Source: Candidatus Zixiibacteriota bacterium (GTDB taxonomy: Bacteria; Zixibacteria; MSB-5A5; GN15; FEB-12). From it: DNA of 52,045 nt. The stretch lies in assembly GCA_040756055.1 (NCBI GenBank), contig JBFLZR010000010.1:1-52045 (forward strand), in the 5' to 3' direction. Shown piece by piece: positions 1 through 52,045 of this stretch; the first letter of the stretch is position 1, and each line of letters begins with the position of its first letter. The translations under genes were made by a program, and so were the position numbers. The notes under the pieces are model-generated. The model had not been told where the DNA came from. It ran no database searches and saw nothing but the letters and a program-made list of their open reading frames with translations.

Positions 1-389
1 CCGGAGACAGAAGTACCAACGACGGCGATGATGGTATTTTAACAGCTCTTGAGGTGTCGGGGTTGAATTTTGTGGGAACGGATCTGGCGGTGTTGTCGGC
101 GTGCGAGAGCGGGGTAGGGGATCTGGTGGATGGCGAGGGGATCTTTGGTCTTCGTCGGGCGTTTCAGCACGCGGGGGTGAACAGTATTGTGATGAGTTTG
201 TGGTCGGTACCGGATCGTGAGACCTCGCAGCTCATGGAGGGGTTTTACCGTCGGTGGCTGGGGGGTGAAAGCAAGCGTGACGCTTTGCGCGGTTCGGCTT
301 TGGAGCTATTGAACCAGTCGCGGGCGAAGCGCGGCTGCGGCCATCCTCTTTTGTGGGGCGGGTTCATTCTGGCCGGAAATCCTAATTAG
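1..389 (+). CDS. CHAT-domain protein, C-terminal part (5' end outside window)
   Basis: The reading frame is open from base 3 to a TAG at 387-389, giving 128 residues, and it starts before the window. The visible part matches the C-terminal half of a CHAT domain (caspase-fold, clan CD peptidase). A 'DGILTALEVSGLNF' lead-in is followed by the nucleophile motif 'LSACESGVGD', then 'GLRRAFQHAGVNSIVMSLWSVPD' split over two strands and the usual C-terminal 'HPLLWGGFILAGNP'. The Cys of SAC is the predicted catalytic nucleophile; the partner His lies upstream of the window. CHAT domains in bacteria usually follow TPR repeats and cleave or bind signalling partners. Here the gene sits directly upstream of the secreted-peptide and sigma-54 regulator cluster. 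The family call is secure; the substrate is unknown. Confidence 0.85.
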   Translation, partial: GDRSTNDGDDGILTALEVSGLNFVGTDLAVLSACESGVGDLVDGEGIFGLRRAFQHAGVNSIVMSLWSVPDRETSQLMEGFYRRWLGGESKRDALRGSALELLNQSRAKRGCGHPLLWGGFILAGNPN

Positions 390-461
390 GAGTTGTCCGG
401 TCCGCTTTCGGTCACGGCCGGTGATACTCTGCCCGAAAAGTGTCCTGTCGGATTTTTTTAC

Positions 462-490
462 TTGACATAATATGGATAGTGTGGTATCCT
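462..490 (+). promoter_or_regulatory. Sigma-70 type promoter
   Basis: TTGACA at 462-467 is followed after 17 bases by TATCCT at 485-490 (perfect -35; 4 of 6 at -10). It lies about 220 bases before the ATG at 712 and would transcribe the DEHPWGD peptide gene and, by read-through, the overlapping regulator. The 390-711 stretch holds no gene that I can support. Confidence 0.6.
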
Positions 491-711
491 TTAGTCGACA
501 ATCGAAAGGAACAAAACACCGTTCGGGTGAGGGAGTGCTTTTGTCCGTCACTGATTCCCGACATTGATTTGCTGCTACCAGCTTAACTTGAGCCTGTTTC
601 TCGGGCTTTGTTAAGGTGTACATCTCGGGACATTCAGCATTTACTCATCACAATCAAACGGCTTTGGAGCCGCTTTCTTACCCGACCGAATTCAGTTGGA
701 GATATTGTGTT

Positions 712-1038
712 ATGAAGCAGTTTGTGAAAAGCGCTTTAGTCGCGCTAATGCTGGTGGCCCTCGGGGTTGCCGTTTTACCTCCAACCGCCACAGGTGAAGA
801 TACATTACCGTATACCAGAATTGAGCAGGATGCTGTGGATGTGAGTGATGAACATCCATGGGGCGATAATTCTAATCCCGGGTCGAGTCCGGGTGTCTAC
901 CGCATTACGATTCAAATTGCCTTATCAGTCTATGATGCGATTTACGGTGGACAGATCTCTAACGAGTCAAACGTAGCGGACATGCATAAGAAGAATAGGA
1001 TCAATGACGATACTCAAAACGTCACAACTTTTAGATAA
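712..1038 (+). CDS. Small exported protein with one DEHPWGD motif
   Basis: The product has 108 residues. The ATG at 712 is chosen because GGAG (698-701) precedes it by 10 bases and the product then begins with a clean Sec signal peptide (MKQF, a hydrophobic run 'ALVALMLVALGVAVLPP', a likely cleavage site near 'ATG-ED'). The mature part is acidic and carries 'SDEHPWGDNSNPG' near residues 53-65. The same motif is repeated in the protein at 8058, so the two form a local family. No known domain is recognised and the function is unknown. Its last 35 bases overlap the start of the regulator gene in another frame, which suggests translational coupling. The C-terminal third (after about residue 90) is low in hydrophobicity and may be poorly conserved. 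Confidence 0.6.
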   Translation: MKQFVKSALVALMLVALGVAVLPPTATGEDTLPYTRIEQDAVDVSDEHPWGDNSNPGSSPGVYRITIQIALSVYDAIYGGQISNESNVADMHKKNRINDDTQNVTTFR

Positions 1039-3166
1039 AGCCAGGCAGCATCTCCGAAACAGAGACCATAAGAAGGCTCTGGATGTTCTTCGTGAGATTG
1101 ATGCTGGATCGCTAGGCGACGCTCAACTGGGGCTGTATTACCTGGCGAGCGGCGAAGCTCTCATATTGGCTGGCGAGTGCGGACACGATTTTATCGAGAA
1201 GGCTATCGCTATACTGAAAGGTCTGGACGACAATTTTGCCTTTGCTCATGCCAAGTTTCTGAGGGGATGGCAACTTCAAGCGATAGGAGAGCCCCTGAAG
1301 GCGAAGGAACCGCTGATAGAGTCTTATACCGCGTTTCTCCGGATTGATAATTTCGACTCGGCTGCCAGAGCTTTGAACAGGCTGGCTATGATATCTTTTC
1401 ATATGGGGGATGTTGATCAGGCTTCAGAGAGTCTTTCCAAGAGCATTACGTATTATACAAAGGCAGGAAACGATAGGTTGAGCAACGTTGCCAAGGGTAA
1501 TCTGGCGCTCGTGCGTTTCTTGAGCGGCCAGGTGCAGGCAGCGAGGAGGAACTACGCGGAGATCGGAGAGCAGTTGTCGCTCCTCGATTTGAAAAATAGA
1601 TGTGTCTTCCTCCTAGGTTACGCGATGGCGATAGCTCTTTCGGGCGACGTGTCTGGCGCGAAGAAGAAACTGGCAGAAGCAGGGAAACTTGCCGCGGACT
1701 TCAGGAGAGAAGAGGCAAGCTACTACGAATACCTCGGATGGATAGAAATCCTCGATAAGAACTACAAGGCGGCCGAAAAGGCGCTTGAGACGGGATTGAA
1801 GCTCTCGCTCGAGATAGCCCCGGAGTCGGCGCTGGTGTCGCAGATAAAGAGACTTCTTGCGGATACATACGTAGCGACCGGCAAGTTCGATGAGGCTGAG
1901 AAAGTTGGCAGGGAAGCGCTGGCAGTCGCGGAAAAAATAAACGAGCGCGTAGAAATCGCCGCCGTGTATCGGGTGTTCGCGCAGGTTGAAGCGCACAGAA
2001 AATGCAGCGCCAAAGCTTGCGAGTGGTACCGTAAGGCTATCGATCTGTTCTCGATGGCGAGCTCCCGCTACGAGCTTGCGGTCACAAGATACCTGGCGGC
2101 ATCGAGCGGACTTCTTGAAAATGGTGAACGCACGGCAATGCTTTATCTGGCGCGTGAGTATTTCGTGTCGGAACAGCTTGACCACTGGATTAAGAAGGTC
2201 GATGAGGAAACATCGCGGGTGAGTCAGCCCGCTCCCGCCAAATCCGAGCGCGCAAATGAATCCGATAAGGAGTGCCCCACGATCATAACGGTCAACGACC
2301 GGATGAAAAAGATTCTGGCCATGGCCGAGCACGTGGCCCGGTGTGACATGACGGTGCTTCTTACGGGGCAAACAGGGACCGGCAAAGATTTGCTGGCAAA
2401 ATATATTCACCACCACAGTGGGCGTAGCGGCAAATTCGTGACTGTCAACGCCGCGGCTATCCCGACCTCGATGATTGAGTCGGAGTTGTTCGGTTACGCG
2501 AGGGGTGCATTCACCGGGGCCGACAAAGAAAAGCCGGGGCTTTTTGAGATGGCCGATGAGGGGACATTCTATCTGAACGAAGTGGCCGATTCTACACCGG
2601 AGTTTCAGGCCAAGCTTCTGGAGGTGCTTGAAACCCGCGAAGTGCGTCGTCTGGGTGAAAACAAAAAGCGCAAAGTGGCGTTCAGATTGATAGCGGCCAC
2701 GAACCATGATCTCGACGCGAGGATGCGTGAAGGCGCGTTTCGCCCGGATCTGTATCACCGGTTGAACGAAATTCCGATAAGCCTGCCTCCGCTTGACGAA
2801 CGGCGAGAGGATATCGCGCCGCTGGTGGAGTATTACCTCACCAATCTGGGACTAAAGGTTGGTTCCAGCGGGAGCGGCGATGCCATAAGGCGGTTGGTAG
2901 ACATTCTCTTAAAGCAGGATTGGCCCGGCAACGTGCGGGAGCTGATAGCTCAGGTACGGTATCTTCACATCACCGCCCAGGGGAATCTCGAGCGCATGAT
3001 TGATCTGGCGCTGGGAGATGGTAGCCGGTCGGAGATTGAGAAGCTGACACAGGTGCTGGAGATGACCGGTTGGAACCGCAGCCGGACAGCATCGATCCTC
3101 GGCGTGAGCGAGGGGACAATCCGCAACCGTCTTCGCAAGTACGGTCTATCGCGCGACGATTCGTAG
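1004..3166 (+). CDS. TPR-containing sigma-54-dependent transcriptional activator
   Basis: The product has 720 residues. Residues 1 to about 400 are helical TPR-like repeats (for example 'ADTYVATGKFDEAEKVGREALAVAE' in two stretches near 287-310). Residues 430-660 form a sigma-54 interaction AAA+ domain: Walker A GQTGTGKD (455-462), the sigma-54 contact loop GAFTGA (501-506), Walker B region GTFYLNEV (520-527), sensor I 'RLIAATN', and arginine-finger region FRPDLYHRL (579-587). The C-terminus is a Fis-type helix-turn-helix ('NRSRTASILGVSEGTIRNRL'). The usual Walker B Asp is Asn (N525, LNE instead of LDE), which may weaken Mg/ATP handling. The family is an enhancer-binding protein needed by sigma-54 RNA polymerase; here the sensor is a TPR region instead of a receiver or GAF domain. 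The ATG at 1004 has only a weak AGGA upstream and overlaps the previous gene by 35 bases. It probably controls the two modules at 3159 and 7362 (inferred). Confidence 0.88.
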   Translation: MTILKTSQLLDKARQHLRNRDHKKALDVLREIDAGSLGDAQLGLYYLASGEALILAGECGHDFIEKAIAILKGLDDNFAFAHAKFLRGWQLQAIGEPLKAKEPLIESYTAFLRIDNFDSAARALNRLAMISFHMGDVDQASESLSKSITYYTKAGNDRLSNVAKGNLALVRFLSGQVQAARRNYAEIGEQLSLLDLKNRCVFLLGYAMAIALSGDVSGAKKKLAEAGKLAADFRREEASYYEYLGWIEILDKNYKAAEKALETGLKLSLEIAPESALVSQIKRLLADTYVATGKFDEAEKVGREALAVAEKINERVEIAAVYRVFAQVEAHRKCSAKACEWYRKAIDLFSMASSRYELAVTRYLAASSGLLENGERTAMLYLAREYFVSEQLDHWIKKVDEETSRVSQPAPAKSERANESDKECPTIITVNDRMKKILAMAEHVARCDMTVLLTGQTGTGKDLLAKYIHHHSGRSGKFVTVNAAAIPTSMIESELFGYARGAFTGADKEKPGLFEMADEGTFYLNEVADSTPEFQAKLLEVLETREVRRLGENKKRKVAFRLIAATNHDLDARMREGAFRPDLYHRLNEIPISLPPLDERREDIAPLVEYYLTNLGLKVGSSGSGDAIRRLVDILLKQDWPGNVRELIAQVRYLHITAQGNLERMIDLALGDGSRSEIEKLTQVLEMTGWNRSRTASILGVSEGTIRNRLRKYGLSRDDS

Positions 3167-3297
3167 GGTTTAGCGCCCGATTCGTAATTTTTTCCATTCA
3201 ATTCGTAGAATTTTCAAGTGCATTCGCAGTTTTAGGTCAGTCTCGTTTTCTTATTCGTAAGCTAAGCGGGGTGATTCGTAAAATTTCGACATTCGCG
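3159..3297 (+). repeat. Helically phased ATTCGTA box array, copy 1 (candidate upstream activating sites)
   Basis: Direct repeats of ATTCGTA start at 3159, 3180, 3201, 3222 (ATTCGCA), 3253 and 3274, with a weaker ATTCGCG at 3291. Start-to-start spacings are 21, 21, 21, 31, 21 and 17 bp. 21 and 31 bp are two and three helical turns, so the main boxes lie on one face of the DNA. The first box overlaps the stop codon of the regulator gene. The last perfect box ends 108 bp before the sigma-54 type promoter. The second copy at 7362 has the same spacing order. It is probably a cooperative binding array for an activator, most simply the adjacent sigma-54 activator. Confidence 0.8.
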
Positions 3298-3388
3298 GTT
3301 TGCCGGCGTGCTTATTCAATCCACCTGCCAATTTACAACAGTCTTATTTGAAAGCACTTAGAGGTTTGTTGAGGTTTTCGCGTCTGAC

Positions 3389-3404
3389 CGGCACGTGTTT
3401 TGTG
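3389..3404 (+). promoter_or_regulatory. Sigma-54 type promoter, copy 1
   Basis: CGGCACG-TGTT-TTGTG at 3389-3404 matches the -24/-12 consensus TGGCACG-N4-TTGCA in GGCACG and TTG. The GG and the -12 GT are ten bases apart, as required; GT replaces GC. The predicted start of transcription is near 3415, giving a leader of about 250 bases before the ATG at 3664. The homologous site at 7612 has the same form. Confidence 0.72.
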
Positions 3405-3456
3405 GTGTGATTTTTCGAAGCGGATTTCTCATCCGTTCCTTTCGAGAGTGAGTCAT

Positions 3457-3528
3457 CCGGGTCGGGGCCGTCAGCCTTAAGACTGTTGGGATAGATGTTG
3501 ATGCGAACTGACAGTCGGTCCCGGCCGG
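3457..3528 (+). promoter_or_regulatory. Conserved GC-rich leader hairpin, copy 1
   Basis: The arm at 3457-3470 (CCGGGTCGGGGCCG) pairs with 3516-3528 (CGGTCCCGGCCGG) with one bulged base and two G-U pairs, and TCAG (3471-3474) can extend it with CTGA (3508-3511). It lies in the predicted sigma-54 transcript. The flanking sequence (cGGAtTTCTCAT, GTTCCTTT, GGTCGGG) recurs at 7646-7693 in the second module. It may be an RNA structure controlling mRNA stability or translation, or a small RNA. No run of T follows, so a plain terminator is unlikely. Confidence 0.55.
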
Positions 3529-3663
3529 GTGGCTGCTTGAACAAGCAGAGGGCAATCGGGGGACATACATTAATATAAAGGCGTGACCATCAACTTCGAT
3601 CCAGGCCTATATAGGGTACTGGAAAAACTGCAACCCATCAACTGCCATAGAAGGGAGGTGAGT

Positions 3664-3861
3664 ATGAAGGCAAAGAAAGTCATGGTGACTTTAATTCTGG
3701 TGTTTGCCCTATCCTTGGTTGGGACTGTCGCGACAGTTCAGGCCGGCCCTCCAGAGACAGTCACGTGGATCGGTGACTGCAACTGGAGTTTTTGTACAAC
3801 GGAAAACTGTGTCATACACACAGTACTTTCCTGCGCTGCCGGTTTTTTGCGGTATATGTAG
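3664..3861 (+). CDS. Small exported Cys-rich peptide (CX4CX4C family)
   Basis: The product has 65 residues and no recognised family. The ATG at 3664 follows a strong AGGGAGGTGA ribosome binding site. A Lys-rich Sec signal peptide ('MKAKKVMVTLILVFALSLVG') ends near 'VQA-GPP', leaving a mature peptide of about 38 residues containing 'IGDCNWSFCTTENCV', that is C-X4-C-X4-C, and a fourth Cys. The next gene at 4402 encodes the same pattern and shares the leader 'GCCATAGAAGGGAGGTGA', so the two are recent paralogues. The gene lies directly downstream of the sigma-54 type promoter and hairpin leader. Disulfide-bonded signalling or antimicrobial peptides are possible roles, but nothing here proves one. 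Confidence 0.6.
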   Translation: MKAKKVMVTLILVFALSLVGTVATVQAGPPETVTWIGDCNWSFCTTENCVIHTVLSCAAGFLRYM

Positions 3862-4113
3862 TCCGGGCTATTTAATAAAGAACCCTGAAAAATCTTGAAT
3901 ACTTGTGTTAGGCGCTTTGGCGCGGCGGAGGCCCCGGAAGGTTCCGCCAACGCAAGTTTTGAGCCTGTCATTTCTTTTCAAGTGGTGATTCTTTTGGCTT
4001 TTGCTACTGGTATTATCACTTCAGAATTTATTGACCTGGCAAGTACAGCGGTTTTTTAGATCTGGTTCTTTTGCCCCGACTGTTATCGCAGCAATCGGAG
4101 TTTTTTGTCCATC

Positions 4114-4173
4114 CCCACACCAATGCGTTTAATGAACCTTATCTTGTGAAAATTTCATGGTCATTGGTGTGGG
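4114..4173. repeat. Inverted repeat CCCACACCAATG, copy 1
   Basis: CCCACACCAATG (4114-4125) and its exact complement CATTGGTGTGGG (4162-4173) enclose a 36-base loop. A diverged version of the same arms lies at 6594-6660. It could be an operator, an RNA stem or a small non-autonomous element. Confidence 0.6.
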
Positions 4174-4290
4174 CTCGGTAAATTTAGCTAAATCTTAGCA
4201 TAACGATAAGGTAATTTGCTGGATTTGTGAGTTTATTTTCAGTAAAGAGGTGTAGTGACAGTACGTGATTAGTTGAGCAAATATGGCAAC

Positions 4291-4317
4291 TTGACAAGCC
4301 TCATATGCTGCTATATG
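4291..4317 (+). promoter_or_regulatory. Sigma-70 type promoter
   Basis: TTGACA at 4291-4296 is followed by TATATG at 4312-4317 (15-base spacer). An alternative -10, TATGCG at 4314, has a 17-base spacer. The site overlaps a small palindrome, ATATGC-N11-GCATAT. It is placed about 85 bases before the gene at 4402. Confidence 0.45.
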
Positions 4318-4401
4318 CGGCATATATCAACTAACTTCACCGCACCGTATTTATAACGGGGACAATCCTCAACCCCAAACCGCCATAGAAGGGAGGTGAA
4401 C

Positions 4402-4592
4402 ATGGAGGCGACAAAAGTAATCGCGACCTTGTTAGTCCATTGTGCTTTGGCTTTTACCTTGACCATATTGCCGGCCCGCCTGCGTCGTATACCTCGATCG
4501 GGTCATGGGACTGCGATTCTAGTTCGTGCAATACCGAGAACTGTGTGGTCTATGTACCTACTTCTTTTTGGTTCAAGGAGTTTTTCACCTAA
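4402..4592 (+). pseudogene. Frameshifted paralogue of the Cys-rich exported peptide
   Basis: The ATG at 4402 follows the same AGGGAGGTGA site as its neighbour at 3664 and encodes a matching signal peptide (MEATKVIATLLVHCALAF). In that frame the remainder is nonsense. Two bases later in frame, from about 4467 to the TAA at 4590-4592, the sequence reads 'AGPPASYTSIGSWDC' and then 'DSSSCNTENCV', matching the CX4CX4C, TENCV and AGPP pattern of the intact copy. A frameshift therefore lies inside the signal-peptide region, roughly 4440-4470. It could be a true inactivating mutation, an assembly error or a programmed shift; I see no clear slippery heptamer. The unshifted frame runs on to 4665 but is not supported as a product. 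Confidence 0.65.
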
Positions 4593-4714
4593 CGCGTTTT
4601 CCTATGGCTGTACAACGATCGGTATGAAACGAACTTCAGTGGTACTTTACGCTTTACACCAGTGAGCTCGTTTCATCAATCACAGTTGGAAAATCTATAA
4701 GGAGGCGATTTCAG

Positions 4715-5653
4715 ATGACGGATTTTCGTCGGGAGTCAAGCCGGCATCAGATGAAGCAGAACTACCAGCCGAATATGGCAAAAGGCTGGGGCGTAGTGTT
4801 CGTCTTGGTTGTGCTTTTCGCCATTTGGACGGCCAATTGGGAGCAGGGTGAAATAGTTCGCCTTGATGTGAAGCAGGCTGGTCTGCCGTCCGATATCCGC
4901 TTTGACCCTGAGAGGGTTGAGCGATCATCTGAAATGGCCGCTAAGCGGTCGATCGGCGGATACAATCCACGCGCCCATGAGCATGACGGTTTTCTCGGCT
5001 TTGACGTGAAAATAATCAAAGACGACCAACCTCTTAGGATTGACATCGAGAAGCCGCCGGTTTATTCCACTGAAATAGAAGACGAACTGTCAGTTGGAAG
5101 TGATATTTCATTCTCGGTTATAGAAGCAGAAGGCGGGGGGATTTATGTTCCCGAGGGAACTGATCTGCTGGCTGAACACGAGGAGCAAAGCCAGAAACCG
5201 GTTGTGAACAGCGACGCTTGCCTGATCCGAAGTGTCAAACCGGAGGTCCCCTGGATAGCCCAGGAGAACAAAAAGGAAGGCCGGGTCGACGTATTGGTCC
5301 TAATTGATAAAACCGGTCAACCAATCCCATATTCCTGTAAACAGGCGGACGGGGTAAGTACAACGCCGGAGTATATGTTGGATTGCCGGATGAAAGACGG
5401 TAGCGTGGCCACTCTCGAGTTCTGTGTTTCTCCGCAAAGCAGCGACAATAAACTCCTTTATGTCGTATTGCACGAGGAACCGAAAGGTTACTATTTTGCC
5501 GAAAAATTAACCGAGAAACTGCCGGATTGGAAGTTTGCTCCGGCCATTCGCAACAATGAACCGGTGGTGCAGTTCGTTATCGTGCAGTTCAGATTTTGCA
5601 ATCCCGATGACCCGGACTGCCAGTCAATTATTCTGGCCGGCGCCTCTACCTGA
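4715..5653 (+). CDS. TonB-like membrane-anchored protein
   Basis: The product has 312 residues. The ATG at 4715 has an AAGGAGG site nine bases upstream. It is a type II membrane protein: a short cytoplasmic N-terminus, one transmembrane helix (about residues 25-42, 'GWGVVFVLVVLFAIWTANW'), then a long periplasmic region. The C-terminal 130 residues resemble a TonB energy-transducer domain: 'VKPEVPWIAQENKKEGRVDV' followed by 'LVLIDKTGQPIPYS', and near the end 'PDWKFAPAIRNNEPVVQFVI', the usual W-x-F-x-PA-x-x-x-x-x-PV pattern. It differs from ordinary TonB by an insertion of about 60 residues between those halves and by lacking a proline-rich spacer. No exbB or exbD is nearby. It could act as a periplasmic envelope-spanning link for the small exported proteins, but that is inference. 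Confidence 0.62.
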   Translation: MTDFRRESSRHQMKQNYQPNMAKGWGVVFVLVVLFAIWTANWEQGEIVRLDVKQAGLPSDIRFDPERVERSSEMAAKRSIGGYNPRAHEHDGFLGFDVKIIKDDQPLRIDIEKPPVYSTEIEDELSVGSDISFSVIEAEGGGIYVPEGTDLLAEHEEQSQKPVVNSDACLIRSVKPEVPWIAQENKKEGRVDVLVLIDKTGQPIPYSCKQADGVSTTPEYMLDCRMKDGSVATLEFCVSPQSSDNKLLYVVLHEEPKGYYFAEKLTEKLPDWKFAPAIRNNEPVVQFVIVQFRFCNPDDPDCQSIILAGAST

Positions 5654-5700
5654 GGCCAGCTCTTTCCAAGTGTGACCGCGATTGTTAACGGTACACTGGG

Positions 5701-5728
5701 TTGACACTTTTTCACAACAAGCTATGCT
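5701..5728 (+). promoter_or_regulatory. Sigma-70 type promoter
   Basis: TTGACA at 5701-5706 is separated by 16 bases from TATGCT at 5723-5728. It lies about 50 bases before the TTG start at 5781. Confidence 0.5.
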
Positions 5729-5780
5729 GTTTTATTGGGAAAAGAGATGTGAATAGAGCCTTAAAATAGAGGAGGGAAAA

Positions 5781-6536
5781 TTGAAGAGAATTTTCTTTAT
5801 GCTGTTGCTGGCCTTGTTTTTGGTTGACAGCTTGGCTTATGCGCAGGATGTGGATTATGATCCCAATAATCCCAAAGCGTCAGATTCAGCCGGCATATTC
5901 GGCTATCAAAGCGGCAATTGTCCCCCGGTCAGGGCGCTTGATGGCCCTCTTCAGTTGGTGATAAACCACGATGGCCAGGAGCCGGTTATCAATTTGGTTC
6001 TCGATCCAAAACAGCGCTATCCCGTTTTCTTTGACGTCGGCAGAATATATTCCGATACTTTGCGGATTGAGGCATACTTACCTCCGGAAATCCCGAATAA
6101 ATTTCCGACGCCGCCTGAATTCCGACCGCCGGATGGAAATTTCACGCTACTGGTCGTTTATCGGTTATCTAATGATACAGCCGAGTACCGGGTATCTTTT
6201 TCAGGAGATCCACTCACGCTGAATGTGGAAACAGTTCGTCATGCTGAATTCCTGAGGCTTCAGAAATTGCGTCAGAAGCCGGAGAATATAGCACTGCTTA
6301 TTTTTAGCAGTTATGATCAGGCGATGGGTGCCAAGAAAAAGCTGAAAAAGTACGTTAAGTGTACCAGGCTGAAGCCGGGAAACTATGAAGGAATACCTTT
6401 CTTGATTGCCAAAGGCGAGCACGGGATGAATGAAGTTCCCTGCCGCTGTGTTATATTGGCGGTAATACTGCCGAAGGACGCCGAGAAGCGCCGGTTGGCC
6501 GAGGAGCAGTTAAGCCGATACCAGGTTATCGGCTGA
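5781..6536 (+). CDS. Exported protein of unknown function
   Basis: The product has 251 residues. It starts at TTG (5781), supported by a GGAGGG site four bases upstream and an immediate Sec signal peptide ('MKRIFFMLLLALFLVDSLAYA' by feature, cut near AYA-QD). I recognise no domain. The mature protein is rich in Pro and Asn near the N-terminus and has alternating hydrophobic stretches suggesting beta structure. The last 90 residues are mixed alpha/beta with a Lys-rich segment ('AMGAKKKLKKYVKC') and four Cys in total. It has its own promoter and sits between the TonB-like protein and a small membrane protein, so it may belong to the same exported-peptide locus. Confidence 0.6.
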   Translation: MKRIFFMLLLALFLVDSLAYAQDVDYDPNNPKASDSAGIFGYQSGNCPPVRALDGPLQLVINHDGQEPVINLVLDPKQRYPVFFDVGRIYSDTLRIEAYLPPEIPNKFPTPPEFRPPDGNFTLLVVYRLSNDTAEYRVSFSGDPLTLNVETVRHAEFLRLQKLRQKPENIALLIFSSYDQAMGAKKKLKKYVKCTRLKPGNYEGIPFLIAKGEHGMNEVPCRCVILAVILPKDAEKRRLAEEQLSRYQVIG

Positions 6537-6593
6537 CAGACCTCTTTCGCCACCAGACCAGACTCTCTGTATGGAAGTCGGTTCTACTATACC

Positions 6594-6693
6594 GCCCCCA
6601 CACCAATTGCTTTTGCAGTAGAACGAGTAATGAACATTTTGCCGGATTGGTGAGGGGGGCTTGACAAATTACTCTGCCAGGATAAGGCAGAGT
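6594..6693. repeat. Inverted repeat GCCCCCACACCAAT, copy 2, plus TTGACA/palindrome
   Basis: GCCCCCACACCAAT (6594-6607) faces ATTGGTGAGGGGGGC (6646-6660), an imperfect version of the repeat at 4114. TTGACA (6661-6666) follows at once, then an 8-bp palindrome ACTCTGCC-N7-GGCAGAGT (6671-6693) that could be an operator or hairpin. No good -10 is visible after this TTGACA. All of it lies just before the gene at 6745. Confidence 0.45.
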
Positions 6694-6744
6694 ATTAGAA
6701 ATAATGAAAGATATTACACCTTTGAATAAAGGGTAGGAGGGGAA

Positions 6745-7167
6745 ATGGCTAAATTTAGAGTACTAGCCTTTTTGATGGCGTCATCGGGCAACTTCGCTGG
6801 TACGATAATTTCTGCATTATTGTTTTTATCACTTGGCAACGAAGATCCGGATGGCATTGACACACCTTTTGGGGTGGTTATTGCCATATCGTCAGCAATT
6901 GCAATCTGGATACTGATAGCGAACTGGAAGACCCGGCTTAAGCTGATTCATCTATTTCTTTTTGCGGGCCTCTTGGCTCCCATCAGCTATCGTTTTTTGG
7001 TGGCGGGGAATACCTTTTTTACGATATTAGAGATAGTTCACGGACAATGGATGCCTTATCCGGAAAATCTTTTCTACAATCTAGTTTTGAGCGTGCTGGT
7101 CAACGGTACAATGATCATGGCGTTAGCTGTATTAAATGAGCCGGACAATCAAATTGAAAAAAGTTGA
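6745..7167 (+). CDS. Small polytopic membrane protein of unknown function
   Basis: The product has 140 residues; the ATG at 6745 follows GGAGGGG closely. Four predicted transmembrane segments lie at about residues 5-32, 41-62, 67-85 and 114-132, with a short loop 'GNEDPDGIDTP' between the first two. No family is recognised. Codon use and the strong ribosome binding site support a real gene. It is separated from the preceding secreted-protein gene by 208 bases holding the inverted repeat. Confidence 0.6.
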   Translation: MAKFRVLAFLMASSGNFAGTIISALLFLSLGNEDPDGIDTPFGVVIAISSAIAIWILIANWKTRLKLIHLFLFAGLLAPISYRFLVAGNTFFTILEIVHGQWMPYPENLFYNLVLSVLVNGTMIMALAVLNEPDNQIEKS

Positions 7168-7361
7168 CGACAAAACTATAACCGCTTTCATATGCTTAAA
7201 GCGACCTTCCTAAATTTCATTACACCAATGCTGGCAGGAAGGTGAGTCCCCGCCGTCGGGTGAATTCCTTGGACCGAACAAGATATTCCTCGTCAACGAC
7301 GAAGAGGGCGGTCCGTCAAGGCCTCTTTGTAGAGGCTCGCTAGTTACTGCCAGCCTGGGCA

Positions 7362-7504
7362 ATTCGTGGCGATATTCGAGTTATTCGTACAGTTAGGCGC
7401 AAAACTCGTAAGTCATTCAATCCAATTCGTAAAAAAATGAAGCCTGGTCGCAGGTTTTCGGAAGATACCAGCCCGGATTCGTAACGATAGGGCCGAAATT
7501 CGTA
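7362..7504 (+). repeat. Helically phased ATTCGTA box array, copy 2
   Basis: Boxes start at 7362 (ATTCGTG), 7383, 7404 (ACTCGTA), 7425, 7456 (degenerate TTTCGGA), 7477 and 7498, giving spacings of 21, 21, 21, 31, 21 and 21 bp. An extra off-phase ATTCGAG lies at 7374. The spacing order, including the single 31-bp step after the fourth box, repeats that of the array at 3159. The last box ends 107 bp before the sigma-54 type promoter, against 108 bp in copy 1. The bases between boxes are not conserved, so selection appears to act on the boxes and their phase. Confidence 0.82.
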
Positions 7505-7611
7505 AAACCGGGTGATCGGGCTGATGGCAAAGACAAGGCCTGATTCCGTGCGGCCGCGCAATTATCTCGTAGATAACTACTTAACATTGAAATTTAGATT
7601 GAGGCGACGGC

Positions 7612-7627
7612 TGGCACGGGGTTTGTA
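7612..7627 (+). promoter_or_regulatory. Sigma-54 type promoter, copy 2
   Basis: TGGCACG-GGGT-TTGTA at 7612-7627 matches the consensus TGGCACG-N4-TTGCA at every fixed base except C to T in the -12 GC. The predicted start is near 7638, giving a leader of about 420 bases before the ATG at 8058. A second register (GG at 7618-7619, GC at 7630-7631 in TTGCA) is possible, but its -24 element is poorer. Confidence 0.78.
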
Positions 7628-7681
7628 TTGCACTATTTTTGAGAACGGACTTCTCATTTAGTTCCTTTTGTTGAGTAGGTC

Positions 7682-7754
7682 GTCCTGGTCGGGTCCGGCC
7701 TTGCGGAGGGCAGTGGGACAGTGGAAAATGTAACATCGGGCCCGACCGGGGGAC
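7682..7754 (+). promoter_or_regulatory. Conserved GC-rich leader hairpin, copy 2
   Basis: The arm GTCCTGGTCGGGTCC (7682-7696) pairs with GGGCCCGACCGGGGGAC (7738-7754) through a GGTCGGG core with G-U pairs and a small bulge. The upstream GGACTTCTCAT...GTTCCTTTTGTTGAGT (7647-7676) aligns with 3422-3452 in copy 1. The arms differ in sequence between copies yet still pair, which favours a selected RNA structure. Confidence 0.55.
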
Positions 7755-8057
7755 TAAAAAAGTTCGGCTTAAGCAGCAGTTACTTCGGAAATACTTAGCG
7801 TCGATGGTAAATATCACAGATAGAGATGTCGCAAGCCTGGCTTTCGGCATGCCCGTGCAGTTAACGTGGGTTGTGTTGGCTGGGAAACGTTTTGTCAAGG
7901 TTCGGGCAGACAGAAACCGGGGCAGCGATTTTCTCTGTTGATGGTGAGGGGATGTCCGATTGGAGGCGGCGGGTGGCTTACTTGTAGCTGGTGACCACCT
8001 GCCGCTTCTTAGAGGACATTCTTTAAGAGCAATCTTTTGAGAGGAGGTTTTGAGGAG

Positions 8058-8426
8058 ATGGAAGACATCAGGAGGAAACGAACGACGGGCGCGGTCTTGT
8101 TGCTGCTGACAGTATTGCTTTGCGCGGCATTTATGACACCTTCGGTTGCAGCAGGTCCGCCGAATCAGTTGGAGTCCCGGATTGTCGCGGATGACCACCC
8201 GTGGGGAGACGAGCATCCGTGGGTCGACGCCCTGGCAGCATCGGATGATCACCCGTGGAATGACGGAAAGCCAACGATTGATGATCATCCGTGGGGAGAG
8301 GGTAAGCCGAAATCTGATGATACTCCTTGGGGTGATCGCGGGCCGAAAAACGACAATGATTCCGGAGACCTCGGAGCCATTGGCGAGATATTTTTCTACC
8401 TCAACTTGTGGATGGTAAATTTCTAA
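8058..8426 (+). CDS. Exported DDHPWGD-repeat protein
   Basis: The product has 122 residues. The ATG at 8058 is preferred over an upstream TTG at 8037 because GAGGAGG (8041-8047) lies between them. A signal peptide ('TTGAVLLLLTVLLCAAFM') ends near 'SVAA-GPP', echoing the AGPP after the signal of the peptide at 3664. Five near-repeats follow: DDHPWGD (45-51), DEHPWVD (51-57), DDHPWND (63-69), DDHPWGE (75-81) and DDTPWGD (87-93), with 'GKP' linkers. The tail 'GEIFFYLNLWMVNF' is hydrophobic. The protein at 712 has one such motif. Asp/His-rich repeats could bind metal; no known family is recognised. It lies directly downstream of the second sigma-54 module. Confidence 0.68.
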   Translation: MEDIRRKRTTGAVLLLLTVLLCAAFMTPSVAAGPPNQLESRIVADDHPWGDEHPWVDALAASDDHPWNDGKPTIDDHPWGEGKPKSDDTPWGDRGPKNDNDSGDLGAIGEIFFYLNLWMVNF

Positions 8427-8455
8427 TTGGCAACATTATCTGTTGAGGAGGCCGC

Positions 8456-8692
8456 TTGAAGACCCTTCTGATTCTCAACATCGTATTCGTGTTTGCAGGT
8501 ATCGTTTTGCTGGCGATGGCGTATCGGGAGCGCAACAAAGACAACGCGCCGTTCAGTTTTAAGCTGTCCGCTTTTCGCGGTATCCGCAACCGGTTTACCC
8601 AAACCGGTCACCGGTATTATCTGGCCGGTGTTTTATTCGTATCGCTCGGATGCCTGTCGTCTTCTATCTACTGGCTTTCAAGATCAGATTAA
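8456..8692 (+). CDS. Small two-helix membrane protein
   Basis: The product has 78 residues. It starts at TTG (8456) after GAGGAGG (8445-8451). Two transmembrane helices (about 2-20 and 55-74) flank a basic cytoplasmic or periplasmic segment ('RNRFTQTGHRYY'). It is 29 bases after the DDHPWGD-repeat gene and is probably cotranscribed with it. No family is recognised. Confidence 0.5.
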   Translation: MKTLLILNIVFVFAGIVLLAMAYRERNKDNAPFSFKLSAFRGIRNRFTQTGHRYYLAGVLFVSLGCLSSSIYWLSRSD

Positions 8693-8840
8693 ACCAGGGA
8701 GGCCGGGCAGTCTTGGTCCAAGCGCTGTCCGGCCGATTCTTTGGGCATGTTGATAAAGTCCTCGTGTCTGGTTGAGGCAGGTCCTGTAAATCCGTGTAGC
8801 GAATTTATGTGACCTGGCGCTTGTGCCGCTCTTGGACTTA

Positions 8841-9030
8841 TGTGTCAGGTCACAATTTCTGCAAGCAGAAATCAAGACCTGACACAACGGCGTAAAGGTT
8901 ATTCAACAAGCCTCTGTGGCCGGACCTATCTTGAAATTACGTCACAATTTCAGCAAGCAGAAATCAAGACCTGACACAACGGCGTAAAGGTTATTCAGCA
9001 AGCCTCTGTGGCCGGACCTACCTTAAAATT
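8841..9030. repeat. 92-bp tandem duplication containing a GTGTCAGGTC palindrome
   Basis: Bases 8849-8938 recur at 8941-9030 (period 92) with few differences. The first copy begins within a nested palindrome: outer arms TGTGTCAGGTC (8841-8851) and GACCTGACACA (8876-8886), inner arms ATTTCTGC and GCAGAAAT. The second copy keeps the inner and right arms but has lost the left outer arm. The outer arms recur at 28932 and 28998. The stretch 8693-9048 holds no gene. A REP- or MITE-like element is the likeliest explanation. Confidence 0.7.
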
Positions 9031-9048
9031 TTGCCAAAAACAAGCTCG

Positions 9049-9076
9049 TTGACAAACAGGGGGAACATCGTATATT
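9049..9076 (+). promoter_or_regulatory. Sigma-70 type promoter
   Basis: TTGACA (9049-9054), a 16-base spacer, TATATT (9071-9076). It is placed 55 bases before the ATG at 9131. Confidence 0.6.
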
Positions 9077-9130
9077 TCGTCGATTTTGTCCGCTTAAGTT
9101 AAAAAGCGAAAGGTCGTCGAAAACAGCGGT

Positions 9131-9532
9131 ATGTCATTTTTGTCAACCTCGCGCAATCGCCTTGTTCTGGTCCTCTGGCTGGTTGGTATACATTCGATCG
9201 TTGTCGGATTCGGTCTGATCTTCCTGCCGCCGTCGTATGTACCGTTTTTCGGCTTCGCACCGTTTGCCGAAAAATTCTTTCCGGTGCAGGGGGGAGTATT
9301 TCATCTGGTTATGGCGGTAGCCTATATTATGGCGGCGGTAAGGCCGGAGCGTTATCCCGGGCTGATAATTCTCTCTTTTGTAGCCAAGCTGATGGCGGCC
9401 GCGTTTCTGCTCACATACTATATTCTAATAGATCGAATCTGGATGGTGCTTTTTTCGGGAGTCGGCGATGCCCTGATGGGGCTGGTGATATACCTTTTGT
9501 ATCGCGCCTTCAACCGCGAAACCGCGTCATAG
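9131..9532 (+). CDS. Four-helix membrane protein of unknown function
   Basis: The product has 133 residues. Four predicted transmembrane helices lie at about residues 10-30, 52-70, 76-97 and 100-125. A conserved-looking loop 'LPPSYVPFFGFAPFAEKFFP' precedes the second helix. No family is assigned. It has its own good promoter and is followed by 91 bases before the methyltransferase gene. The start at 9131 lacks a clear ribosome binding site, but the helix begins correctly from it. Confidence 0.55.
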   Translation: MSFLSTSRNRLVLVLWLVGIHSIVVGFGLIFLPPSYVPFFGFAPFAEKFFPVQGGVFHLVMAVAYIMAAVRPERYPGLIILSFVAKLMAAAFLLTYYILIDRIWMVLFSGVGDALMGLVIYLLYRAFNRETAS

Positions 9533-9623
9533 AATCACCGTATACAATAGTCATCGACGGCGAAAATAACGGGCAATTTTGTCCGAAGATTGAATTTCAA
9601 CTTTGTTTGAAGGGGAGCGAAGT

Positions 9624-10214
9624 ATGTTTCACAAGATACCGCAGGCGATAGCCGAGCGGATGATGTTTCTGGAAGAGCTCGACAGGCGCGATCGTCTGGA
9701 TGGCACCAGTCGCAAGGTGCGGCTTCGGCAAATCCCGCCGGATACCGGGAAGTTCATAGCGTTGCTCGCGTCCGAGGCGCCCGATGGCGCCCTGGTGGAG
9801 ATCGGCACGAGCGCCGGGTATTCTACTCTCTGGTTAGCTCTGGCGTGTCTTGAGACTGACCGTAAGATTGTCACGATTGAGATCGATGATGATAAGTTCC
9901 GGATGGCAACAGAGACTTTCCGTCTCACCGGCCTTGGCGGCACAGTTGAGCAGGTTCACCGCGACGCCCGGGAGGTGCTGGACGGATTTACGGATATAGC
10001 GTTTTGTTTTCTCGATGCCGAAAAGGAGATTTACGATAGCTGTTATGAGCTGGTGGTGCCGAGGATGGTACCGGGAGGTATCCTTGTTGCCGACAATGTT
10101 ATCAGTCACCGGGAGATTCTCCAGCCGTTTTTGGACAGGGTGGAGGCTGATGAGCGGGTGGATTCGGTGGTGGTGCCGATCGGCAAAGGGGAACTTCTCT
10201 GCCGCAAGCGGTAG
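9624..10214 (+). CDS. SAM-dependent O-methyltransferase, class I
   Basis: The product has 196 residues, close to the roughly 200-220 usual for the catechol/caffeoyl-CoA O-methyltransferase family (Methyltransf_3 or _24). The SAM-binding motif I is '[18 protein letters not shown]' (residues about 53-70). The acidic end of strand 2 is '[11 protein letters not shown]', motif II is '[14 protein letters not shown]' with the metal-ligand type Asp, and '[12 protein letters not shown]' supplies the DN pair. The ATG at 9624 follows AAGGGGAG. The methyl acceptor cannot be told from sequence; bacterial members act on small catechols or other hydroxylated compounds. It stands alone between a membrane protein gene and rsgA. 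Confidence 0.85.
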
Positions 10215-10236
10215 CCGGCAGGTGACACGATAAATG

Positions 10237-10264
10237 TTGACAGGCCTTTTTTATTTGATATAAT
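10237..10264 (+). promoter_or_regulatory. Consensus sigma-70 promoter upstream of rsgA
   Basis: TTGACA (10237-10242), a 16-base spacer and a perfect TATAAT (10259-10264). It is the strongest vegetative promoter seen in the window. It drives the short ORF at 10320 and, past two hairpins, rsgA. Confidence 0.75.
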
Positions 10265-10319
10265 AGGGGTGACTTTTAACCAGGGTCCGCGGATGGCGGA
10301 TGGAAAGGAGGCGTATTTT

Positions 10320-10376
10320 ATGACAGCGGTAGTTGAAAGAGTAGTTGTAAAGTTACGCCCGGGAGGCGGTCGGTAA
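10320..10376 (+). CDS. 18-residue leader peptide ORF upstream of rsgA
   Basis: The ORF encodes MTAVVERVVVKLRPGGGR and has an AAAGGAGG site (10304-10311) eight bases before the ATG. It lies 55 bases after a consensus promoter and is followed within 40 bases by two GC-rich hairpins before the rsgA ATG. That layout is typical of leader peptides used for attenuation, but there is no run of one amino acid's codons; the end is 'RPGGGR'. It may instead be a stalling peptide or part of a small RNA. Confidence 0.5.
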   Translation: MTAVVERVVVKLRPGGGR

Positions 10377-10410
10377 ACGACTTTCAGGACCATAGTCCAA
10401 TTTATTGATA

Positions 10411-10444
10411 ACCGCGGGTGTAGCTTTGGTCCGCGGTATTTTTG
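10411..10444 (+). terminator. Terminator-like hairpin 1 before rsgA
   Basis: ACCGCGG (10411-10417) pairs with CCGCGGT (10431-10437), followed by ATTTTTG. It would end the leader transcript upstream of rsgA or act as an attenuator. Confidence 0.6.
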
Positions 10445-10459
10445 TATCTGGTAAACGGT

Positions 10460-10495
10460 GAGCCGCGGAATTTAATCTTGCGGCTCTTTACTTTT
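10460..10495 (+). terminator. Terminator-like hairpin 2 before rsgA
   Basis: GAGCCGC (10460-10466) pairs with GCGGCTC (10480-10486), followed by TTTACTTTT. It is 30 bases before the rsgA ATG and could also mask its ribosome binding region. Confidence 0.55.
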
Positions 10496-10515
10496 ATAAA
10501 GGAAATTGACAAGCG

Positions 10516-11646
10516 ATGAGTAACGATAATTCGAATACATCGATGATTTCACTTGGGTGGGATCAGCATTTCGAGAAACATTTTGAACCATACAGCCCCG
10601 ACGGGCTCGTGCCGGGAAGAGTGGAAGCGGAACATCGCAATCTATACCGGGTGGTGTGCGAGTGCGGGCATTTCAGCGCCGAGGTATCCGGGCGGTTCAT
10701 AAACAGCGCCGTATCGCGGGGTGACTATCCGGCGGTCGGTGACTGGGTGGTGATGAACCTTCTGGAGAAGGAACAAAAGGGTATCATTCAGGCGGTGCTT
10801 GAGCGCAAGAGTTGTTTTTCGCGCAAGGCGGTGTTATCGGGAGGTATGCCCGATACGGGTGGCAAGACAGCCGAGCAGGTGTTGGCGGCGAATATCGACA
10901 CGGTCTTTCTCGTCAGCGGTTTGGACAATAATTTCAATATCCGTCGTATCGAACGCTATGTGACGGTTGCCTACAACAGCGGGGCGACCCCGGTTATCAT
11001 ATTGAACAAAGCGGATCTCCGCGATGATCTCGATGAGTGCGTGAGCGAGGTTCAGGAGATTGCGGCCGGTGTGGATGTTTTAGCTGTCAGCGCAGCTTCA
11101 CACGCGGGCCTGGATGCGCTTCAGAGATATCTTGCGGTGGGAAAGACCGTGGCGTTTCTGGGGTCATCGGGAGTGGGCAAATCCACGATTATCAACACGC
11201 TGCTTGGTGAGCAAAGGCTCAAGACCAGGGAGGTTAGTGGTGAGGACAGCCGGGGCAGGCACACGACCACGCATCGTGAGCTGATTGTTCTCCCCGGCGG
11301 CGGGGTGGTGATTGATACACCGGGAATGCGCGAGATCAGCCTGTGGGATGATACCGGCGGTCTTCAGAAGGCTTTCGATGATATCGAGGCGTTTGCCCGC
11401 CAGTGCCGGTTTCATGACTGCACACACGAGAGCGAACCGGGTTGCGCCGTGCAGGCGGCGCTTGCCGATGGACGGCTCGATGCGGCGAGGTTTGGCAATT
11501 ACGTGAAACTTCAAAAAGAGATCAGCGCCTTCGCCATCAGGAAAGACAAACAACTGTACCGGCAGACGACAAGGGAACGGGACAAGAAGCATCGCCGGTA
11601 TTTTAAAGAGATGCAGAAGGTGAACAAGAAGTTTCGCGAGAGGTGA
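10516..11646 (+). CDS. rsgA: Ribosome small-subunit-dependent GTPase A
   Basis: The product has 376 residues, slightly longer than the usual 300-350. RsgA (YjeQ) binds the 30S subunit late in assembly and hydrolyses GTP. The GTPase is circularly permuted, as in the family. An N-terminal OB fold (about 30-105) is followed by the G4 motif NKAD (164-167), then the P-loop GSSGVGKST (216-224), switch region 'GRHTTTHREL', and G3 DTPG (267-270). The zinc site C297-X4-C302-X-H304-X5-C310 is complete. The C-terminal 50 residues are Lys/Arg-rich and probably bind rRNA. The next gene follows after 26 bases. Expression appears to pass through a leader ORF and two hairpins. Confidence 0.95.
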   Translation: MSNDNSNTSMISLGWDQHFEKHFEPYSPDGLVPGRVEAEHRNLYRVVCECGHFSAEVSGRFINSAVSRGDYPAVGDWVVMNLLEKEQKGIIQAVLERKSCFSRKAVLSGGMPDTGGKTAEQVLAANIDTVFLVSGLDNNFNIRRIERYVTVAYNSGATPVIILNKADLRDDLDECVSEVQEIAAGVDVLAVSAASHAGLDALQRYLAVGKTVAFLGSSGVGKSTIINTLLGEQRLKTREVSGEDSRGRHTTTHRELIVLPGGGVVIDTPGMREISLWDDTGGLQKAFDDIEAFARQCRFHDCTHESEPGCAVQAALADGRLDAARFGNYVKLQKEISAFAIRKDKQLYRQTTRERDKKHRRYFKEMQKVNKKFRER

Positions 11647-11672
11647 GCTCATTCGCGTTTGGAGAGAGAATA

Positions 11673-12689
11673 ATGGATCAACAGACAGAGAGAATATTTG
11701 CCGACAACGAGCAGAAGGTGCTTTCTGAGGCAAGTAAACGATATGGTATGGCGCCGGACAGCCTGAAACGATTGGGTTCGTTTGAGAGTTTCGTGTTTGA
11801 GTATCGCTATCAAGACACAGACCAGATTCTGCGGGTCACCCCCGGTTCGCACCGCCAGGCGACTGCGATCAAGGGAGAACTGGAATGGGTCAACTATCTT
11901 GCCGACAACGGTGTTTCCGTTTGCCGGGGACTGCCATCGAAAAACGGTTCGTTGGTCGAGGTGATCGAACTGGACACGATCGATTCCGACCCGGATGCTT
12001 TTTACAGCGTGGTGAGTTTTACTAAGGCTCCGGGAAGGCGGGCGATCAAAGAGGACTGGAACGAGAAGCTGTTCACCAACTGGGGGCAGGTCATCGGCAG
12101 GATGCACGCCCTGACCAAAAACTACCAACCATCGGATCCATCACTTGTGCGCCACGTTTGGCACGAGGACGGTGACTTGCGAGCCGACAGGTATCTGCCG
12201 GAGTCTCAGACAAAAGTCCTGGCCAGGCACGCCGATCTGATGGATTATCTTCACAAGCTGCCGATGGATACGGATTCGTTCGGGCTGGTTCACGAGGACA
12301 TGCATCACGGCAATTTCTTCGTCGATAACGGCAGTATCACGGTTTTCGATTTCGACGATTGTCAGCATCACTGGTTTGCCTCGGATCTGGCGATGCCTTT
12401 GTTTTATGTCATGCGCAACCTGACTCTCAACGACCAGTCGCTGGAATTCGCCCATCACTTTTTCGGTTGTCTTATGGAGGGTTACTCCCGCGAGAACAGG
12501 ATAGAGAAGTACTGGCTGGAGCAGATCCCGCATTTTCTGAAACTGCGGGAGATGATTCTTTATATCATTCTCTATGCCGAAGAGGCGTTTGAAGCCAACG
12601 AATGGTGTCGGGCGTTCTTTAGTGGCAGAAGGGAGAGAATCGAAAACGGTGTTCCGGTACTCGATATGGATTTCGGACAGTTTGCTTAG
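11673..12689 (+). CDS. APH-family (aminoglycoside/homoserine kinase-like) phosphotransferase
   Basis: The product has 338 residues. It has the APH protein-kinase-like fold: catalytic loop 'LVHEDMHHGNFF' with D209 and N214, then the metal-binding 'VFDFDDCQ' (D226, D228). The N-lobe has the expected 'FVFEYRYQDTDQILRVTP' strand pair. Relatives include homoserine kinase type II, SrkA-like stress kinases and choline kinases; the substrate cannot be chosen from sequence. The ATG at 11673 follows GGAGAGAG, so it is preferred to a GTG overlapping the rsgA stop. It is 26 bases after rsgA and is probably cotranscribed. Confidence 0.82.
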   Translation: MDQQTERIFADNEQKVLSEASKRYGMAPDSLKRLGSFESFVFEYRYQDTDQILRVTPGSHRQATAIKGELEWVNYLADNGVSVCRGLPSKNGSLVEVIELDTIDSDPDAFYSVVSFTKAPGRRAIKEDWNEKLFTNWGQVIGRMHALTKNYQPSDPSLVRHVWHEDGDLRADRYLPESQTKVLARHADLMDYLHKLPMDTDSFGLVHEDMHHGNFFVDNGSITVFDFDDCQHHWFASDLAMPLFYVMRNLTLNDQSLEFAHHFFGCLMEGYSRENRIEKYWLEQIPHFLKLREMILYIILYAEEAFEANEWCRAFFSGRRERIENGVPVLDMDFGQFA

Positions 12690-12956
12690 TCCGTAGTATC
12701 TGTCGGGCACGCCGCTCGCCAAAACAGTTTGCTTTCACTCAGGTGGGACCGTACTTTTTTAGGCAGGCAATCTCTGCTGTCTGATTCGGCTAAAGCTAAA
12801 TTGAGTCAGGGCCGATACAGTATATATTGGATAACCGGGCCCGTTTTTTCCAAGATTTATTTCTCTGCCGGCCCAATTCACTGTATAGACATTGGGAAAT
12901 AGCCATATAAGCGGGCCGCATGAGGTCAGATCGTGCCGGCTGGAGGGAGAAAAGCC

Positions 12957-14411
12957 ATGATCAAAACTTCTATCATCACAATAAGCTCTGTCATTCTTTT
13001 GACTACCGCGTCGGTCTGGGCGGTGTCATTTGAGATAGGGGAGAGTTATTCCGCCGGACAGGAGCCTTTCTGGTTGAGCAAGGCTGACTTTAATAGTGAC
13101 GGGCATTTGGACTTGGCAGTCGGCCATTGTGATGAGCACCTCTATCCGGAGATAGACGCCAACAGCGGGATATCGGTTTTCTTCGGCAATGGCGACGGAA
13201 CGTTTGCTGAGGCGGTTCAATACGTTACAGGTTTCGGAACGTTAGCTATTTGTGCTGGTGATTTCGACGGTGATGGCGATATCGATCTTGCCTCAACACG
13301 ACCGGATAGGATCGGCTTCGTGGAGCCGGACTCGCTTTGCATATTGCTGAACGACGGCGAGGGAGTCTTTGAGCTTTCCCCAAGGTGCGAGACAGCGGTG
13401 GTAGGTTGCCTGGGTATGTGTGCTGTTGATGTGGACGGTGATAGCTCGGATGATTTGGTAATGACCGGTTATATGAACGACACTCTTTGTATCATGAAAA
13501 ACGGCGGTACCGGCAGTTTCGCTCTCGACACATGTTTCGCAGCAGGAGACTATGTGACTCGGGTATGCGCGGGTGATTTTGACTCCGACGGAGACGATGA
13601 CTTGGCCCTGGTAAACTTCGATAATCTTCTGATATACACCAACGACGGATTTGGAGACTTCACTTTTGCCGATGGATACAGTAATTCTGATCAAACCGAT
13701 ATTCTTGTGTCGGATTTCGACAGGGACGGGGACGGCGATCTGATGACAGTTTCACAGGCCACGGATTTAGTGACTGTCCGGCTGAATAGCGGTGATGCAA
13801 CATTTCCATTCACGGCTTATATTCCAGTTCCATTTATGCCATTCTCGGGAGCCCTGGCAGATTTTGACGGCGACGGCAATGAGGATCTGGCTTTAACGTG
13901 TCATGTTTGGGACAGTGTTTCAATTCTGCTTGGGACCGGCGACGGGGCGTTTGTGATGGATTCAAAATATTCGATCGCTGACAGACCAATTTCTCTGGAG
14001 GCCGGTGACTACGATGAAGATGGTGACTATGATTTGGTTGTAGTAAACAATTACTCCAACGAAATTACAATCATGCTGAATACGACCGTGGTAACAGATG
14101 TGACCGAGGAGGATAAGGTTGCAGAGGTGCCGTCGAGCTTTGGACTGCGTCAGAATTATCCCAACCCGTTCAATTCATCGACGAACATCCAATTCGATTT
14201 GTCGCAGCGGGCATTTGTGGAGATGACGATTTACAATATCGCAGGTCAGGTCGTGCGCTATCTTGTGACTGAAGAGATGTCAGCCGGGGTTCACACGGTT
14301 GAATGGAACGGTTCAAGCGACGCCGGCGTGCCGGTGGCGACGGGGATTTACCTCTGTCACCTGAAGGCGGGTGACTTTGTATCGATGAAGAAGATGGCGC
14401 TCTTGAAATAG
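12957..14411 (+). CDS. Secreted FG-GAP/VCBS-repeat protein with FlgD-like sorting tail
   Basis: The product has 484 residues. The ATG at 12957 follows GGAGGGAG; a signal peptide ('ITISSVILLTTASVWA') is present. Seven FG-GAP/VCBS repeats each carry a calcium-loop motif, for example DFNSDGHLDLA, DFDGDGDIDLA, DFDSDGDDDLA, DFDRDGDGDLM, DFDGDGNEDLA and DYDEDGDYDLV. They should form a seven-bladed beta propeller. The C-terminus ('LRQNYPNPFNSSTNIQFDL', 'GIYLCHLKAGDF', final MKKMALLK) is the FlgD-like Ig/type IX-style tail common in FCB-group secreted proteins. Such proteins are cell-surface or released, with unknown ligands. The 12690-12956 gap before it shows no gene. Confidence 0.85.
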   Translation: MIKTSIITISSVILLTTASVWAVSFEIGESYSAGQEPFWLSKADFNSDGHLDLAVGHCDEHLYPEIDANSGISVFFGNGDGTFAEAVQYVTGFGTLAICAGDFDGDGDIDLASTRPDRIGFVEPDSLCILLNDGEGVFELSPRCETAVVGCLGMCAVDVDGDSSDDLVMTGYMNDTLCIMKNGGTGSFALDTCFAAGDYVTRVCAGDFDSDGDDDLALVNFDNLLIYTNDGFGDFTFADGYSNSDQTDILVSDFDRDGDGDLMTVSQATDLVTVRLNSGDATFPFTAYIPVPFMPFSGALADFDGDGNEDLALTCHVWDSVSILLGTGDGAFVMDSKYSIADRPISLEAGDYDEDGDYDLVVVNNYSNEITIMLNTTVVTDVTEEDKVAEVPSSFGLRQNYPNPFNSSTNIQFDLSQRAFVEMTIYNIAGQVVRYLVTEEMSAGVHTVEWNGSSDAGVPVATGIYLCHLKAGDFVSMKKMALLK

Positions 14412-14454
14412 GGGTTCGCGTTTAGACACGACTAAAGTGTTCTAAAATCAAGAA

Positions 14455-14485
14455 AAAGCCGCCGCGAAGTGAACGCGGCGGCTTT
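14455..14485. terminator. Bidirectional terminator between convergent genes
   Basis: AAAGCCGCCGCG (14455-14466) pairs with CGCGGCGGCTTT (14474-14485) around a 7-base loop. A-rich and T-rich flanks suit use from both sides. Confidence 0.8.
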
Positions 14486-14511
14486 GATATATATGGAATG
14501 ACGTTCGGAAA

Positions 14512-16188
14512 TCAATCGGAATTGACAAACCAGTCTTTGGCGAGATGTTCCGTGGCGGCGATTATCTCGCGGTCCTTCTCGTTGAGCGCTCCGCGCTCGA
14601 TGAGGGTTTCCACCGCTTTGTGCAACAGCACCATCTTGTCGCGAACCGGAATGATGGCCGGATAGTATTCGTTGTTGAAGAATATCCAGAACCGCTTGGC
14701 CAGACGTTCATTCGAAAGCATCTTGCCGATAGCTTTCTCCAATTGAGCGCCGCCAAGGTCCTCCAACTCTTCCTTAGGGGAACTCATCAATTCGATAGTG
14801 TGCTTGAGGCTCTCCTTGCACTTGTATCTCATCTGCCATACTTCGACCATACCCAGCGAATTGACCAGTAGAACATTGACGCTGATCTTGTTGGTCTTGG
14901 GGTTGCCCTTGACTCCATCCATGAAGGGTATATAGTAGTTGTCGGTGATCGAGCCGTAGGCGCTGATGCCGCCGGCGAAGGGATCATCGATAATATCGCC
15001 GATAGTGAAATAAGGTTTGCGCTCGAAGCGGGCGTCCTGAATCTGCATGAACTCTTCTTCGGTGAAGTGGAAACGTTCCTTCCAGAGTTCTTCGGCGCTG
15101 AGGTCTTTGCGGGTGAGCGATGACTGGCTGGTAAGCATACCGATAGCCTGTCCGCCGCGCCACACCAGCGGCAGCACGCCAACGGCCCATTCGGCGGAGC
15201 CGCCAATCTCACCAATCATGGAGCACAGGCCGCGCTCATCGGGGAACTGAAGTCCCGCCAGACCGAGCAGCACAGCCGGCAGCAAGTCACCATCCTTATC
15301 AAACGGCGTGGCAATGCCGGCCTTGTTCAGCTCATCCATAGCCGGGTAATGGCGGGAGCGATCGAGGAAAAAAGCGCTCAGTTTGTCAACGCCGGAGTAG
15401 CCGTAGGCGTTGGCAATAATCTCGGCGGCATCGGTAAGTTTAGCTTCGCGCGGGTTGAATTCCGGAAAATAAGCGCCACCCATCCAGCGCTGGACATAAA
15501 TATCCGGCAGATGACGTTTTACGTTGGCCTCGGTAACGAAGAGGGCCGTCAGGGAAGAATGCAGCCCCTTGATCGATTTCGTGGTACCATCGATAACGTC
15601 GTTGCCCATTGACAACTGCGTTACATTGCGCGGCATGCTCAGGCCATACTGGGCGCGATGTTGATCTTTGCCGAACACGGCGCCGACCGCGATAGTCGGG
15701 TTACCGCCGGCTTCCTTGCCGGGCTTAACTCTGACACCCTCGGTGATAGCCGACTCGATCAGAACCTCTTCGCCGACCGGCAGGGTCTCCGTCGTCTGCT
15801 GAAGGACTTCGGCCATAATCTGAGCGGCGGTGCGATCGTTGGCGCGCTTGAGATTGTTGGACAGTTCTTGGGTGACATGGTCTTTTGGAACGCTGTTGAT
15901 GCTTCCCCGTCCGTTCAGTCCCACCGCTACAGCGGCAAGGGCCGCCGAGAGGGTGACAGACTGACGGACCTGGCGGTTGCGCAGGGCGCCCAGGTTGGAG
16001 TTGTGGCTGAACTTGTCGCAGAGCGTGGTGATAGTGAGGGCGTCGAGGGTGATATCGTAATTGTTGAGAACCGCCATGTGGCGATGGTTGAATTCGATCA
16101 GTTTGTCGCTGTTGAACTTGTAGTCGTCCTTCTTACCCTGATAAGTTAGTCTTTCGTCGGCAATGTTATAGCGAAGCTTATTCGGCAT
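14512..16188 (-). CDS. Divergent, extended class II fructose-1,6-bisphosphatase (GlpX)-like protein
   Basis: The product has 558 residues against about 330 for GlpX. The order of motifs follows the GlpX/SBPase lithium-sensitive phosphatase fold. A helix 'LKRANDRTAAQIMAEVL' is followed by 'VGEEVLIESAITEGVRVKPG' (GlpX: IGEGEIDEAPM), then 'MGNDVIDGTTKSIKGL' (GlpX: DPIEGT), 'LPDIYVQRWMGG' (PDMYMEK), 'FLDRSRHYPAMDELNKAGI' then 'DGDL' (RPRH...DGDV), and 'GEIGGSAEWAVGVLPL' (GIGGAPEGV). Several catalytic acids are shifted or replaced (GEGEIDE becomes GEEVLIE), so activity is uncertain. About 200 C-terminal residues are extra. The homology is inferred from motif order; it could act on another sugar bisphosphate. 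The gene stands alone, convergent with the FG-GAP gene. Confidence 0.68.
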   Translation of the reverse strand: MPNKLRYNIADERLTYQGKKDDYKFNSDKLIEFNHRHMAVLNNYDITLDALTITTLCDKFSHNSNLGALRNRQVRQSVTLSAALAAVAVGLNGRGSINSVPKDHVTQELSNNLKRANDRTAAQIMAEVLQQTTETLPVGEEVLIESAITEGVRVKPGKEAGGNPTIAVGAVFGKDQHRAQYGLSMPRNVTQLSMGNDVIDGTTKSIKGLHSSLTALFVTEANVKRHLPDIYVQRWMGGAYFPEFNPREAKLTDAAEIIANAYGYSGVDKLSAFFLDRSRHYPAMDELNKAGIATPFDKDGDLLPAVLLGLAGLQFPDERGLCSMIGEIGGSAEWAVGVLPLVWRGGQAIGMLTSQSSLTRKDLSAEELWKERFHFTEEEFMQIQDARFERKPYFTIGDIIDDPFAGGISAYGSITDNYYIPFMDGVKGNPKTNKISVNVLLVNSLGMVEVWQMRYKCKESLKHTIELMSSPKEELEDLGGAQLEKAIGKMLSNERLAKRFWIFFNNEYYPAIIPVRDKMVLLHKAVETLIERGALNEKDREIIAATEHLAKDWFVNSD

Positions 16189-16511
16189 TTTGCCACCCCA
16201 TAGTGTTTCAGGCCGGCTGGCGGTCTGAGATGAACGTTGTCACATTAATATTAGCATATTATCACTTAAGCGGCCGGTTTTCAAGCACTAACTTGTTAAG
16301 CGGGAACACACAAGGTCGGTCGGGCCGCCCTGGGATGCATTGTCCGCTTGTTGGCGGTGGTTTTGGGCCTTGTAAGCGGTTGTCATTTAATGTCTTGACA
16401 AATGCGGATAAGTTGGTTAATTAAGGTTTCATTTGTCGAACCAATTCGGTGTTAATGTGTACTTTATAGTAAGCTCTCTATTTTCAACATAGAACAAAGA
16501 GGATGATACCT
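16189..16511. other. Divergent intergenic region, 320 bases
   Basis: No gene is visible. A TTGACA at 16395-16400 has only a weak -10 (TTAATT at 16417). A TATAGT at 16465-16470 lacks a good -35. One of these probably serves the Gld-like operon. Confidence 0.35.
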
Positions 16512-17276
16512 ATGGCCGAAAACTCATCTCCGACCATGATTGAGGCTCGCGGACTAAGCAAGTTCTACGGTCCATTTGTGGCTATTTCGGATATCACCTT
16601 TTCGATACCCAGGGGTCAGGTGGTGGCATTTCTGGGGCCCAACGGGGCGGGCAAATCCACCACTATGAAGATTCTTACCGGGTTTTTGTCCGCCAGTGAA
16701 GGTCAGGCGCTGATAGCGGGTGTGGATGTTCGCACCGACAGGCTCAAGGCGGTTGAACGGCTTGGCTATTTGCCGGAGAACGGTCCGCTGTATCTTGACA
16801 TGACCCCTATGGATCTTTTGAAATTTTTTGGCGAGGCCCGGGGCCTTAAGGGCAATAAGCTCAAAAAGCGCCTTGATTGGGTAATCGATCTTTGCGCTCT
16901 GGGGCAGGTGGTGGGCAAACCGATCGGGAAGCTCTCGCGGGGGTACCGTCAGCGCACCGGCTTGGCGCATTCACTTTTGCATGACCCCGATGTCCTTATC
17001 ATGGATGAACCCACGGCGGGTCTGGACCCTAATCAGATTCGTGACTTTCGTTCTCACATAAATAAGCTTGGCGAATCGAAGACGATTTTGATTTCCACGC
17101 ACATTCTTCAGGAAGCGGAGGCGGTCGCTCAGCGAATTCTGCTGGTAAACAGTGGTAAGCTGATGTTCGATGGAACGGCGGCTGAGTTGAAGCAGAACGG
17201 TTCGTTCGAGGAAGCTTTCTATCGGCTCACCGATTATGGTCAGTCGATCGGTGGCGGCAGAGGGGGGCGCAAATGA
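16512..17276 (+). CDS. ABC transporter ATPase, GldA-like
   Basis: The product has 254 residues. It has Walker [11 protein letters not shown]-loop region '[15 protein letters not shown]', signature '[12 protein letters not shown]', Walker B '[13 protein letters not shown]' and switch His 'ILISTH'. The C-terminal end fits the ABC-2 type exporters (GldA, NosF, CcmA-like). Together with the next two genes it forms the set seen in many bacteria as a 'gliding motility' ABC system: ATPase, permease plus auxiliary component, and DUF4340 protein. Outside Bacteroidetes its substrate is unknown and it need not concern motility. ATG 16512 is preferred to ATG 16503 because AAAGAGG (16496-16502) then has normal spacing. 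It overlaps the next gene by four bases. Confidence 0.9.
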
Positions 17277-19945
17277 AGATTAACTGGAATCTTGTCGTTG
17301 TAATCGCGAAACGAAATCTTCTGTCGTATTTCAGCAGCCCTACCGGTTACGTGTTTATCACGTTGTTTATCTTTTTGAGCGCGGCGGCGGCTTTCTGGCA
17401 GGGAAGATTTTTCGCCAACAACCTGGCCAATCTCGATCAGCTTAACGGCTATTTTCCATACTTGCTGTTGTTTTTCGTGCCGGCTCTGACAATGAGCATT
17501 TGGGCCGAGGAGCGCAAGCAGGGAACGGATGAACTGCTTTTGACCTTGCCGGCGACTGACCTTGAGGTCGTGCTTGGCAAATACCTCGCGGCGCTGGGAA
17601 TTTACACGGTGTCGCTATTGATATCGCTGAGCCACGTGATTGTGCTTTTCTGGCTGGGCAGCCCCGATATCGGTTTGATGTTCTCCAATTACCTGGGTTA
17701 CTGGCTTTTGGGCGCGGCGTTGTTGTCGGTGGGGATGTTCGCGTCGCTTCTGACCGCCAATGTCACGGTAGCGTTTATTCTCGGCGCGGTGCTCTGTTCG
17801 TTCTTCATTTTCGTGGATTCGGCCCGGGTGGTGCTGAGCGATTGGCTTCAGTCGATGCTGGCGCCGCTGGGGATATTCGAAAATTTCGAAGACCTGTCGC
17901 GCGGAGTGGTGAGTCTGCCGTCGGTGGTGTTCTTTGTCTCGATCGCCGCAACGATGATTTATTTCAACACGTTGATACTTGGCAGACGGCACTGGCCGGT
18001 GGAAGCCGATGGACGGAAATTCTGGTGGCATCAACTGGCGCGCGCGGCGGCGGTTATTGTCGCCGTGGTGAGTTTCAATGTTGTCATGGCCAACGCGTCG
18101 TGGCGACTCGATGTCACCGCCGAGCAGCTTCATTCGCTCTCGGATCAGACGCGCCAACTGATCAGCGAGTTGCCCGATGACAGACCGGTATTGATTCAGG
18201 CGTATATCAGCCCCGAGGTTCCCCGTGATTACGTGGAAACGCGTTCCAACCTGATAAGCAAACTTCGCGAAATATCAGCCATCGGCGGCGACAAAGTCCA
18301 GGTGCTGATTTACGACTGCGAACCGTTCACCGAGGCGGCTCGCGGCGCGAGAGAGAAGTACGGCATCGGTCCGCGTCGAATGGTCGGTACCGAAAGCGCG
18401 CAGGCAAGGGCGTATGATGTGTTTCTCGGGCTAGTGTTCACCAGCGGCGTTAACGAGGAAGTGATTCAGTTTTTTGACCGGGGTCTTCCGGTCGAGTATG
18501 AACTGGTGCGCAGTATCCGTGTGGCGGTGAAGTCGCAGCGAAGGAAGATCGGTGTTCTGGATACCGGCGCCCGTCTCTTTGGAGATTTCGATTTCCAGAC
18601 AATGAGCCGCGTGGCGGCCTGGCCCGTGGTGGCGGAACTTCAAAAGCAGTACGATGTCGTGCAGGTCAACCCGCGCGAACCGATCTCCGAGCGGATGGAC
18701 GCTCTTCTGGTGGTGCTGCCGTCGACCCTTACCCAGATCGAGATGAACAATCTGCGCGACTATTGCTATTCCGGTCATCCGGTGATGCTCATGGTCGACC
18801 CGCTTCCGATGTTCGATATTGGCTTGTCGCCGATACTTCCCAGCGATTACAACCGCAATCCTTATGCCGAGAACCAGGCGGTGCCGGATCCGAAAGGTAA
18901 GGTTGATCAGCTTTTAAAGGATATTGGTATTATCTGGAACAGCCGGGTTGTCGTGTGGGACGCCTACAATCCGCATCCCGACCTCAGTCAACTTCAGCAG
19001 GAGATTGTTTTTATAGGTGAAGGCAACGGCAGCAGCGAGCCTTTCAACACCCGCAATCCGGCGACCAATGGTCTCCAGGAGATAGTTGCCATGTATCCGG
19101 GTTATGTTTACAAAGGGATGGAGCAGGGATTCAGGTTCCAGCCGCTTTTGCGGACCGGCATACTTTCGGGCATAAATGACTGGAGTCACTTGGTTGGTCC
19201 GGGCTATATGGGGACGGGCTTCAGCCTCAATCCGAATCCGCGCCGACCACCCTCGGCGGAGTCATACATTCTGGCGGCGGAAATTCAGGGCATCGACAGC
19301 GTGATGAATGAGGACTCCACGTGGACGCACAAAAATATCAATGCCATTGTCGTGGCCGATGTGGACATGATTTCCGATCAATTTTTCCAAATGAGACGCA
19401 TGGGTATCGAGGGATTGAATTTTGATAACGTGACGTTCTTTCTCAACTGCATGGACCTTCTCGTCGGCGACCAGACCTTCATAGATCTTCGCAAAAAGCG
19501 AATCAAGCATCGCACGCTTGAGACGGTGGAAGCTCAGACGAAGGAGTTCGTGGAAGAACGGATTGAAAAAGAAAGGCTGGCCGAGGTGGAAGCGCGCAAG
19601 GCGCTTGAGGAAGCCCAGGCCCGCTTGAATGAGAAAATTGCCGAAATTGCGAGCCGGACCGATCTTGATGAGCAGGCCAAGCAGATTATGGCGCAGAACC
19701 TTCAGGAAGTCGAGAACCGCCGTTTCGAAGCCTTGAAGGCCAATATCGAGGCGAAGAAAGAGGCGACGATCCTGGCCAGCAAGGAGGTAACGGAGCGGGA
19801 GATTCGTTCGATTCAGACGCGGATCAAGATGCTGGCGGTGCTTCTGCCGCCCATACCGGTTCTGCTCGTCGGCGTTTTCATCTTCGTGCGCCGCAAGAAG
19901 CTTGAGAAAGAAGGGGCGATGGCTGCCCGGAGGTTAAGGAGCTAA
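17273..19945 (+). CDS. Fused GldF-GldG-like ABC permease and auxiliary protein
   Basis: The product has 890 residues. Residues 1-245 form an ABC-2 type permease with six transmembrane helices and the family signature '[19 protein letters not shown]'. A seventh helix (about 262-280) leads into a periplasmic GldG-like region ('[20 protein letters not shown]', '[16 protein letters not shown]') that continues to about residue 745. Then comes a long charged coiled coil (about 750-850, '[20 protein letters not shown]') and a final membrane helix '[18 protein letters not shown]'. In Flavobacteria GldF and GldG are separate; here they are one chain, seen also in other FCB lineages. It is translationally coupled to the ATPase and sits three bases before the DUF4340 gene. 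Confidence 0.85.
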
Positions 19946-19948
19946 ACT

Positions 19949-21304
19949 ATGAGTGAGAATAGAAAGACGATCATCTTCGGCGGGGTGGCTCTTGTTCTTC
20001 TGATTCTGGCAATCATATCATCGCCCGGACGGATAACACCGGAGGCTTTTCAGGATCAGGGGGACGAGTTCTTCCCGGCCTTCAAGGACCCCAACGAGGC
20101 TACCACGCTCGAAGTGGTGGAGTATGACGCTGTCAACGGCACGACCAAACCGTTCAAGGTGACATTTGACGGGAGCCGTTGGACGATACCATCGCACCAC
20201 AACTATCCCGCCGACGCCAAGGAGCGCCTGGCGCGAACGGCTGCCGGGATAATAGATATCAAGAAAGACGAGTACCGCACGGACAATGTTTCCGAGCATG
20301 TGGCGTGCGGTGTCGTGGATCCGCTGGACGCAACGGCCGGTACGGCAGGACGCGGCAAGCGGGTGACAATGAGAGGCGAGGGCGGCAATGTGCTGGCTGA
20401 TTTCATCATCGGGCACAGTATCGAGGGTCGCCCGAATTACAGCTTCGTCCGTGTGCCGGGACAGAACCGGGTTTATGTTGCTAAAGTCGATGCGGACCTG
20501 TCGACACGGTTCGAGGACTGGATTGATACCGATCTGCTCCGGCTGGAGAAACGTAAAATACAACAGCTCGTGCTAAGAGACTACTCTATTAATGAAGCGA
20601 CCGGCAGCGTTGACAACCGCGATAACGTGGTGTTGAGCAAACGCGAGATGGGATGGATCGCGAACAATTTGAGCAAAGGTCAGTCGGTCGACTCGGCATC
20701 GGTGGATCACCTTTTGAATTCGCTGGTGGCGCTGAGTATCGTAGGGGTGCGTCCCAAGCCCGAAGGACTGTCGGCCAGTTTGAAGGTGCGAGATGTGGAG
20801 AAGCCGCTGACACAGGCCGATGTTACCTCGCTGCAGGATAAAGGCTTCTATCTAACCCGTGACGGTCAACTGCTTTCGAACGAGGGGGAGCTTCAAATTT
20901 TCACCGCCGACGGATTGGCTTATACGCTGAGGTTCGGCGAAGTGGTGTATGGTTCGGGACTGGAGGTCTCGGCCGGTACTAATGACGAGTCTGCCGGAGA
21001 CAAAAAGGGCGGGGAGAATAGATACCTGTTTATCACGGTGGATTTCAATCCGGGTTATTTCCGGGAGCCGGAAAAACCGACCGACACTTCATTCGTAAAA
21101 CGTCCGGAGAAAGAATGGTCAACGGCCGACTGGGAGAATAAACGTCGCAAGGACGAGCATGAACTCTGGCAGCGCAAGATGACCGAGGGTCAGCAGATAG
21201 CAGCTGACCTGAGCAACCGGTTTGCCGATTGGTACTACGTGATATCATCGGACAGCTACGATAAGGTACATCTTAACCGGGCGGCTCTGGTCGTGACCCG
21301 ATAG
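19949..21304 (+). CDS. DUF4340 domain protein
   Basis: The product has 451 residues. One N-terminal membrane anchor ('TIIFGGVALVLLILAIIS') is followed by a periplasmic DUF4340 region: 'KVTFDGSRWTIPSHHNYPAD' matches the family's 'W.l..P...pAd...v..ll' pattern, and 'FIIGHSIEGRPNYSFVRVPG' with 'VYVAKVDADLSTRFEDWID' matches its repeated strand motif. It is the usual third member of GldF/G-type transporters and presumably works with the permease in the periplasm. The biochemical role is not known. A strong terminator follows. Confidence 0.85.
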   Translation: MSENRKTIIFGGVALVLLILAIISSPGRITPEAFQDQGDEFFPAFKDPNEATTLEVVEYDAVNGTTKPFKVTFDGSRWTIPSHHNYPADAKERLARTAAGIIDIKKDEYRTDNVSEHVACGVVDPLDATAGTAGRGKRVTMRGEGGNVLADFIIGHSIEGRPNYSFVRVPGQNRVYVAKVDADLSTRFEDWIDTDLLRLEKRKIQQLVLRDYSINEATGSVDNRDNVVLSKREMGWIANNLSKGQSVDSASVDHLLNSLVALSIVGVRPKPEGLSASLKVRDVEKPLTQADVTSLQDKGFYLTRDGQLLSNEGELQIFTADGLAYTLRFGEVVYGSGLEVSAGTNDESAGDKKGGENRYLFITVDFNPGYFREPEKPTDTSFVKRPEKEWSTADWENKRRKDEHELWQRKMTEGQQIAADLSNRFADWYYVISSDSYDKVHLNRAALVVTR

Positions 21305-21327
21305 GGAAACGGTTAGATTGGATTGAC

Positions 21328-21355
21328 GAGCGGGCTTCTGGCCCGCTCTTTTTTT
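21328..21355 (+). terminator. Rho-independent terminator of the Gld-like operon
   Basis: GAGCGGGC (21328-21335) pairs with GCCCGCTC (21341-21348) and is followed by seven T. Confidence 0.9.
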
Positions 21356-21504
21356 GCATATAAGCTCGTTGTACAGTAATAAGTTACTATATAAAAAGCG
21401 ATTTTTCTGGCCGATTTTTACACAAACAACACAGGGCCATCGTCTTTTATGTGTAATCCCCTCATGACAGCATTTTCGGGAGTAAAGGCTTGAGGAGGTG
21501 GGTT

Positions 21505-22230
21505 ATTTTACGCAACATCACAGCAGCTACTATCGTAGTCGTCATTTCGGTGCTACTTATCAGTACGGGCCATGCCGAATCATCGGGAACGATAACCGGT
21601 GTTATCATCGATGCCGGATCAGGTGTGCGTGTTTCCGGAGCTTCGGTTATGCTGGTCGGGACCAATCGCGGGGTTCTGTCCGATTCGGAGGGCCGGTTTA
21701 GTCTCGAAGGCGTTACGCCCGGTTATCACGAGATATCAATTACCCACAAAGACTATCACAGTACGAAGGTTCCGGTTAATGCTAACACGACAAATGCTGG
21801 TCCCGGGGAGTGGTTACTGTTAGTGAGGCATGGAGAATTCTTCGCACCCGATCAGAATTCGAATGTCGACGGTAACCCGTGCGCCAAAGAAGCAAGAGAT
21901 GATCAACGAGGAGAAGAAATACACAAATATCGTTTGGACGAATTGGGGGCGATACATGGTAGGCTGACAGATGCAGACAACGGCGAACCGATCGTTGGTG
22001 CGATCGTGTGCCTCGAAGGAACAGCGCGAGGAGCGATGACAGACCCAGACGGGTACTTCCTGATTCTCCGGCTGGCTCCGGCCGGCTATACCGCCGTATT
22101 CACGCACATGGAATATGAATCTGATGCGTTGCAGAACATAGAAGTAAGCCCCGTTAAGATTAGTGAATGCAGTTTCAGACTCAAGAAGAGGCCTCAAGGC
22201 AGTCTACCGATTATCGACATCCGCGATTAG
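21505..22230 (+). CDS. Exported carboxypeptidase-regulatory-like (CarboxypepD_reg) protein, possible ATT start
   Basis: The product has 241 residues from this start. The signal peptide ('NITAATIVVVISVLLISTG', cut near GHA-ES) is followed by two CarboxypepD_reg/CNA-B like beta domains: 'TGVIIDAGSGVRVSGASVML' then 'GVLSDSEGRFSLEGVTPGYH', and 'IHGRLTDADNGEPIVGAIVC' then 'GAMTDPDGYFLILRLAPAGY'. These domains often sit at the N-terminus of TonB-dependent receptors but here stand alone. The only in-frame conventional start, TTG at 21490, lies within the AGGAGG ribosome binding site itself (21493-21498). ATT at 21505 is correctly spaced six bases after it, so initiation at ATT is proposed. The domain call is firm; the start is tentative. 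Confidence 0.7.
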   Translation: MLRNITAATIVVVISVLLISTGHAESSGTITGVIIDAGSGVRVSGASVMLVGTNRGVLSDSEGRFSLEGVTPGYHEISITHKDYHSTKVPVNANTTNAGPGEWLLLVRHGEFFAPDQNSNVDGNPCAKEARDDQRGEEIHKYRLDELGAIHGRLTDADNGEPIVGAIVCLEGTARGAMTDPDGYFLILRLAPAGYTAVFTHMEYESDALQNIEVSPVKISECSFRLKKRPQGSLPIIDIRD

Positions 22231-22334
22231 GATCATTATGCAGGGCTTTGAATAAGGTCGATAGGTCGAAAAATGGAGCCTCCTCAGTTGAGAGGCTGAG
22301 CGGTTCAAGATAGGTGGGAGGGAGCGAGAAGGGA

Positions 22335-22370
22335 CGGAGAGCACCTTGGTGTGCTCTCCGATTTATTTTT
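22335..22370 (+). terminator. Rho-independent terminator
   Basis: CGGAGAGCAC (22335-22344) pairs with GTGCTCTCCG (22351-22360), followed by ATTTATTTTT. Confidence 0.75.
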
Positions 22371-22397
22371 GCATGAAAATTGAAATCGACGCTTTGA

Positions 22398-23456
22398 CTA
22401 TAACCAGCGCTTGAACAACTTGAGAATGCCCTGATCCCATCCTACCCGGTGTGTGACGCCCGCCTTCTGGTGCTCCAGCTCATCCTTGTGCTCGAGATAC
22501 CATTTGTGAGAGGTAATCAAAGCATCCTGGTTGGAGTAGTTGGATTTCCATCCGAGTTTCTGTTCGATCTTTTCCGTAGAGACATAGGAGTCTTTGTCGG
22601 CGGTTCCATACACCCATTTGTATAGCGGGGAGATTTTCATGAACTCGAACACCGCCAGAGCGCCTTTAACCAACCTGGCCGGCGTGGGCATAACTCTCGA
22701 GCCGTTACCGGCGAAATCGCATAGCGCGCCGACATCGAGTTTGACTTTATCATACATCTGCGCGCCGACATTGAAAGTGTCGTTGACGATTTCACGAGGG
22801 GCGGACGCGGCCAGAGTGATGGCCTCAATCAGATCACTTACCTCAAGCAACTGATAGAGATTCTCCCCTTTTCCGATGATGGGGATGCGTTTGCCGGAGT
22901 CGACCCAGTCGTAGAGAATCTGGAAGACGCCAAGACGGGCGGTGCCGATGAACGTTTTCGGACGAATTACCGGAACGCACATTCCTTTGGCGCGAAATTC
23001 CTCACAGATGCCTTCGCCGGCAATCTTGCTTTCACCATAGGCGCCTACGCCGATGAGAGGGTCGTCTTCGACAAGGGGGTGTTTCTCCGGAACGCCATAG
23101 ACGGCGGTCGAGCTGATGAAGATGACTCGTTCGACATTGCATTTCTGGGCTTGTTCGAGCGTGTTGCGGACGCCATCGATGTTGGTCGTATAGATTTCGC
23201 TTTTCGGCCAGAGGGGAAGGGCCGCGGCGCAATGGATTACAATGTCAATTTTGTTGTCGTGGATGAGGCGATACATGCCATCGGGGTCGCGGACATCCTG
23301 ATTTACCAGCAGCATATCATCGGAATATTCAGCTTCCAGAAACGGGGCGATATCGTTGAGGGCCAGGAAAGATATCCCTCGCCGGGGAAGATTCATGGCG
23401 AGGTGATAGCCCAGAAATCCGGCGCCGCCAGTGACCAGTACTCGTTTACCTTGCAT
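22398..23456 (-). CDS. NAD-dependent epimerase/dehydratase (extended SDR)
   Basis: The product has 352 residues. The N-terminal Rossmann motif is 'VLVTGGAGFLGYHLA' (TGxxGxxG), with the acidic cofactor-binding 'NQDVRDPD'. The active-site set is complete: Ser/Thr in 'VIFISSTAVYGVP' and YGESK giving Tyr-X3-Lys. 'VIRPKTFIGTARLGVFQILY' and 'GENLYQLLEVSDLIEAI' fit the sugar-nucleotide epimerase/dehydratase branch (GalE/UDP-glucuronate type, also sterol-like 3-beta-HSD members). The exact substrate is not decidable. The gene is flanked by a terminator on one side and a hairpin on the other, so it is probably a single-gene unit. Confidence 0.85.
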   Translation of the reverse strand: MQGKRVLVTGGAGFLGYHLAMNLPRRGISFLALNDIAPFLEAEYSDDMLLVNQDVRDPDGMYRLIHDNKIDIVIHCAAALPLWPKSEIYTTNIDGVRNTLEQAQKCNVERVIFISSTAVYGVPEKHPLVEDDPLIGVGAYGESKIAGEGICEEFRAKGMCVPVIRPKTFIGTARLGVFQILYDWVDSGKRIPIIGKGENLYQLLEVSDLIEAITLAASAPREIVNDTFNVGAQMYDKVKLDVGALCDFAGNGSRVMPTPARLVKGALAVFEFMKISPLYKWVYGTADKDSYVSTEKIEQKLGWKSNYSNQDALITSHKWYLEHKDELEHQKAGVTHRVGWDQGILKLFKRWL

Positions 23457-23497
23457 TAGATTGTGCCTTAAGAATCCGAGTTAACTCAAGCATAATA

Positions 23498-23525
23498 AAG
23501 CCGCCACTGTTAGATGACGGCTTTT
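23498..23525 (-). terminator. Weak hairpin between the M14 gene and the epimerase gene
   Basis: AAAGCCG near 23498-23503 pairs with CGGCTTTT near 23518-23525 with a 14-base loop. On the minus strand it follows the M14 gene, but the T-run is short. Confidence 0.4.
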
Positions 23526-23597
23526 CAATATATGTCAGATTATACCAAATTTCAAGGATCTCAGACCGAAAATTCCGGTCTTTTACCTATCCTGGCT

Positions 23598-26435
23598 CTA
23601 ATCCTTCTGTTCGTACGGTCCGCCTGACCAGCTTCCCATGCCGGGCCCGTACAGGATAGCATTGGCCAACATCTGGCGTGTGCCCTGAAAATAGGCGCGC
23701 AGGTTCGGCGTGCCGAGGAACATGATAATCTGTCCCCCGCCTTTGTACTCTCTGGTCAGGTATGCGGTGCCTGCCCAGCGCTGGCGAGCCTCCGGCCACA
23801 GCAAACCCGACAGCCGAAGCTTGGTTTCATCGACACTGAACCGCCCGACAGTTTTTACATCCTCTCCCGCCATCAAAGCGGAGCGGGTGTATACAATAGC
23901 CGGGACACTTTTGGTCATACCGAACGCGAGCCAGTCCTCGGTGTCAAGATCGACCCTGAGGATGGTTCCGCGAGGGAAGAATCTCCTCTGCCATTCGTCG
24001 ATTTTCTTAAGCTCCTCTTTGGAAGCTGGCGGCTGTTTTTCATCTTTCGACTCTAACGGGGCGACTTTATCCGGGTGCCACAGCGCCATCGTATCGACGG
24101 TCGGCGCCTCGGCGCGAATTTCTCTGTCTGTCAGTTCTTTGTATTCGCCCAGTTTATCGAGCATATCGCATTTCAGCCGGACCTGACTGAGATTGTTGCT
24201 CGAGTCGGCGGCCCATATCGCCGCGTTGCCCGTGCATATGAGAGTGCCGCCGTCCTCAACCCATTTTGCCAGCGCCGAAGCGCCTTCCTTGCCCATGTAA
24301 TGTCCGAGTGCCTGTCCCCAGGCGGATGGAATGACGATTACATTGAATTTGGCGAGGTCGTGCCAGGCCAGTTCGCTGAGTTGAATGAGAGAATGCGGAA
24401 TGGCGAGTTCTCTGTCGATAGCGTACCAGATGGCTCCGAAATCGGAGAAGTCCAGTGGCATGCCGGTGAGCAAGGCGACTTTCGGGCCTATTAACAGTCG
24501 AAATGTAGGTGCGCCGAGATATGAACCCTCGGTTGCCAGTCCGGTATTGACGCCGTATATATCGAGGCCGATTTCAGCAGCCATTTTTTCGAGAATCGCC
24601 GGAAGGTTCTCGACATTGCCACGCTTGCGGACGACAAGAGCTCCGGCATTGAAAGAGCGGCCTTCAACCGTGAACCGCTTTTCCGAGGCGTAGATTACAA
24701 GCTCCTTACCGAAGAGCTTGTTGAGCATCAGGTAGGTTCGCTCGCCGACCATGTCGATAACGAAACCAAACTGGGCATCGGGGTTGTAAAGCTTTCCGAC
24801 TTTCGGCTCGATCGCCGTAACCGGTTCGGTCGCGACCGAGAACATGGTGGTCGTTTCGTAGGCATCGAGATTGTACGCCACCGGAACCGACCACGCCGAA
24901 ACTTCGTACATCCTCGTCTCATCGTATTTCTCAAGTTCCCGTCGTTCTTCTTTCAAGAAATCGAGCTTGAGATGCGGGTCGAATTCGAGGATGGCTTTGG
25001 CCAGTCCTCCCTGAATTTGAGAGGTTCTCACGATATAAGTGCCCGCCGGGAATTTTTGCGACGCGTGTTCGTTGAGCATGATATCCCGAACGCCGCGGAC
25101 GGTGAAATCGGCGGTGGCCTTTTCGACTTTGATCCCCTGCTTGAGCAGCGACTCGATGAAGCGGTTCATCTTGAGGTCGTCCTTAATCGGGGCGAACAGA
25201 TAAGTAAGACCGCTTTTTTCCCCCTGGCGGATAATATCGCGGCGAGTGTTATAATAATCGCGCAGAATTTCCGTGCGGTTGTTGGCCAGAGTGTGCAGAT
25301 TCGCCAGCGACGATGTGAACTGGTGGTTGACGGCTTCGTGGTATGTCAGAACGTAGCCGTTGGGCTGGCGCACCATGCTGCCGTCGACACCCGCCTGCTC
25401 GTAGAGTACGCCGATACCGCCTGAGAAAGTGAGCCAGCTCGACCCGTAGCCAGGGTACCAGTGCTCGTGCCACTCTTTGACGTAATACGGCCAGCCGCGT
25501 TTGTCGAACGCCTGGGCTTGATCTCTGCTGACGACCTCCCACCATTTGAATACACTCTGCGGGGTATTGTAGTTGACCGGCTGGCGGGGCGGAGAGAACA
25601 GGAAATTGTCACTGGAGCCCATCTCGTGACCATCAACCATAAGCTGCGGATTCCATTTAAGGAGTGTCGAAAGTCTTCCTTCCGTTTCCGGCTGTGTCAC
25701 GACAACCCAATCGCGGTTCATATCGAAAAGATAGTGATTGCCTCGTCCCCACGGCCACACGCCACCGTGCTGCTGGGCCTCGCGATCGTAGTTGGGGACA
25801 TGGCTACGGTAGGTTAAGAGCATCGACATATACCGCTCGCGACCATCGGGGTTCTGAGTCGGGTCGATAATGACAACGACATTCCTCAGAAGGTGCATCG
25901 TGGCGGAGTCGGTTCCGGCAGCCAATTGATAGGCGAGTTGTACTGCTCCGTCAACGCCGGAGACCTCGTCGCCGTGAATGCCGTAGCCCATCCAGGCGGT
26001 GGCGGGAAGGTCGGCAAGCAAGGCGTCGAGTTCAACCGATGAATTGAGATTGGCCGAGGCGAGTCGCGCGGTTTTCTCGCGGATGGTCTCGATATCTGCG
26101 ATGTATTCGGGCAGGCCGATGATTATGGCATAGAGGTCGCGGCCTTCGTAAGTCTTGCCGTGTTTTTCGACAATAACCCGGTCCGACCCCGCGGCCAGGG
26201 CTTCGATATAGTCGACCAGCTCGTTATACCGAAGAGGCCACTCGCCTATCGGGTGGGCGAGATAGTCGTTGGGTTTGGGAACAGACTGATCGTAGGTTCC
26301 ATCGGGATAAAATGGTACGGTGTCTACCGGCACCTGGTCGGAGTACGAAGGATGGGTAGACGATGAGAGACCGGCCGCCAGTATCATCGTAAAGACGAAT
26401 GCGACGACGGCAATAAGGTGAGAATAGCGCGACAT
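23598..26435 (-). CDS. Large M14-family zinc carboxypeptidase
   Basis: The product has 945 residues. A signal peptide (residues 1-25) is followed by an M14 peptidase domain (about 60-370). Zinc ligands H154 and E157 lie in GIHGDE; 'VVIIDPTQNPDGRERYM' follows, then 'NRDWVVVTQPETEG', and the third ligand His is in 'LMVDGHEMGSSDNF'. The Glu nucleophile region is less certain. The C-terminal half (about 600-800) resembles a class I glutamine-amidotransferase/ThuA-like domain ('FNVIVIPSAWGQAL', 'LAKWVEDGGTLICTGNAAIW'), a combination known in large secreted M14 proteins of several phyla. It probably degrades extracellular peptides. It starts at ATG with a GGAG site upstream on the minus strand. Confidence 0.85.
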   Translation of the reverse strand: MSRYSHLIAVVAFVFTMILAAGLSSSTHPSYSDQVPVDTVPFYPDGTYDQSVPKPNDYLAHPIGEWPLRYNELVDYIEALAAGSDRVIVEKHGKTYEGRDLYAIIIGLPEYIADIETIREKTARLASANLNSSVELDALLADLPATAWMGYGIHGDEVSGVDGAVQLAYQLAAGTDSATMHLLRNVVVIIDPTQNPDGRERYMSMLLTYRSHVPNYDREAQQHGGVWPWGRGNHYLFDMNRDWVVVTQPETEGRLSTLLKWNPQLMVDGHEMGSSDNFLFSPPRQPVNYNTPQSVFKWWEVVSRDQAQAFDKRGWPYYVKEWHEHWYPGYGSSWLTFSGGIGVLYEQAGVDGSMVRQPNGYVLTYHEAVNHQFTSSLANLHTLANNRTEILRDYYNTRRDIIRQGEKSGLTYLFAPIKDDLKMNRFIESLLKQGIKVEKATADFTVRGVRDIMLNEHASQKFPAGTYIVRTSQIQGGLAKAILEFDPHLKLDFLKEERRELEKYDETRMYEVSAWSVPVAYNLDAYETTTMFSVATEPVTAIEPKVGKLYNPDAQFGFVIDMVGERTYLMLNKLFGKELVIYASEKRFTVEGRSFNAGALVVRKRGNVENLPAILEKMAAEIGLDIYGVNTGLATEGSYLGAPTFRLLIGPKVALLTGMPLDFSDFGAIWYAIDRELAIPHSLIQLSELAWHDLAKFNVIVIPSAWGQALGHYMGKEGASALAKWVEDGGTLICTGNAAIWAADSSNNLSQVRLKCDMLDKLGEYKELTDREIRAEAPTVDTMALWHPDKVAPLESKDEKQPPASKEELKKIDEWQRRFFPRGTILRVDLDTEDWLAFGMTKSVPAIVYTRSALMAGEDVKTVGRFSVDETKLRLSGLLWPEARQRWAGTAYLTREYKGGGQIIMFLGTPNLRAYFQGTRQMLANAILYGPGMGSWSGGPYEQKD

Positions 26436-26532
26436 AGCGACTCCTTGAGTGACATTAAACTCTGGCCTAAAAAAACCAATAAAGACAGATGTCCGCCCCG
26501 TGTAAAGAGCAAAATTGGGATAGGCGGTAAGA

Positions 26533-27618
26533 CTACATTTCCAGTTCCCGGGAGAGGGCGGTCTCTTCTTCAGGATGGAGTTTGAACTCGAAGATTTTAA
26601 GAAGAGTCACGAAGACAGCGGCGATGAGCGGTCCGAGGACGACTCCGAGCAGGCCGAATAAATAAATGCCGCCGAGTATGGTGAAAAACAGCAGCAGCGG
26701 GTGCATGGAGGTGCGGCCGGAGATCAAAATCGGGCGAAGAACATTGTCGACCTGGCTGATCACGACCGTGCCTACGGCAATGACGATAATCCCCTTAATA
26801 TATGAACCGCCGATGATGAGGATGATACCGGCGGGGATATAAACAATAAAGGCGCCCACGAACGGGATAATGGAGAGAAAAGCCATGATCGCTCCCCAGA
26901 AGACGGCTGATGGGATGCCAACGATAGCGAACAGAATGCCGCCGATGAGCCCCTGAATGAGGGCAACCACCACGCCTCCATACATCGTGGCCTGGATGAC
27001 ATCGTGAAGCTGCCGGAAAGTGACATTGATCTGGTTGGGTGTGAGGGGCATGAGGCGTTTGGTCTTGTTTATGATCAACTCACCATCCTTGAAGAAATAA
27101 TACATCGTGAAAATCATCAGGGCGAAGTAAAACACAAGCCGCGTGGTGTTGGTGATAAGCCAGCTGGTCTGGTTGAGAATGACGCCGCTTATGCTTTCGA
27201 TGGATTGCTTGATCATCTGGTCGAGATTGATTTTGGACAGGTCATAGTAGGGGGAGAGTTTCTCTTTGATAGTGTCGGCGAGGGGGAAATTGAACGCAAG
27301 AAGCTGCTCGAGTTCACCACTTTTGATCATGGCGTTTACTTTGGCTACGGCACTGGCAGCTTCGCCGACGAGGGCAACCGCCAGATAGGCGATGGGGCCG
27401 ATGATCAAAACAATGATGATGATGCACATGAGAAGCGATGCGAGCCCTTTCGATTTTACTTTGGACAGAATCTTTTCGTAGAGAGGGAAAAATATGATCG
27501 CGAATACACCTGCCCATGCCATCGGCGCGAAGAACGGCACTATCAGTTGATAGAACAGATAGAATACGATTGCCGCTATCAGAAAGAACAGCGAAACCAG
27601 AATGTATTCACGTTTCAT
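26533..27618 (-). CDS. AI-2E family transporter (PerM/TqsA type)
   Basis: The product has 361 residues. The ATG at 27618 (MKREYILVSL) is preferred to 27675 because GGGAG lies eight bases before it. About eight transmembrane helices follow the family pattern: three N-terminal helices ('LFFLIAAIVFYLFYQLIVPF' and two more), a soluble region with 'LSPYYDLSKINLDQMI', and the conserved C-terminal block 'PSAVFWGAIMAFLSIIPFVG' with 'DNVLRPILISGRTSMHPLLL'. Family members are called autoinducer-2 exporters, but many are sodium/proton antiporter-like or of unknown substrate. No lux genes are nearby. Confidence 0.88.
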   Translation of the reverse strand: MKREYILVSLFFLIAAIVFYLFYQLIVPFFAPMAWAGVFAIIFFPLYEKILSKVKSKGLASLLMCIIIIVLIIGPIAYLAVALVGEAASAVAKVNAMIKSGELEQLLAFNFPLADTIKEKLSPYYDLSKINLDQMIKQSIESISGVILNQTSWLITNTTRLVFYFALMIFTMYYFFKDGELIINKTKRLMPLTPNQINVTFRQLHDVIQATMYGGVVVALIQGLIGGILFAIVGIPSAVFWGAIMAFLSIIPFVGAFIVYIPAGIILIIGGSYIKGIIVIAVGTVVISQVDNVLRPILISGRTSMHPLLLFFTILGGIYLFGLLGVVLGPLIAAVFVTLLKIFEFKLHPEEETALSRELEM

Positions 27619-28034
27619 GAGTGATGCTCCCGTCGCATGCGAGAATAATCTAATCCAATCGGATTTTTGAGGCAACCATTTAAACGGCGTCTGCGAGAGC
27701 GTTTGTAAGTCGCACAGTGCGAGTGGATCGCACCGCGTCGCTCTGGCGGGTGGACCTTCAACTTGTTGTAATCAAATAGGTTCGTAGCTTCTGACGGATG
27801 AGGTGCGGGGCAAAATATGATTATAGGGCCAAATTAGTCGTCTTTCGATTTTGGTGCGGCAGGGCTTATCTAATACTAAATCGGTCGTCTTTTCTGGATA
27901 AGAAAATATAACCGATTGGGGTAAAGTATCTTAAAAAAATGGACGATTATAGTTTTATGACATTTGTGTACTGCGATTCGGTTCAGCCATAACCGTTAAT
28001 CGTAATCTTTAACTTGTGAAACAAGGAGTGAATT
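27619..28034. other. Divergent intergenic region, 416 bases, no gene
   Basis: I see no coding region. It holds two GTCGTCTTT direct repeats (about 27838 and 27889) with AT-rich DNA between them and the next gene. No convincing -35/-10 pair is visible. AAGGAG (28023-28028) is the ribosome binding site of the gene at 28035. Confidence 0.4.
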
Positions 28035-28439
28035 ATGGCTACGCGTAAGAAGACCAGAACCACCCGCAAAGCAGTTAGTCGCTGCAACAAAACCAGCCGT
28101 CCGTGGACCCGGGAAGAGATCGCATTCATGCGTGCCTGGTATCGTCGTCACGAGACCTCCTGGGTAGCCCGTCAGCTTGGTCGCACGGTGTACTCGGTCC
28201 GTTACAAAGCGGTCGACCTTGGTATTCGCAAGGCCAATCCGTCTGTCTGGAAAGGGCAGAGGGGTCCGGTCAATGCGTTTAACAAGGGCAGAGTCTCGGT
28301 TCGTCGGTCCAGACCGGTCAGCCGCAAGAGAGCCGCTTCGCGCAAGACATCTCGCACTCGCTCCTGGCGCGCCACCTCCAAACGTCGCACGGCCCGCAAG
28401 GCTTCCAGCCGTCGCCGCCCGCGTCGTCGGTCCCGCTAA
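28035..28439 (+). CDS. SANT/Myb-like DNA-binding protein with a histone-H1-like basic tail
   Basis: The product has 134 residues and is extremely basic. Residues 20-68 form a Myb/SANT-like helix-turn-helix ('RPWTREEIAFMRAWYRRHET', 'SWVARQLGRTVYSVRYKAVD'). The last 60 residues consist almost wholly of Arg, Lys, Ser, Ala and Thr ('RSWRATSKRRTARKASSRRR', ending RRPRRRSR), like histone H1 tails and bacterial Hc1/HctB-type nucleoid proteins. A compact sequence-reading head with a condensing tail suggests a nucleoid-associated protein or global regulator. AAGGAG precedes the ATG by seven bases and a strong terminator follows. It stands alone. Confidence 0.75.
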   Translation: MATRKKTRTTRKAVSRCNKTSRPWTREEIAFMRAWYRRHETSWVARQLGRTVYSVRYKAVDLGIRKANPSVWKGQRGPVNAFNKGRVSVRRSRPVSRKRAASRKTSRTRSWRATSKRRTARKASSRRRPRRRSR

Positions 28440-28480
28440 GACAATACCCGATAGCCGATATAGACTATTTGGTTGGAATT

Positions 28481-28514
28481 AAAAAACCCGCTTCCGCCCG
28501 GAAGCGGGTTTTTT
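28481..28514. terminator. Strong rho-independent terminator
   Basis: AAAAAACCCGCTTCC (28481-28495) pairs perfectly with GGAAGCGGGTTTTTT (28500-28514) around GCCC. It ends the basic-protein gene and would work in either direction. Confidence 0.92.
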
Positions 28515-28565
28515 CGTGACCGACCGACAGCCGTTGCGTATATTCGGTGAATATAAGGAGGAAAT

Positions 28566-28913
28566 ATGGCGGTTATAAAATACGGGAAGATGAATCTCAA
28601 GCCGATCCGGATGGATAAAGCTGATAAAGTCTCCAAGGCAATCGTGATCGGCAAAGATGAGGGCTGGGATGGTTACGCGATGCGTGTGTTCAGCATCAAA
28701 CCGGGAGGATTCACCCCCAAGCATCAGCACGACTGGGAGCACGTCAACTACATAATTAAGGGGAAGGGGAAGCTGGAACTCAACGGTGAAATGAGCGAAG
28801 TTGTCGAGAATGACTTTGCGTTCGTCCCACCGAACGCGGAGCATCAGTTTTCCAACCCCTACGACGAGCCATTCGAATTTATCTGTATCGTTCCCAATCG
28901 TGGGGAGTACTGA
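28566..28913 (+). CDS. Single-domain cupin protein
   Basis: The product has 115 residues. The cupin motif 1 is 'PKHQHDWEHVNYIIKGKG' with His, His and Glu/His ligands, and motif 2 is 'DFAFVPPNAEHQFSNP' with the last His. It is a metal-binding beta barrel; small stand-alone cupins of this type act as sugar-binding, isomerase or dioxygenase-like proteins, and the function here cannot be fixed. The ATG follows AAGGAGG. It lies 50 bases after a strong terminator and before the GTGTCAGGTC repeats, so it is a single transcription unit. Confidence 0.85.
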   Translation: MAVIKYGKMNLKPIRMDKADKVSKAIVIGKDEGWDGYAMRVFSIKPGGFTPKHQHDWEHVNYIIKGKGKLELNGEMSEVVENDFAFVPPNAEHQFSNPYDEPFEFICIVPNRGEY

Positions 28914-28931
28914 TTGTCGGTTTTTCTGTGA

Positions 28932-29046
28932 GTGTCAGGTCACACCCCGACTTCGTCGGGCCAAGACCTGACACAAAAGGATTGGCTTTATCGCCCCGTG
29001 TCAGGTCACACCCCGACTTCGTCGGGCCAGGACCTGACCTCACGGG
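28932..29046. repeat. Two GTGTCAGGTC palindromic elements (66-bp spacing)
   Basis: Copy 1: GTGTCAGGTC (28932-28941) and GACCTGACAC (28965-28974). Copy 2: GTGTCAGGTC (28998-29007) and GACCTGAC (29031-29038), its stem extended by CCCGTG (28995) with CACGGG (29041). Both enclose CCCGAC-TTC-GTCGGG. The outer arms equal those at 8841, but the inner stem is unrelated to the ATTTCTGC stem there. They may act as terminators; their dispersed, repeated nature suggests REP-like elements. Confidence 0.75.
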
Positions 29047-29069
29047 CAGGGACACATTTTATCATTAAT

Positions 29070-29102
29070 AAAAAAGGCCGCCCCTGTGAGGTTGAGGCGG
29101 CC
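29070..29102 (-). terminator. Terminator of the superoxide dismutase gene
   Basis: GGCCGCC (29076-29082) pairs with GGCGGCC (29096-29102); on the minus strand it is followed by a run of T (A6 at 29070-29075 on the plus strand). It lies 24 bases after the sodA stop codon. Confidence 0.85.
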
Positions 29103-29125
29103 GGAATGACTTATCTGAGCGAGGC

Positions 29126-29746
29126 TCAGGCGGCTACAGCCGATTTCTTCGCCTGCTGGTACAGCTCGTTCACTTTCTCCCAGTTGATGACATTGAAGAA
29201 GGCCGAGATATACTCCGGACGGCGGTTTTGGTATTTGAGGTAGTAGGCGTGCTCCCAGACATCGATTCCCAATATCGGGGTTTTGCCGACCGACAGCGGG
29301 GAATCCTGATTGGGGGTAGCCATTATTTCCAGCTCGCCATTGTTTAAAACCAGCCATCCCCAGCCGCTGCCGAACTGGTTCGCGGCGGCGTTGGAAAACT
29401 GCGTTTTGAAATTGTCGAAGCCGTCGAATTTATCGTTGATAGCGTCGATAACCTCGCCTTTGGCCTTTACGTCTTTGCGGAGGATCTCCCAGAAGAAAGT
29501 ATGGTTGACGTGGCCGCCGCCGTTGTTACGGACGGCTGCGCGGATAGATTCCGGCACGGAGGACAGGTCGCTGACAAGCTCTACGGCCGATTTGTCGGGC
29601 GCGCCCGAGTGCTGGCCCAGGGCGGCATTGAGCTTGTCGACATAGGCCTGGTGATGTTTGGTGTGGTGGATGGTCATCGTCTGTTCGTCGATGAACGGCT
29701 CCAGGGCGTTGTAATTGTACTGTAATTTCGGTAAGGTATGTTTCAT
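29126..29746 (-). CDS. sodA: Superoxide dismutase, Mn type
   Basis: The product has 206 residues, normal for Fe/Mn SOD. It converts superoxide to oxygen and hydrogen peroxide. The metal ligands are H27 in '[12 protein letters not shown]', the His of '[11 protein letters not shown]', and Asp and His of '[11 protein letters not shown]'. Two features favour manganese: '[11 protein letters not shown]' (Gly where FeSOD has Gln) and 'NQDSPLS' (Gln where FeSOD has Ala-Gly). No signal peptide is present, so it is cytoplasmic. A GGGAG site precedes the ATG on the minus strand and a terminator follows. Confidence 0.93.
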
Positions 29747-30047
29747 TTCAATCTCCCTTTCTCTTTTCTGGTCTCACAATCTGTGTTGTTTACAACAAGC
29801 CGGAGCGGCGGGAGTTCCCGCAAACGGGAATTAACTTGACTAAATTGGTCCATACACTCCCGCCGGGGAGGGTATGCCGGTAAACCGGTGGGGGCGTTCG
29901 CGTTTTGCGCCGGTTTTCGGGCTGGTCCTGAGGCTGGTTTCGGCGCGGTTTTGCCGGCCGCGAAAAGGACTTGCGGAAATTGGCCCCGCGCCTTATTATT
30001 GGCCTGCGAGAAATTCACTTCGAGTGAATACTCCAGACACAGCAAAT
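29747..30047. other. Intergenic region between sodA and tRNA-Lys, no gene
   Basis: 300 GC-rich bases. No convincing promoter pair is seen for sodA (leftward) or the tRNA (rightward). A TTCACTTCGAGTGAA palindrome lies at 30013-30027, just before the tRNA. Confidence 0.35.
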
Positions 30048-30120
<73 letters not shown>

Positions 30121-30207
30121 TTTTTTCTATTAATCCCGCTGGTTCACTCGGGCTGACGTTATACTTAGCCCTTGAAATATAGGCCTGATTATGATATCCT
30201 TTTCTCT

Positions 30208-31632
30208 ATGATTATCGAGTCCGAAACCGTCGACGGTTTCACAGATATCAACAGGGTAGTTCTCAGTCGCTACGGGGCGATTCTTCTTGGTCTTACTGTC
30301 CTTCTCGTGGGGTACCTCCTTATTGAGCAGGAGTTCAGGTATCTTTACCTGCTTCTTTTTCCGGTGTTTTTTGTTGCCGCCGTTTCACACGCTCGGTTCG
30401 CCGTCTATCAGTATCTCTTTTTGCTGTTTACCAACATAGCTGTGGAGACTTCGCCGTTCGGTTTTTTACTGGTGGATATTTCGGCGGTCATACTGATATG
30501 CACCGCGGTTTTGGATTTTCTATTGAAAGGTTCACGGATTGGCCGGTTCCCGGCCCTCAGCGTGAATTTCGGTCTGTTACTGGTGGCGCTATTTGTAGTC
30601 GCCCTGCTTGGTCCCCGTCCGTTTCTGGCTGTTCATTCCATCATGCGATTGATTCTGACCACGTTTACTTTTCTGGCGTTCTATCGCCTGTCGCGGTATT
30701 TCACTTTGATGCACCTGGTAAAGGTATTCTTCTGGTTCTCGGTAATCCATTGCGTGATAGCGTTACTGATGTCTCTTCAGTCCGGTCATCCCGAGAGAGT
30801 GTTCGGGTTGGCGCCGAAAACTCTCGATGACTTGACTATGATATCTTTTCCTGTCGGGTTGGCCTTGTATCTCTGGCTGCGCGAGGGCAGGACCGTTGCC
30901 TATTTGTTAGGCTCGGGTGTTATTTTTGTCGCTTTGCTTGCGACCCAGTCGAGACTGGCGATATTGCTGGGAGGAGGCTTCTCTTTTCTCGTTGTGGCCT
31001 ATTCGCTTGGCAGGAGGGTAACAGACCGGGTGAAGGGGGCCGGAGAAAGTGGCCGGGTCAGTAAGAAAAGGACAAAGTACTTGATCGGGTTTGCGTCCGT
31101 GGCGTTTCTCGCGGCGATTTTCAGTAACCTCGAGTTTGTTGCGGCGGTCATCAACCGTTTCAGTGAAGTGTTGAGACACTCGCCGGGTGGAACTTTTAGT
31201 CTGAGGTTGCTTTTGTGGGATGCCGGGCTGAACGCCTTTTGGGACAATCCGATCATAGGAATCGGACCCGGCAATTTCCGCTTTATTCACGAATTCTATC
31301 CATCTATGCGGTTTCATCCTGACCAGTTCCGTATCGAGGGGCTTACCGCGCACAATCTTGTTATTCACTATCTGGCCGAAACCGGTATCGTGGGGTCATC
31401 GATGCTGATCGCACTTTTGATTAACCAGCTACGCAAAGCCGTTAGGTACTTCAAGGAAAATATCCGTGGGGGGCAGCCGGCAGTGGCGATGGTGATCTTA
31501 ATCTCCGCCATAATATTTTTCGTAACAGCGTTTCTTGAAGCTGGCTGGATGTGGGGTCAGACGAGTCTTGTTTTTGCCTTCTTCATGGCCATCATATCAA
31601 AAGCCTACGATAGCATGAGTCCCGAAGCATAG
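30208..31632 (+). CDS. O-antigen ligase/polymerase-like membrane protein
   Basis: The product has 474 residues from the ATG at 30208; an upstream TTG at 30172 has no better ribosome binding site. About eleven transmembrane helices are present. The signature of the Wzy_C/O-antigen ligase family lies near residues 345-395: 'IIGIGPGNFRFIHEF', then 'TAHNLVIHYLAETGIVGSSM'. A basic cytoplasmic loop ('SGRVSKKRTKY') precedes it. Such proteins join or polymerise lipid-linked glycans at the outer face of the inner membrane. No other glycan gene is nearby, so a ligase for a surface polysaccharide made elsewhere is the safest reading. Confidence 0.78.
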   Translation: MIIESETVDGFTDINRVVLSRYGAILLGLTVLLVGYLLIEQEFRYLYLLLFPVFFVAAVSHARFAVYQYLFLLFTNIAVETSPFGFLLVDISAVILICTAVLDFLLKGSRIGRFPALSVNFGLLLVALFVVALLGPRPFLAVHSIMRLILTTFTFLAFYRLSRYFTLMHLVKVFFWFSVIHCVIALLMSLQSGHPERVFGLAPKTLDDLTMISFPVGLALYLWLREGRTVAYLLGSGVIFVALLATQSRLAILLGGGFSFLVVAYSLGRRVTDRVKGAGESGRVSKKRTKYLIGFASVAFLAAIFSNLEFVAAVINRFSEVLRHSPGGTFSLRLLLWDAGLNAFWDNPIIGIGPGNFRFIHEFYPSMRFHPDQFRIEGLTAHNLVIHYLAETGIVGSSMLIALLINQLRKAVRYFKENIRGGQPAVAMVILISAIIFFVTAFLEAGWMWGQTSLVFAFFMAIISKAYDSMSPEA

Positions 31633-31677
31633 ATATTTCGCCTGTCAGAAATGTAACTTAATCTCCATTCGCGGATT

Positions 31678-34020
31678 TTAAAATACCGGCCAGGAGACAC
31701 CCCAGGTCCACCTGTTGGTGGGATAGTCGGACAACTGCCAGGTGAAGACGAAGGTCAAAGGTAAGGGGACAAGACGGTCGATTCCAAAACCGGCCTCGCC
31801 GTAGGGCTTTTTTGCCGTGAGAAGGAGTTCGTCGCCCGTGTGGTAAGGGTGGTTGTGGAAATCAGTCCAGAAGGCGCCGCCGTAAAGGGAAAGCCCCAGC
31901 GGGATCTTCTTTATGAGCGGAAGGCCGCTTTTCTGAAAGAGTTTGCTGCCGAAATCGATACTACCGTAAACCACGAGAGCGCGGTTGCCGTAAAAATTGG
32001 TTTCGGCCATGGTTTTGAAGGCGAACTCGTGCTCGGTCAGGCCAGCGTCGAAATCAGCCACAAAGTATTTCTGGGGCGGCAGAGAACCATCGGAGGCGCC
32101 GGCAAAAACATACAGATTGCTAATCGCCCATCCGAACAGACGGTCCATTCTCTGGAGCGAAGCGCTGTATCTGGTGAATTCAAAGTCGTTGTCGAAGAGG
32201 TCATCCGAAGCATGCTCAACGAAGAACCTGACCTCGGTTGAAGGAAAAGAGAGCAAGACGCCCTTGCCCTTCTTGTCGCGAAAACGCGGCCGAGAGTCGT
32301 ACGTGAGCAAAGCTGATATGGAACGAAGTTTGCCATCGACTATCGATGGGTTCGGCCTGTTCAGTTCATCATTATTAAAGACACTGTACTCGCTGTTGTT
32401 CCTGACGGACTTTTGGTCGAAGTCATTATAGGTGAGGTAGAGACCTGTTTTGGGCAGCGGCGATAACCCCATTTTGACAAGAAACCCTTCTTCGGCGAAG
32501 TAATCGTAGGCATCGATTTTGGTCAGCAGCGCCATGAGGGTGGCATTTCCGTCGGGCCGGGCAAAAATCGTGGGGCGGGTGCGGATTTTATCGCGGTACT
32601 GAGCCCCGAATGTCAGTTTCTGTCTTTTTGACACCGTATAATCGAAGCCGTACTCGTGTTGCCACAAATCAGCATCGAAAGCATAGCCGGTCTTCACCCG
32701 GAGGCCGAGCCGGTCGGTTATATTCCTGAAGTACTGTCCAAAGCCGAGATACGGACCTTCGACTTTGTTGAAATGAATGAAATCTTGCGCGGACAAAACA
32801 AAGATTGACAGGGCGAAGGGGGCGATAAGCAATTTCATATACAGCGGTTGATGGTTTTTCACCGAATCCACGAAGAAATATCCCCGTTGCTCGAGGGGTG
32901 TGAGCGGTATCAGTCGTCCGACATCCCACTTGATCGAGTCGATATCATCGGCCGCCTCGTGGACTTCGAGCACGTATTCGCCGAAGAGAGAATCATCGAA
33001 GCCCGGCTCGAACCTGAAGTTGTGCAGGGCCGCCTGGTAATCGATAGACAGGGGTGGAAGAATGGGGAGATTGAAATCCAGGCTCGCGCTGGACTGAATC
33101 ATGGTTGGCATCCAGTACTTGCCCTCAAAGAGAGCATAGACCTGCCGGTAGGAAATATTGGACAGGTACGGGTTGTCGAACCCTTTGTTCAGTGTCAATT
33201 CGACGCCAACGACGGCATAGGTCGAGTCTGCTATTTTGATGGTGCCTTCGAAAAGCGCGTCGGTTTGGTTTTTCGGCTCGATCTCAAGGACAAAAACGGC
33301 GCTGTTTTCGGTGAAGATCGTGTCAATCAGGTAATACTCGTAGTTGTCGAGAGCATCGGTAGCGGTGGGGGAGACTATAGAATAGCGTCCGAAATCTATC
33401 CGGTTGGCGTTGAAGTTGGTAAGCTGCCCGACTTGCAGCAGGTTGCCTTCGGCCGGGATGTTCGTAGTTTGCTTCCGGGCCAGTATGATCTCCTTGAAAT
33501 CATCCGGGTATTTCCAGAACGCCTCCACCTGCGATTCGAAAATAGCAACAACGCTCGAGGAATCGGCTTTGGAGGTGTCCCGCGCCACCAGTTTGGTGTA
33601 AGCGTCGAAGCTGTATTCTTTGATCTGAGAGAGTAACTGTTCTTTGCGGGCGATAGCCTCGACGATTATCCTCTGGGCGGCATCGTACTGACGGTCGTAC
33701 ACTTTGATCAGCCCGACATCGATCACAGCCGGCTTCAGGTAAATGTCCACAGCTTTTGCCGAATCATCGACCGCGACCTCAATTGTCTGCGAATAGTGAG
33801 AGACATGGCTGAATTTGAGTTCATAGGTACCCGGTTCAAGCCTCAGGCGGTACATGCCGGACTCGTTGGAACTTATGGATTGTCCGGTGTTTTCGATGCT
33901 TACGGTGGCGAACCCGATAGCAAGCGAGTCATCGGCATCATAGATGGTGCCGGTGAGAACACCCGCGCTGAGACTCCGGGTCATGAAAAGCAGCGCCAAG
34001 ATTAGTGTGGATCGGATCAT
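31678..34020 (-). CDS. CarboxypepD_reg and DUF5686-like outer-membrane protein
   Basis: The product has 780 residues from the ATG at 34020, chosen because AGGGGAG lies ten bases before it and a signal peptide follows ('STLILALLFMTRSLSAG'). Residues about 20-105 form a carboxypeptidase-regulatory-like domain ('VLTGTIYDADDSLAIGFATV', 'RLRLEPGTYELKFSHVSHYS'). The rest matches the DUF5686 layout: a periplasmic part with 'AAQRIIVEAIARKEQLLSQI' and 'YSFDAYTKLVARD', then a C-terminal half of amphipathic strands ending 'GVSWPVF' with terminal Phe, as in outer-membrane beta barrels. DUF5686 proteins are common in Bacteroidetes and relatives; the role is unknown. It is divergent from ctaB. Confidence 0.78.
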   Translation of the reverse strand: MIRSTLILALLFMTRSLSAGVLTGTIYDADDSLAIGFATVSIENTGQSISSNESGMYRLRLEPGTYELKFSHVSHYSQTIEVAVDDSAKAVDIYLKPAVIDVGLIKVYDRQYDAAQRIIVEAIARKEQLLSQIKEYSFDAYTKLVARDTSKADSSSVVAIFESQVEAFWKYPDDFKEIILARKQTTNIPAEGNLLQVGQLTNFNANRIDFGRYSIVSPTATDALDNYEYYLIDTIFTENSAVFVLEIEPKNQTDALFEGTIKIADSTYAVVGVELTLNKGFDNPYLSNISYRQVYALFEGKYWMPTMIQSSASLDFNLPILPPLSIDYQAALHNFRFEPGFDDSLFGEYVLEVHEAADDIDSIKWDVGRLIPLTPLEQRGYFFVDSVKNHQPLYMKLLIAPFALSIFVLSAQDFIHFNKVEGPYLGFGQYFRNITDRLGLRVKTGYAFDADLWQHEYGFDYTVSKRQKLTFGAQYRDKIRTRPTIFARPDGNATLMALLTKIDAYDYFAEEGFLVKMGLSPLPKTGLYLTYNDFDQKSVRNNSEYSVFNNDELNRPNPSIVDGKLRSISALLTYDSRPRFRDKKGKGVLLSFPSTEVRFFVEHASDDLFDNDFEFTRYSASLQRMDRLFGWAISNLYVFAGASDGSLPPQKYFVADFDAGLTEHEFAFKTMAETNFYGNRALVVYGSIDFGSKLFQKSGLPLIKKIPLGLSLYGGAFWTDFHNHPYHTGDELLLTAKKPYGEAGFGIDRLVPLPLTFVFTWQLSDYPTNRWTWGVSWPVF

Positions 34021-34277
34021 CGGTTTATAACTCCCCTGCGTTAAATGGCTTTGTTGAATGGCTATAATGATGCACCGCCCGCCGTGGTTCGTCCAGATAT
34101 TTTTTGGTTTGAAGATATTACCCCGTTTAAGGCGTAATGTTTCAAAAAAACCGTTCAAGCCGGGGTTGAGCCACAACAGTTTAGATGAATGGCCGGCAGT
34201 GTCTGAAAGCGGAACCTTTTGTAGCTATCTCTGTTTGTATGGTAAACTTAACGGCTGCCGCGGTGCATCGAACAGGT

Positions 34278-35147
34278 ATGAAGACCACAATAACAGGTTA
34301 TATTCAACTCACCAAACCATCGATCATGCTTCTGGTTTTATTCACCGGGGCTACATCGCTGGTGATAGAGGGAAGTCTGCTGTCTGATCCCTGGCGGTTT
34401 TTTCTGGTGATGGTCGGGCTGTATCTTACCGGAGGCAGCGCGAATGCGTTGAACCAGTATTTTGAGCGCGATATCGACGCCCGCATGAAGCGGACCTACC
34501 GTCGACGGCCCCTGCCGCTGGGGCTTATCAGCTCAAGGGGGGCGCTGATATTTTCCGTTACAATCGGAGTACTCGGGGTGTTGTTGTTCGGGTACTTTTT
34601 CAATTTGCTGACAGCCCTCTTGTCGCTCGGTACGATACTCTTCTATTCGCTCTTTTACACATTGTGGCTAAAGCCGAATACCGACCAGAATATAGTCATC
34701 GGCGGAATCGCCGGCGCTATGGCTCCGGTGGGAGCGTGGACGGCCGCGACCGGGCACATGGATATAGTACCGTGGATACTGTTCGCGATTGTCTTTTTCT
34801 GGACGCCGCCTCATTTCTGGGCGCTCGCTCTGTTTTGTAAGGACGATTACATTAAGGCGGAGCTCCCCATGATGCCGGTAGTGAGAGGCGAGACGAGTAC
34901 GCTCAAACAGATAATTTGGTACACCGTTGTATTGTTCGCGGTCAGTCTGTCCCTGCTGGCCTTTGGTGGCGGATGGTTTTACTTAGCGGTCGCGGTGCTT
35001 CTGGGCGTAATCTTTTTGAGGAAAGCCGTTCAGGCTTTCAGAGTCAGGTCAACCGGATCGATGAGAAGTTTGTTTGGTTATTCGATAATTTATCTCTTTG
35101 GTGTGTTTACGGCGATTATTATAGATGAATTAATCAAACGGAGCTGA
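34278..35147 (+). CDS. ctaB: Protohaem IX farnesyltransferase (haem O synthase)
   Basis: The product has 289 residues. A UbiA-superfamily prenyltransferase with about nine membrane helices, it adds a farnesyl group to haem B, giving haem O for haem A synthesis. The substrate motif is 'NALNQYFERDIDARMKRTYR' (N-x3-D-x3-D with flanking Arg), followed by 'RPLPLGLIS'. The second Asp-rich loop is weak, as in the family; 'WTPPHFWALALFCKDDY' is the CtaB signature. The start at 34278 (MKTTITGY) gives the usual short N-terminus; ATG 34239 is an alternative and neither has a clear ribosome binding site. It precedes the ACIII/caa3 operon by 265 bases that hold no supported gene. Confidence 0.93.
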   Translation: MKTTITGYIQLTKPSIMLLVLFTGATSLVIEGSLLSDPWRFFLVMVGLYLTGGSANALNQYFERDIDARMKRTYRRRPLPLGLISSRGALIFSVTIGVLGVLLFGYFFNLLTALLSLGTILFYSLFYTLWLKPNTDQNIVIGGIAGAMAPVGAWTAATGHMDIVPWILFAIVFFWTPPHFWALALFCKDDYIKAELPMMPVVRGETSTLKQIIWYTVVLFAVSLSLLAFGGGWFYLAVAVLLGVIFLRKAVQAFRVRSTGSMRSLFGYSIIYLFGVFTAIIIDELIKRS

Positions 35148-35412
35148 TGACGCTTGAGTAAGTTGTTAGGAGAGTGGATTTTCCGGGAACAAGAGATTAC
35201 CGGGACGGTTTTTAGTAAGGGTTTTGAACTTAACCGCAGCTTATAAATTGATATTGCCAACAGTGGCTTTATCGACCATTTTAGAGTAATGCAAGCATCG
35301 CAGGGCAACATCAATGGACATCGAAATCATCAATTTTTGCGGAGTGCATGTTAATGGTGATGGTCGTGTTGACCCCTGATAGATTTTTAAATCCATAAGT
35401 TGGGTTTAGCAG

Positions 35413-36060
35413 TTGGCGCAGATATTTCCACGATGGACTAACAGGCTTCCGGTGATATTGCTCGCGGGAGGTATATTGTTGGCGCTGGCGGTGGTCGGGT
35501 TCTTCTGGTATTACGGCTCGCCGAAGTACACCGATGTCGGCTATCGTCCCCGTCAACCGGTGCCCTATTCCCACAAGCTTCATGCCGGTGATCTGGGAAT
35601 CGATTGTCGTTACTGCCACTACTCGGTGGAAAAGTCGGCGGTCGCCAATGTCCCGCCAACATCGGTGTGTATGAACTGCCATACCTTGATATTACCCGAG
35701 AGCGAGAAACTTCTGCCGGTGCGCGAAAGCTGGGCGACCGGCGAGCCCATAAAGTGGGTGCGGATTCACAAAATCGGCGAGTACGCCTATTTCAATCACA
35801 GTATTCACATCGACCGCGGGGTTAGCTGCATAAGCTGCCACGGCAACGTTGCTGATATGGAGGTTGTCGAGCAGAAGAAGCCGCTCAGTATGGGATGGTG
35901 CCTGGAGTGCCATCGCAATCCCGGTCCGAATCTCAGGCCGGTCAGCGAGGTCACGAATATGGGCTGGATAATGCCCGATGATCACGCGCAGTGGGCTGAA
36001 AGAGTAATTAAAGAGAAGGGGATAGCGCCGCCCGAAACTTGTTCGGCGTGTCATCGATGA
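35413..36060 (+). CDS. actA: Alternative complex III subunit A, pentahaem cytochrome c
   Basis: The product has 215 residues. It has one N-terminal membrane helix (about 12-33) and five c-type haem motifs: CRYCH, CMNCH, CISCH, CLECH and CSACH, as in ActA. It takes electrons from ActB toward ActE or cytochrome c. The TTG start at 35413 gives 'MAQIFPRWTNRLP', the expected ActA N-terminus. It overlaps actB by four bases (ATGA). First gene of the respiratory operon. Confidence 0.93.
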   Translation: MAQIFPRWTNRLPVILLAGGILLALAVVGFFWYYGSPKYTDVGYRPRQPVPYSHKLHAGDLGIDCRYCHYSVEKSAVANVPPTSVCMNCHTLILPESEKLLPVRESWATGEPIKWVRIHKIGEYAYFNHSIHIDRGVSCISCHGNVADMEVVEQKKPLSMGWCLECHRNPGPNLRPVSEVTNMGWIMPDDHAQWAERVIKEKGIAPPETCSACHR

Positions 36061-39035
36061 GAAGTAACGAACACGAAAAACCAGACTCAAATATGCAGTG
36101 GCGCAGTCTCGATGAGCTGGCCGATAAGCCGGAATTCAAACAGTGGCTTCACCGGGAATTCCCGCAGGGCGCGTCGGAAATGAACAACGACTGGAGCCGC
36201 CGCAGTTTTCTGACCCTGATGGGTGCCTCGATGGCTCTGGCGGGACTGGCCGGATGCCGTCGCCCGGAACAGAAGATCGTGCCGTACGTGAAGCCGCCGG
36301 AGGAAGTTGTTCCGGGCAATCCCGAATATTTTGCGACATCGATGCCATTCGGAACGAGCGCGTATGGATTGATTGTGGAGAGTCACGAAGGCCGTCCGAC
36401 CAAGATCGAAGGCAACCCGGCGCATCCATCGACACTCGGGGCATCCAATGCCTGGATACAGGCTTCCATACTGGGGCTGTATGATCCGGACCGCTCGAAG
36501 CGCGTCATGCGCGAGGGGCAAGAGAGCCGTTGGGACGACTTCGTGACTTTCTGGCGCGAGCATTCCGCTAAGTACCAATCCAACCGGGGCGAGGGGCTGG
36601 CGGTGTTGTCGCAGTCGTTTTCATCGCCAACCTTGGCGCGGCTTAGAAGAGAATTCTTAGAGAGATACCCAAATGCCCGATGGGTAGCGTATGATCCGGT
36701 GGGCGGTGAGAATATTCATGAGGGGATGATGCTTGCCACTGGCTATGCGTATCAACCGACGTACGATTTGAGCCGGGCGGAAGTAATACTGTCCCTCGAT
36801 TCCGATTTCTTGCTTACGGAAATCGAAAGCATAGCCAATTCCCGCAAATTTGTCGACGGACGCCGGTTGAAATCAGAACAGGACGCTATGAATCGTCTCT
36901 ATGTACTCGAAACGGCGTTTACATCCACCGGTGCTTCGGCTGACCACCGGTTAGCTGTGAGCTATCGGCAGGTTGGTTTGTTCGCTGTGGCGTTGGCCCG
37001 CGCTCTGGCCGCGAATGGCCTGACTGATCTGAAAGTCGAAGGCGAAATTCCGCTCCACGGCGAAGTCAGGCAATGGGTGGAACCGGTGGCGGAAGATCTG
37101 CTGAGAGCCGGAAGCAAAGGGGTGGTCGTTGCCGGCTACGGGCAACCACCCGAAGTTCACGCCCTGGCGTATGCGATCAATTTCGCGCTAACATCGGTTG
37201 GCGACTGCATGTATCTCTCACGGCCTGCTGCCAGCACAGCCGGCGGCCCGGGCCGTTTGAAAGATCTGGTCAGTGACATCGACGGTGGAAAAGTGTCCAC
37301 GCTGATTATGTTGGGGGGAAATCCGATTTACAACGCTCCATCGGATTCGGGTTTTGTCGAGGCGTTTGATAAAGTAGAAAACAAAGTACATCTGAGCGGT
37401 TATAACGATAATACGTCTCGCAGGGCAACCTGGCACATTCCGAGGGCGCATTACCTTGAATCGTGGGGGGATGCTTTCTCTTACAGTGGCACTCGCGGCG
37501 TCATTCAGCCGCTTATTGCCCCGTTGTTCGACGGGGTGTCGGATGCCGAACTGCTCAACTTGATCGCGACCGGTGAAAACAAATCAGGATACGACATCGT
37601 CCGCGATACCCGCGACACCTCCGGCACCGGAGATCCTGAGGTGAATTGGCGAAGCGCCCTGCACGAGGGAGTGTATGGTCAACCATTTCATATCCCGGCG
37701 AATAACATCATCAAGGTGAATCTGGCTCGCGAGACCGCCGACGTAATCGTGTCGAACTACCGCGTCGAAGATAAAGGGAGTCTCGATGTTGCCTTTAGAC
37801 TTTCACCCTCAGTATATGATGGACGTTTCGCAAATATAGGCTGGCTGCAGGAACTGCCGCATCCTATGACAAAGCTCACCTGGGACAACGCGGCGCTTAT
37901 CAGTCCGAAAACCGCCGAACAACAGGATGTCAAGAACGGCGACATGGTGAAGATGTCCTACAAAGGACGGGAACTCGAGATGCCGGTGTGGATTCTGCCC
38001 GGCATGGCGGATAACACAGTGGTGCTCGAACTCGGATACGGGCAGGAAAATCTCGGCGGTGTTGCTGATGGTGTCGGGTTCAACACCTACACTCTGCGGA
38101 CATCGGATGCGATGTACTACGGTACGGGCCTCACGATGACCAAGACCGGCAAGACCTATCCACTGGCTTCAACGCAGGACCACGGTAGTATGGAAGGTCG
38201 CCCGCACGTGCGGGAGGCGACGCTTGAGGAGTATCGCAGAGAACCCGATTTCGCGCCGCACGCGGTGCATCACCCGCCGCTGGTCTCCATGTGGGAAGAT
38301 CACAAGTATGATAAGGGCTATCAGTGGGGGATGGCGATTGACCTCACTTCCTGCGTGGGCTGCAACGCCTGTACGATTGCCTGTCAGAGCGAAAACAACA
38401 TACCGATTGTCGGTAAAGACCAGGTCCTCAACGGGCGCGAGATGCACTGGATTCGTGTTGACAGATATTTCACCGGCGACATCGAGCAACCATCGGCCGT
38501 TCATCAGCCGGTAGCCTGCCAGCATTGTGAGATGGCTCCATGCGAGCAGGTTTGTCCGGTGGCGGCGACAATGCACGACGACGAGGGACTTAACACGATG
38601 GTCTACAATCGGTGTATAGGAACCCGCTACTGTTCCAACAACTGTCCTTACAAAGTCAGGCGATTCAACTTCTTCAATTTTACGAAAGATACGCCGGAAG
38701 TCACAAAGATGGTGAACAACCCGGATGTTACGGTGCGATCGCGCGGTGTGATGGAGAAGTGTACTTATTGTGTCCAGCGAATTAACCGGGTGAGGATCAA
38801 AGCCAAGCTGGAGGACAGGGAGATTCTCGATGGCGAGGTGGTTCCGGCCTGCCAGCAGGCATGCCCAACGCAGGCGATAGTATTCGGCAACGTGATTGAT
38901 CCGGAAAGCCGGGTTTCCAAAGTAAAACAGCGTAATCGCAATTACGATCTGCTGGCGGAGTTGAATGTCAGACCGAGAACATCGTATCTGGCGAAAGTCA
39001 GAAACCCTAATCCGAAAATGCCCGGCAACGACTGA
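36057..39035 (+). CDS. actB: Alternative complex III subunit B, Fe-S protein of the molybdopterin-oxidoreductase fold
   Basis: The product has 992 residues. A twin-arginine motif SRRSFL (47-52) precedes a lipobox-like LAGC (64-67). Residues 80 to about 740 correspond to the B1 half, which has the molybdopterin-enzyme fold but in studied ACIII carries no cofactor. The C-terminal B2 half carries ferredoxin-type clusters: CVGCNACTIAC, CQHCEMAPCEQVC, CIGTRYCSNNC, and CTYC with CQQACP. It relays electrons from quinol oxidised at the membrane subunits to ActA haems. ATG 36057 overlaps the actA stop. The length fits fused B1-B2 proteins. Confidence 0.94.
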   Translation: MRSNEHEKPDSNMQWRSLDELADKPEFKQWLHREFPQGASEMNNDWSRRSFLTLMGASMALAGLAGCRRPEQKIVPYVKPPEEVVPGNPEYFATSMPFGTSAYGLIVESHEGRPTKIEGNPAHPSTLGASNAWIQASILGLYDPDRSKRVMREGQESRWDDFVTFWREHSAKYQSNRGEGLAVLSQSFSSPTLARLRREFLERYPNARWVAYDPVGGENIHEGMMLATGYAYQPTYDLSRAEVILSLDSDFLLTEIESIANSRKFVDGRRLKSEQDAMNRLYVLETAFTSTGASADHRLAVSYRQVGLFAVALARALAANGLTDLKVEGEIPLHGEVRQWVEPVAEDLLRAGSKGVVVAGYGQPPEVHALAYAINFALTSVGDCMYLSRPAASTAGGPGRLKDLVSDIDGGKVSTLIMLGGNPIYNAPSDSGFVEAFDKVENKVHLSGYNDNTSRRATWHIPRAHYLESWGDAFSYSGTRGVIQPLIAPLFDGVSDAELLNLIATGENKSGYDIVRDTRDTSGTGDPEVNWRSALHEGVYGQPFHIPANNIIKVNLARETADVIVSNYRVEDKGSLDVAFRLSPSVYDGRFANIGWLQELPHPMTKLTWDNAALISPKTAEQQDVKNGDMVKMSYKGRELEMPVWILPGMADNTVVLELGYGQENLGGVADGVGFNTYTLRTSDAMYYGTGLTMTKTGKTYPLASTQDHGSMEGRPHVREATLEEYRREPDFAPHAVHHPPLVSMWEDHKYDKGYQWGMAIDLTSCVGCNACTIACQSENNIPIVGKDQVLNGREMHWIRVDRYFTGDIEQPSAVHQPVACQHCEMAPCEQVCPVAATMHDDEGLNTMVYNRCIGTRYCSNNCPYKVRRFNFFNFTKDTPEVTKMVNNPDVTVRSRGVMEKCTYCVQRINRVRIKAKLEDREILDGEVVPACQQACPTQAIVFGNVIDPESRVSKVKQRNRNYDLLAELNVRPRTSYLAKVRNPNPKMPGND

Positions 39036-39052
39036 GTAGAAAAGGCAAGTAA

Positions 39053-40447
39053 GTGAACGTAACGGCCAAAGAGTTATCGGACGAGTCAAAGCAGCAGGAA
39101 ATCCTGGTGTTGGGCAATCCGACTTTCGAGAAAATCACCGAGGCGGTGAGCCGTATCGTTGAGAGAAAGCCTACCAGATGGTGGTATGGTTTGTTCTCTG
39201 TCTCGGTTGCCCTGACCTTGATGCTCGTGGCCAATCTGGTTTATCTGTTCTGGGAAGGTACGGGTATATGGGGGCTGAACAATCCGGTTGGATGGGGCTG
39301 GGCGATCGTGAATTTCGTCTTTTGGGTCGGTATCGGGCACGCGGGTACGTTGATATCGGCCATTCTGTTTCTGCTTCGTCAGCGCTGGAGAACATCGATT
39401 AATCGTTTTGCCGAGGCGATGACCATTTTCGCCGTGATATGCGCCTTATTGTTCCCGGCCATTCACGTCGGCAGGGTATGGGTGCTTTACTGGGTTTTCC
39501 CTCTTCCCAATCAGATGTCAATGTGGCCGAACTGGCGGAGTCCTCTTCTGTGGGATACGTTCGCGGTGGGGACCTATTTCACCTGCTCGCTTTTGTTCTG
39601 GTACGTGGGGCTGGTCCCCGACCTGGCGACGCTTCGTGATCGCGCGAAATCGAAAATTCGCAAAATCATGTATGGTCTGTTTTCGCTCGGGTGGCGCGGC
39701 GGGAATCGTCAGTGGAAGCACTATGAACTTGCTTATCTGGTTCTGGCGGGTATATCGACGCCGCTGGTGCTCTCCGTACACAGTATCGTTGCCACGGACT
39801 TTGCCACCTCGCTTTTACCCGGATGGCATACGACCATATTCCCGCCTTACTTTGTCGCCGGGGCGATTTTCTCCGGATTCGCCATGGTCATGACACTCAG
39901 CCTGATAGCACGCAAGGTTTTCAATCTCGAAGACATCATCACACCCAGAACACTCGAGAGGATGAACAAGATTATTCTGGTCACCGGTATGATGGTCGGT
40001 TACGCGTATTCGATGGAGTTCTTTATCGCGTGGTACAGCGGTAACGAGTACGAGCGATTCGCGTTTATCAACAGAGCTTTTGGTCCTTACGCGTGGGCGT
40101 ACTGGATTATGGTGTCGTGCAACGTGATCGTGCCACAGCTTTTCTGGTTCAAGCGCCTGAGAACTTCGATACCGGTCATGTTCGTGGCCTCGATACTGGT
40201 CAACGTGGGCATGTGGTTTGAGCGGTTCGTTATTGTGGTGACCCTTTCGCGCGATTTCCTGCCGTCGAGTTGGGACTACTACAGCCCGACTATTTACGAT
40301 ATCATGATATTCGTTGGTTCGTTCGGCCTGTTCTTTACGCTGTTTCTTTTGTTCTTGAGGTATTTGCCGATGGTGGCGATGTCGGAGGTCAAGGGTGTGT
40401 TGCCGCAGGCGGACCCGCACCACTCGCACGCGGGAGGACACCAATGA
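39053..40447 (+). CDS. actC: Alternative complex III subunit C, NrfD-like membrane protein
   Basis: The product has 464 residues and starts at GTG 39053. It has ten predicted transmembrane helices and belongs to the NrfD/PsrC family; this subunit forms the menaquinol site facing ActB. Typical segments are '[19 protein letters not shown]', '[13 protein letters not shown]' and '[20 protein letters not shown]'. The tail ends in a His-rich '[12 protein letters not shown]'. Its stop codon overlaps actD (ATGA). Confidence 0.93.
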
Positions 40448-40992
40448 GATCGATTTTCAAACCGCTGCGGGGGCTGGTACTGGCCGAGTTCGAATCGTCG
40501 GCGGCGCTGCTTGACGCGGCCAGGAAGGTTCGGGAAGCGGGCTACGAGAAATTCGACTGTCACTCGCCGTTCCCCGTGCATGGCATGGATGAGGCGATGG
40601 GGTTGAAGCGTTCGCCGCTCGGCTATGTTGTCGGTGTGGTTGGATCGCTCGGATTGCTGGGCATGCTCGGCCTGACCTGGTGGACCAGCGCTGTTGATTA
40701 CAAGTTCTTGATATCGGGCAAACCGTTTTTCAGCTGGCAGGCGTACATTCCGATTTTATTCGCCATCACGGTGCTCTGTTCGGCATTCGGAGCCTTTTTC
40801 GGGATGCTTTCGCTCAATCAGCTTCCGCGCCTGTTTCACCCGATATTCAATTCGGAGCGATTCGCGAAGGTTACCGATGGCGGCTTCTTCGTATCAATTC
40901 AGTCGGACGATCCCTCTTATGATGAGAACAAAGTGGTGGCATTTCTTCAGTCGATCGGCGGCCGGAATGTGGAGGTGGTGAATGGTGATTAG
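40444..40992 (+). CDS. actD: Alternative complex III subunit D (DUF3341)
   Basis: The product has 182 residues. DUF3341 proteins have two membrane helices (here about 63-85 and 102-125) and a small alpha/beta region; '[20 protein letters not shown]' then '[17 protein letters not shown]' is the usual start, and '[19 protein letters not shown]' is near the end. It is a structural subunit of ACIII with no cofactor. ATG 40444 overlaps the actC stop and its own stop overlaps actE by 11 bases. Confidence 0.92.
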
Positions 40993-41620
40993 ACTTACGC
41001 GACATCGCCTTGTTGTCATTCTGTCGGTCGTGTTGACTCTGTTAGCGGGCTGCGCTCGCGAGAGACCGTCGCAGGAACCGCCCGTCCATATCAACCCGAA
41101 CATGGATCTTCAGCCCAAATACCGTCCGCAGGCGGAGAGCAGGTTCTTCAGCGATGGCGCCACTATGAGGCCTCTGGTGCCGGGTACGGTGGCGCGCGGT
41201 GAGTTGAACGCGGATACCGCCTATTATGAGGGCAAAAATGGCAGGGGTGAGTTTATTGTCGGTATGCCCGATTCGGTGATGATAACGACGCAGCTTCTTG
41301 AGCGCGGTCAGGAGAGATTCAATATTTATTGTTCCCCGTGTCACGGCCGGGTCGGCGACGGCAAAGGGATTATGGTTAATCGCGGGTATGTACCGCCCCC
41401 GACGTTCCATTCCGACAGGATTCGTCAGATGCCGAACGGACAGATATTCGATGTTATTACCAACGGCGTGCGCAATATGCCGGCATATAGATACCAGATA
41501 CCGGTTGACGACCGCTGGGCGATTATAAGTTACATTCGGGCGCTTGAGCGAAGTCAGAACGCAACGATAGAAGATGTACCCGAGTCGATGCGCGAGAGGA
41601 TTCAGCAGGAAAGCAGATGA
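40982..41620 (+). CDS. actE: Alternative complex III subunit E, monohaem cytochrome c lipoprotein
   Basis: The product has 212 residues. A lipobox LAGC near residue 20 indicates a lipoprotein. One c-haem motif CSPCH lies in 'ERFNIYCSPCHGRVGDGKG', with a distal Met candidate in 'GVRNMPAYRYQIP'. It is the likely electron exit of ACIII toward the caa3 oxidase. It is overlapped by four bases with actF. Confidence 0.92.
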   Translation: MVIRLTRHRLVVILSVVLTLLAGCARERPSQEPPVHINPNMDLQPKYRPQAESRFFSDGATMRPLVPGTVARGELNADTAYYEGKNGRGEFIVGMPDSVMITTQLLERGQERFNIYCSPCHGRVGDGKGIMVNRGYVPPPTFHSDRIRQMPNGQIFDVITNGVRNMPAYRYQIPVDDRWAIISYIRALERSQNATIEDVPESMRERIQQESR

Positions 41621-42816
41621 AATTTGATCGTTCGACATACAGGCTTACCGATGCGGGCAGCCTGGGCAGGATTGCGCTGATTGTCGGCATTGTCGGGCTT
41701 GCCGCAAGTGCGCTTGGGTTGCTTCAGGACAAGACACAGTTCTTCCTGGCGTATATGACATCGCTTATGTTCTGGCTCACGATTGGGCTGGGTGGATTGT
41801 TCTTCACCATGCTTCATCATTTGACCGGCGCCAAATGGAGCACGGTTATCCGGCGGATGTCGGAAAGCGTGGCGGCCAGCATGCCGCTGATGCTCATTCT
41901 GTTTATACCGCTTTTGTTCGGACTTCATGAGTTGTTTCACTGGAGCCACGAAGGTGTGTACGATCCATCGTCACCTCTGTACGATGAACTCCTGGCCAAA
42001 AAACAGGCTTATCTCAACACACCCTTCTTTTTGATTCGGGCGGCGATCTATTTTGGCGTCTGGATTTTGCTGTCGCGGTGGTTGACATCCGGTTCTCACA
42101 AGCTGGACACACAGTATGATCCCGCGATAATAAAGAGGCTTCGGACAGTAAGCGCTCCCGGCATGGTGGCTTTCGCGCTGACTATCACATTCGCTTCGTT
42201 CGACTGGCTGATGTCGCTCGATGCTCACTGGTTCTCCACCATATTCGGAGTCTATATATTTTCGGGGGCTTTCCTGGCGGTGATGTCATTCTTAATTGTT
42301 CTGGGGTTGTACCAGAGAAAGCATGATGTTATGGCGGACGTGATCACGGTGGAGCACTACCATGATATGGCCAAGCTGATGTTCGGGTTTATCATTTTCT
42401 GGGCCTACATGGCGTTTTCACAGTATTTCCTTATCTGGTACGCGAATATTCCCGAAGAAAACTACTGGTATTTGTACCGGTGGGAAAATTCATGGAAATA
42501 CTGGAGCCTGGCGATCATCTTCGGTCATTTTGTCATCCCGTTTTTGGGGCTCATTACGAGAGCGGCCAAACGCAGCGGGCCGTTTTTGGCCTTCATGTGT
42601 ACATGGATTCTGATCATGCACTGGTTCGATATATACTGGCTGGTGATGCCGACGCATCATCAGGATGGTATCCACTTTTCATGGATGGATGTTACGACAC
42701 TTGTTGGAGTAGGCGGCCTGTTTGTCTGGTATGTGTGGCGGCATTACAGCGCTCATCCGCTTGTACCCGTGAAAGATCCCGGCCTGAAGGCCTCGCTGGA
42801 GTTTGTTAACACCTGA
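41617..42816 (+). CDS. actF: Alternative complex III subunit F, membrane protein
   Basis: The product has 399 residues with about ten membrane helices. ActF resembles a shortened ActC/NrfD fold. Typical stretches are 'LHHLTGAKWSTVIRRMSESV', 'LFGLHELFHWSHEGVYD', 'FDWLMSLDAHWFSTIFGVY' and 'MPTHHQDGIHFSWMD'. It may contribute to a proton path. Its end is followed by a small gene after ten bases. Confidence 0.93.
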   Translation: MKFDRSTYRLTDAGSLGRIALIVGIVGLAASALGLLQDKTQFFLAYMTSLMFWLTIGLGGLFFTMLHHLTGAKWSTVIRRMSESVAASMPLMLILFIPLLFGLHELFHWSHEGVYDPSSPLYDELLAKKQAYLNTPFFLIRAAIYFGVWILLSRWLTSGSHKLDTQYDPAIIKRLRTVSAPGMVAFALTITFASFDWLMSLDAHWFSTIFGVYIFSGAFLAVMSFLIVLGLYQRKHDVMADVITVEHYHDMAKLMFGFIIFWAYMAFSQYFLIWYANIPEENYWYLYRWENSWKYWSLAIIFGHFVIPFLGLITRAAKRSGPFLAFMCTWILIMHWFDIYWLVMPTHHQDGIHFSWMDVTTLVGVGGLFVWYVWRHYSAHPLVPVKDPGLKASLEFVNT

Positions 42817-42826
42817 GGTGTGTCAG

Positions 42827-43162
42827 ATGAATGATAAAAATGTGAAACATCAGGCCACGAATGACGGTTACGAACACAAAGATATAAATATCAAGAAGAC
42901 CGTTTTGATTGGTCTTGCTATCATACTGGTGATTGTGATATCGCTGGTGGTGCTGAACGAGTATTTCATCTCGGTAAAGGAGGGGCTGGTGTACGATATG
43001 GTGTTGAAGCCGCAGTCAACGGCGCTGCGGGACTTCCGAGCCAGGGAAGATGAGACACTCAATTCCTATAAACTTCTCGATTCCACCGCCGGCAGGTATC
43101 AGGTGCCAATCAGCCGGGCGATGGAACTCATTGCCGAAGAGGCTTACAAAGGTCTGAAATAG
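42827..43162 (+). CDS. Small single-helix membrane protein in the ACIII/caa3 operon
   Basis: The product has 111 residues. ATG 42827 follows GAGGTG. One membrane helix (about 24-43, 'TVLIGLAIILVIVISLVVLN') is followed by a periplasmic helical region with 'EDETLNSYKLLDSTAGRYQV' and 'PISRAMELIAEEAYKGLK'. Small proteins of this shape are often found between actF and sco genes; the role is unknown, possibly oxidase assembly. It is translationally close to actF and 26 bases before the Sco gene. Confidence 0.75.
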   Translation: MNDKNVKHQATNDGYEHKDINIKKTVLIGLAIILVIVISLVVLNEYFISVKEGLVYDMVLKPQSTALRDFRAREDETLNSYKLLDSTAGRYQVPISRAMELIAEEAYKGLK

Positions 43163-43188
43163 CCGGTCTGAAGCCGGAATTGAACAAA

Positions 43189-44058
43189 ATGGGGCGCTAC
43201 AAAATCATATATTGGACAATATGGCTCGCTATAGCCGCAAGTGTTCTCATCTTGACAGCCGGTTCCGCTCGTTCGCAGGTTGTCATGGACAGCGTGGCGC
43301 AGCTTCAGAAGATCGACGTTGAGGAACATCTGGGCGACACTATCCCCATGGATCTGATGTTTACCGACGACGAGGGCAACAGTGTTCGAATCGGCGATTA
43401 CTTCGGGCAGGATAAGCCGGTGCTCATGGTGCTGGCTTATTATGAGTGCCCGATGTTGTGCAATCTCATTTTGAACGGTATCGTGCAGGGGATAAAGGAC
43501 CTCGATTGGCGTCCGGGCGAGGACTATCAGATCGTTACGGTGAGTATCAACCCTCGCGAGACGTACGAGCTGGCGGCGGCCAAGAAGAAAAACTACCTGT
43601 CGTCGCTTCAGATATCCTCAGCATCGAAAGGCTGGAGCTTTTTGACAGGTGAGGAGAGCCAGTCGAAAGCGCTGGCGGATGCTTTCGGCTTCAAATATTA
43701 CTGGGACGAGAAAAAACAGCAGTATGCTCATCCGGCGGTGATTTACCTGCTTTCCGAGGATGGAAAGATCACGCGTTATCTCTACGGTATCGATTACAAA
43801 AGGCAGGATTTGAAGCTGGCCCTGCTTGAGGCATCGGAGGGCAAGATAGGCTCGACCCTGGATAAATTGATTCTGTACTGCTATCACTATGATCCCGACT
43901 CCGAGGGCTATGTGGTTTTTGCCGGGAACGTGATGAGGCTTGGCGGTGTTTTGACTTTAGTTCTATTGGCCATGTTCCTGGGCGGGCTGTGGTACCGGGA
44001 ACATCACAAGAAAACTCGGGGGCGAAGCGCGGACAAGCCACTGAATCAGGCGCGATAA
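43189..44058 (+). CDS. SCO1/SenC-family copper chaperone, C-terminally anchored
   Basis: The product has 289 residues. A signal peptide or anchor (residues 5-28) precedes a thioredoxin-like domain with the copper motif ECPMLC (CxxxC) and the distal His in 'QYAHPAVIYLL', all three ligands present. A C-terminal membrane helix ('MRLGGVLTLVLLAMFLGGLW') is an addition to the usual Sco plan. It delivers copper to CuA of oxidase subunit II, whose gene follows after six bases. ATG 43189 and TTG 43180 are both possible starts; neither has a clear ribosome binding site. A second Sco gene lies at 48739. Confidence 0.9.
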   Translation: MGRYKIIYWTIWLAIAASVLILTAGSARSQVVMDSVAQLQKIDVEEHLGDTIPMDLMFTDDEGNSVRIGDYFGQDKPVLMVLAYYECPMLCNLILNGIVQGIKDLDWRPGEDYQIVTVSINPRETYELAAAKKKNYLSSLQISSASKGWSFLTGEESQSKALADAFGFKYYWDEKKQQYAHPAVIYLLSEDGKITRYLYGIDYKRQDLKLALLEASEGKIGSTLDKLILYCYHYDPDSEGYVVFAGNVMRLGGVLTLVLLAMFLGGLWYREHHKKTRGRSADKPLNQAR

Positions 44059-44064
44059 GCACAT

Positions 44065-45030
44065 ATGGATACAACGGGCACCATCTTTCTTCCCTCAGGG
44101 CATTCCACTATCGCGGGTGAAGTCGACGCCCTTTTCAATTTCATCCTGTATGCGTCGATTGTCCTGTTTCTGCTGGTCATTTTTCTGTCGGCTTATTTCG
44201 TCATTCGATACCGGCGGCAGAAAGAGGCGGGGCTTACCTATGGCAAGGATCACAATATCAAGCTCGAGATTGCCTGGACCCTGATCCCTACCATTCTGAT
44301 TATTATCGTCTTCGTCTGGGGCTTCCGTACCTATTTAAAGATGCATATTGTTCCCAAAGACGCGATAGAGATAAAAGTCACCGGCCAGAAGTGGTTCTGG
44401 AGCTTCGAATATCCCGAGGGAGTGACGTCGGTAAACGAAATCGTGGTGCCCGAAGACAAGCCGGTGAAACTTCTGATGTCCTCGAAGGACGTTATCCACA
44501 GCTTTTTCGTACCCAACTTTCGCATCAAGATGGATGTCTTGCCGAACCGGTATTCGGTGACGTGGTTTGAGGCCACCAATGCCGGTGAGTACAATCTGTT
44601 CTGTACGGAGTTTTGCGGCACCGGCCATTCGGAGATGATTGGCAAGGTTCGGGTAGTGTCCGAAAGAGAGTATGCCGAGTGGCTTCAGGCCGGTACGGCG
44701 GTTGGCGAGGGTATGACGCTGGAGGAATTCGGGGCGAAGCTGTACACATCGAAAGCTTGTATTACCTGCCATTCTATCGATGGCTCAGTGGGAACCGGAC
44801 CGAGCTTTAAGGGCAAGTACGGCGAAACGGAGTTGATGGCCAGCGGCGACCGGGTCAAGATCGACGAGAACTATATTCGCGAGTCTATTTTGAACCCTCA
44901 GGCGAAAGTGGTGGCCGGCTATGCGCCGGTGATGCCGACTTATCAGGGTGTGCTCAAGAGCCGTGAAGTCGACGCGCTGATCGAATTCATAAAGTCATTG
45001 CAGGAAGAGGCGGACACAGAGAATGAATAA
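44065..45030 (+). CDS. coxB: Cytochrome c oxidase subunit II, caa3 type
   Basis: The product has 321 residues. Two membrane helices (about 25-47, 68-88) are followed by the cupredoxin CuA domain with ligands H145, C180, C184, H188 and M191 ('[12 protein letters not shown]'). A fused cytochrome c domain carries CITCH (232-236) and the Met in '[11 protein letters not shown]'. The fusion makes this a caa3 oxidase that accepts electrons directly from ACIII. It overlaps coxA by eight bases. Confidence 0.95.
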
Positions 45031-46642
45031 ACTTCCCGACAAAAGTTATCTGAACGACCCGAAAGGGCTCAAGTCGTGGCTGCTGACCCGCGACCACAAG
45101 CGGATCGGCCTGATGTATCTTTACGCCATCATGACCGCTTTTCTTCTCGGCGGGATCTTTGCGATGATTATCAGGCTGGAATTGTTATCCCCCGGGAAGG
45201 ACCTCATTGACGCCGACACTTACAACCAGTTTTTCACGCTGCACGGCGCGATAATGATATTTCTTTTTATCATCCCCTCGATTCCGGCGGCTTTCGGTAA
45301 TTTTGTCCTTCCTTTGATGATTGGCGCTAAAGATGTAGCCTTCCCCAGACTTAATCTCGCGAGCTGGTACATATATATTCTCGGGTCACTTTTCGCTCTA
45401 TACTCAATCATAACGGGGGCGGTCGATACCGGTTGGACATTCTACACGCCGTATAGTACCGAAACCACTACATCGGTAATTTCCATGACGCTGGGGGTAT
45501 TCATTCTCGGCTTTTCGTCGATTTTCACCGGCCTGAATTTTATCGTAACGATTCACAAGCTGCGCGCCCCCGGGATGACCTGGTTTAAGATGCCGCTGTT
45601 TGTGTGGGCGCTTTACGCTACCGCGATAATCCAGGTGCTGGCGACGCCGGTGCTCGGAATCACCCTCATTCTATTGATAATCGAACGTGTGGTGGGAATC
45701 GGGATTTTCGACCCGGCCATGGGTGGCGATCCGGTGCTGTATCAGCATTTCTTCTGGTTCTACTCGCACCCGGCTGTTTATATCATGATTCTTCCCGGTA
45801 TGGGCATTATCAGCGAACTGATATCGGTGTTCAGTCACAAGAAGATATTCGGCTATAAGGCCATCGCGTTTTCATCGCTCGGCATCGCTTTCGTAAGTTT
45901 CCTCGTCTGGGGGCACCATATGTTCGTCAGCGGACAGTCGGAACTGGCGGCGATGATATTTTCGTTTCTGACTTTCTTCGTCGGGATACCATCGGGAATA
46001 AAAGTGTTCAACTGGGTGACCACGATGTACCGCGGTTCTATCAGTCTTGAGGCGCCGATGCTGTATGCCTTATCGTTTTTGTTTCTGTTTACCATCGGGG
46101 GCCTTACGGGGATATTCCTCGGAGCGTTGTCGGTGGATGTGCACCTGCATGACACCTATTTCATCGTGGCGCATTTTCATTACGTGATGATGGGTGGAAC
46201 GGTGATGGCGTTTCTCGGTGGTTTGCACTACTGGTGGCCCAAGTTCTGGGGACGCATGTACAGCGAATTCTGGGCGAGGATTTCGGTGGCCCTCATTTTT
46301 GTCGGCTTCAATGTCACTTTTTTCAGTCAGTTTATACTCGGTTCTCAGGGAATGCCTCGCCGCTATTACAACTATCTCGACCAGTACCAGCCGCTTCACG
46401 GTTTCTCGACATTCGGGTCGTGGATACTCGGTCTTGGTTTTGTGGTCATGGCCGTTTACCTGATTCACGCCATATTCAGAGGCAAGGTGGCCGGGGCGAA
46501 CCCGTGGGGAGCGTTAACTTTCGAGTGGACCACACCTTCGCCGCCGCCGCACGAGAATTTTGATAAAATACCGACCATGGAACACGGTCCTTACGACTAT
46601 GACAAGATAGTCCCCAGAAGCACGCTGGCGGAGAGCGATTGA
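45023..46642 (+). CDS. coxA: Cytochrome c oxidase subunit I, A2-type
   Basis: The product has 539 residues and about twelve membrane helices. Haem a ligand H74 ('FTLHGAIM'), CuB ligands H249, H298 and H299 ('WGHHMF') and the haem ligands in '[17 protein letters not shown]' are present, with the cross-linked Tyr at Y253. The D-channel glutamate of HPEVY is replaced: the sequence is '[13 protein letters not shown]', the YSHPxV signature of A2-type haem-copper oxidases such as that of Rhodothermus marinus. It reduces oxygen to water and pumps protons. Its stop overlaps coxC (TGATG). Confidence 0.96.
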
Positions 46643-47289
46643 TGGATCAAACCGTGGGACACCCTGAATTTCTGCAGCATCATTTCAGCGATGTCGAACA
46701 GCAGCGCGAGTCGGCCAAACTCGGGATGTGGATATTTCTGCTGACCGAGGTGCTTTTATTCGGAGGTCTGTTCTGCGCCTATTCGATATACCGATCGTGG
46801 AACCCGGAGATTTTTCATAACGCTCATCGATTTCTCGATGTTTATCTGGGGACGCTCAACACGGTGGTGCTGATTGTCAGTTCGGTGACCATGGCGCTGG
46901 CGATAAGGTCGATGCAGCTCGATCGGAAAAAGCAAACCTTGATATTCCTGATTGTCACCCTGGCTCTGGCGGCGGCGTTTCTGGTGGTCAAATATTTCGA
47001 GTACAGCCACAAATTTCACCTCGGGCAGCTTCCGGGCAAATTCTATACGTTTACCGGGATAGAGGGGACCAATCCGCACATATTCTTTTCGGTTTATTTT
47101 CTCATGACGGGATTACACGGGATCCACGTTATAGGCGGGATGGCCGTTATCACCTGGCTGATTTTCAAGACGAGGGGCCGTACATTCTCTTCGCAATATT
47201 ACACGCCGATAGAGATGACGGGCCTTTACTGGCATCTGGTGGATTTGATTTGGATTTTCCTGTTTCCACTTTTCTATCTGGTAGGTTAG
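46642..47289 (+). CDS. coxC: Cytochrome c oxidase subunit III
   Basis: The product has 215 residues. ATG 46642 overlaps the coxA stop and is preferred to TTG 46639. Five membrane helices fit the short bacterial CoxC; 'SAKLGMWIFLLTEVLLFGGL', 'HIFFSVYFLMTGLHGIHVIG' and 'YWHLVDLIWIFLFPLFYL' are its signatures. It stabilises subunit I and proton uptake. The next gene is four bases away. Confidence 0.95.
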   Translation: MDQTVGHPEFLQHHFSDVEQQRESAKLGMWIFLLTEVLLFGGLFCAYSIYRSWNPEIFHNAHRFLDVYLGTLNTVVLIVSSVTMALAIRSMQLDRKKQTLIFLIVTLALAAAFLVVKYFEYSHKFHLGQLPGKFYTFTGIEGTNPHIFFSVYFLMTGLHGIHVIGGMAVITWLIFKTRGRTFSSQYYTPIEMTGLYWHLVDLIWIFLFPLFYLVG

Positions 47290-47293
47290 AGTT

Positions 47294-47710
47294 ATGAACA
47301 AAGAAGCAACCCACACTGTCCCTCACATTTTGCCGATGAAGCTGTACCTTGGCGTCGGCGCGGCGCTGATAGTCCTCACGGCGATAACGGTGACTGTCTC
47401 ATTCTTCAATTTCGGTCCCTACAATCTGGTTGTGGCTATGTTGGTCGCGGCCACGAAGGCGTCGCTGGTTGCCTTGTTCTTTATGCATCTTAAATATGAT
47501 AACAAAATTTACCTGGTGATATTCTTGACGTCGGTTGTGTTCCTGGCGGTGTTTATAGTCCTGACCATGTTCGATACCCTGCGCCGGGATGATATTGATG
47601 AGTTGAAGGCGGAGCCGATTCGCCGAGAGGCGATAATTTACGATAGCGTGCAGGCTCCGAAGCACGATACGGCCGATTCGACTTTCAAAGTACCGGACAC
47701 CACCGAATAG
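47294..47710 (+). CDS. coxD: Cytochrome c oxidase subunit IV (prokaryotic type)
   Basis: The product has 138 residues with three membrane helices (about 18-38, 45-65, 72-92). 'LVVAMLVAATKASLVALFFM' then 'HLKYDNKIYLVIF' is the signature of the COX4_pro/CaaIV family. The C-terminal 40 residues are charged and probably extramembrane. Last gene of the oxidase set; 99 bases separate it from ctaA. Confidence 0.92.
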   Translation: MNKEATHTVPHILPMKLYLGVGAALIVLTAITVTVSFFNFGPYNLVVAMLVAATKASLVALFFMHLKYDNKIYLVIFLTSVVFLAVFIVLTMFDTLRRDDIDELKAEPIRREAIIYDSVQAPKHDTADSTFKVPDTTE

Positions 47711-47809
47711 GGGTGATCCGGATTGTTATGATATAGATAGTGCCGCAATTTTAGCGACGGAGAAACGATGTAACCGGCCTTTCGAGGCTTTCCGGAAGGG
47801 ATCCAAAAT

Positions 47810-48742
47810 ATGAAGAGTTTTCGTCGTTTCGCTCTGTTTACCACACTGGCGACGTACTTTTTGATTTTTATGGGAGGTCTGGTCCGGGTATCGGGCGCGG
47901 GACTGGGTTGCCCGGACTGGCCTAAGTGTTTCGGTCGATGGATTCCGCCCACGAATGTGGAGCAACTTCCGCCGAACATTGATCCGGCGCAATTCAACTT
48001 CGTGCTGGCGTGGATTGAATATGTCAATCGACTGACCGGAGTTATTGTAGGGCTTTTGATTGCCGCGACAGCCGTGTGGGCCATCAGCAGTTTCAGGCGT
48101 CAGCCGCGCATCGTCCTTCCCGCCGTGGCGGCCGCCGTGCTGACGGCTTTTCAAGGCTGGCAGGGAAGTGTCGTGATTTCATCGCAGCTCGAACCGGTCG
48201 TCGTGACGGTGCACATGGCGTTGGCCTTGATAATCGTGAGTTTGCTGATATACCTGACGCAGGAGGCGTACTACCGGGAGAATCGCGAAGCGTTCCTGAC
48301 TTTGAGGGCGCCGCGTGGAGTGATATTTTCACTCGGGATGCTATGGGTGATTGCCATTATTCAAATAGCTCTCGGCACCCAGATAAGATCCGCGCTCGAA
48401 ATCCTCGCAAGGAAATTCCCTCTATCAACCAGTGCGGAATGGATAGGCAAGGTTGGCCTGCTCAATCACATACACACCGTGCTTGGTGTGCTTCTCGTAG
48501 CTTTCTCGTGGGGTGTGGCCTTTTCAATCTGGAAATATCGTGACAGGATGAGTGCCCTCATGCGCCAGTCAGTGGTGGCAATGGTCACACTCGCGACTCT
48601 TCAGCTTTTTATGGGCCTGACCTTCATAGCTCTCGACCTGACACCAATAGTACAGGTCTTCCATCTCTGGTTGGCCAGCCTCTATGTCGGCTCGGCGCTT
48701 CTGCTGTACACCATATTTAGAAAAAGGGAGGCAGCATCGTGA
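47810..48742 (+). CDS. ctaA: Haem A synthase
   Basis: The product has 310 residues with eight membrane helices. It oxidises the C8 methyl of haem O to a formyl group. 'GLVRVSGAGLGCPDWPKCFG' with its Cys pair and 'IEYVNRLTGVIVG' with the haem-ligand His region replaced by Asn in this copy are visible. 'VVVTVHMALALIIV', 'NHIHTVLGV' and 'VQVFHLWLASLYVG' provide the conserved His residues. It overlaps the second Sco gene (GTGA). Confidence 0.92.
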   Translation: MKSFRRFALFTTLATYFLIFMGGLVRVSGAGLGCPDWPKCFGRWIPPTNVEQLPPNIDPAQFNFVLAWIEYVNRLTGVIVGLLIAATAVWAISSFRRQPRIVLPAVAAAVLTAFQGWQGSVVISSQLEPVVVTVHMALALIIVSLLIYLTQEAYYRENREAFLTLRAPRGVIFSLGMLWVIAIIQIALGTQIRSALEILARKFPLSTSAEWIGKVGLLNHIHTVLGVLLVAFSWGVAFSIWKYRDRMSALMRQSVVAMVTLATLQLFMGLTFIALDLTPIVQVFHLWLASLYVGSALLLYTIFRKREAAS

Positions 48743-49338
48743 AGGGAAACGCAGCTTTTCGGACGCTGGTCCTGCTGGCTGTAATTGTCATTCTGGCAGG
48801 AGGCGCGTACTTCGTTATAAAGCAGGCACAGACTTCAGTATCGGACCTTCCGGTGCTCGGCCAACTCCCGGATTTCGAATTCACCGCGCAGTCCGGGGGG
48901 ATGTTCGGGCGGAGGGAAATGCGAGGGAAGGTTAACATAGTCGATTTCATTTTCACCCGCTGCAAGGGTCCCTGCCCGATAATGAGCGGATTTATGTCGG
49001 AGTTGTATCAGTTGTACGGCGGGACGGACTCGGTGCAGTTCGTGTCGATAACAGTGGATCCCTCGTACGATTCGCTGAAAGTGCTACAGGCGTACGCGGA
49101 GAGCCATGGGGTAAAGGATAGTCGGTGGGTATTTCTGTGGGCGCCGATAGATTCAGTCGTTCAACTCAGCGAGCAGGGATTCATGCTGGCGGCGGATGAC
49201 CTGCCGGGGTCACATACGACCAAATGGGTACTGGTGGACAAAGATGCCAACATCCGCGGGTACTACAGCGGAACCGATGAAGCGAGCATTGAAGTGCTCA
49301 AAACACACGTTGCCCGGCTGGTGAAAGAGATGAAATGA
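48739..49338 (+). CDS. SCO1/SenC-family copper chaperone, second copy
   Basis: The product has 199 residues. It starts at GTG 48739 overlapping the ctaA stop. An N-terminal anchor (about 8-27) precedes the thioredoxin-like domain with 'DFIFTRCKGPCPIMSGFM' (CxxxC) and distal His in 'GSHTTKWVLVDKD'. It differs from the Sco at 43189, which has ECPMLC and a C-terminal helix, so the two may load CuA and CuB or act as a chaperone and a thiol reductase. It overlaps the next gene by four bases. Confidence 0.92.
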   Translation: MKGNAAFRTLVLLAVIVILAGGAYFVIKQAQTSVSDLPVLGQLPDFEFTAQSGGMFGRREMRGKVNIVDFIFTRCKGPCPIMSGFMSELYQLYGGTDSVQFVSITVDPSYDSLKVLQAYAESHGVKDSRWVFLWAPIDSVVQLSEQGFMLAADDLPGSHTTKWVLVDKDANIRGYYSGTDEASIEVLKTHVARLVKEMK

Positions 49339-49748
49339 GCGTTTCGGACTTACCTACATTAAATGCCGCTCTCAACTTGATCAGCGCTACCCTGTTGGCC
49401 TTTGGATACGTGAACATAAAGCGGGGGCGGCAAACCGTACACAAGCGGTTTATGGTTGGTGCACTGGTATCATCGGCGCTGTTTCTAATCAGTTATTCGA
49501 TATATCACTATCACGCAGGTTCGGTGCCATACCCCCACCACGACTGGACGCGACCGGTATACTTTGCTGTTCTCATACCTCACGTGATTCTCGCGGCGGT
49601 CATGACGCCTTTCGTTATCGCGACAGTCTGGTTGGCATTTCGTGAGAATTTCAAAAGACATCGTATGCTGGCCCGATGGGTCTGGCCGGTGTGGATGTTC
49701 GTGTCGGTGAGCGGCGTGATTGTATATCTGATGTTGTACAGGCTTTAG
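49335..49748 (+). CDS. DUF420 membrane protein (CtaM/YozB-like)
   Basis: The product has 137 residues with four membrane helices. 'LNLISATLLAFGYVNIKRGR' then 'VHKRFM' and 'PVYFAVLIPHVILAAVMTPF' with 'RHRMLARWVWPVWMFVSVSG' match DUF420 proteins, which have conserved His residues and in Firmicutes are needed for haem-copper oxidase maturation. Overlap with the Sco gene supports the same role. Last gene of the block. Confidence 0.9.
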   Translation: MSVSDLPTLNAALNLISATLLAFGYVNIKRGRQTVHKRFMVGALVSSALFLISYSIYHYHAGSVPYPHHDWTRPVYFAVLIPHVILAAVMTPFVIATVWLAFRENFKRHRMLARWVWPVWMFVSVSGVIVYLMLYRL

Positions 49749-49791
49749 AAGATTTCCCTTTGATGCGATCCCTTGGCCGCGAGGCCGAAAG

Positions 49792-49829
49792 GAAACCGGT
49801 GCGGAGCATTTCCGCACCGGTTTCAGCTT
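49792..49829 (+). terminator. Terminator of the respiratory operon
   Basis: GAAACCGGTGCGGA (49792-49805) pairs with TCCGCACCGGTTTC (49811-49824) around five bases, followed by AGCTTTT. It also faces the minus-strand lipoprotein gene ending at 49863 and may serve both. Confidence 0.82.
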
Positions 49830-49862
49830 TTGTGTCTGATGTGTCTGACCTGAGCCTACAGC

Positions 49863-51143
49863 TTAGGAATCGCTGCCGTCGTCATAACCCGTCGAGTCGT
49901 CATCGTAGTAACCAGACGAGTCGTCGTCATAATATTCCGTGGAATCATCGTCGTATTCCGTCGAGTCATCGTCGTACCCCGAGGAGTCATCATCATGGTA
50001 CCCGGATGAATCATCATCGCAATAGTCCGATGAGTCATCGTCATAGTAATCATCATCGTAATCCCAGTAGTAGCAATGACCGGGGCCGATGTGACCGCTG
50101 TTGTAATCATCCAGCGTGTCCTTCCAACCCAGAATCATCTTTGTCTGCGCCGAGTCGAGGGCGTACCAGTCGCCGTAACCGTGGTCGGCCAGGAAGGCAT
50201 CGGCCTGCGAGATGATGTCCATTACGGCCGCGTCATCGGCGCCGGCCGCGACGTTCAGCTTGGCCGCCAGAAGCTGGGCATAGAGTTTGATGATTCCGTT
50301 TCGGCGGCTGTCCCAGCTCATCGAGAGGATCTCGTGCGATGTTGCCGTGTTTTCCACTGCGATGCTGGCCGAGCCGCCTTCAGTCCCGAGCCACTGAGGC
50401 AGATACTGGCTGACTGAGTCAGGTTGCGGACCGAGACCATCCCAGTTACGCCAGAAACCCTTGGAACGCGTGCAGTTGCTGTCCGTGGGCAGCACCTCGG
50501 TTTCTTCGCCGAACACAATCAGGGTCTGACGCTCCATGTCACTTTCATCGGCCCACCCGGTGAACAGATACGGCATGAATCCGTAATTGTGGTCAGGGTT
50601 GGTTTCCCAGATGTACGCGTCACCTATGTCGGCAATCTGGATACACCCGTCGCTGTCGGAGGTGCTAAAACAGATTTCGATATAAGGGGGCGACATGGTG
50701 GATGAGTCCCTGGATTGATACTCGGCCAGAGGATAGGCCTCGTCAACCTGATCCAGAAGGATGCCGTAGTTTTCATAGGTGCTGTCAAGCCACGATTGTA
50801 CAAGGGATGTGATGTCGACCGAGACCATTCCGGTATTCTCGGCCACGAAGGAATTGATTACGGTCGGATCGAATGCTCCGGCGAAGCTGTTAAATGTCAC
50901 CGTCGCCTCGTCCCATGACCCGGTTATTCGGTGTATGTTAACAGTTTGATTATTGGCCGCCTGTACGTAGATAACCAGGCGTGCCGAATCCAGCGTGGCA
51001 TCCTGCGGGAGATCGAATTTTCCCAAAGACAGAGGTTGACTCGCGAAATTCATTGTTGAGTCTGTCGGACCGGAATCGTTCTGACAGCTTACCAGAAATA
51101 TTGCCGTCGCTCCGACCAAAACAAACACGATTAATGCTCTCAT
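49863..51143 (-). CDS. DNRLRE-like surface lipoprotein with repetitive acidic tail
   Basis: The product has 426 residues. A lipoprotein signal ends at 'FLVSC' (Cys about 20). Residues 30-155 resemble a DNRLRE beta-sandwich ('LPQDATLDSARLVIYVQAAN', 'NIHRITGSWDEATVTFNSFA', 'SVDITSLVQSWLD'). Residues 225-350 carry a module shared with the gene at 51486: 'CTRSKGFWRNWDGLGPQPDS', 'YAQLLAAKLNVAAGAD' and 'LDDYNSGHIGPGHC'. The last 75 residues are a repeat of about 7-9 residues, (Y)DDDSSGY/(Y)DDDSTEY, highly acidic and possibly calcium-binding. The DNA of this tail is itself a tandem repeat and could vary in length. GGGAG precedes the ATG. Confidence 0.75.
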   Translation of the reverse strand: MRALIVFVLVGATAIFLVSCQNDSGPTDSTMNFASQPLSLGKFDLPQDATLDSARLVIYVQAANNQTVNIHRITGSWDEATVTFNSFAGAFDPTVINSFVAENTGMVSVDITSLVQSWLDSTYENYGILLDQVDEAYPLAEYQSRDSSTMSPPYIEICFSTSDSDGCIQIADIGDAYIWETNPDHNYGFMPYLFTGWADESDMERQTLIVFGEETEVLPTDSNCTRSKGFWRNWDGLGPQPDSVSQYLPQWLGTEGGSASIAVENTATSHEILSMSWDSRRNGIIKLYAQLLAAKLNVAAGADDAAVMDIISQADAFLADHGYGDWYALDSAQTKMILGWKDTLDDYNSGHIGPGHCYYWDYDDDYYDDDSSDYCDDDSSGYHDDDSSGYDDDSTEYDDDSTEYYDDDSSGYYDDDSTGYDDGSDS

Positions 51144-51424
51144 AGATTAGCTCCCATTTTTCCCATTTCTGTGGAGATTTCTTCCAGTTCGTTCTTTGTT
51201 ACAAAAATATATTTGAGTGGTTGCCCGAATGTGGCACCCCCTGACGCGCAGTGTGTTCTGTAATCTCGATTTGCTTTTTGTTATACGGAAGAAAACTGCT
51301 GGTTATTGTGGTTTATCCGACAAAAACACCCGTTTTAGTCGATTTAATTGTGGCGCAACGGATTTCGAGGCGACCCCCGGTGGTGAGGCACGGCAAGCTG
51401 GTGCGCATTGGACTATCACATGAT
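51144..51424. other. Intergenic region upstream of the lipoprotein gene, no gene
   Basis: I see no supported gene. It presumably holds the leftward promoter of the lipoprotein gene; an AT-rich stretch near 51204-51216 is the only candidate for a -10 region, without a clear -35. Confidence 0.35.
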
Positions 51425-51460
51425 AAAAAAGCCCGTGTGGAATATCCACACGGGCTTTTA
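51425..51460 (-). terminator. Terminator of the partial gene at 51486
   Basis: GCCCGTGTGGA (51431-51441) pairs with TCCACACGGGC (51445-51455) around ATA, with A6 on the left and T4 on the right. Read leftward it follows the stop at 51486 with a T-run; it also works rightward. Confidence 0.88.
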
Positions 51461-51485
51461 ATATCAGTGAGGTTATCGTGAGGAT

Positions 51486-52045
51486 TTAGTCTTCTTCTTC
51501 GTCATCGTAGCTGTAATCATCGCAGTGTCCGGGTCCGATGTCACCATTGTTGTAGTAGTCGAGGGTCTCCATCCAGCCGAGGACCATTTTCTGGTCATCC
51601 TTGCTGAGAGAGTACCAGTCGGCATAACCGTGGTCGGCCAGGAAATCATCAGCGTCGCTGACAACACCAGCCACCTCGGAGTCATCGGCGCCGGCGGCGA
51701 AGTTCAACTTGGCGGCCAGAAGCTGCGCGTAGAGTTTGATGATACCGTTCTTTGGGCTGTCCCACGCCATGTCGAAGATCTCGGAGGATATGGTAGTATT
51801 GGTGACGGCGATACTCTCGGTCCCGCCCTCATTGCCGAGCCACTGAGGCAGATACTGGGTTACTGAGTCGGGTTGCGGTCCGAAGCCATCCCAGGCTCCC
51901 CAGAATCCGATAGTGCGAGTGCAGCCATCCTCGGTCGTCGGCTCATATTCTATATCGAACATAAGCAACGACTGTTTTTCCATATCAGTTTCGTTGAGCC
52001 AGCCGGTGTAGAGCCTTGCCAACAGACCGAAGTTGTTGTCCGGGT
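51486..52045 (-). CDS. Paralogous surface protein, C-terminal part (5' end outside window)
   Basis: 186 residues are visible; the frame runs open past base 52045. 'PDNNFGLLARLYTGWLNETD' aligns with 'PDHNYGFMPYLFTGWADESD' of the lipoprotein at 49863, and the shared module continues with 'CTRTIGFWGAWDGFGPQPDS', 'YAQLLAAKLNFAAGAD' and 'LDYYNNGDIGPGHC'. The tail is only 'DDYSYDDEEED', so the long Asp/Ser/Tyr repeat of its neighbour is missing. The TTG at 52022 is not a real start. The pair is a tandem duplication, each copy with its own terminator. Confidence 0.82.
   Translation of the reverse strand, partial: PDNNFGLLARLYTGWLNETDMEKQSLLMFDIEYEPTTEDGCTRTIGFWGAWDGFGPQPDSVTQYLPQWLGNEGGTESIAVTNTTISSEIFDMAWDSPKNGIIKLYAQLLAAKLNFAAGADDSEVAGVVSDADDFLADHGYADWYSLSKDDQKMVLGWMETLDYYNNGDIGPGHCDDYSYDDEEED

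What the first reader, a model, noticed from the sequence alone, without database searches (positions are those of the whole stretch)
7362..7504. Second ATTCGTA array with the same spacing order, 4.2 kb away
Boxes at 7362, 7383, 7404, 7425, 7456 (degenerate), 7477 and 7498 repeat the 21, 21, 21, 31, 21 pattern, with the single 31-bp step again after the fourth box. Sequence between boxes is not alike, so this is not simply a recent copy; the phase itself seems to be kept.
Basis: seen in the sequence. Interest (0 to 1): 0.88.

Follow-up and report, generated by a model that had tools for sequence, protein, structure and literature searches.

The report
Helically phased sigma-54 enhancer half-site arrays
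The repeated ATTCGTA boxes are a real, evolutionarily kept row of binding half-sites, all on one face of the DNA helix, most likely used by a neighbouring sigma-54 activator with a repeat-type (TPR) sensor domain to switch on genes for small secreted proteins and peptide-maturation enzymes in an uncultured bacterial group.

Summary
Boxes lie at 7362, 7383, 7404, 7425, 7456 (5/7), 7477 and 7498; the array scores 45/49 against a shuffle maximum of 28. Spacers are 29% identical to the first array's; boxes 78%. Only these two arrays occur in the 3.3-Mb genome.

Each array sits 115-116 bp upstream of a sigma-54-type promoter, followed by a hairpin leader and a small secreted-protein gene. The first array starts at the stop codon of a TPR + sigma-54 AAA+ + Fis-HTH regulator. 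Twelve more arrays in seven related genomes keep the architecture with differing boxes. Box sequence covaries with one recognition-helix residue of the linked regulator. In sister families similar half-sites form palindromes behind the orthologous gene.

Best reading: tandem single half-sites, two turns apart, that assemble the regulator for RNA polymerase-sigma54. Binding is inferred, not shown. Tandem half-sites are known for Nla28 and multi-site scaffolds for NorR, so this is a new variant. The 31-bp steps do not fall at the same distance from the promoter in the two arrays. A signalling role for the motif-bearing secreted protein next to most regulators is speculative.

The parts
7362..7504 (+). 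Array A2: seven ATTCGTA-type half-sites at 7362, 7383, 7404, 7425, 7456 (degenerate), 7477, 7498; the promoter-proximal box lies about 115 bp upstream of the -24 element
7446..7452 (+). Possible degenerate extra half-site GGTCGCA (4/7), 21 bp after the fourth box
   Evidence: sequence; suggestive only
7612..7626 (+). Sigma-54-type promoter TGGCAC-GGGGT-TTGT behind A2
   Evidence: consensus match; no transcript data
7636..7755 (+). Structured leader RNA of the A2 transcript (long GC-rich hairpin), predicted energy -50.6 kcal/mol, z -3.2
   Evidence: no Rfam family in window 1-13000
8058..8426 (+). A2-driven small secreted protein with five D/E-x-PW-x-D/E repeats (DDHPWGD, EHPWVD, DDHPWND, DDHPWGE, DDTPWGD)
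   Evidence: no Pfam or NCBIfam family
8456..8692 (+). Small two-helix membrane protein; a similar protein lies behind the G046 regulator-linked promoter (by eye)
3159..3280 (+). Array A1: six half-sites at 3159, 3180, 3201, 3222 (ATTCGCA), 3253, 3274; the first box overlaps the regulator's stop codon
3389..3403 (+). Sigma-54-type promoter CGGCAC-GTGTT-TTGT behind A1
3414..3545 (+). Structured leader RNA of the A1 transcript: small 5' hairpin plus long hairpin, -54.7 kcal/mol, z -3.0
3664..3861 (+). A1-driven secreted Cys peptide (CNWSFCTTENCVIHTVLSC), similar by eye to the G026_C98 peptide (CDLSRCGTETCLILMIVVC)
4402..4665 (+). Second Cys-peptide copy, frameshifted: the homologous reading (DCDSSSCNTENCVVYVP) lies in another frame than the start; no array of its own
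4715..5653 (+). Membrane protein with weak TonB_C similarity (below cut-off); relatives follow two G026 arrays (33% and 25% identity)
1004..3166 (+). Regulator proposed to bind the arrays: TPR domain (about 1-400), sigma-54 AAA+ (427-592, GAFTGA motif), Fis HTH (678-713)
712..1038 (+). Small secreted protein with a DEHPWGD motif, overlapping the regulator's start; similar motif proteins precede most orthologous regulators

Best explanation
The boxes are single DNA half-sites for the Fis-type helix-turn-helix of the TPR-sigma54 regulator encoded at 1004-3166. Six or seven half-sites in one orientation, mostly two turns apart on one face of the helix, act as a scaffold on which regulator subunits line up and form the AAA+ ring. 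DNA looping over about 115 bp brings the ring to RNA polymerase-sigma54 at the YGGCAC-N5-TTGT promoter, and ATP hydrolysis opens it. Two promoters are driven this way: A1 (peptide gene 3664 and possibly the TonB_C-like gene) and A2 (repeat-motif secreted protein 8058). Shown by computation: the arrays, their phase, the promoter positions, recurrence in related genomes, covariation with the recognition helix, and palindromes of similar half-sites in sister families. Inferred: binding, one subunit per box, ring assembly, looping, and that the TPR domain is the sensor.
For: (1) Array A1 starts at the regulator's stop codon, and G027, G037 and G029b have arrays between the regulator and the next promoter. 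(2) Eleven of thirteen arrays have a YGGCAY-N5-NTGT promoter, commonly 114-117 or 126-127 bp from the last box. Boxes keep a period of 10.35 bp, resultant 0.95. The distance from first box to promoter is also helically phased (R 0.68, p about 0.002, arrays not fully independent). (3) In families f2/f4 and in G046/G047 similar half-sites form dyads behind the orthologous gene: CTCGTAAATTACGAG twice 31 bp apart, ATTCGTAAATTTACGAAT, AATTCGCATCTGCGAATT, CTGCGTACCGGTACGCAG. (4) The residue after the invariant Arg of the recognition helix predicts the bases after CG: Lys with CGTAC 4/4 vs 0/14 (p 0.0003), Arg with non-TA/CA 3/3 vs 0/15 (p 0.001). (5) The genome has one sigma-54 gene.
Against: No binding or transcript data exist. 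In G026 the four arrays are on other contigs than the two regulators found, so the link there rests on box and helix similarity. The G033, G038 and G030 arrays are divergent from the regulator rather than behind it. The -12 element is TTGT where textbook sigma-54 promoters have TTGC, and the G038 promoters match poorly. The helix-box table was assembled after looking at the data, and some dyads were only weakly significant (p up to about 0.1), so its p-values are optimistic. One subunit per box is not the textbook dimer-on-dyad mode. Box number varies from 5 to 9.
Confidence: 0.82

Rival explanations
1. The same regulator binds, but as conventional dimers, each dimer gripping two neighbouring boxes (direct-repeat binding as proposed for Nla28) so that three dimers fill six boxes. 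The array is then an ordinary multi-site enhancer and one-subunit-per-box is wrong.
For: Nla28 binds tandem imperfect 8-bp repeats, proposed to be half-sites of a dimer, in clusters of 3 to 5 (PMC9765219). NorR uses three enhancer sites as an oligomer scaffold (PMC2941729). Six boxes are common.
Against: Odd numbers (5 and 7 boxes) and the even 21-bp spacing without pairing of boxes do not single out dimers.
Confidence: 0.4
2. The phased boxes act mainly as a DNA-bending element (phased AT-rich boxes) or bind a nucleoid protein or another repressor, not the adjacent regulator.
For: Boxes are AT-rich and followed by A-runs in G026, with a helical period.
Against: The GC-rich versions (TGCGWCGC, TTCGGCGC) keep the phase without A-tracts in the box. 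Covariation with the adjacent regulator's helix and dyads in sister families point to that regulator.
Confidence: 0.06
3. Iteron-like or partition-site repeats of a replicon.
For: Direct repeats two turns apart resemble iterons (own knowledge).
Against: The scanned neighbours include no replication or partition protein. Arrays recur upstream of promoters at conserved distances.
Confidence: 0.01
4. Chance or a recent local duplication.
For: Two copies lie only 4.2 kb apart.
Against: 45/49 and 42/49 against a shuffle maximum of 28; spacers 29% identical. Arrays recur in other genera with zero control hits in those genomes.
Confidence: 0.01

Closest known systems
Nla28 of Myxococcus xanthus (sigma-54 enhancer-binding protein), PMC9765219
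   Same: A sigma-54 activator proposed to use tandem, same-orientation 8-bp half-sites (CT[C/G]CG[C/G]AG) in clusters of 3-5 upstream of sigma-54 promoters; CG core as here
   Different: Nla28 repeats have a mean spacer of about 25 bp and short clusters, and the passages read here describe no helical phasing. Here 5-9 boxes keep one helical face and a set promoter distance across genera. The Nla28 N-terminal domain was not compared.
NorR at norVW, PMC2941729 (citing Tucker et al. 2010, not held)
   Same: Several enhancer sites act as a scaffold for ring assembly by a sigma-54 AAA+ activator
   Different: NorR uses three sites (dyads, own knowledge) and a GAF sensor; here six or seven single half-sites and a TPR domain
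Classical NtrC/NifA-type activators (Pfam PF00158 + PF02954)
   Same: AAA+ sigma-54 interaction domain with GAFTGA and Fis HTH; upstream enhancers; in sister families of this order the sites are dyads as in the classical case
   Different: N-terminal TPR domain; no curated NCBIfam equivalog reaches its cut-off
RRNPP peptide quorum-sensing receptors, PMC10075063
   Same: TPR-containing cytoplasmic regulator encoded next to a small secreted protein
   Different: RRNPP receptors are 250-500 aa Firmicutes proteins; this one is 720 aa with a sigma-54 AAA+ engine in another phylum, and peptide binding is untested

Membership tests
sigma-54 bacterial enhancer-binding proteins (regulator 1004-3166) | Sigma54_activat AAA+ domain with GAFTGA | tested here: met
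   PF00158 E 1.9e-60; GAFTGA in the translation
sigma-54 bacterial enhancer-binding proteins (regulator 1004-3166) | Fis-type C-terminal HTH | tested here: met
   PF02954 E 4.5e-9, residues 678-713
sigma-54 bacterial enhancer-binding proteins (regulator 1004-3166) | RpoN in the genome and -24/-12 promoters downstream of the sites | tested here: met
   PF04552 E 7e-58; promoters at 3389 and 7612
sigma-54 bacterial enhancer-binding proteins (regulator 1004-3166) | Binds the enhancer and activates transcription | not testable with these tools
   Only indirect: covariation and dyads
Nla28-type tandem half-site enhancers | Same-orientation 7-8 bp half-sites clustered upstream of a sigma-54 promoter | tested here: met
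Nla28-type tandem half-site enhancers | Orthology of the regulator to Nla28 | not tested
   No direct comparison was run
RRNPP receptor-propeptide pair | TPR domain in the receptor | tested here: met
   PF13424 and others; the profile's best PDB matches are generic TPR proteins (Pins/LGN, kinesin light chain), with a Rap-type chain at E 2.8e-5
RRNPP receptor-propeptide pair | Adjacent small secreted propeptide | tested here: met
   32 of 40 regulators have an adjacent SP-like small ORF; 25 carry the acidic-W motif vs 4.9 expected from shuffles (motif chosen after inspection, and the ORFs exceed the 10-100 aa RRNPP range in many cases)
RRNPP receptor-propeptide pair | 250-500 aa receptor of a known subfamily, Firmicutes or their mobile elements | tested here: not met
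   720 aa with a sigma-54 AAA+ domain; orthologues found only in one order of the window's phylum
RRNPP receptor-propeptide pair | Mature peptide binds the TPR domain | not testable with these tools
   No structure could be predicted
Plasmid iterons | Adjacent replication initiator | tested here: not met
   No Rep domain among the ten ORFs scanned from 54 to 9532

The most novel reading that the evidence does not exclude
A peptide-signalling system outside the Firmicutes: a secreted protein with a D/E-x-PW-x-D/E motif, encoded just upstream of the regulator, is processed to a signal that the TPR domain senses. The sigma-54 activator then assembles on helically phased single half-sites and drives secreted effectors; in this window also a protein with five copies of the same motif, which would be an amplifying loop.
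Probability: 0.2. Interest if true: 0.85.

Novelty: new variant of a known kind. Interest (0 to 1): 0.62.

Why it matters
Closely related activators apparently use the same kind of half-site in two geometries: palindromic dyads in some lineages, and long same-orientation arrays locked to one helical face in others. That gives a natural series for asking how a sigma-54 ring is assembled on DNA, whether a hexamer can be nucleated one subunit at a time, and how operators switch geometry. The recognition-helix to box covariation offers a small readable code. The arrays also mark genes for secreted peptides and RiPP enzymes in an uncultured phylum.

Tried and rejected
Genome-wide search for more ATTCGTA arrays in the own genome: none. 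Rfam: no RNA family. The first array finder (8-mers, at most 1 mismatch) missed degenerate arrays and dyads; a promoter-anchored scan recovered some. A shared spacer motif between array and promoter was not above chance; G026 alone has IHF-like matches there. MAFFT alignments of the leader RNAs were too poor for a covariance model or pair counts, so a conserved leader structure is suggested by separate folds only. The motif-repeat protein as a general array target was rejected: among thirteen arrays only A2 drives a protein with several copies of the motif. Array-bearing regulators are not one clade; the tree needs three changes.

Full report
Observation. Scored as one spacing model the array reaches 45 of 49 matches and the first array (3159) 42 of 49; the best of 30 Markov shuffles is 28. 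Spacers between the two arrays are 29% identical and boxes 78%. In the 3.3-Mb genome the exact box pair at 21 bp occurs only in these two arrays, and two-mismatch hits elsewhere look like background.

Surroundings. The gene ending where A1 begins (1004-3166) encodes TPR repeats, a sigma-54 AAA+ domain with GAFTGA and a Fis HTH. Both arrays lie 115-116 bp upstream of a sigma-54-type promoter (CGGCAC/TGGCAC-N5-TTGT at 3389 and 7612), followed by similar leaders that fold into long hairpins and by small secreted-protein genes at 3664 and 8058. The genome has one sigma-54 gene.

Comparative evidence. Regulators of this family (about 40-55% identity) occur in 33 of 132 genomes of the phylum, all in one order. 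De novo search around them found phased arrays in G027, G030 (two), G033, G037 and G038, with scores of 34-46 against a control maximum of 20. The ATTCGTA pair search added four arrays in G026 and a second in G038; a promoter-anchored scan added a degenerate one in G029b. That makes twelve arrays in seven genomes besides the window's two. Boxes differ: ATTCGTAA (window, G026, G030, G038), ATGCGTAC (G027, G029b), TGCGWCGC (G033), TTCGGCGC (G037). Positions over ten arrays fit a 10.35-bp period with resultant 0.95. Near-uniform 21-bp arrays (G030, G033, G037, G027) exist beside arrays with a one-turn offset (window, G026, G038). Anchored on the promoter, A1 occupies 231, 210, 189, 168 | 137, 116 and A2 250, 229, 208, 187 | 156, 135, 114, and G026 fills both 168 and 157. 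So the 31-bp step is a one-turn offset between a distal and a proximal sub-array, and its place is not the same in A1 and A2.

Dyads in sister families. Behind orthologous regulators of families f2 and f4, and of G046 and G047 within f1, similar half-sites occur as palindromes: CTCGTAAATTACGAG twice 31 bp apart (G066), ATTCGTAAATTTACGAAT (G054), AATTCGCATCTGCGAATT (G058), AAACTCGCAGTACTGCGAGTTT (G078), TGCGTA-N3-TACGCA in pairs about 32 bp apart (G074), CTGCGTACCGGTACGCAG (G047). Individual shuffle p-values range from below 0.005 to about 0.1, so the support lies in recurrence at the same place. This identifies the box as a half-site of this regulator family. Which geometry came first is not settled; array-bearing regulators do not form one clade.

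Specificity code. In 18 regulator/site pairs the residue after the invariant recognition-helix Arg tracks the bases after CG: Lys with CGTAC 4/4 versus 0/14; Arg with something other than TA/CA 3/3 versus 0/15; Asn, Tyr or Ser with TA or CA otherwise. The table was built after inspection and relatives are not independent, so p 0.0003 and 0.001 are optimistic.

Mechanism. Shown computationally: arrays, phase, promoter distance, recurrence, covariation, dyads. Inferred: that the regulator binds them, one subunit per box or dimers across boxes, with the array as a ring-assembly scaffold. NorR needs three enhancer sites as an oligomer scaffold (PMC2941729), and Nla28 uses tandem 8-bp half-sites in clusters of 3-5 (PMC9765219). 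Hence the verdict 'new variant of a known kind': the novelty is strict helical phasing of 5-9 single half-sites, kept across genera while the box sequence changes, and the dyad/tandem alternation between close relatives.

Targets. Array promoters lead to: the Cys peptide 3664 with a similar peptide in G026_C98, and TonB_C-like proteins in the window and two G026 units (33% and 25% identity); secreted lipoprotein-like proteins in G027 and G033; a Fib_succ_major-domain protein in G026_C114; a radical-SAM RiPP maturase relative in G038 and a daptide-type intramembrane metalloprotease relative with a GG-leader-like 45-aa ORF in G037 (matches below the curated cut-offs). Operon extents are not shown.

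Possible sensor input. Thirty-two of 40 regulators have an adjacent small ORF with a signal-peptide-like start, and 25 of these carry an acidic-x-[PGS]W-x-acidic type motif against 4.9 expected (motif chosen after inspection). The A2 target has five such motifs, but no other array target shows repeats of it. A TPR receptor beside a secreted propeptide recalls RRNPP systems (PMC10075063), but size, domain make-up and phylum differ and peptide binding is untested, so this is kept as the novel case at probability 0.2.

Noticed in passing
window 3414-3545 and 7636-7755; leaders of other arrays: Array promoters are followed by a leader with a small 5' hairpin and a longer, mostly GC-rich hairpin of varying sequence (fold z-scores from +1.4 to -5.4 over twelve leaders, nine of them at -1.4 or below); not in Rfam. 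Covariation could not be tested on the alignments obtained.
   Followed up: partly
window 712-1038 and upstream of most orthologous regulators: Secreted small proteins with a shared acidic-W motif sit immediately before the regulator gene, often overlapping its start.
   Followed up: partly
window 4402-4665: Second copy of the Cys-peptide gene with the same ribosome-binding region but a frame break between start and Cys part; it appears broken or mis-assembled.
   Followed up: partly
window 54-389: The contig begins inside a CHAT-domain protease gene (PF12770, E 4.9e-31).
   Followed up: no
array promoters in L054, L057, L070, L210-L213, window: The -12 element is TTGT in ten of thirteen array promoters, while several promoter-like sites near the second regulator subfamily (L007, L042-L044) read TTGC.
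   Followed up: no
window about 8851-8930 and 8943-9022: Two near-identical stretches (cacaatttc..gcaagcagaaatcaagacctgacacaacggcgtaaaggttattca..) lie in tandem downstream of the A2 unit.
   Followed up: no
L063 (own genome C4:5173-7311), L065, L066, L068: A paralogous TPR-sigma54 clade lacks the secreted motif protein and arrays; its downstream region carries FAD-, glyoxalase- and CoA-binding-like genes (by eye).
   Followed up: partly
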